The translations under genes and the position numbers were made by a program. Below the pieces are notes generated by a model. The model saw nothing but the letters and a program-made list of their open reading frames with translations, made no database searches and was not told the DNA's origin. Positions 1 through 28,231 of a stretch of DNA of 28,231 nt are shown here, one piece after another. Source of the stretch: Chloroflexota bacterium (GTDB lineage Bacteria; Chloroflexota; Dormibacteria; CF-121); contig VBFF01000114.1 of the NCBI GenBank assembly GCA_005889285.1, forward strand, positions 7,802-36,032. Reading direction: 5' to 3'. Numbering within the stretch: the stretch's first letter is position 1; each line of letters begins with the position of its first letter.

Positions 1-22
1 CTCCCCGCAAGCGGTGGAGGGT
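1..22. repeat. GC-rich palindromic repeat, copy 1 (imperfect, at window edge)
   Basis: This is an imperfect inverted repeat related to the copies at 7680-7705 and 18744-18767. Read on the minus strand it runs CCCTCC-ACCGCTTGCGGGGAG. The left edge of the window may cut it. It lies directly after the stop codon of the last gene of the minus-strand betaine operon, so it could act as a transcript-end hairpin. No T-run follows within the window. Confidence 0.5.
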
Positions 23-23
23 A

Positions 24-239
24 TTAGGGCCAGAAGAGATGGCCGAGTAGCATCCCGATGCCGACCGCGACCACGTAGCTGACACGAGGGTAGGCGCGCA
101 CCAGCGAGCGAATCAGGTTGGTGAGAGGCGCCTGCCCCTTGCCCAGCGAAATCGTTTCGTTGAGCATCAGGATGAAGACGATGCCCGCGAAGATGGTCGC
201 GAGCAGCGAGAGGATCGCACCGGGGCTAATCTGCAGCAC
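24..239 (-). CDS. Small two-helix membrane protein (71 aa), paralogue of its upstream neighbour
   Basis: I do not recognise a family. The 71-residue protein has two hydrophobic segments (about residues 7-27 and 52-68) joined by a basic linker. It ends in GHLFWP, which resembles GHFLWGP at the end of helix 2 in the neighbouring 93-residue protein, so the two look like a duplicated pair. The start is a GTG that overlaps the upstream gene's end by 14 nt, indicating translational coupling. It is the last gene of a minus-strand run led by a cupin gene. Function is unknown; an accessory membrane role for the methyl-group enzymes upstream is only a guess from position. Confidence 0.7.
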   Translation of the reverse strand: MLQISPGAILSLLATIFAGIVFILMLNETISLGKGQAPLTNLIRSLVRAYPRVSYVVAVGIGMLLGHLFWP

Positions 240-507
240 GTCGACTCATCAGCTCGCGGAGCTTGCGCGGGGCCGGGGCGAGGAGACCGGTGGCCGGACC
301 CCAGAGAAAGTGGCCGAGCACGATCCCGACCACGATCGCGATCACCAGAACGAGGCCCGGAACGTCGTGTACGGCGCCGCGGAAGTAGTCGGTGATCGTC
401 TTGCTGCCGGTGAAGAGGGCCCAGGTTTCGAAGGCCAGCAGCAGGAAGATCGCGCCGACGAAGGCTGTCACCAGGGCGGAAACTAGATTGGCGCGGTTGA
501 GAATCAA
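226..507 (-). CDS. Small two-helix membrane protein (93 aa) with TTG start
   Basis: The protein has 93 residues with two transmembrane segments (about 10-31 and 50-67), the motif GHFLWGP after helix 2 and a basic C-terminal tail (residues 80-90). The same frame stays open far upstream, but that part lies antiparallel-frame over the methyltransferase gene and has no membrane character. I therefore take the TTG at 507, which shares a TTGA overlap with the stop codon of the upstream methyltransferase gene. Paired helices and the closing GH-x-x-W motif recur in the next gene. No family is recognised. Position suggests co-expression with the betaine-homocysteine methyltransferase-like gene. Confidence 0.65.
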   Translation of the reverse strand: MILNRANLVSALVTAFVGAIFLLLAFETWALFTGSKTITDYFRGAVHDVPGLVLVIAIVVGIVLGHFLWGPATGLLAPAPRKLRELMSRRAAD

Positions 508-1541
508 CCCTTCCAGTCGACGAGGAATTCCTTTTCTTTCTCCTCCACCCTGGTACCGATCACCGGGTGGAGTTCGATCGCCGGCGAGTACTTGCTGGAC
601 GGGACCGTGCGTCCCAGGGCCTCGGCGATCGCGCGCACGTAATGCGGGCTTCCGCCACAGCAGATCCCGATGTAGTTGACGCCCAGCGCCTGCGCCCGCC
701 GGGCGTAGTCGGCCATCTCGAAGCGGGTGCAGAGGAAGGGCTCGAGAGCGATGGGGAAAACGTTCGTGCCATCGGCCGTTTTCAACGATTCGAACGTCGG
801 CATCGCTGCCTCGGTCTTGTAGGGAACGGGTTGCATGGCGACGTACCCGCTGACGCGGCTGCGCACCTGCTCGATGATCGGCAGCATGGTGGCTGGTCCC
901 CTGTCGCAGTTCATGCCGACGATGTCGGCCCCATGGTCGGCGAGGATCTTGCAGGCGTCGACATAGTCGTAGCCATCCCACGTCTGATGTGGCCGCGTGC
1001 TGGCCAGCGTGACCATCGCGGGTAGTTTGAGCCCCTTGATCACCTCGAGCGCGATCAACGCTTCACCGAGGTAGTCGTTGGTCTCCGCGATGACGAAGTC
1101 GATGCCTTCCTCCACCGCCCACGAGAGCTGCTCTTCGTACATGGCGCGTACCACCCTGGAGGACGCGTCCTTGTTCTTCGGGTCGTACGCCCAGGTGTTG
1201 CAGATATCGCCCGCGACCAACGCGTCGCCTTCGCGCGCGACCTCGTTCGCGATCCGCACGGCCTGCCGGTTCATCGCCTCCAGGTCGTTCTCGCGGCCGA
1301 CGTCCTTGAGCTTTCCGCGGTGCGCATAGTACGTCAAGGCCACCATGACGTCGGCGCCCGCCCGAAGGAACTCGCGATGGAGCTCCCGGAGCGCGTCGGG
1401 AGCATCCAGGACGACCTCCGGCACATAGGGCCCGGCCTTGATGTAGCCGCGCCGCTCGAGCTCGAAGACATAGCCCTCCGCGCCCAGCACCGGGCCGCTC
1501 TTCAGTCGCTCGAGGATGCCGCGTTTGCTTCTAGCCGGCAC
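504..1541 (-). CDS. Betaine-homocysteine S-methyltransferase-like protein
   Basis: This is a cytoplasmic zinc methyltransferase expected to move a methyl group from glycine betaine (or a similar donor) to homocysteine, giving methionine and dimethylglycine. The three zinc cysteines of the homocysteine methyltransferase fold are visible: one in GMNC and two in GICCGG near the C-terminus. The N-terminal stretch ERRGYIKAGP followed by LHREFLRAGADVM closely matches animal-type BHMT, more than cobalamin- or S-methylmethionine-dependent relatives. I choose the GTG at 1541 (345 aa): it has GAGG a few bases upstream and overlaps the oxidase gene end by 11 nt. A longer reading to 1586 would add only an unconserved Arg/Ser-rich leader. 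With the betaine importer at 4100-7653 and the adjacent amine oxidase, a betaine-degrading role is likely. The methyl donor itself is inferred. Confidence 0.82.
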   Translation of the reverse strand: MPARSKRGILERLKSGPVLGAEGYVFELERRGYIKAGPYVPEVVLDAPDALRELHREFLRAGADVMVALTYYAHRGKLKDVGRENDLEAMNRQAVRIANEVAREGDALVAGDICNTWAYDPKNKDASSRVVRAMYEEQLSWAVEEGIDFVIAETNDYLGEALIALEVIKGLKLPAMVTLASTRPHQTWDGYDYVDACKILADHGADIVGMNCDRGPATMLPIIEQVRSRVSGYVAMQPVPYKTEAAMPTFESLKTADGTNVFPIALEPFLCTRFEMADYARRAQALGVNYIGICCGGSPHYVRAIAEALGRTVPSSKYSPAIELHPVIGTRVEEKEKEFLVDWKG

Positions 1542-2694
1542 GACTGACCTCGAAGCGCGCGGGCGCGAAGCGCGAGATGTCCTCAACCGTTCGTGTTTCG
1601 AGGGCGAGTTCCATCAGTGTTCGCCCGATGAGAGGCGCGAATTTGTAGCCGGTGCCTCGCCAGCCGGTGCCAACCGCACCACCCGGCAGGCCGGGGATCG
1701 GTCCAAGGATGAAGTTGTCATCTGCCACCAGATCATACGAGCACTGGTCCGCTCCCTCGACGTCGACAATGCGGGCATCGATCAGCTCCGGCATGCATTC
1801 CTGGACGAAGCTCCGCACGCTGGTGATGGAACTGACCTGGGTGCGCACGTCGGGCGGATTGTAGTAGCCGATCTTCACGCCCGGCGTTTTGCCTTCGAGC
1901 CACGGATGGCCGTAAATGCCAACGTCGAGGTAGGCGAAGACCGGAAGCCGGCTGGGTGTGAACATCGCCCGCTTGGCCGGCGGCGGGATGAAGTACTTCG
2001 ACTCGGTGGGCCGATCCGGTCGCAACGGAAGCCGGAGATCGCAGCCGTCGATCCTGGCGAGCAGCGAATTGGTGCCGAGGCCGGCCGTCAGGACGAGACG
2101 CTCGGCTAGCCGCTCGCCGGTGGCGGTGTCAATCGCGATCCGGCCCTGCCGGCGGCTGATCCGGTTGACGGTCGTGTTCTCCGCGATTGTCACGCCCGCC
2201 ACACGAAGGCGCGCCTCGAGTGCGGCCGTGATCGGTGGAACGTGGAGGAATCCTGCCTCGACGTCGAGCCGGCCGAGGTCGACGTCGAACTGGGGGAAGC
2301 GGGCGCGCAGCCCGTCGCGATCAAAGGCCTCGGTTTTGAGATGCAGGCCCTGGAGGACGCGGTAGCTTTGCTCGGCGTAGGTGGTTGAGAGGTCGGGCGT
2401 GACGCTGGCTTTGGCGAGATTCAGGCAGCCGCACTCGATGAGGAACGACTCGCCCGTCTCACGCTGGAAATCCAGCCAGAGCTTGCGGGCCTCAAAGGCC
2501 AGCCTAGCGTAGGCCGGATCGAGATAGTCGTTGCGGATCGACCGGGTGAGGCTGAACGACGCCGCGCGCGGGTCACCCAGTCGCCATTCGTCGAGTAGCA
2601 GGACGCGAGCCCCACGCCGGCGAGCAAAGTCGGCGGTGAAGAGGCCCATGACGCCGGCGCCGATGATGGCCAGGTCGTAGACGGTTTCGGCCAA
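1531..2694 (-). CDS. FAD-dependent amine oxidase, sarcosine / N-methyl amino acid oxidase family
   Basis: This 387-residue flavoprotein has the size of monomeric sarcosine oxidase and N-methyltryptophan oxidase. The dinucleotide-binding motif GAGVMG is at residues 12-17. The C-terminal half has QCSYDLVADDNF, in which the Cys matches the site of covalent FAD attachment in monomeric sarcosine oxidase. It also has GVKIGYY, whose Lys corresponds to the oxygen-activating lysine, and a closing GWRGTGYKFAP flavin loop. It would oxidatively demethylate an N-methyl amino acid, plausibly dimethylglycine or sarcosine arising from the neighbouring BHMT-like step. The start is TTG 2694, 8 nt after the cupin stop and just before the Rossmann strand; upstream residues in the frame belong to the cupin coding region. 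Substrate is not determined by sequence alone. Confidence 0.8.
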   Translation of the reverse strand: MAETVYDLAIIGAGVMGLFTADFARRRGARVLLLDEWRLGDPRAASFSLTRSIRNDYLDPAYARLAFEARKLWLDFQRETGESFLIECGCLNLAKASVTPDLSTTYAEQSYRVLQGLHLKTEAFDRDGLRARFPQFDVDLGRLDVEAGFLHVPPITAALEARLRVAGVTIAENTTVNRISRRQGRIAIDTATGERLAERLVLTAGLGTNSLLARIDGCDLRLPLRPDRPTESKYFIPPPAKRAMFTPSRLPVFAYLDVGIYGHPWLEGKTPGVKIGYYNPPDVRTQVSSITSVRSFVQECMPELIDARIVDVEGADQCSYDLVADDNFILGPIPGLPGGAVGTGWRGTGYKFAPLIGRTLMELALETRTVEDISRFAPARFEVSRAG

Positions 2695-2702
2695 GCCCGG
2701 CT

Positions 2703-3239
2703 TCAGCTGGCGAGCCGGTCGGATTCCCGGGTGCAGTAACGCGGATAGTGGGCGCGGTAGCCCACCAGCCATCCCACCGGGGCGAGGGCCGGGAGTCCGA
2801 GCCGCACCCATAGGGGTTGGCCTAGCGCCCGCGTTTCTCTGCGATAGGCCGCGGCGATCACGGCCCATTGGAGCATGTTGCCAACGCCGCGAAGGTGGTG
2901 GCGGCCGTCGCGAGCAAGCCCGAAGGTCGTTTCGGAGAACTCCTGCTTGAGCATGCCTGGCCGGAACTCGACTAATAGGTGGGCCTCCGCGTCTCCGGCG
3001 TTCCACAGGCAGTGCTCCGTGCGCGCCGGGATGGTCAGCTGCTGACCAGGCCCCAGCGTGAACCGGGCGCCGTGGATGGAAAACGAGGCGGTTCCGGAGA
3101 TCACGGTAAAGCGCGATTCCTGGACGGGGTGGATGTGGGGATCGCCGACGCTGCCGCCGGGCGCGAGCCAGGACTCGTACTGGACGAGCTCGCCGTTCGT
3201 TTCAGGGGCAGTCTTCAGGAACCGGATGAGCGGCGTCAC
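2703..3239 (-). CDS. Cupin-domain protein
   Basis: This 178-residue protein has a single cupin barrel. Motif 1 contains the metal-binding pattern DPHIHPVQESRF (two His and a Glu), and motif 2 is around IPARTEHCLWNAG with a His. The C-terminal ~60 residues are partly hydrophobic (LPALAPVGWLVGY) and may be amphipathic. It could be an enzyme or a small-molecule sensor; the sequence does not settle this. I take GTG 3239 because the frame upstream crosses the promoter and operator at 3260-3298 and is not cupin-like. It is the first gene of the minus-strand operon with the oxidase and methyltransferase. Confidence 0.72.
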   Translation of the reverse strand: MTPLIRFLKTAPETNGELVQYESWLAPGGSVGDPHIHPVQESRFTVISGTASFSIHGARFTLGPGQQLTIPARTEHCLWNAGDAEAHLLVEFRPGMLKQEFSETTFGLARDGRHHLRGVGNMLQWAVIAAAYRRETRALGQPLWVRLGLPALAPVGWLVGYRAHYPRYCTRESDRLAS

Positions 3240-3259
3240 CTCGTTGGAGTGTTTTGCGG

Positions 3260-3288
3260 AGTATAGAAGATGACGGTTGGTCGTGCAA
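3260..3288 (-). promoter_or_regulatory. Sigma-70-type promoter of the cupin/oxidase/methyltransferase operon
   Basis: Read on the minus strand, TTGCAC (3288-3283) and TATACT (3265-3260) are separated by exactly 17 nt, close to the consensus -35/-10 arrangement. The predicted transcript starts about 14 nt before the GTG of the cupin gene. The -35 hexamer lies inside the palindrome 3283-3298, so a protein bound there would compete with RNA polymerase. Confidence 0.7.
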
Positions 3289-3298
3289 TAAATTGCAC
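3283..3298. promoter_or_regulatory. Perfect 7-2-7 palindromic operator, with an extra half-site at 3305-3311
   Basis: GTGCAAT-AA-ATTGCAC is a perfect inverted repeat in the divergent region between the cupin operon and the PhnD-like gene. A third copy of the half-site GTGCAAT follows at 3305-3311, in direct orientation 22 nt from the first, i.e. about two helical turns. It overlaps the cupin-operon -35 box. The bound regulator is not encoded in this window, and the family cannot be named from the site. Confidence 0.65.
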
Positions 3299-3329
3299 CA
3301 GTCTGTGCAATACTGCCGTCAGCCCGACC

Positions 3330-4139
3330 GTGAAGCCCCTCGTTTTCGCAAATTTCCTCGCGCCAAACATGACCTCCGTCTACGCGGGCGTCGCGGAACG
3401 GGTCGGCGAGGCGCTCGAGGTGCCCGCGCAGCTCATCGAGGGGAGCCGGTTCGAGCAACTTCGGGATGGCTCGGTCGGCGTGGCGTTCCTCTGCGGGCTT
3501 CCCTACGTCCGCCTCTGCGCCGAGCGGCCCGGCATGCTGCGACCACTGGCGGCTCCCGTACTCGACGAGGCACGCTACCAGGACCGCCCGGTGTACTTCT
3601 CGGACGTCATCGTCGGACGCGACAGCCCGTTTCGTTCGTTCGACGACCTCCGTGGGCACCGCTGGGCTTACAACGAAGCCGGCTCCTACTCGGGCTGCCT
3701 CCTGATCCGCCACCACCTCTTAGGGGTGGGCGAAACGGAGTCGTTCTTCGGCCGCGTGACATTTACGGGCCGGCACCAGGAGTCGATCCGACAGGTCGTC
3801 GAGGGCGCGGTAGATGCGGCAGCGATCGACTCCCACGTCCTCGGCGTCGAGCGCTTGCGAAATCCCGAGCTCGGCAGTCAGCTCCGGGTGATTGCGAGCT
3901 TTGGCCCCTCGACCATTCCCCTGGTTGTGGCCACGGCCGAAGTTCCGGCAACCCTCCACGCTCGCATCGGCGCCGCGCTCTGTGAGCTTGGCGGTGACCC
4001 TGAGACCCGCCGGCTGCTGGCGAGCGGTCTGATCCGGCGCTTCACGCCCATCGAGGACCGAGCCTACGACGACATCCGCCGGAAGCTGGCGGACGTGGAT
4101 CAGCGGCGGGCGCCTTCCAGCTCCGCCGGAACGCGCTGA
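3330..4139 (+). CDS. PhnD-like periplasmic-binding-fold protein without signal peptide
   Basis: The 269-residue protein has the type 2 binding-protein fold of phosphate/phosphonate ABC substrate-binding proteins. It opens with strand KPLVFANFLAPN, then the helix YAGVAERVGEALE. It shows the DLRGHRWAYNEAGSYSG and DAAAIDSH elements expected of two-lobe ligand binding. I start at GTG 3330, because an upstream ATG at 3270 would put the operator palindrome inside the coding region. No signal peptide or lipobox precedes the first strand, so the protein is predicted cytoplasmic. No cognate permease or ATPase is adjacent; the nearby importer has its own lipoprotein. The last 40 nt overlap the convergent ATPase gene. 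A ligand-sensing or enzymatic role is possible. Ligand is unknown. Confidence 0.75.
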   Translation: MKPLVFANFLAPNMTSVYAGVAERVGEALEVPAQLIEGSRFEQLRDGSVGVAFLCGLPYVRLCAERPGMLRPLAAPVLDEARYQDRPVYFSDVIVGRDSPFRSFDDLRGHRWAYNEAGSYSGCLLIRHHLLGVGETESFFGRVTFTGRHQESIRQVVEGAVDAAAIDSHVLGVERLRNPELGSQLRVIASFGPSTIPLVVATAEVPATLHARIGAALCELGGDPETRRLLASGLIRRFTPIEDRAYDDIRRKLADVDQRRAPSSSAGTR

Positions 4140-5215
4140 ATCGCCGCGACGAACGACTCCGGCGTGAGCACGCCGCGGAAGTGATCCCCGTCCACCACCG
4201 CCACCCAGCTGGCTTGATGGATCAGCATCTGCGAAAAGGCGTCGTACAGCGTCCGGTCCGCGCCGATGAACGCCTCCAGGGGACGGGCTCGATCCGCAAC
4301 CCGGCCGTCGCCGGCAGTTGCGTCCCGATCTAGTTCGCCAACCGGCTTGTCGGTTCGATCGAGGACGATGACCCGGTCCCAGCGGCTGTCGAGCAACCGA
4401 CGAGCATCCGCCAGCGAATCCTCGGCGTGGACCACCGGCGGGCGGTCCAGCGCATTCAGGTCGATGGGCGTCACCGACAGGCGCTTGAGTCCGCGGTCGG
4501 GCCCCAGCAGGTCGATGACCAGGTCGGAGGCCGGCTTGGCCAGGATCGCGGCCGGGGTATCGTACTGCTCAAGGTGGCCCGCATTCATGATCGCGATCCG
4601 GTCACCCAGCTTGATGGCCTCGTCGATGTCGTGCGTGACGAAGATGACCGTCTTGCGCACCTCCCGCTGAATGCGGAGGAACTCGTTCTGCAAACGCTCT
4701 CGCGCGATCCGGTCGATCGCCCCGAAGGGTTCATCCATGAGCAGCACAGGGGGGTCGGCACCGAGGGCCCGAGCGACCCCCACGCGCTGACGCTGCCCAC
4801 CCGAAAGCTGATGCGGATAACGATGTCCGAACTCCTTCGGATCGAGGCCGACCAGTTCGAGCAGGTCATTGACGCGACGGCGGATCCGCTCCTTGTCCCA
4901 CCGGAGAAGCCGGGGCACCGTGGCCACGTTGTCCGCGATGCTCATGTGCGGAAAGAGGCCGACGTTCTGAATGACGTAGCCCATCCGCAGGCGAAGCACG
5001 ACCGGGTCGACATGGGTGACGTCCTGCTCGTCGTGAAAGATGCGGCCCTCAGACGGCTCGATCAGCCGGTTGATCATCTTCAGGGTCGTGGTCTTTCCGC
5101 AGCCCGACGGCCCAACGAGCATGGTCAGCTGACCGGTCTGGAACTCGATCGTCAGCTCGCGGACGGCGACCTGGCCGCCCGGAAAGCGCTTGGTGACCCG
5201 CTCCAGCCGAATCAT
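4100..5215 (-). CDS. opuCA: Osmoprotectant (glycine betaine/choline) ABC transporter ATP-binding protein with CBS region
   Basis: This is the ATPase of an OpuC/ProU-type importer for betaine, choline or carnitine. Walker A GPSGCGKTT is at residues 35-43, signature LSGGQ at 137-141, Walker B VLLMDEP at 157-163 and the switch His at 195. Residues ~250-371 form a C-terminal region resembling paired CBS domains, which in this family sense ionic strength or nucleotides. The 371-residue length suits OpuCA. The ATG is preceded by AGGAG six bases upstream. The gene is divergent from the two permeases and the lipoprotein, sharing a 55-nt promoter region with them. Its 3' end overlaps the convergent PhnD-like gene by 40 nt. 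Confidence 0.92.
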   Translation of the reverse strand: MIRLERVTKRFPGGQVAVRELTIEFQTGQLTMLVGPSGCGKTTTLKMINRLIEPSEGRIFHDEQDVTHVDPVVLRLRMGYVIQNVGLFPHMSIADNVATVPRLLRWDKERIRRRVNDLLELVGLDPKEFGHRYPHQLSGGQRQRVGVARALGADPPVLLMDEPFGAIDRIARERLQNEFLRIQREVRKTVIFVTHDIDEAIKLGDRIAIMNAGHLEQYDTPAAILAKPASDLVIDLLGPDRGLKRLSVTPIDLNALDRPPVVHAEDSLADARRLLDSRWDRVIVLDRTDKPVGELDRDATAGDGRVADRARPLEAFIGADRTLYDAFSQMLIHQASWVAVVDGDHFRGVLTPESFVAAIQRVPAELEGARR

Positions 5216-5234
5216 TAGAAACTCCTACTTTAAG

Positions 5235-5264
5235 TTGATTGCCTCCGGAATGCCCTGCTAGCAT
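5235..5264 (+). promoter_or_regulatory. Promoter of the osmoprotectant permease operon, probably leaderless
   Basis: TTGATT (5235-5240) and TAGCAT (5259-5264) are separated by 18 nt. The permease ATG at 5271 lies 6 nt after the -10 box, where transcription should begin, and there is no Shine-Dalgarno sequence. This predicts a leaderless message. Confidence 0.6.
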
Positions 5265-5270
5265 GCGGCA

Positions 5271-5954
5271 ATGCTCGCCACCGGGGTCGTGGGGGCGGTC
5301 GAAGACCCATGGATCCGGTGGTCCTGGATATCGGGTCACGCCGACATCATCGTCGCCGCCCTCGTCCAGCACATCCAGCTCACCCTGATCGCGGTGCTCG
5401 TCGGTCTCGCCATCGCCGTTCCCCTTGGGCTGGTGGCCTGGCGAAGCAGACTGTTCCGCGGGCCGATCTTTTCGCTTACCGGCATCCTCTATACCATCCC
5501 GTCGCTCGCGCTCTTCTCGCTGCTGTTACCGTTCACCGGCTTGACCATTTGGACCGCGGAGATCGGCCTCGTCGGCTACACGCTGCTGATCCTGGTTCGC
5601 AACATCGTGGTCGGGCTGAACGCGGTGCCCGACGAGGTGCGTGAAGCGGCCCGCGGGATGGGCTTCCGGCCGCTCGCCGAGCTGGCGCGGGTGGATTTAC
5701 CGCTGGCATTCCCTGCCATCATCGCCGGCGTACGCATCGCGACTGTTACCACCATCGGCCTCGTGACCGTGACGGCGTTAATCGGCGAGGGAGGCCTGGG
5801 AAGCCTGATCTACGACGGACTGCTTCGCGACTTCAAGACCCCATTGGTGGTTGGAACAGTGCTGTGCGTTGCGCTGGCGGTCATGTCCGACCTGGGCCTG
5901 GCTGGTCTGCAACGCGTGGTCACACCATGGGCGAGAAGTCGGGCGGTGCCATGA
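5271..5954 (+). CDS. Osmoprotectant ABC transporter permease 1
   Basis: A 227-residue inner-membrane permease of the binding-protein-dependent type, with about five to six helices. The cytoplasmic EAA loop reads VREAARGMGFRPLAELARVDLP (residues ~122-143), the contact site for the ATPase. The family end motif IGEGGLGSLIYDGL is present. It partners with the second permease, with which its stop overlaps as ATGA, and with the ATPase on the opposite strand. ATG 5271 follows the -10 box directly, so it is likely translated from a leaderless transcript. Two unequal permeases plus a lipoprotein is the OpuB/OpuC/OsmU layout. Confidence 0.9.
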   Translation: MLATGVVGAVEDPWIRWSWISGHADIIVAALVQHIQLTLIAVLVGLAIAVPLGLVAWRSRLFRGPIFSLTGILYTIPSLALFSLLLPFTGLTIWTAEIGLVGYTLLILVRNIVVGLNAVPDEVREAARGMGFRPLAELARVDLPLAFPAIIAGVRIATVTTIGLVTVTALIGEGGLGSLIYDGLLRDFKTPLVVGTVLCVALAVMSDLGLAGLQRVVTPWARSRAVP

Positions 5955-6703
5955 GCTTCTTCGGGCAAGTCATCCAATGGTTCCAGAACCCAGCGCATTG
6001 GCAGGGGGACGCAGGCATCCCACATCGGACCTTCGAGCACCTGTTGATGTCAGGAGCGTCGGTCTTGACCGCCGCGTTGATCGCGCTACCCATCGGGATC
6101 GCCGTGGGTCACTACGGCCGCGGTGGGATCATCGCAATCAACGTCTCGAATGTGGGCCGAGCGATACCCTCATTTGCCGTGCTGGTGCTCGCGGCGAAGC
6201 TCTTCGGGTTCGTGTCCGGCCCCAAAGTGCTTGGATTTGGCGCGGTTCCGGCGTTTGTGGCCCTCGTGGCGCTCGCGATCCCACCGATGGTGACCAACAG
6301 CTACATCGGGATGCGCGAGGTGGACCGTGACGTTCGCGAGGCCGCCCGCGGCATGGGGATGCGCGAGCGGGCCGTACTGTTGCGCGTCGAGCTCCCGATA
6401 GCAATGCCATTCATCATGGCCGGTATCCGGACATCAGCAGTAAACGTCGTGGCCACCGCAACGCTCGCGGCCGTGGTGGCGTGGGGAGGCCTCGGTCGGT
6501 TCATCCTCGACGGCTTCGGGCTCCAGGACTATCCCATGCTCTTCGCGGGCGCCGTCATGGTCGCCGTCCTGTCGCTGATCGTCGAATTCTCGCTCGCCGG
6601 CGTGCAGCGACTGTCCACGCCCGCCGGACTCCGGCCATCGAAGACAACCCAGAAGGAGGAACCCTTAGGATCATCACTCGACACGGCAGCCGTCGCGGCG
6701 TAG
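5951..6703 (+). CDS. Osmoprotectant ABC transporter permease 2
   Basis: A 250-residue membrane permease, homologous to the preceding one. It has an extra N-terminal segment (FFGQVIQWFQNPAHW) before the first helix. The EAA loop reads VREAARGMGMRERAVLLRVELP, and AWGGLGRFILDGFG follows helix 5. I use ATG 5951, which forms an ATGA overlap with the stop of permease 1; the longer frame to 5864 runs out of frame through permease 1. The C-terminal ~25 residues are polar and not conserved-looking. It should form the heterodimeric channel of the importer. Confidence 0.9.
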   Translation: MSFFGQVIQWFQNPAHWQGDAGIPHRTFEHLLMSGASVLTAALIALPIGIAVGHYGRGGIIAINVSNVGRAIPSFAVLVLAAKLFGFVSGPKVLGFGAVPAFVALVALAIPPMVTNSYIGMREVDRDVREAARGMGMRERAVLLRVELPIAMPFIMAGIRTSAVNVVATATLAAVVAWGGLGRFILDGFGLQDYPMLFAGAVMVAVLSLIVEFSLAGVQRLSTPAGLRPSKTTQKEEPLGSSLDTAAVAA

Positions 6704-6732
6704 TTTTCGGTCATTTTCTTGGAGGTGGAGCA

Positions 6733-7653
6733 ATGCGTCTAAAGCGAATTTTGGTCCTGGGCGCCAGCATGGTCGCCCTGTCCCTGGTCATAACCTCGTG
6801 CGGCTCAACAGGTGGGCCGTCCAGCTCGGCAAAAGCGACGATTCGGATCGCGTCCTTCAACTTTTCGGAAAGCATCATCCTCGCCCACATCTATGGCGAT
6901 GCTCTGAAGAACAAGGGCTACACGATCACCTATCGGGATAAGCTCGGTAATCGCGAGATCGTCGAGCCGTCGTTGGAGAACGGCCTGATCGATCTCTACG
7001 CGGGCTACGCCGCCACCGACCTCAACTTCGTCGACAAGCGCCAGAATGCGGACCTGGAGGCCGGCACCGACGCTGCCGCCAACGTGCAAAAGATCAATAC
7101 CCGACTCGCCAGCAAAGGTATCAAAGGCCTGGATCCCTCCCCCGCGGTGGATCAGAATGCCTTTGCGATTACCAAGGCCGAGGCTGACCAGTTTCATCTC
7201 ACCAAGCTCTCTGACGTGACCCCGGCGATCGCCAGCCAGTGGACGCTCGGCGGGCCGCCGGAGTGCCCGTCACGGCCGTTCTGCCAGCCCGGGCTCCAGC
7301 AAACGTACGGCTTGAAGTTCAAGGCGTTCAAGTCGCTCGACACCGGCGGACCTCTGACGTTCGCCGCGCTGAAGCAAGGTTCCATCAACATCGGTCTCGT
7401 CTTCTCCAGCGACGGCGGCATCACGGCGAACAACTTCGTCGTCCTCGAGGACGACAAGCATCTGCAGCAGGCGGACAACGTCGTGCCATTGATCCGGACG
7501 GACGTTTTGAACAGCGAGATCACGACGCTGTTGAACAGCATCGACGCCAAGCTGAACACGCCCGATCTCACGGCAATGAACAAGAGCGCGGACGTCGACA
7601 AGCAAGACCCGATCGATATCGCGAAGACCTGGGTCACGAGCCACGGGTTTTAG
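6733..7653 (+). CDS. Glycine betaine/quaternary-amine-binding lipoprotein
   Basis: A 306-residue substrate-binding lipoprotein of the OpuAC/OsmF type. The signal peptide is residues 1-22 with lipobox ITSC, so Cys23 would be lipidated and the protein anchored outside the membrane. The mature protein starts KATIRIASFNFSES, with LGNREIVEPSLENGLIDLYAGYAATDL typical of this group. The start is ATG 6733 with the strong ribosome site GGAGGTGGAG; the frame upstream overlaps permease 2 and lacks a signal sequence. It is third in the operon after the two permeases. Ligand class (betaine, choline, carnitine or ectoine-like) is inferred from family. Confidence 0.9.
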   Translation: MRLKRILVLGASMVALSLVITSCGSTGGPSSSAKATIRIASFNFSESIILAHIYGDALKNKGYTITYRDKLGNREIVEPSLENGLIDLYAGYAATDLNFVDKRQNADLEAGTDAAANVQKINTRLASKGIKGLDPSPAVDQNAFAITKAEADQFHLTKLSDVTPAIASQWTLGGPPECPSRPFCQPGLQQTYGLKFKAFKSLDTGGPLTFAALKQGSINIGLVFSSDGGITANNFVVLEDDKHLQQADNVVPLIRTDVLNSEITTLLNSIDAKLNTPDLTAMNKSADVDKQDPIDIAKTWVTSHGF

Positions 7654-7679
7654 CCGGCTATCCGACTAACCTCACTCTC

Positions 7680-7705
7680 ACCCTCCCCCGCTTGCGGGGG
7701 AGGGT
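7680..7705. repeat. GC-rich palindromic repeat, copy 2 (perfect 12-nt arms)
   Basis: ACCCTCCCCCGC-TT-GCGGGGGAGGGT is a perfect inverted repeat lying 26 nt after the betaine-binding lipoprotein stop. It shares its core with copies at 1-22 and 18744-18767. As RNA it would form a very stable hairpin and could stop transcription or protect the 3' end. No U-tract follows, so an intrinsic terminator is not certain. Confidence 0.75.
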
Positions 7706-7724
7706 CGCGTGGGGAGCGCGTTCC

Positions 7725-7730
7725 TAAAAT
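7725..7730 (+). promoter_or_regulatory. -10 box 7 nt before GTG 7738
   Basis: TAAAAT is followed by 7 nt and then the GTG of the SRPBCC gene, with no Shine-Dalgarno sequence between. No clear -35 box is visible because the palindromic repeat sits there. Confidence 0.5.
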
Positions 7731-7737
7731 ATTTCGC

Positions 7738-8536
7738 GTGTCCGAGATCTACCACTTCGTGACCGACTGGCGCTTCCGGGCGCCGCTCCAGAAGGTGTGG
7801 TCGGTGGTGCTCGACATCGAGCGCTACCCCGGCTGGTGGAAGAACTTCCGGCGCGTGAAGATCACGCGCGGTGACGGGAAGTCCGTCGGTTCGGTGATCG
7901 CGTGCGAGGTGCGCGGATCATTGCCGTACAGCCTCAAATACGCACATCCTGTTGCAATCGACCGGCGACCTAGTGGGCACCGGGCGCTGGGAATTCTCGG
8001 AAGCCGAGCCGTCGGTCGTCAAGGCCGTCTATTACTGGGACGTCGCCACGACGAACCCGATCCTGAACTTCATTGCCCCGTTGGCGAAAGGCGCGCTCGC
8101 CCGCAACCACGAACGGGTGATGGCCAACGGCTATGCCGCGCTACGACCCTATATCGAGGGGTCCGCCAACTTCGAAGAGGACTTCGTTCGACGCAACTAC
8201 GCCAGCGTTGAGAGGCGGGGAGGATCCACTTACATCGCCTATGAAAGTGCGGAAGTCTTTGTCGATGAGGCGGAGCATCAAGGCATCGGCATTCTTGGTA
8301 TGGAGGGCTTCATCATCGGGGAGTTCACGTATCCAGCGTTGAGCCGGATTGCCGACTTCTCAATGGCTGGCAACGATGCTCGGCCTGACTTCGTGGTCTG
8401 GTCATGTCGACAGGCTCGGGCTCTTCTTGCTGGCCCCTGGCGATCCCCACCTGCAGGAGCAGAGGATCAGATTCATTCGGAGGCCACTGGTCGGTACATG
8501 ATCGATTTCACATTGACGAAGATGTCAGCCCGCTGA
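7738..8536 (+). pseudogene. SRPBCC (polyketide cyclase-like) gene, frameshifted, with an extra C-terminal stretch
   Basis: The first part (7738 to ~7941) encodes a START/SRPBCC N-terminus: residues FRAPLQKVWSVVLDIERYPGWW. The rest of the same domain continues in a different frame from about 7943 (HILLQSTGDLVGTGRWEF through ALRPYIEG, ending 8161). Between LPYSLKY and the second part, roughly ten residues expected in the barrel are missing. This points to a deletion of 3n+2 nt rather than a single slip. The intact domain would bind a hydrophobic ligand. After 8161 the frame runs on for 124 codons of unrelated sequence. The gene starts at GTG just after a -10 box. An assembly error remains possible. 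Confidence 0.7.
8162..8536 (+). other. Unrecognised coding tail fused in frame to the broken SRPBCC gene
   Basis: About 124 codons run in frame to the TGA at 8536, beyond the normal end of an SRPBCC domain. I do not recognise it. Visible elements are AEVFVDEAEHQGIGILGMEGF, then YPALSRIADFSM, and a polar end. No ATG, GTG or TTG precedes the first conserved-looking residues in this frame, so as an independent gene it lacks a start. A GGGGAGGA sequence at about 8217-8224 resembles a ribosome site without a start codon. Codon use is less GC-biased at third positions than in neighbouring genes. It may be a second gene whose 5' end was lost when it was joined to the SRPBCC remnant. Confidence 0.45.
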
Positions 8537-8543
8537 CCCTGGC

Positions 8544-9890
8544 TTAGCTTGTCTTTCGGCTCTTTCGGCGCGCGGCCTCGAAGGCGTCGAGGCGGTCCTT
8601 GACCGTCTTTTCATAACCGCGATCGGAGGGGTGGTAATAAGTCCGGTCTTTGATCGCGTCCGGTAGGTGCTGCTGCTCGACCTGCGCCTCCTCGTAATCG
8701 TGCGCGTAGCGATACCCCTTTCCATAGCCGACATTTCGCATCAGCGGCGTCGGCGCATTCCGTAGGTGAAGGGGAACCGGGTCGGCCCGCGTTCGCTCGA
8801 CGTCTTGCTGCACATTCGTGTACGCCGCGTACAGGGCATTGCTCTTGGGCGCCGTCGCGAGGTAGACGACGGCCTGGGCCAGCGCCAGGTTCGCCTCCGG
8901 CATACCGATGAAGTGCGCAGCCTGCTGCGCGGCCACCGCCTGGGTCAGGGCCTGCGGGTCGGCGAGACCGATGTCTTCTGAGGCGAAGCGGATCAGTCGC
9001 CGCACGACGTAGAGCGGGTCCTCACCCGCTTCCAGCATGCGGCCCAGCCAGTAGAGCGAGGCATCCGGGTCGCTGTCACGGAGGCTCTTGTGAAGCGCCG
9101 AAATGATGTTGTAGTGCTCCTCGCCGGCGCGATCGTAGAGCAGGTTCTTGCGCTGGACCGCCTCTTCGACCAGTGCGGCCGTGACCAGCCGGCGGCCCTG
9201 CTTCGGCCGCGCGAGCGCCGCCGCCGCCTCGAGCCCGTTGAGGGCGATCCGAGCATCGCCGTTGGCGACCCTGACCAGCGCGGCGCGGGCTTCGGCATCC
9301 AGCTCGACGTGGCGTCCGCCCAACCCTCGTTCCGGGTCGGACACGGCGCGGTCGACAATGGCCCCCACCTGGTCGTCGTCGAGCGCGGCGAGCACGAAGA
9401 CCCGGGTGCGCGACAGCAGCGCCGCGTTGACCTCGAACGACGGGTTCTCGGTGGTGGCGCCGATCAAGGTGATGACGCCCTCTTCGACGAAGGGCAGCAC
9501 CGCGTCCTGCTGTCCCTTGTTGAAGCGGTGGATCTCGTCGATGAAGAGGATCGTGCGCTGTCCGGACTGGGCCGTGCGCAAGCGGGCTTCCTCGATGTTG
9601 CGCCGCAGGTCCGCCACGCCGGCACTGACAGCGCTGAGCGGCACGAAATGCGAGGAGGTGACCCGGGCGATCAGCCGCGCCAGCGTCGTCTTGCCGCTTC
9701 CCGGTGGTCCCCAGAGGATCATCGAGCCAACCCGATCCTCCTCGATGGCGCGACGGAGCTCGTGCTCGGGACCGACCAGGTGCTCCTGGCCGACGAACTC
9801 GTCGAGCGAGCGCGGCCGCATCCGGGCGGCGAGCGGCTGGTCTTTCGGCGACGGCTCGGCGGGTGCCGGAAAGAGGGTTTCCTGGGCCAT
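8544..9890 (-). CDS. rarA: Replication-associated recombination protein A (AAA+ ATPase)
   Basis: A 448-residue clamp-loader-like AAA+ ATPase of the RarA/MgsA/WRNIP1 family that acts at stalled replication forks. Walker A is GPPGSGKTT near residue 61. Walker B is ILFIDEIHRFNKGQQDA and sensor 1 is LIGATTENPSF; TYYHPSDRGYEK is in the family C-terminal region. The length is typical and the gene looks complete. ATG 9890 is preceded by a TATAGT box ending 6 nt upstream, predicting a leaderless transcript. It is divergent from the VOC gene with 35 nt between them, and its stop lies 7 nt from the convergent SRPBCC remnant. Confidence 0.96.
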   Translation of the reverse strand: MAQETLFPAPAEPSPKDQPLAARMRPRSLDEFVGQEHLVGPEHELRRAIEEDRVGSMILWGPPGSGKTTLARLIARVTSSHFVPLSAVSAGVADLRRNIEEARLRTAQSGQRTILFIDEIHRFNKGQQDAVLPFVEEGVITLIGATTENPSFEVNAALLSRTRVFVLAALDDDQVGAIVDRAVSDPERGLGGRHVELDAEARAALVRVANGDARIALNGLEAAAALARPKQGRRLVTAALVEEAVQRKNLLYDRAGEEHYNIISALHKSLRDSDPDASLYWLGRMLEAGEDPLYVVRRLIRFASEDIGLADPQALTQAVAAQQAAHFIGMPEANLALAQAVVYLATAPKSNALYAAYTNVQQDVERTRADPVPLHLRNAPTPLMRNVGYGKGYRYAHDYEEAQVEQQHLPDAIKDRTYYHPSDRGYEKTVKDRLDAFEAARRKSRKTS

Positions 9891-9896
9891 CAGGTG

Positions 9897-9902
9897 ACTA
9901 TA
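9897..9902 (-). promoter_or_regulatory. -10 box 6 nt before the rarA start
   Basis: On the minus strand TATAGT is followed by CACCTG and then the rarA ATG at 9890. No ribosome site fits in this space, so a leaderless message is predicted. The -35 region is not clear. Confidence 0.6.
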
Positions 9903-9913
9903 GAAGCTGGCCG

Positions 9914-9919
9914 TAAGAT
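9914..9919 (+). promoter_or_regulatory. -10 box 6 nt before the VOC gene start
   Basis: TAAGAT is followed by 6 nt and the ATG at 9926, again leaving no room for a Shine-Dalgarno sequence. The two divergent -10 boxes of rarA and the VOC gene are only 11 nt apart, so their polymerase sites overlap. Confidence 0.55.
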
Positions 9920-9925
9920 CGTCCG

Positions 9926-10309
9926 ATGGAGTCGCTGAGGAGCGCCAACGCGAAGGCTGCCCTTCCCGTCGAGGATCTCGCCCGCGCCAAAGCGTTCTAC
10001 GCGGAGAAGCTGGGCCTGACGCCTTCCCGGGAAGTCGAAGGCGCCCTCTTCTATGACGGCAGCGGCGACAGCGGGTTCCTCCTCTTCCCGACAGGCGGGC
10101 GACCCTCGGGACAGCACACGCAGATGGCCTGGTTCGTGAAGGACATCGCCGCCACCGTCGCGGAGCTCAGGAGCCGTGGCGTCAACTTCGAGGAATACGA
10201 CTTTCCCGGACTCAAAACCATCGATGGCATCGCCGATCTCGGGTACGAGAAGTCCGCCTGGTTCCGTGACAGCGAGGGCAATCTGCTGGCGCTCGGCCAG
10301 CTCGTCTAA
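9926..10309 (+). CDS. VOC-superfamily (glyoxalase/bleomycin-resistance fold) protein
   Basis: A 127-residue single VOC module pair: ALPVEDLARAKAFYAEKLGL opens the first beta-alpha-beta unit and MAWFVKDIAATVAELRSRGV the second. It ends with WFRDSEGNLLALGQ. The usual metal-ligand positions of the fold appear to hold Ala instead of His or Glu, judged by eye, so it may bind a ligand without metal catalysis. It could be a dioxygenase-fold resistance protein or a small-molecule binder; the substrate is not visible. The stop overlaps the convergent MFS gene by 4 nt. Confidence 0.85.
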   Translation: MESLRSANAKAALPVEDLARAKAFYAEKLGLTPSREVEGALFYDGSGDSGFLLFPTGGRPSGQHTQMAWFVKDIAATVAELRSRGVNFEEYDFPGLKTIDGIADLGYEKSAWFRDSEGNLLALGQLV

Positions 10310-11427
10310 CCGGAGGGGCCTCGCTCCGAAGGCAAGCGGACCCTGCCGAACAGGACGAGAAACGTCAGGCCGGCGAGCAGGTAGAAGAGGGCACTCACCG
10401 AGAAGGCCAGCTGATAGCCGCCGCGCACCTGCAGAAAGCCACTGACCAGCGGGCCGATCCCACCAATGCCGATGCCGCTGACGACGATCTGGGCGGTCGC
10501 GAGCCGGGCACGCTCGCGCGCGTCGACGTACTCCATCCCGAAGACCTGGCCCAGCGGTCCCTGCAGGTTGAGCACGAGCTGCCGAATCGTCATGGCCACC
10601 AGGGCGACGGGAAGCACCGTGATGAAGGCCAGCAGCAGCACCAGCGGCGAGCCAAGAACCTGGGATACCCCGACGGTGCGGGTAATCCCGAATCGCCGCC
10701 CGGCCGCCGGAGCTGCCAGCGTGACGATCACCGTCAGGGCCGCACCCACCGCCAGGATGACGCCAATCGGACCGGGAGTCAGGCCGAATCGCTGGGCGAG
10801 GTAGAGCTGTATGAAGTTGAGGTACATCCCGGCGCCGATCCCAAGGATCAGGGTCGGTAACAGGATGCGGCCGAAGCGGGCCATGTCGATGTGGAGCAGC
10901 TCGCGAACCGGAAAGCTTGCGGCCGGCTTCATCCCGGAGAATCGCGCCAGCCGCAAAAGGAACGGCAGACTCAGCAGCGTCAAAATCGTCATCGCCACGA
11001 ACGCCGATCGGATGGCCCCGGCTGAGGCGCTCGACGTGTGCGTGAGACGCCCGGCCGCCTCGGGAATCACGCCGCCGAGGACGTCGCCGAGGAGCGCGGC
11101 GGCCCAGGAAAGCGCCTGATTGAGCGCGAAGAGGGCCACCCGCTCGGTCTCGCCAGTCACCTGAGCCAGGAGTGGACTGCCGAGAACCTGCAAGACGATG
11201 ACCGCCAGCGCAAAGGTGCCGGCAGCCAGCACCGCGAGCAGCGGCGATCCCACCAGGGCCAGGGCGAGCGACGCCAGAATCGCGACGATTCCGCCGCCCA
11301 GAAGGAAAGGGCGATAGCCGACCCGGTCGGCCATGGCCGCAAATGGGATCCCAACCAGGAGCAGGGCGACCGCGGGCAGCGAATTGAAAAGGCCGATGAC
11401 GTCATTCGAGAAGCCCAGCGCGCTCAT
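10306..11427 (-). CDS. MFS transporter; true start lies upstream of the first ATG
   Basis: A major facilitator protein. From ATG 11427 it has 373 residues and about eleven helices, with the helix 2-3 loop AAMADRVGYRPF as the family signature. The reading frame clearly continues upstream: 41 further codons give a basic N-terminus (LPLRRALARF) and a complete helix 1 (FLAYALLLGIGWSIFNLVF), but no ATG, GTG or TTG. The probable initiation zone is 11548-11556, overlapping the mscS stop, where TTA and GTA codons sit one base from TTG or GTG. The ATG at 11427 has no ribosome site and falls inside the loop after helix 1. Substrate is unknown. It follows mscS, so translation may be coupled. Confidence 0.8.
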   Translation of the reverse strand: MSALGFSNDVIGLFNSLPAVALLLVGIPFAAMADRVGYRPFLLGGGIVAILASLALALVGSPLLAVLAAGTFALAVIVLQVLGSPLLAQVTGETERVALFALNQALSWAAALLGDVLGGVIPEAAGRLTHTSSASAGAIRSAFVAMTILTLLSLPFLLRLARFSGMKPAASFPVRELLHIDMARFGRILLPTLILGIGAGMYLNFIQLYLAQRFGLTPGPIGVILAVGAALTVIVTLAAPAAGRRFGITRTVGVSQVLGSPLVLLLAFITVLPVALVAMTIRQLVLNLQGPLGQVFGMEYVDARERARLATAQIVVSGIGIGGIGPLVSGFLQVRGGYQLAFSVSALFYLLAGLTFLVLFGRVRLPSERGPSG

Positions 11428-11552
11428 GTAAAGGTTGAAGACGAGGTTGAAGATGGACCAGCCGATGCCGAGGAGGAGGGCGTAGGCGAGGAACTGGCGG
11501 GCCGCGGGGCTAAAGGCGGCGAAGCGGGCGAGCGCCCGGCGGAGTGGTAAGG

Positions 11553-12353
11553 CTACCGTTTGGGCGAGACTTCGGCGGACTGAAGCGCCCGGTAAACCTG
11601 CTGGCCGATGGCCGCCTGCACGGCGAGTGGGTCGTTACGCCGGTAGTCGAGCCAGTAACGGACTTCCAGCGTCAGGCCGCCATCGATGCTGGGCTGGAGG
11701 GCGATGTGTAGCGGCGGGTCCTTGGCAATCTCGGGGCGGCTCTGGATCTGTTCCTTGAGTGTGTCCGTAAGCCCATCGAGGGCAACCCCACCGGGGACTT
11801 TGGCCGTGAGTGTGAAGAGGCGCGTGGGGTAGCGGGTGCGGTTGATGATGGTGCCCGTGTAGACGAGCGAGTTCGGGGTGATCACTTGCTCCCCCGCACT
11901 CGTGCGCAGCGTGGTCGCCCGCATCTCGATGTTCTCCACGATGCCGGTATGGTTGTCGACCGTGATTTCATCGCCCAGCCGAAACGGTCGCTCCAGCAAC
12001 ATGAAGAGCCCGGCGATGAAGTTTTTCAGGATGTCCTGGAAGGCGAGGCTGAAGGCGAGGGCCAGGAACCCAAAGCCGCCGAAGACCAGCGCCGGGCTGC
12101 CGAACAGCTCGCTGAAGGCGGTGACGACGCCGATCACCAGGGCGGTGAGAAAAACGATCCGATTGACGAGCAGCGCAACCTGTGGGTCGGCCTTGACCCG
12201 GCGAAGCTCCTTGCTGGCAAGCAGTCGCACCAGGCGTGCCAGCAGGTAAAACGCGACCAGGATGAGGATGGCCACGGCGACCTTGAAGAGGTCGTGGCTG
12301 TTTGGAAGGTAGCTGCGAAGAGTGTCCCAGGCGCTTACGCCGCGCGTCGGCAT
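11553..12353 (-). CDS. MscS-family mechanosensitive channel
   Basis: A 266-residue small-conductance mechanosensitive channel protein that opens under membrane tension to release solutes. Helices are near residues 18-38 and 60-80. The pore-lining helix ALVFGGFGFLALAFSLAFQDILKNFIAG is followed by the beta domain entry PFRLGDEITVDNHTGIVENIEMRATTLRT and IINRTRYPTR. I choose the second ATG (12353): the -10 box TACAAT ends 7 nt before it and overlaps the first ATG at 12362. The coexistence with an osmoprotectant importer in this window fits osmotic adaptation. It overlaps the presumed start of the MFS gene. Confidence 0.9.
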   Translation of the reverse strand: MPTRGVSAWDTLRSYLPNSHDLFKVAVAILILVAFYLLARLVRLLASKELRRVKADPQVALLVNRIVFLTALVIGVVTAFSELFGSPALVFGGFGFLALAFSLAFQDILKNFIAGLFMLLERPFRLGDEITVDNHTGIVENIEMRATTLRTSAGEQVITPNSLVYTGTIINRTRYPTRLFTLTAKVPGGVALDGLTDTLKEQIQSRPEIAKDPPLHIALQPSIDGGLTLEVRYWLDYRRNDPLAVQAAIGQQVYRALQSAEVSPKR

Positions 12354-12360
12354 GGCGCCC

Positions 12361-12366
12361 ATTGTA
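12361..12366 (-). promoter_or_regulatory. -10 box 7 nt before the mscS start
   Basis: On the minus strand TACAAT is followed by GGGCGCC and ATG (12353-12351). The box contains the A-T of the alternative ATG at 12362, which argues against that start. No Shine-Dalgarno sequence is present. Confidence 0.6.
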
Positions 12367-12380
12367 GGGTCGCTGCCGAA

Positions 12381-13055
12381 CTAACTCTCGGTGGGGGCTT
12401 CGCCCTCGGCGCCGGGCTCGACCGGAGCCTCCCCCTCGCCGACGACCGGGACCTCCGCGGCGGCGGGCGCCGGCGCGGCTTCCTCGACCTCCTCGCGGTG
12501 CGCGGCGACCTTGACCACGAGGTCATCGGGCTCATCCAGGATCTCGCACCCGGGCGGGACCGGCAGATCCTTGACGCGGATTTCGTCGTCGACCTCCTTG
12601 AGCCTCGAGATGTCCACGGTGATGACCGGCGGCAGATCGGTCGGCAGGCACTCGATCTTGAGCGCGTGAAGCCCGCGCTGCAGATCCGCCTCACCCTTGG
12701 ACACCAGCTCGACCTCGCCCTCCAACTCGATCGGGACCTCGGACTCGATCTTCTCGGTGAGGTTGACCTGGTAAAAGTCGACATGCAGGAGGTCGCCGTG
12801 GCGGGGACTGCGCTGCACCTCACGGACGAGGGCCTTGCGCACCGGCTCGTCGCCGAGCTGGAGATCGACCAGCTGGTTGCGTCCAACCTTCTGGAAGGCC
12901 TTGATGAACTCGCGGCCGTCGACCACCACGGTCACTGCATCCACGTTGTGGCCGTATACCACCCCGGGAAGGCGACCCTGGCGGCGCAGCGCCTGCAGGT
13001 GCCGGCCGCGGTCGGCTCGGGGCTCCAGCTTCAGCGTAACGGGGGTGGTGGCCAG
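12381..13055 (-). CDS. rplY: 50S ribosomal protein L25/general stress protein Ctc
   Basis: L25 of the long (Ctc/TL5) type, which binds 5S rRNA in the large subunit. The N-terminal domain includes LRRQGRLPGVVYG and the RNA-binding barrel. A second beta domain follows (YQVNLTEKIESEVPIELEGE), then an acidic Ala/Pro/Glu-rich tail. Starting at the GTG 12962 would delete 31 residues that belong to the family (KLEPRADRGRHLQALRRQG). Extending the frame leads to CTG 13055, 7 nt after a perfect AAGGAG. This gives 224 residues with a normal L25 beginning. Alternatively one base is missing after the ATG that lies between AAGGAG and this CTG. Its promoter is not clear; TAAGAT near 13090 is a candidate -10. 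Confidence 0.88.
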   Translation of the reverse strand: MATTPVTLKLEPRADRGRHLQALRRQGRLPGVVYGHNVDAVTVVVDGREFIKAFQKVGRNQLVDLQLGDEPVRKALVREVQRSPRHGDLLHVDFYQVNLTEKIESEVPIELEGEVELVSKGEADLQRGLHALKIECLPTDLPPVITVDISRLKEVDDEIRVKDLPVPPGCEILDEPDDLVVKVAAHREEVEEAAPAPAAAEVPVVGEGEAPVEPGAEGEAPTES

Positions 13056-13156
13056 TGCATTTCTCCTTCGGGCTGAATACGAGCGGCGCCCATCTTAACA
13101 CAGCGTTTGGCGCCCGCTGGAGGGCCCTTCACCGGAACTTTTCCGCCGTTCGGCCG

Positions 13157-13185
13157 TTACCTCCAGTGGCCGGACTGCCTACAAT
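13157..13185 (+). promoter_or_regulatory. Promoter of the L,D-transpeptidase gene
   Basis: TTACCT (13157-13162) and TACAAT (13180-13185) are spaced by 17 nt. The ATG lies 12 nt after the -10 box, giving a 5' leader of only about 5 nt. The 13056-13197 interval otherwise holds the divergent rplY leader. Confidence 0.5.
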
Positions 13186-13197
13186 CGGCTGACCACG

Positions 13198-14478
13198 ATG
13201 CTCACATCATCTCTTAGATTCCTGCAGCGGAACTCGCTCCGAATTGGGGCGGTCCTGGGAACGTTCGTCCTGGTGGCCGGCTTCATCCTGGTGCAGCAGG
13301 TTCGCGAGGCCGCGGCCGAACAGGACTACAACGCTGCCAGGGCGCAGGTGATCGCCGCCCAGGCACGAGCCACCGAGCTCGGGCTGGAGAATTCGGAGTT
13401 CTCGGATCTTCAGCGCCAGGAGCTGACGACTGCCAGCGAAACGCCGCCGGCGGCGTCGGCGCCGTTCAACGAAGAGCGCATCGCCTTCTTTTCCCGCGTG
13501 GCCGGCCAGGAGACGCAGATCAAAGAGCAGCTGCAGACCCGAGTCGACAAGCTGCTGGTCGAGACGCGAGATTCGGCGCAGTCGGCGGTCAAGCAGGTCT
13601 CGACCAGCCTGCAGAAGGCGAAGCAGATCGGGGTCGATGACCAGCTCCTGGTCGAGTTCGCCGGCGTTTCCTCGAAGGCCCAGATCGAGCTCGACAACGC
13701 CACCAACGTCCGTGCCTATCGCGCCGTGAACGACGAGCTCAAGAGCCGGCTATCGAAGCTCTCGCTGATGATCGCCGACCAGGAAACCACGAACAAGCTC
13801 GTCGACCAGTACGCCGCCCAGGCGGCCGCCCAGAACCAGGGCGATGCCGGTAAGGCGCGAGCCGGCGCCAACGCGGCGCTCGCGAAGGTGCAGGGCGAGC
13901 TGCAGACCGCGCGGATCTTCTCCATGGACGTCTCCATCGTCGACCTGAACGTCCAGAAGCTGGCCGTCCGCCTGAACAGCGCCACCACCGCCGCCGGCCT
14001 GGAGCAGGTCGCCGGCGGGCTGATGGTGCAGGAGAAGGTGCTGACCGACGCGATGGCTCAGACCCTCCCCGATAAGGCGCTCACGATCTCCCTCAACGAC
14101 CAGGTGATTCGGGCCTACGACCACGGCCAGCAGGTCTTCTGGAGCTACGTCACGACTGGCCGGCCGGGACTCGAGACCGACCCGGGCAGCTTCAAGGTGT
14201 ACTGGAAGGTGTCACCCTGGACGATGCACTCGCCGTGGCCCAAGGGTTCGCCCTTCTGGTACCCGGACAGCAAAGTGAAAATGGTGATGTGGTTTAACGG
14301 CGGCGACGGGATCCACGACGCCTCCTGGCGCTCGCGCTACGGACCCGGCACCAACGGCCCCCACTACGACCCGACCGGCGAAGACACCGGCACGCACGGC
14401 TGCGTCAACGTTCCCTACAGCAACATGGTCTGGCTCTGGAACTGGACGCCGACCGGCACCCCCGTCATCGTCTATTAG
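13198..14478 (+). CDS. L,D-transpeptidase (YkuD domain) with membrane anchor and coiled-coil
   Basis: A 426-residue cell-wall enzyme that forms or modifies peptidoglycan cross-links. Residues ~16-33 are a membrane anchor. Residues ~40-285 are a long, Gln/Ala/Glu-rich helical region likely to form coiled coils that project the catalytic domain into the wall. The YkuD domain starts near ALTISLNDQVIRAYDHGQQ and ends with GTHGCVNVP, in which His400 and Cys402 are the expected catalytic residues. ATG 13198 follows a plausible promoter closely. Together with the LCP protein at 18774-20195 it suggests a conventional peptidoglycan envelope with attached polymers. Confidence 0.9.
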   Translation: MLTSSLRFLQRNSLRIGAVLGTFVLVAGFILVQQVREAAAEQDYNAARAQVIAAQARATELGLENSEFSDLQRQELTTASETPPAASAPFNEERIAFFSRVAGQETQIKEQLQTRVDKLLVETRDSAQSAVKQVSTSLQKAKQIGVDDQLLVEFAGVSSKAQIELDNATNVRAYRAVNDELKSRLSKLSLMIADQETTNKLVDQYAAQAAAQNQGDAGKARAGANAALAKVQGELQTARIFSMDVSIVDLNVQKLAVRLNSATTAAGLEQVAGGLMVQEKVLTDAMAQTLPDKALTISLNDQVIRAYDHGQQVFWSYVTTGRPGLETDPGSFKVYWKVSPWTMHSPWPKGSPFWYPDSKVKMVMWFNGGDGIHDASWRSRYGPGTNGPHYDPTGEDTGTHGCVNVPYSNMVWLWNWTPTGTPVIVY

Positions 14479-14565
14479 GCCGGTACGCCGTAGGACGTAG
14501 GACGACGGTCCGAACGGCGCAGGACCTTTTCTGACCGAGCGCGTTACAAGAGATGGAGCTCTCAC

Positions 14566-14784
14566 ATGGCCATCGCCCACGCAACCATGCATCAGGTCGG
14601 ACCGCACACCTGGACCTTCCAACCCCCCGCCATCCCGGTAGCGCCGATGAAGGCAAACTGCCGCGCCTGCCGGCAGGCGGTTGCCATCCTCAACCCCTCG
14701 GCGATGGACCTCAAGACCGGAAACTACGTCGTGCGCGGCGAGTGCGAGCGCTGTGGTTCCGAAGTCCTGCTCATCGTCAGCTAG
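14566..14784 (+). CDS. Small zinc-ribbon protein (72 aa)
   Basis: A 72-residue protein with two CxxC pairs: CRAC near residue 32 and CERC near residue 60, enough for one structural zinc site. The N-terminal 30 residues are Pro/His rich and otherwise featureless. ATG 14566 has GGAG 7 nt upstream. The 3' end overlaps the convergent MBL-fold gene by 8 nt. No family is recognised. The 14479-14565 interval before it contains a short direct repeat (GTAGGAC twice) and no gene. Confidence 0.7.
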   Translation: MAIAHATMHQVGPHTWTFQPPAIPVAPMKANCRACRQAVAILNPSAMDLKTGNYVVRGECERCGSEVLLIVS

Positions 14785-15619
14785 CCGGCTCGAAGCCCTC
14801 GCCCGTCCAGTAACCGAGCATCTGCTCGGTCTCGTGGTAGAACCAGAGCAGGTACCGTTCTTTGGCCGCCTCCTTGAGAAAGGCCGCCTTGCGCTCCATC
14901 GCTTCCAAGGGAAAGAGGTCAAGCGCGCTGACCCAGTTGACCTTCAGGAAGGCGCGCATGAAGAGGAAGTCGCCGGTGAAGACGACGGTTTGTTCCTGGT
15001 CAGAAACGTACACCGCCTGGTGCCCGGCGGTGTGCCCACCAGTAACGCGCACCCGGATGCCGGGCGCGACCTCCTGGTCGCCGTCGACCACCTGCAGTCG
15101 CCCTTCCGCCTCGAGAACGGCCAGGTTCTCCGGTTTGTACGATGGCTTGCTGCGCGGATCCGGATGGCGCCAGGCTTCCAGCTCGGTCGCCTGGACGACG
15201 TGGCGCGCCCGCGGAAAGAGCGGTGTCAGCTCACCGTCCCGGCCCGGGGTGACGAGGGCTCCGATGTGGTCGAAGTGCAGGTGGCTGAGCACCACGAGAT
15301 CGATATCCTGCGCCTGGAGTCCCACACCGGCAAGCGCATCGGGGAGACCGGGATCCCGGTCGTAGGCCCAGATGTCGCGTTCCTTGTCGGAGAGCTTGGG
15401 GCCCATGCCCGCCTCGATCAGGATATTGGCGTCCGGCGTGCGGACGAGCATGCAATTCGTCGCCATCAAGATGCGGTTTCGCGCGTCCGGGGCCTTGAGC
15501 TTTTCCCACATGACCTTGGGCACCACGCCGAAGACCGAGCCGCCGTCCATGCGCCAGTGGCCGTCGCTCAAACACTGGAGCTCAAACCGGCCAAGCTTCC
15601 GGGGCGCGGCAGCGATCAC
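14777..15619 (-). CDS. MBL-fold metallohydrolase
   Basis: A 280-residue metallo-beta-lactamase-fold hydrolase with the dinuclear site [10 protein letters not shown], a later GGHTAGHQ His and the VFTGDFLF Asp. The overall plan resembles the AttM/AiiA lactonase group, which includes quorum-quenching lactonases and various thioesterase-like enzymes. It starts at GTG 15619, sharing a GTGA overlap with the stop codon of the B12-binding mutase subunit, so it is translated with the mutase operon. That suggests a substrate linked to acyl-CoA metabolism, for example a CoA thioester or lactone, but this is inference. Confidence 0.85.
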
Positions 15620-16029
15620 GCCGCCTTGAATCCGTGGTTCACGAAGTCGATGATCGATTGCAGGGAGGTCCCGGGGCCGAAGATCTCGACCACCCCCATC
15701 TTTTTCAGCTCGCGGGCGTCGTCCTGGGGGATGATGCCACCGCCGAACACCACGATGTCGGTGGCATTGCGCTGCTTGAGCAGCTCGAGAATGCGGGGAA
15801 TCAGCGTCATGTGCGCGCCGCTGTGCAGGCTGACGCCGATGGCGTCGACGTCTTCCTGAATGGCGGCTTCCACCACCATTTCTGGTGTCTGCCTGAGCCC
15901 GGCGTAGATCACCTCGACGCCCGCGTCACGCAACGCCCGCGAGACTACCTTGACCCCGCGGTCGTGGCCGTCGAGGCCCACTTTCGCGGTCAGCACCCGC
16001 CACTGCTTCTGGGTGTCGCGGGCGCTCAT
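15616..16029 (-). CDS. icmB: B12-binding small subunit of acyl-CoA mutase (IcmB/McmA2 type)
   Basis: A 137-residue cobalamin-binding protein: the free-standing small subunit of a coenzyme-B12 acyl-CoA mutase. The base-off B12 motif is DGHDRG at residues 20-25, with His22 as the axial cobalt ligand. SLHSGAH and [10 protein letters not shown] complete the nucleotide-loop pocket. The length matches IcmB of streptomycetes. ATG 16029 overlaps the stop of a 29-codon membrane peptide gene as ATGA. A longer frame reaching 17736 reads through the large-subunit gene in the wrong frame and is not a fusion. It should pair with the product of 16116-17768. Confidence 0.92.
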
Positions 16030-16115
16030 TGCCGGGTGAGATAGAAGGCCACGATGATGAAGACGGCCAGGCCGGCGAGGATCCGGCCAATCAGCGAGAA
16101 ACGAAGCTTGATCAT
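16026..16115 (-). CDS. 29-residue single-helix membrane peptide between the mutase subunits
   Basis: ATG at 16115 follows the stop TAG of the large mutase subunit without a gap, and the TGA overlaps the ATG of the small subunit as ATGA. The predicted 29-residue product starts [15 protein letters not shown], continues as a strongly hydrophobic helix ([10 protein letters not shown]) and ends TRQ. Two positive residues before the helix predict an N-in orientation. No ribosome site is visible apart from coupling to the preceding gene. No family is recognised. The perfect fit between two genes of one enzyme suggests it is translated; conservation in relatives would be the test. Confidence 0.6.
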
Positions 16116-17768
16116 CTAGAAGAGGATCGGCTCGCGATAGATGCCGAAGACCTCCTTGAGCGCGGCCATGATCTCGCCCTCGGTGGCATAGGCCTTGACA
16201 CAGTTCAGCAGTAGCGGCATCAGGTTGTCGCGGCCGCGCGCGGCCGCCTTCAGCTCCTCGAGGCGGTTGGTGACGCTCGTGTTGTCGCGCCGTGCCTTGA
16301 CGCCCTTCACCCGGCGCACCTGACCCTGCTCCGTCTCCGGGCCGATGCGCAAGGTGGGGACCTCCGCGCCTTCGCCATCCTTGTAGGCGTTGACGCCCAC
16401 GATGATCCGTTCGTTGGCTTCGAGCTTGCGCTCGAACTCGAAGGCGGCGTCGGCGATCTCGCGCTGGAAGAAGCCGTTTTCGATGCAGCGGAGGACGCCG
16501 CCCTGGGCGTCGATCTCGTCGAAGTAGCGTTGCGCCCCGCGCTCCATCTCGTCGGTGAGCTGCTCCACGAAGTAAGAACCACCCAGCGGGTCGATCGTGT
16601 TGGTGACGCCCGTTTCGTGAGCGAGCACCTGCTGGGTGCGCAGCGCGATCTGCGCCGCGCGCTCGGTGGGCAGCGCCAGGACTTCGTCCATCGAGTTGGT
16701 GTGCAGCGAGTTGGTTCCGCCCAGCACGGCCGCCATCGCTTCGTACGCGGTCCGGCTGATGTTGTTCTCCACCTGCTGGCGCGTCAGCGAGACACCGGCG
16801 GTCTGGGTGTGGAATCGCAGCATCCACGACTTCGGGTCCTTGGCGCCGTACTTGTCGCGCATCAGGCGCGCCCACAGCCGGCGGGCGGCGCGGAACTTGG
16901 CGATCTCCTCGAAGAAATCGATATGGGAGTCGAAGAAGAAGGAGAGGCGGGGCGCGAACTGGTCGACCTTCAGCCCAGCCTTGACCGAGGCCTCGACGTA
17001 GGCCATACCGTCGGCGAGGGTGAAAGCCAGCTCCTGGGTGGCGGTCGATCCGGCTTCGCGGATGTGGTAGCCGGAAATGGACACCGCGTTCCAGCGCGGC
17101 ATGTGTCGAGCCGCGAACACGATGGTATCGACCACGAGCCGCATCGACGGCTCCGGCGGAAAGATGTACTCCTTCTGCGCGATGTACTCCTTCAGGATGT
17201 CGTTCTGCAAGGTGCCGCCCAGCTTCTCCGGCGAGATACCTTCCTTCTCGCCGACGGCGATGTACATGGCGTAGAGGATCGCCGCCGGCGAGTTGATCGT
17301 CATCGAGGTGGTGATCTGGTCCAGCCGGATGCCCTGGAAGAGGGTTTCCATGTCCTCCAACGAGTCGATCGCCACGCCGCAATGGCCGACCTCGCCTGCA
17401 GCGAGCGGGTCGTCGGAGTCGTAGCCCATCAGGGTGGGCATGTCGAACGCCACCGAGAGGCCCGCCTGCCCCTGAGAGAGGAGGAACTTGTAGCGGCGAT
17501 TCGTCTCCTCCGCGGTCCCGTAGCCGGCGAACTGCCGAATGGTCCACGGTTGCCCGCGATACATCGAGGGATAGACGCCGCGCGTGTAGGGGAACTCGCC
17601 GGGATAGCCGAGCTTCTCCTCGTAACTCCACCCCTCCAGGTCCTCCGGGGTGTAGAGCGGCTGGAGCGGCACGCCGGACATCGTCGTCGCGTTTTCCTTC
17701 GGCACCAGCTTCCCGCTGCGATAGCGGGCGGCCCATTCCTCGTACGCCGTCTTGCGGCGAAGTGCCAT
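16116..17768 (-). CDS. icmA: Isobutyryl-CoA mutase-type large subunit (annotated in most pipelines as methylmalonyl-CoA mutase)
   Basis: A 550-residue TIM-barrel large subunit of a B12-dependent acyl-CoA mutase, lacking the B12 domain that is supplied by the product of 15616-16029. Family landmarks are [17 protein letters not shown] (~74-90), [29 protein letters not shown] (188-198), ISGYH and [11 protein letters not shown]. Methylmalonyl-CoA mutase has Tyr89 and Arg207 contacting the substrate carboxylate. This protein has Phe80 and Gln198 at the same places, the pair reported for isobutyryl-CoA mutase. It should therefore interconvert isobutyryl-CoA and n-butyryl-CoA. ATG 17768 has AAGGAGG 6 nt upstream and overlaps the meaB stop by 1 nt. 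2-Hydroxyisobutyryl- or pivalyl-CoA-type activity cannot be excluded. Confidence 0.88.
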
Positions 17769-18715
17769 CAGCTGCCTCCTTGCGATGCCCGCTGGTCGAG
17801 CACTTCCTCGGCCAGCGCGTATGGGTTTAGTTTCCCATTCTGGTTCTCGCGCACTCGCCGGCCGACCGCCGTATCGCCATCCAGGACCCGCCGCGCGTCC
17901 TCGCGGGCGCGGTCGGCAACGAGCGCCATGACTTCCTGCTTGAGGCGCTGCTGCCGCCGCGTGGCCAGCGTGCCGCTCTCGGTCAGGTAGGCCTGGTGCG
18001 CGCGCACCGCATCCCAGACCTGCGCGATGCCTTCCTCCTTGGCCGCGGAGGCCAGCACGATGGGCGCGCGCCAGGCCTGTTTCGGCCCGAGTCCCATGGC
18101 GTCCTGGATGAGGCGGCGCGTCTTCTCAGCGCCGCCCAGGTCGGTCTTGTTGATGACGAAGACGTCGGCGATTTCCAGGATGCCGGCCTTGATGCTCTGC
18201 ACCGCGTCGCCCGACTCTGGCATCAGCACCAGCACCACGGTGTCGCAGATGGTCGAGATCTCGAGCTCGGACTGGCCGACGCCGACGGTTTCGACCAGGA
18301 TCACGTCGCGCCCGTAGGCGTCCAGCAGGTGGATCGCCTCGCGGGTCGCGGCGGCCAGGCCGCCGAGGTGTCCGCGGGCGCCCATGCTGCGGATGAAGAC
18401 GCCTTTGTCGAGGGTATGACGCGACATGCGGATCCGGTCGCCGAGGACCGCCCCGCCGGTGAAGGGGCTGCTGGGGTCGACCGCGATCACCCCGACGGTC
18501 TGCTGCCGGTCCCGAATCACTTTGACCAGCGCGTCGGCCAGCGTGCTCTTGCCGGTCCCGGGTGCTCCGGTCAACCCGACCAGGTAGGCGTTTCCGGTGT
18601 GGGGCTGGACTTCGGCCACCAGCTGGCTCGCCTGCGGGTCGCGATCTTCCGCCAGGCTGATGGCCCGCGCCAGCGCCCGGACATCGCCGGAAAGTAAGGC
18701 GCCGGCCAAACTCAT
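17768..18715 (-). CDS. meaB: MeaB/ArgK-type G-protein chaperone of the B12 mutase
   Basis: A 315-residue GTPase that guards B12 mutases: it gates cofactor loading and removes damaged cobalamin. Walker [10 protein letters not shown] is at residues 50-58, switch region [27 protein letters not shown] is the G3 region and NKTD is the base-specificity motif. I prefer ATG 18715 ([11 protein letters not shown]), which matches the usual family start, over a GTG at 18739. The candidate -10 box TACGAT ends 10 nt before it, beside the palindromic repeat at 18744-18767. It is the first gene of the mutase operon, and its stop overlaps the large-subunit ATG by 1 nt. Confidence 0.93.
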
Positions 18716-18743
18716 CTCGATTCGAATCGTACCCCCCACCCTG

Positions 18744-18767
18744 CCCTCCCCCGAAGGCGGGGGAGGG
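18744..18767. repeat. GC-rich palindromic repeat, copy 3
   Basis: CCCTCCCCCG-AAGG-CGGGGGAGGG is a perfect 10-nt inverted repeat with a 4-nt loop, sharing its arms with the copy at 7680-7705. It lies in the 58-nt gap between the LCP gene stop and the meaB start, both on minus. It could therefore end the LCP transcript or shape the meaB promoter. Confidence 0.75.
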
Positions 18768-18773
18768 TGATGC

Positions 18774-20195
18774 CTAACGCGTGGGCGCGGGGAAGGTTTT
18801 GAGGGTGAAGTCGGAGCCGAGGAGAACCGTGACGCCCGGACCGCTGGCTGGCGCCGCGACCGTCGTCACCACCCCGCCGAAGTAGTCATGAAGCCAGGCG
18901 ACGGTGGCGGCCGCGCTGCCGCCGGAGCCATCCAGGATCTGGGTCTGGGCGACCCGCTGCGTGGTCTTCGGCCCCACACTGGCCTGCCAGCCCTGAGCCT
19001 GAAGCAGTGAGGTCATGATGCTGGCCGGCGTGCCCATGCCGTAGGGCAGCCAGTAGCGGCCGCTCCCGTCCTGCACCTGGAACGGCACCCGGCTCGCCAG
19101 CGTCGAGCGATCCGGAAGGGCCTTCGCCAGGAAGCGCTGCAGGGCCTGGTAGGTCGGGTCAAGGGGCTGGAGGATGTACTGGCCGTTGCTGCTGCTGCCG
19201 CTGCGCAGCAGGTTGGAGGTATCGATCGCCACCCGACGGATGTCCGTGTCCTTGAGCTGGCCGGCAACGTCCGCGAGCTGCTGCATGTCGCCCGGGCGCA
19301 GGTTGGTGCGGACGTTATCCTGCAGCGCGGACAGCAGCGACAGCAACCGCGGGATCGCGTTCAGCGAGAAGACTCGCTGCCGGACCGCCAGCATGACCAA
19401 CTGCTGGCGGCGCGAGCGGTCGAAGTCCGAGGTCGTTTCCCGCGAGCGCGCGTACTGGAGCGCCCGCTCGCCGTCGAACTGCTGCCAGCCGGCATTGACA
19501 TGGATGTGCATCATCCCGCTCGATTCGCCCGCCGGAAAATACGGATCGTCCAACGCCAGCGGGACGTCGACGCGAACGCCTCCCAGCGCGTCGACGACCT
19601 CGCGAAACGCCTTGAAGTCCACGCCGATCCAGTAATCGACCGGCTGCCCGATCACCTGCGATACCGTAGCCGCCGCCAGGTCGCCCCCGCCGGTGTCCGT
19701 CTTCCATTCGCTACGAACGTTCGGGTAGTTTTTGTGATCGGTACCGATGGCGTAAGCGCTATTGAGCTTGCCCGTCATGAACCCGTTCCGGGGGAGTGCC
19801 GGAATCTTGACCCACAGGTCGCGCGGCAACGAAATCATCATCGCCTCGCGTGTCGCGGGACGGATAGACAGCACCATGATGGAGTCGGTCAGATACGGCC
19901 CGTCGTGGCCCGGGCCGCCATAGCCGAGCAGCAGGATGTTGATGCGTTCGTCGTGCTTGATCTTCCAGCCGAGCGAACCGGGCTGGTCACTCTTCGCCTG
20001 GACCAGCGCGATGAGGTCTTGCGGCTGGGCGCGTGGCGAGACGGTGTGAATCGCCGACCAGGCGCGAAAGACGGCCAATCCAAAGACCACGAGAGCGAGC
20101 CCGGCGATCGCGGCCACGGCGGTGCGGCCGTACTGCCGCGCACGTTCGGGGCCGAGCGCGGCGGATGCGCGCCGCCGGCGCGGTTGCCTTACCAA
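18774..20195 (-). CDS. LytR-CpsA-Psr (LCP) family cell-wall glycopolymer transferase
   Basis: A 473-residue membrane-anchored enzyme of the group that attaches teichoic acids, capsule or arabinogalactan-like polymers to peptidoglycan. One helix (about residues 25-45) follows an Arg-rich cytoplasmic start. The LCP domain shows LLLGYGGPGHDGPYLTDSIM, SLPRDLWVKI and ALQYARSRETTSDFDRSRRQ, with the conserved Asp and Arg residues that hold the polyprenyl phosphate. The last ~85 residues form a LytR C-terminal domain (IMTSLLQAQGWQ onward). TTG 20195 is the first start that keeps the basic region and helix without entering the divergent gene. Because the start is TTG, confidence in the exact start is moderate. 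Confidence 0.88.
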   Translation of the reverse strand: MVRQPRRRRASAALGPERARQYGRTAVAAIAGLALVVFGLAVFRAWSAIHTVSPRAQPQDLIALVQAKSDQPGSLGWKIKHDERINILLLGYGGPGHDGPYLTDSIMVLSIRPATREAMMISLPRDLWVKIPALPRNGFMTGKLNSAYAIGTDHKNYPNVRSEWKTDTGGGDLAAATVSQVIGQPVDYWIGVDFKAFREVVDALGGVRVDVPLALDDPYFPAGESSGMMHIHVNAGWQQFDGERALQYARSRETTSDFDRSRRQQLVMLAVRQRVFSLNAIPRLLSLLSALQDNVRTNLRPGDMQQLADVAGQLKDTDIRRVAIDTSNLLRSGSSSNGQYILQPLDPTYQALQRFLAKALPDRSTLASRVPFQVQDGSGRYWLPYGMGTPASIMTSLLQAQGWQASVGPKTTQRVAQTQILDGSGGSAAATVAWLHDYFGGVVTTVAAPASGPGVTVLLGSDFTLKTFPAPTR

Positions 20196-20208
20196 GATGC
20201 CGCCAGTG

Positions 20209-20238
20209 AGTCTAGCGAAAGAGATGCCGCCCGTACAA
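20209..20238 (-). promoter_or_regulatory. Candidate promoter of the LCP gene, overlapping the divergent promoter
   Basis: On the minus strand TTGTAC and TAGACT (20214-20209) are spaced by 18 nt, followed by 13 nt to the TTG start. The -35 element is the complement of part of the divergent -10 box TACAAT (20234-20239), so the two promoters should exclude each other. Confidence 0.45.
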
Positions 20239-20239
20239 T
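20234..20239 (+). promoter_or_regulatory. -10 box 8 nt before ATG 20248
   Basis: TACAAT is followed by GTTCCGCG and the ATG of the eight-helix membrane protein. There is no Shine-Dalgarno sequence, and transcription should start within two nt of the ATG. No convincing -35 is seen. Confidence 0.5.
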
Positions 20240-20247
20240 GTTCCGCG

Positions 20248-21099
20248 ATGCGAACGAGTCCGGCGGGTCGACGCGCGCAGGGCCCGTTGGTGTTGCCAGC
20301 GCGCGTGCTGCTGCTGGCGGCCGGCATGCTCGCTGTCGCGCTGGCCAGCGTCAACCTCTACCCCGAGCGTCATAGCACCAACGTCGACGTTTACTACGTG
20401 GTGGTCGCCGGGTTGATCTACCTCATCTGGTTGGTGAGCCTTGTCCTTGCCTGGCGCGGTCTTCGCATCGGCGTCTTTATCGCCGGACTGATCGCCTTCG
20501 TCGAATTCGGCGTTATCGCAGCGGGGCACTTCGTGAACGCGCCCTATGACGTCCACATCCTCTCCCTCCACGAGGGTCTCTGGACCGCCACCGTGCTCAT
20601 GTCCATCCTGCCCGCCTGCGCGCTGACGGCGATGGCCGCGATTGTGTCGTGGGGCCATCCGACAGGCCGTCTCCACCGTCTGCAGACACTGCCGTTGCTG
20701 ATCGTCGCCGTGCTTGGCACGATCGCGGTCATCCTCTACTCCACCGACAGCCTCAGACGTGGCGACTTCGGGACGGCGAATGCGGAGGACGCGACCTTCG
20801 CCGCCGTCGCCGCCGCGATTGTCTGGCTGGTTGGCGCCTTCTGGTTGGCCCGGGTCCGGCTGGTAGGGGCGATCCTGATAGCGCTCGGCACCTTCATCCT
20901 GGTTTACTCATTCATCACTCTGCACGTGACCGCCGGCACCTCAGTGAGTGCCATCGCCAAAACGAGCGGACCCCTCTGGGCCGGCATCGGCCTGGCGATG
21001 GCTACGCTCGCCGCAGCATCATTCGTCGCGGCAGTGGCATTCCTGGTCAGCCCCTTGGTCTGGCGTCAATCGGCTAAGCGGGCGCCGTCCGGACCGTAA
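20248..21099 (+). CDS. Integral membrane protein with about eight helices, unknown function
   Basis: A 283-residue protein made almost wholly of hydrophobic segments. I count eight helices, near residues 17-36, 50-70, 74-98, 106-132, 146-164, 185-206, 210-234 and 244-276. A short charged N-terminus precedes helix 1. Loops are short; a His-rich stretch (YDVHILSLHEG) lies before helix 4. No transporter or enzyme motif is recognised. ATG 20248 is placed right after a -10 box; the frame upstream of it runs over the divergent LCP gene. The last 34 nt overlap the convergent 3-hydroxyacyl-CoA dehydrogenase gene. Confidence 0.78.
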   Translation: MRTSPAGRRAQGPLVLPARVLLLAAGMLAVALASVNLYPERHSTNVDVYYVVVAGLIYLIWLVSLVLAWRGLRIGVFIAGLIAFVEFGVIAAGHFVNAPYDVHILSLHEGLWTATVLMSILPACALTAMAAIVSWGHPTGRLHRLQTLPLLIVAVLGTIAVILYSTDSLRRGDFGTANAEDATFAAVAAAIVWLVGAFWLARVRLVGAILIALGTFILVYSFITLHVTAGTSVSAIAKTSGPLWAGIGLAMATLAAASFVAAVAFLVSPLVWRQSAKRAPSGP

Positions 21100-21941
21100 C
21101 GATAGAAGCCGCGGCCACTCTTTCGTCCGAAGTGGCCGGCATCGACCAGCTGGCGGAGCAAGGGGGGCGCGGCAAAGCGCGCGTCGTGGAGTCCCTCGTA
21201 GAGCACGCCGCAGATGTAGAGATGGGTGTCGAGGCCGACAAAATCGGCGAGCTCGAGCGGACCCATCGGGTGGTGCAGCCCGAGTCTGGCCCCCTGGTCG
21301 ATGTCCTCGCGCGTGCCCAGCCCTTCCGTCAACGCCCGAATCGCCTCATTGATGAAGGGCACCAGCATGCGGTTGACGATGAACCCTGGATAGTCGAGCG
21401 AGGTGATCGGGGTCTTGCCCAGCGCCTTCGACAGCTCGAGCGTCGCGGCCAGCGTCGCGTCGGAGGTATCGCGGCCTCGCGTGAGCTCCACGAGCGGCAT
21501 CACGGGGACCGGGTTGAAGAAATGCATGCCGATGAAACGATCAGGCCGCTTGGTGACCGCCGCCATCCGGGTGACGGGGATCGAGGAAGTGTTGCTGGCC
21601 AGGATCGCCTCCTCGCGGCAGATGCCGTCGAGCCGTTTGAAGAGATCGCGTTTCGCGTCGAAGTTCTCGGTGATCGCCTCGATCACGAAGTCCGCTCGTC
21701 CGGCCGCCTCCAGGGACGTGGTCGGGTGCAACCGGGCGAGCGCCGCGTCACGTTGGGCGGCCTCGAGCTTGCCCTTTTGCACGAGACTGTCAAGCCGCCG
21801 CTTGATGTTCTCGACTCCGCGGTTCACGAGGTTGTCGTCGACCTCGCGAAGCGTTACGTCGAAACCATGGCTGATCGCCGTCTGAGCGATCCCCGCTCCC
21901 ATCAGGCCGGCGCCGGCAACGTAGAGCTGTTTGATCGTCAC
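21066..21941 (-). CDS. hbd: 3-Hydroxyacyl-CoA (3-hydroxybutyryl-CoA) dehydrogenase
   Basis: A 291-residue NAD(P)-dependent dehydrogenase converting 3-hydroxybutyryl-CoA-type substrates to 3-ketoacyl-CoA. The Rossmann motif is GAGLMGAGIA, EAITENFDAKRDLF follows, and the catalytic His lies in GMHFFNPVPVMPLVE. NTSSIP and FIVNRML are also typical. The length is that of the single-function Hbd group rather than the large FadB fusion. GTG 21941 has AAGGAG upstream and overlaps the previous gene's stop as GTGA, so it is the last gene of the thiolase operon. Together with the two dehydrogenases and the thiolase it supplies all but the hydratase step of short-chain beta-oxidation. Confidence 0.93.
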   Translation of the reverse strand: MTIKQLYVAGAGLMGAGIAQTAISHGFDVTLREVDDNLVNRGVENIKRRLDSLVQKGKLEAAQRDAALARLHPTTSLEAAGRADFVIEAITENFDAKRDLFKRLDGICREEAILASNTSSIPVTRMAAVTKRPDRFIGMHFFNPVPVMPLVELTRGRDTSDATLAATLELSKALGKTPITSLDYPGFIVNRMLVPFINEAIRALTEGLGTREDIDQGARLGLHHPMGPLELADFVGLDTHLYICGVLYEGLHDARFAAPPLLRQLVDAGHFGRKSGRGFYRYGPDGARLAD

Positions 21942-23092
21942 CCCTTCTCCTTTAGCACTTCGCGCGCAATCACCAATCGTTGGATCTCGTTCGTCCCCTC
22001 GTAAATCTGCGTGATCTTGGCATCCCGCATCATCCGCTCGGCCGGAAAGTCGCGCAGGTACCCGTAGCCGCCCAGGATCTGGACCGCGTCGGTGGTGACG
22101 CGCATCGCCGTGTCCGAGGCGAAGACCTTCGCCACTGCCGAGCTGACATTGATGTCCGGCAGGCGGCGATCGAGCGCGTCCGCCGAGGCGTAAGTCAGGG
22201 CCCGGGCCGCCTCGATCTGGGTGGCCATGTCGGCGAGCATGAACTGGATCCCCTGGAACTCGATGATCGGTTTGCCGAACTGGCGCCGGTCGCGCGCGTA
22301 GCGGCGGGCGAGGTCGAAGGCACCCTCTGCGATGCCGAGCGCCTGCGCGGCGATCCCGGGACGGGAATGGTCCAGGACGCGCATCGCCAGCTTGAACCCT
22401 TCGCCCTCGTTGCCCAGCCGGTTGGCCGCCGGCAGCGCGAGATCCTCGAAGAAGAGTTGCGCGGTCGGCGATCCGCGGATTCCCATTTTCTTTTCGAGCT
22501 TGCCCACTTTGAAACCGGGCATCGACTTCTCCACGATGAAGGCGGAGATATCGCGCGCCGGCGCGTCACCGTTCTGGTCGGTGCGGGCGAAGACGACGAT
22601 GGTGTCGGCCACGCTCCCCCCGGTGATGAAGGTCTTGGAACCGTTCATCACGTAGGTGTCGCCGCGCCTGATCGCCCGCGTCCGCATCCCTCCGGCATCG
22701 GATCCCGAGCCTGGTTCGGTCAGCGCGAAGGCCGCCATCTGCTCGCCGCGCGCCAGCGGCGGCAGGTACTTGCGCTTCTGGTCCTCACTCCCCGCCAGCC
22801 AGATGGGCAGGCTGCCGAGCGACTGGACGCTCAGGATCAAGGACGACGTCGCGCAGAACTTGCTGATCTCCTCGACCGCCACGATCAGCGTGAGCGCGCT
22901 GCCGCTGACGCCACCGTACTCCGGCGTGAAGGGGATGGCGAGGATGTCGTGCTTCGCGAACAGCTCCTTGATGTCCCAGGGAAACTCGCCCGACTCGTCG
23001 ATCTGCGCCGCCCGTGGTTCGACCCGTTCGAGGCAGATGTCGTGGACCATCTCGCGGATCTCGCGCTGCTCATCGTTCAGTGCAAAATCCAT
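21938..23092 (-). CDS. Acyl-CoA dehydrogenase (second copy in operon)
   Basis: A 384-residue FAD-dependent dehydrogenase introducing the alpha-beta double bond in acyl-CoA. Visible features are [14 protein letters not shown] (FAD/substrate loop), [40 protein letters not shown] and [10 protein letters not shown], whose first Glu is the expected catalytic base. The real start is the ATG at 23092, which shares one base (TGATG) with the stop of the upstream dehydrogenase; a longer frame only overlaps that gene. Substrate chain length is not readable from these motifs, but operon partners favour short-chain or branched short-chain acyl-CoA. Confidence 0.92.
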
Positions 23093-24234
23093 CAGACACG
23101 CTCCAGCTCGCGGGCGATGACGACCCGCTGCACCTGGTTGGTCCCCTCGTAGATCTGGCACGCTTTGGCGTCGCGCACGCGTCGCGCCATCGGATATTCC
23201 TCGAGGTAGCCGTAACCGCCGAAGACCTGCAGGGCGTCGAGCGTGATCTCCATCGCGGCATCGGTGGCAAAGAGCTTGGCCATCGACGCCTCCCTGGTGA
23301 AGGGCAGCCCGGCATCGCAGAGCGCCGCCGCCTTCCAGGTCATCCAGCGGGCCGCCCGGATCTTGACGGCCATGTCGGCGACTTTGTTCTGGATCGTCTG
23401 CAGCTCGGCGATCGGTTTCCCGAACTGTTTGCGTTCTCTCGCGTACGCCACGGCGTCGTCGAGCGCGCCTTGCGCCAGCCCCAGGGCCTGGGCGCTGATC
23501 CCGATGCGTCCGCTGTCCAGCGCGCGCATCGCGATGCGGAAGCCCTGCCCCTCGTCACCCAGGCGATCGGCCTCGTCGACGGCACAATTTTCCAGGTAGA
23601 CTTCCGCGATCGCCGAGCCGTTGAGGCCCATCTTCTTGAACTTCGGGCCGACTTTGAGGCCGGGGTTGTCTCCACCAACGAGGAATGCCGTGATGCCGTC
23701 AGCGCCCGATCCCGGCTTCGTCGACGCCATGACGACGTACAGTCCCGCCTCGCCGGCATTGGTGATGAAGATCTTGGTTCCGTTGAGGAGGTAGCCGCCG
23801 TCGCGTCGGGTCGCCGTCGTCTTGAGATGGGCGGCATCGGAGCCGGCCTCCGGTTCTGTCAGCGCAAAGGCGGCGAGCTTCTTGCCCTGGGCCAGGTCCG
23901 GCAACCAGCGGCGCTTCTGCTCCTCGGAGCCAAAGAGCACCACGGGCTCGGTGCCCACCGAGTTATGGACGTCGAGGATGACCGCGGTGCTGGCGCAGAA
24001 GCGGGCGACCTCCTCGACGAAGATCGCGAAGGACAGGTGGTCGAGGCCGGCACCGCCATAGGCGTCGGGCACCAGGACCCCAAGCAATCCCAGCCTGGCG
24101 GCCTTGTCGACCAGGTCGCGCGGGAACTCGCTGTTGTGGTCGATCGCCTCGGCGCGCGGCTTGACCTCACGCTCGGCGAATTCCCGCGCGAGCGTGCGCA
24201 CCTCCTGCTGTTCGGGGCTGAGGGCAAGATCCAT
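23092..24234 (-). CDS. Acyl-CoA dehydrogenase (first copy in operon)
   Basis: A 380-residue homologue of the next gene. It carries [55 protein letters not shown] and [10 protein letters not shown], with the catalytic Glu in YEGT. The start ATG at 24234 follows the thiolase stop (TAG) with no gap. Two dehydrogenases side by side probably divide substrates, for example a straight short-chain acyl-CoA (butyryl-CoA from the mutase) and a branched one (isobutyryl- or isovaleryl-CoA). Which is which is not determined by sequence inspection. Confidence 0.92.
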
Positions 24235-25413
24235 CTAATTCACACGGACGATGGTCGCCTCGCCCTGTGCCATCCCGGAGCAGATGCCGGCCGCGCCGTA
24301 GCCGCCGCCCCGATGACGGAGGGCGTAGACGAGGTGCATCAGGATGCGCGCCCCGGACGCGCCGATCGGATGGCCGACCGCGAGCGCGCCGCCGTCGACG
24401 TTGACCCGTTGTTCATCGATCCCGAGCAGGTCCATGGCGGTGCAGGCCACCGCGGCGAAGGCCTCGTTGATCTCGAAGAGGCTCATGTCGTTGACCCGGA
24501 CCCCGAGCTTTTTCAGCGCCGCCTGGATCGAGGACGCCGGCACGGTGGCGAGATAGGGCGTGTCGGCCGCCGACTCGCCGTAGGCGAGCCACTGGGCGAG
24601 CGCCGGCAGATTCCGTCGTTTCGCCTCCGTCGCACTCATAAGCAGGATGGCGGTGGCGCCGTCGTTGACGCCGGGCGCATTGCCCGCCGTGACCGTCCCG
24701 TCCTCTGCGAAAACGGGCTTGAGCCGCGCCAGGCCCTCGATGGTGGTATCCGGCCGCGGCTGCTCGTCCGCCGCCACCTTCGAGGTGCCTTTGGAACTTG
24801 CCACCGCGATGGGGACGAGTTCCTCTGCGAAGAAGCCCGCCTTGAGGGCCGTCGCATACCGCTGCTGGCTGTTGTACGCGTATTCGTCCTGCCGTTGACG
24901 GGAGACCTCAAACTCTTTCGCGACCTGGCTGCCTTCCACCGCCATGTGACACCCGTTGGCCGGGTCGATCAGGCCGTCGCGAACCATGCTGTCGACCAAG
25001 GTGCTATCGCCAAGGCGGTAGCCGAAGCGCGCCTTCTCCAAGAGGTAGGGCGCCTGGCTCATGCTTTCCATGCCACCGGCCACGACCGCGCTGGCATCAC
25101 CGTGGCGGATGAGGAGCGCGGCGAGGTTGACGGCCTTGAGCGATGACGCGCACACCTTGTTGACGGTCAGCGCCGGCACGCTGGTGGGAACGCCCGCCTT
25201 GATGGCCGCCTGGCGGGCCGGGATCTGGCCCATACCGGCCGTGATGACGGTGCCCATGATCACCTGGTCAATGTCCCCGCCCTCGACGCGCGCGCGGTTG
25301 AGGACTTCCTTGATGACGGCGGCGCCCAGGTCGGGCGCCGTCAGAGTCGAGAGACCACCGCCCAGCTTGCCGAACGGCGTGCGGGCCGCCGCGACCAGGA
25401 CGACGTCCTCCAC
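24235..25413 (-). CDS. Acetyl-CoA acetyltransferase (thiolase)
   Basis: A 392-residue thiolase that splits acetoacetyl-CoA (or other 3-ketoacyl-CoA) with CoA, or forms it. The nucleophile Cys88 lies in NKVCASSLKAVNLA. NEAFAAVA, GHPIGASGARI (His348) and GICSGMAQGEA (Cys378) supply the other active-site loops. The last motif differs from the usual CGGGG-like ending but keeps the Cys. GTG 25413 is preceded by the -10 box TAGAAT ending 6 nt upstream, predicting a leaderless first gene for the thiolase-dehydrogenase operon. It is divergent from the enoyl-CoA hydratase gene. Confidence 0.94.
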   Translation of the reverse strand: MEDVVLVAAARTPFGKLGGGLSTLTAPDLGAAVIKEVLNRARVEGGDIDQVIMGTVITAGMGQIPARQAAIKAGVPTSVPALTVNKVCASSLKAVNLAALLIRHGDASAVVAGGMESMSQAPYLLEKARFGYRLGDSTLVDSMVRDGLIDPANGCHMAVEGSQVAKEFEVSRQRQDEYAYNSQQRYATALKAGFFAEELVPIAVASSKGTSKVAADEQPRPDTTIEGLARLKPVFAEDGTVTAGNAPGVNDGATAILLMSATEAKRRNLPALAQWLAYGESAADTPYLATVPASSIQAALKKLGVRVNDMSLFEINEAFAAVACTAMDLLGIDEQRVNVDGGALAVGHPIGASGARILMHLVYALRHRGGGYGAAGICSGMAQGEATIVRVN

Positions 25414-25419
25414 AATTGC

Positions 25420-25425
25420 ATTCTA
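25420..25425 (-). promoter_or_regulatory. -10 box 6 nt before the thiolase start
   Basis: On the minus strand TAGAAT is followed by GCAATT and the thiolase GTG. No Shine-Dalgarno sequence is present; a leaderless transcript is predicted. Confidence 0.6.
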
Positions 25426-25458
25426 GGAGCGGGTGACGGAGCGCGAAATGACGCGCCA

Positions 25459-25464
25459 TATACT
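25459..25464 (+). promoter_or_regulatory. -10 box 7 nt before GTG 25472
   Basis: TATACT is followed by TGAGCCG and GTG, which begins the conserved N-terminus of the enoyl-CoA hydratase. This supports GTG 25472 over the in-frame GTG at 25433. Confidence 0.65.
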
Positions 25465-25471
25465 TGAGCCG

Positions 25472-26251
25472 GTGGAGTTCAAACACCTCCTCTATGGGCG
25501 GCGCGATACGGTCGCCACGATCACCATCAATCGCCCGGACAATCGCAACGCCCTCGGCACGGACACCGTCAAGGAGCTTCGCCAGGCGTTCGATCAAGCG
25601 AAGCACGACGAGGCGGTTCGCGTCATCATCCTGACCGGCGCGGGCAAGGTGTTCTGCGCCGGGGCCGACCTGCAGGGCTTCCGTCTCGAAATCTCGGAAC
25701 TGGACCGCTATTTCCAGCGGCGCAACCTCGCCGATCTGTTTCTGGAGATGACGGAGCTGGGCAAGCCCACCATCTGCCGCGTCAACGGCCACGCGCTGGC
25801 CGGCGGTTTCGGGCTGGTCGCCGCCTGTGACCTCGCCATCGCCTCGGATGCCGCCCAGTTCGGCATGCCGGAGGTCAACGTCGGGGTGTGGCCGATGATG
25901 ATCATGGCGATCGTGTTTCGCAACGTGCCGCGCAAGGCCGGCATGGAATTGATGCTGACGGGAAAGCGCATCGATGCGGACGAAGCCGTTCGCATCGGCC
26001 TCATCAACCGGCACGTCCCACTGGCACAGCTCGATAGCGAAGTCGATGCGCTCGCCGCCGAACTCGCCAGGAAGAGTCCCATCGGGATGCGGCTGGGCCT
26101 CGAGGCCTTTTATCGGATGCAGGACATGACCTTCCCGTCGGCGATCGCCTACCTCCAGGACCAGCTCGCCCTGCTCGGCCTGAGCGACGACCTGAAGGAG
26201 GGAGTCACGGCCTTCTTCGAAAAGCGCGAGCCGCGCTTCACCGGCAAATGA
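25472..26251 (+). CDS. Enoyl-CoA hydratase/isomerase family protein
   Basis: A 259-residue crotonase-fold protein acting on acyl-CoA thioesters. Oxyanion-hole elements are FCAGADLQGF and ALAGGFGLVAACD; GMPEVNVGVW follows. Of the two catalytic glutamates of rat crotonase (144 and 164), only the second is present (Glu134 here); the first position is Gly114. A hydratase normally needs both, while isomerases of the fold use one. The start GTG 25472 gives the usual family beginning (EFKHLLYGRRDTVATITINRP) and directly follows a -10 box. The stop overlaps the HMG-CoA lyase ATG as ATGA. Context with lyase and carboxylase resembles leucine degradation (Liu-type) sets. Confidence 0.88.
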   Translation: MEFKHLLYGRRDTVATITINRPDNRNALGTDTVKELRQAFDQAKHDEAVRVIILTGAGKVFCAGADLQGFRLEISELDRYFQRRNLADLFLEMTELGKPTICRVNGHALAGGFGLVAACDLAIASDAAQFGMPEVNVGVWPMMIMAIVFRNVPRKAGMELMLTGKRIDADEAVRIGLINRHVPLAQLDSEVDALAAELARKSPIGMRLGLEAFYRMQDMTFPSAIAYLQDQLALLGLSDDLKEGVTAFFEKREPRFTGK

Positions 26252-27162
26252 GCCAGGGCCTGACGGTCGACTGGGTGGAGGTCGGACCCCGCGATGGCTT
26301 GCAGAGCTGGCCGAGGACGTTGCCCACGCCGGCGAAGGTGGGCCTGGTGGCGAGCCTCCTCGACTGCGGCTTTCGACGAGTCGAAGCGACCTCCATGGTG
26401 CACCCGAAATGGGTGCCCCAGCTCGCCGACGCCGAGGCCGTGCTGGAGGCGCTGCAGGACCGGATCGATCAGTTGCGCGTGCTGGTCCCCAATCGGCGAG
26501 GCCTGGACCGCGCGCGCGACGCCGGCGTCCGAAACGTCGCGGTCACGGTGGCGGCGACCGATGGCTACAACGAGCACAACCTGAATCGCTCCGTCCGGGA
26601 AACCCTCGAGGAGATCCAAGTGATCGCCCAGGAGGCCCGGCGCGACAACATCGCCGTCGACGCCAGCGTGAGTGTGGCATTCGGTTGTCCCTATGACGGT
26701 GCGGTCGCTCCGGAGCGCGTTGCCGAGGTTGCCGCGGCATTGGCGGACGGAGGTATCGAGGAGATCTCGCTCGCCGACACAATCGGGGTCGCCAACCCGG
26801 CGCAGGTGGAGGCGCTCTTCCAGGCGATGAAAGAACGGCTTCCGGCCGTCCGCTGGGGTGCCCATTTCCACGACACGCGCGGCACGGCGATCGCCAATCT
26901 GCTCTCGGCCCTGGAGACCGGCGTCAACCTGTTCGAAGGCTCGGTCGGCGGCATCGGGGGCAGTCCCTTCGCGCCGGGCGCCGCCGGCAACATCTGCAGC
27001 GAGGATGCGCTGGCGATGCTCGACGCGATGGGCATCGCGACCGGCGTCGACGTCGCCCGGCTGATCGCCGTGGCTCGCGGACTCGAGCGCACGCTCGATG
27101 CCCCATTGCCCGGCAGGATTCACACGCTCGCCCCACCCGAAATCGGCACCGTCTCGGCATGA
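26248..27162 (+). CDS. Hydroxymethylglutaryl-CoA lyase family protein
   Basis: A 304-residue DRE-TIM metallolyase that in the typical case splits HMG-CoA to acetoacetate and acetyl-CoA. Metal and catalytic residues are visible: Arg15-Asp16 in VGPRDGLQ, Glu46, the HFHD pair (His206, His208) and Asn248. The mobile-loop motif reads GGSPFAPGAAGN, so the Cys that is Cys266 in human lyase is Ser239 here. Activity may be lower or directed to another 3-hydroxy-3-methyl or citramalyl-type CoA ester. The gene overlaps both neighbours by 4 nt (ATGA), forming a tight operon with the hydratase and the carboxylase subunit. Confidence 0.88.
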   Translation: MSQGLTVDWVEVGPRDGLQSWPRTLPTPAKVGLVASLLDCGFRRVEATSMVHPKWVPQLADAEAVLEALQDRIDQLRVLVPNRRGLDRARDAGVRNVAVTVAATDGYNEHNLNRSVRETLEEIQVIAQEARRDNIAVDASVSVAFGCPYDGAVAPERVAEVAAALADGGIEEISLADTIGVANPAQVEALFQAMKERLPAVRWGAHFHDTRGTAIANLLSALETGVNLFEGSVGGIGGSPFAPGAAGNICSEDALAMLDAMGIATGVDVARLIAVARGLERTLDAPLPGRIHTLAPPEIGTVSA

Positions 27163-28231
27163 GCACCCCCGATCCGCTGCCAAACCGGGAACCCGCGGAT
27201 GAGCTCAAGGCTCGATCCGAGACCGCGCGGGCCGGCGGCTCCGCGAAGTACGCTGAAAAGCTGCGCCAGGAGCACAAGCTACCGGTGCGCCGGCGGCTCG
27301 AACTGCTGCTCGACCCCGATTTCCTGATCGAGGATGGGCTCCTCGCCCACAGCGAAGAAGCCGGTTACGGCGCCGATGGTGTCGTGACCGTCATCGGCCG
27401 GATCGATGGGCGGACGGTGTGCGTGATGGCGAACGACCCGACGGTCAAGGCGGGATCGTGGGGACCGCGCACCGTGGAGAAGATCGTCCGCATCCAGGAG
27501 ACGGCGGAGCGGCTTCGCGTGCCGATCTTCTACCTCGTGGACTCGGCGGGCGCCCGCATCACCGACCAGGTACAGATGTTCCCGGGACGCCGCCACGCCG
27601 GTCGCATCTTCTACCAGGAAGTGCGGCTCTCGGGTGTGGTGCCGCAGATCTGCCTGCTCTTCGGGCCATCGGCGGCGGGCGGCGCGTACATCCCCGCCTT
27701 CTGCGACATCACCATCATGGTCGAGGGCAACGCCAGCATGTACCTCGGGTCACCGCGCATGGCGGAGATGGTGATTGGCGAGAAGGTGACGCTGGAAGAA
27801 ATGGGCGGGGCCCGGATGCACTCGACGGTGAGCGGCCTCTCGGACCTGCTGGCGGCATCCGACGAAGACGCCATTGCGGCCGGACGCCGCTATCTCTCCT
27901 TTTTCCCGCAGAACTGGACCGAGATGCCGCATTCGGGTCTCTCGGTCGAGGCTCGGCCGCCGGTGCCACTGGAAACGCTCGTCCCCGAGGACGAGGGGCG
28001 AGCGTTCAACATGCAGCAGTTGATCGACGGCGTGATCGACGCGGGCTCCTTCTTCGAGGTCAAGCCGCTCTATGCGAAGGAGATCATCTGCGGCCTCGCC
28101 CGCGTCGACGGGCGGGCGGTCGGCGTCGTTGCCAACCAGCCGATGCACAAGGGTGGCATCCTCTTCGTCGATTCCGCCGACAAGGCGGCCCGCTTCATCG
28201 GGCTCTGCGATGCGTTCAACATCCCACTGCT
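27159..28231 (+). CDS. Acyl-CoA carboxylase beta (carboxyltransferase) subunit, partial at right edge
   Basis: At least 357 codons of a biotin-dependent acyl-CoA carboxylase carboxyltransferase subunit; the window ends before its stop. The N-terminal domain shows RRRLELLLDPDFLIEDG, FYLVDSAGARITDQ (acyl-CoA site), GPSAAGGAYIPAFCD and GSPRMAEMVIGEKVTLEEMGG. The second crotonase-like domain begins near FNMQQLIDGVIDAGSFFEVKP, with GVVANQPMHKGGIL. ATG 27159 overlaps the lyase stop as ATGA. Propionyl-, methylcrotonyl- or geranyl-CoA specificity cannot be read here. Next to an HMG-CoA-lyase-like gene, methylcrotonyl-CoA (leucine pathway) is the best guess. Confidence 0.92.
   Translation, partial: MSTPDPLPNREPADELKARSETARAGGSAKYAEKLRQEHKLPVRRRLELLLDPDFLIEDGLLAHSEEAGYGADGVVTVIGRIDGRTVCVMANDPTVKAGSWGPRTVEKIVRIQETAERLRVPIFYLVDSAGARITDQVQMFPGRRHAGRIFYQEVRLSGVVPQICLLFGPSAAGGAYIPAFCDITIMVEGNASMYLGSPRMAEMVIGEKVTLEEMGGARMHSTVSGLSDLLAASDEDAIAAGRRYLSFFPQNWTEMPHSGLSVEARPPVPLETLVPEDEGRAFNMQQLIDGVIDAGSFFEVKPLYAKEIICGLARVDGRAVGVVANQPMHKGGILFVDSADKAARFIGLCDAFNIPL

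Follow-up and report, generated by a model that had tools for sequence, protein, structure and literature searches.

An isobutyryl-CoA mutase-type gene in a Chloroflexota bacterium, and a B12-binding subunit probably shared with methylmalonyl-CoA mutase

The gene at positions 16116 to 17768, originally predicted from two residues to be an isobutyryl-CoA mutase (ICM), very probably encodes a mutase alpha subunit of this type and not a methylmalonyl-CoA mutase (MCM) or a 2-hydroxyisobutyryl-CoA mutase (HCM); its specificity residues, phylogenetic placement and gene neighbours agree. We judge with fairly high confidence that the product of its operon (meaB, alpha, micro-ORF, beta) is an adenosylcobalamin (AdoCbl)-dependent ICM and that the single-copy beta subunit and MeaB also serve a separate MCM alpha. 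The window, i.e., the whole stretch of 28,231 nucleotides analyzed, spans bases 7802 to 36032 of a 36032-base contig. It belongs to a 1.73-Mb assembly (G000) that is 82% complete and contains one mutase alpha, one mutase-type B12 subunit, and one MeaB. The operon comprises:

15616..16029, minus strand, B12-binding (beta) subunit, 137 aa (TIGR00640, 168.8 bits, cut-off 57.45; PF02310)
16026..16115, minus strand, micro-ORF of 29 aa, predicted single helix, with its ATG directly past the alpha stop and its own stop overlapping the beta start (ATGA)
16116..17768, minus strand, ICM-type acyl-CoA mutase alpha subunit (predicted), 550 aa plus stop (Phe80/Gln198, Ala107, Leu113, Lys199)
17768..18739, minus strand, MeaB GTPase chaperone, 323 aa (TIGR00750, 334.9 bits, cut-off 240.75), with its stop overlapping the alpha start (TGATG)

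Specificity residues and phylogeny of the alpha subunit

The ORF translation and a phmmer alignment to the Propionibacterium MCM alpha chain (5req_A) confirm that Phe80 and Gln198 occupy the places of Tyr89 and Arg207 of MCM. The likeness of the sequence to mutases of known structure is enough to establish the fold. Phe80 lies within the ten-residue stretch inspected and Gln198 within one of twelve residues, ten past Gln188 of the QND motif. These residues align with chain positions 88 and 206 of 5req_A, which we take to be residues 89 and 207 (an offset of one). The alpha thus lacks the Tyr/Arg pair that marks MCM and has, at both specificity positions, the Phe/Gln pair that marks ICM. 5req_A itself shows Phe at the first position; as we take this structure to be the Y89F mutant, it was not counted as a natural exception. 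The claimed likeness to IcmA of Streptomyces cinnamonensis, presumably also Phe80/Gln198, holds for residue identity. The exact match in numbering carries no weight in our view, because N-termini vary. Separation of acyl-CoA mutases by these two positions is published, and its application here is new; the section of PMC7238569 consulted, citing Jost 2015, gives Tyr-92/Arg-210 as the MCM mark.

Residue classes were counted across 199 distinct mutase alphas with more than 430 matched residues. Phe/Gln (F/Q) was found in 127 (128 with the fused IcmF), Tyr/Arg (Y/R) in 66, Ile/Gln (I/Q) in three, and Leu/Asn (L/N) in one, while one lacked position 80; there were no F/R or Y/Q hybrids among the 199. 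Three further positions split along with the pairs (counts without IcmF). Position 113 was Leu (123) or Ile (4) in F/Q enzymes and Gln (65) or His (1) in Y/R enzymes. Position 199 was Lys in 127/127 F/Q enzymes and in no Y/R enzyme, where it was Gly, Asn, or Ala; position 200 was Glu in 120 of the 127 and Thr in 63 of the 66, respectively. The lack of hybrids and this parallel split argue that the F/Q pairing is not due to chance. Among the best 80 of at least 584 relatives from genome contigs, 79 loci carried an F/Q alpha, a count to be read with the use of KEYIAQKE, which favors Gln198, as one of six search peptides. The sole exception (L043) was Y/R, and one locus (L048) had one alpha of each type. 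The I/Q enzymes were a Methylibium plasmid gene, a Xanthobacter plasmid gene, and one gene from genome G040; all three have Asp at position 107, where the query has Ala. Three Streptomyces plasmid mutases were Y/R.

Some rarer forms were also seen. An HCM-like alpha with Ile at 80, Asp at 107, and Gln at 198 lies on contig C116 of G040 (L176, 175-1764, minus strand); this genome, of the same class as the query, additionally encodes alphas of the F/Q and Y/R types together with one over-cut-off B12 subunit. Divergent Y/R alphas (TYTGFG, ALDLPTQ; 48-49% identity) occur in L195, L197, and L202, accompanied at a distance of about 6 kb by a B12 subunit of lower score. The L/N alpha, on a Sulfitobacter plasmid (L217, 2956-4647), has PCNSVYRG in place of FDMPTLMG and adjoins its own B12 subunit and MeaB.

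In a fast IQ-TREE reconstruction from 93 rows with the trait residues masked, all 35 Y/R rows formed one clade (SH-aLRT 99); among its members were a Sinorhizobium gene labeled scpA and the Ilyobacter gene located in an epimerase cluster. The query fell outside this clade, so that the placement inside MCM that would have told against the original prediction did not occur. It was placed among F/Q rows beside its own genus, and a 40-row set with a support of 94 unites it with an IcmA-like group of four. That group includes the actinobacterial proteins P0136 and P0226, named isobutyryl-CoA mutases by their source rather than by characterization; their motifs are those of the query. The F/Q rows form a grade rather than a single clade, with Y/R (MCM) and I/Q (HCM) nested inside, in a tree whose root rests on the very long IcmF branch (total length 4.65). 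F/Q therefore need not mean one substrate.

Homology labels name a different enzyme, as had been anticipated. The sole over-cut-off NCBIfam match of the alpha is ‘methylmalonyl-CoA mutase N-terminal domain’, and the source names shown within at least 120 listed homologues are methylmalonyl-CoA mutase; close homologues with organism names come from Candidatus Dormibacteraeota/Dormibacter or Chloroflexi. The MCM equivalog model scores 660.8 on the query against a cut-off of 876. This shortfall is silent on specificity, since a Y/R alpha from a congener also falls short (621.7). The misnaming of a fused ICM (IcmF) as MCM is already described in the portion of PMC7764203 consulted.

Gene neighborhood and predicted pathway

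The genes around the operon fit a catabolic route from isobutyryl-CoA to butyryl-CoA. Genes for two acyl-CoA dehydrogenases lie upstream of it on the same strand, between those for a 3-hydroxybutyryl-CoA dehydrogenase and a thiolase; a divergent crotonase gene and genes of leucine type follow on the plus strand:

21066..21941, minus strand, 3-hydroxybutyryl-CoA dehydrogenase-like protein, 291 aa (PRK05808, 380.9 bits, below 408; PRK07819, 322.7 bits, over 319)
21938..23161, minus strand, acyl-CoA dehydrogenase 2, no specific NCBIfam model at cut-off; its true start may be internal, near 23095
23092..24234, minus strand, acyl-CoA dehydrogenase 1, 380 aa, no specific NCBIfam model at cut-off
24235..25413, minus strand, acetyl-CoA acetyltransferase (thiolase), 392 aa (PRK08235, 526 bits, equal to the cut-off of 526)
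25433..26251, plus strand, divergent enoyl-CoA hydratase family protein (crotonase) (PF00378), no shown NCBIfam model at cut-off
26248..27162, plus strand, hydroxymethylglutaryl-CoA lyase of the leucine branch (PRK05692, 332.9 bits, cut-off 246; PF00682)
27159..28229, plus strand, acyl-CoA carboxylase carboxyltransferase subunit, truncated at the end of the contig

In the pathway that we propose, an acyl-CoA would bind in the barrel of the alpha subunit. Because Phe80 and Gln198 replace the Tyr/Arg pair that holds the carboxylate of methylmalonyl-CoA, the pocket would accept an uncharged, branched C4 acyl group. The beta subunit would carry AdoCbl, with cofactor loading gated by MeaB, and the mutase would interconvert isobutyryl-CoA (e.g., from valine) and n-butyryl-CoA. 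The latter would then be converted to acetyl-CoA by the neighboring acyl-CoA dehydrogenase, crotonase, 3-hydroxybutyryl-CoA dehydrogenase, and thiolase. This neighbor set would be sufficient for the route from isobutyryl-CoA through butyryl-CoA to acetyl-CoA; the substrates of the dehydrogenases and crotonase are predicted, since no specific model matched these proteins over its cut-off. The reaction and its direction are likewise predicted, from the observed residues, tree, and gene order.

Parts of the neighborhood recur across the 80 loci, many of which are short: acyl-CoA dehydrogenase 2 in 16, the thiolase in 12, and the 3-hydroxybutyryl-CoA dehydrogenase in nine. With respect to other steps of valine degradation, the HIBADH equivalog matched over its cut-off in 0/61 genomes of the class and 1/14 controls, with weaker homologues in 61/61. 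MMSDH was over its cut-off in 45 of the 61, not including G000. No B12 riboswitch matched an Rfam model at gathering score in the window. Elsewhere in the window, translated ORFs resemble an osmoprotectant-type ABC transporter set (ATPase, two permeases, and binding protein; 4100-7653), near methyltransferase-like and FAD oxidoreductase-like ORFs (504-3006).

The alpha-beta spacer was examined in 18 loci. A 29-codon frame whose ATG lies directly 3' of the alpha stop was found in 10 near relatives, i.e., eight that are members of the genus or the window itself, L004, and L002 (90% identity). Short spacers without it were found in L018, L082, and L094, and in the other five loci the beta gene was not found within the stretch read. 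The stop of the micro-ORF overlaps a possible beta start in nine of the 10, two of these starts being TTG. Mean pN/pS was 0.47, compared to 0.92 and 2.04 in the two other frames, and pN was lower than pS in 44 of 45 pairs. The product looks like a single membrane helix, and the micro-ORF might preserve translational coupling or have a role at the membrane.

Placement of epimerase and MeaB, and probable sharing of the B12 subunit by two alphas

The class set comprised 61 genomes, namely G000 and 60 relatives, in which 130 alphas reached 300 matched positions and 22 of these remained untyped. With adjacency set at 600 bases, the 58 methylmalonyl-CoA epimerases over the cut-off comprised 48 beside a typed Y/R alpha, none beside an F/Q alpha, eight beside an untyped alpha, and two beside no alpha. 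The 56 MeaB proteins over the cut-off (in 55 genomes) lay beside a typed F/Q alpha in 46 cases, a Y/R alpha in none, an untyped alpha in six, and no alpha in four. Considering typed cases only, the epimerase accompanies the Y/R alpha in 48/48 and MeaB the F/Q alpha in 46/46. In the congener G003, the epimerase gene (136.4 bits on TIGR03081, cut-off 114.95) shares an operon with the gene for a Y/R mutase alpha (L111, 5988-7589) and those for a carboxyltransferase and a succinyl-CoA ligase (SucC and SucD, both over cut-off). This operon lies about 21 kb from the F/Q alpha and has no adjoining B12 subunit. Two loci show other arrangements: in L052 (4628-6835), outside the class, an F/Q alpha adjoins an epimerase-like frame with 38% identity to the G003 epimerase, and in L048 (4404-9638) an epimerase-like frame lies between Y/R and F/Q alphas.

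In the four relatives from the query's family that carry both alphas on one contig (G001, G002, G003, and G016), the Y/R and F/Q alphas are 20-24 kb apart. The contig of G000 breaks off within the gene for the carboxyltransferase, at about 10.5 kb beyond its F/Q alpha, and the place of the MCM alpha seen in G003 would fall beyond this end. Given this distance and the 82% completeness of the assembly, we do not claim that G000 has lost MCM. Its only TIGR03081 match scores 23.4 bits, below the cut-off, and is on another contig.

The original prediction also cited the split architecture (550 and 137 aa) and adjacent MeaB as ICM features. Both are present, but they weigh little and were rejected as evidence for ICM: a split MCM from Ilyobacter (L220) has a Y/R alpha, B12 subunit, MeaB, and epimerase in a row, and in the class the B12 subunit and MeaB themselves look shared.

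Gene counts point to such sharing. Nearly all of the genomes counted are draft assemblies. At least two alphas of at least 300 matched positions were present in 52/61 class genomes; 47 of the 61 combined at least two alphas with exactly one beta over the cut-off, and five had at least two of both. In the 35 genomes at least 90% complete, alphas outnumbered betas in 34, equaled them in one, and were fewer in none. Both alpha types could be read in 39 class genomes, and 35 of these had one beta and one MeaB. The position of the beta varies among families: it usually follows the F/Q alpha in f1 and f3, is 2.7-3.9 kb from it in f4 where the two share a contig, and in f2 sits on a different contig or no closer than 47 kb to any alpha. 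Of the five multi-beta genomes, three (G021, G023, and G031) have a divergent Y/R alpha with a beta at a distance of about 6 kb. As G000 itself has one mutase and no epimerase over the cut-off, with its beta the only TIGR00640 match found, sharing is read from its relatives.

The pattern extends to other lineages, sampled by our choice as 26 genomes with loci among the 80. At least two alphas with a single beta were found in 18/26, and each of these 18 genomes has alphas of both the F/Q and the R type, the R-type alpha of G086 being a fragment without position 80. G063 and G081 each have one alpha and one beta. The remaining six combine multiple alphas with two or three betas; these are G062, G066, G073, and G080, as well as G067 and G071, in both of which an MCM-like frame appears to carry a fused B12 domain of its own and a separate beta is present. 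In G079, three alphas and a single beta lie on one 2.6-Mb contig of about genome size, which makes this case independent of assembly fragmentation.

It is possible, though unlikely, that the MCM alpha instead pairs with a B12 protein of its own that went unrecognized, with nothing shared. Weak TIGR00640 matches do exist, yet matches to this model were listed down to about 20 bits, including frames of 1100-1500 aa taken for methionine synthase, and a mutase beta would therefore be expected to show up. Two of the weak matches were examined, and both resemble corrinoid proteins of methyltransferases, with MtgC as best NCBIfam model (194.6 bits, below 370). The single MeaB and beta in 35 of the 39 genomes with both alphas typed also argue against a second B12 protein. 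Regions of two congeners, L223 (93-950; also matching B12-binding_2) and L224 (255-1034), resemble such methyltransferase proteins (MtgC/MtbC type, below cut-offs).

The gene counts suggest that ICM and MCM both depend on a single B12 subunit and a single MeaB. The separate Y/R alpha, encoded in G003 in the epimerase operon, would draw on the same beta and MeaB as the F/Q alpha. In the class and in other lineages, an AdoCbl-binding B12 subunit and MeaB are thus probably common to the two alphas, placing valine/butyrate and propionate catabolism on one module for which they could compete. Among the titles and abstract beginnings of the open-license literature searched, none described a shared small mutase subunit.

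Comparison with known systems and significance

Among the closest known systems is IcmA/IcmB of S. cinnamonensis, with which the query shares a separate B12 subunit as well as the residue pair. It differs in the apparent sharing of the B12 subunit and MeaB with an MCM alpha, the micro-ORF in the operon, and its phylum. IcmF of Ideonella has the F/Q pair (tblastn alignment) and also lies beside 3-hydroxybutyryl-CoA and acyl-CoA dehydrogenases, but joins beta, G-domain, and alpha in one chain. These are separate ORFs in the window, and the query has 35% identity to IcmF and scores 358.6 bits against a cut-off of 1500 on its model.

Some doubt attaches to the substrate: there is a small chance that this F/Q mutase acts on another uncharged one, either 2-hydroxyisobutyryl-/3-hydroxybutyryl-CoA (HCM/RCM) or pivalyl-/isovaleryl-CoA. 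The F/Q grade and the nearby 3-hydroxybutyryl-CoA dehydrogenase are in line with this, as is the best solved-structure match, HCM (HcmA/HcmB, 4r3u; 578 bits, above MCM at 500), and so is an RCM form, distant from HCM, that PMC7176365 describes. The query resembles HCM in split architecture and Gln198, and its identity to the genes of Methylibium and Xanthobacter is about 50%. Nevertheless, it has Phe and Ala at positions 80 and 107, where the HCM references read Ile and Asp, presumably Ile90 and Asp117 in HCM numbering. No 2-hydroxyisobutyrate-CoA ligase, moreover, is among its annotated neighbors. The part of PMC7176365 consulted describes this ligase as accompanying HCM/RCM genes.

That the alpha is an ordinary split MCM is very improbable, even though family models and database names say MCM, split MCMs with MeaB exist (Ilyobacter L220 and congener L111 share PF01642 and split subunits with the query, and Ilyobacter also MeaB), and the query is the only mutase in G000, which the contig end and incomplete assembly explain, since the Tyr/Arg pair shared by the 66 MCM-type alphas is missing from it, it lies outside their clade, and no epimerase was found nearby, whereas the 48 typed cases in the class put the epimerase by the Y/R alpha.

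An ICM remains the preferred reading of the operon, and with it a large group of genes widely misnamed ‘methylmalonyl-CoA mutase’ moves to ICM. This changes the predicted metabolism of valine, isobutyrate, and propionate in uncultured soil bacteria. Corrinoid methyltransferase systems can be modular; should the B12 subunit prove to be shared, the same would hold for AdoCbl mutases. Two pathways would then divide one cofactor pool, and annotation rules presuming that each beta has a single alpha would be wrong.
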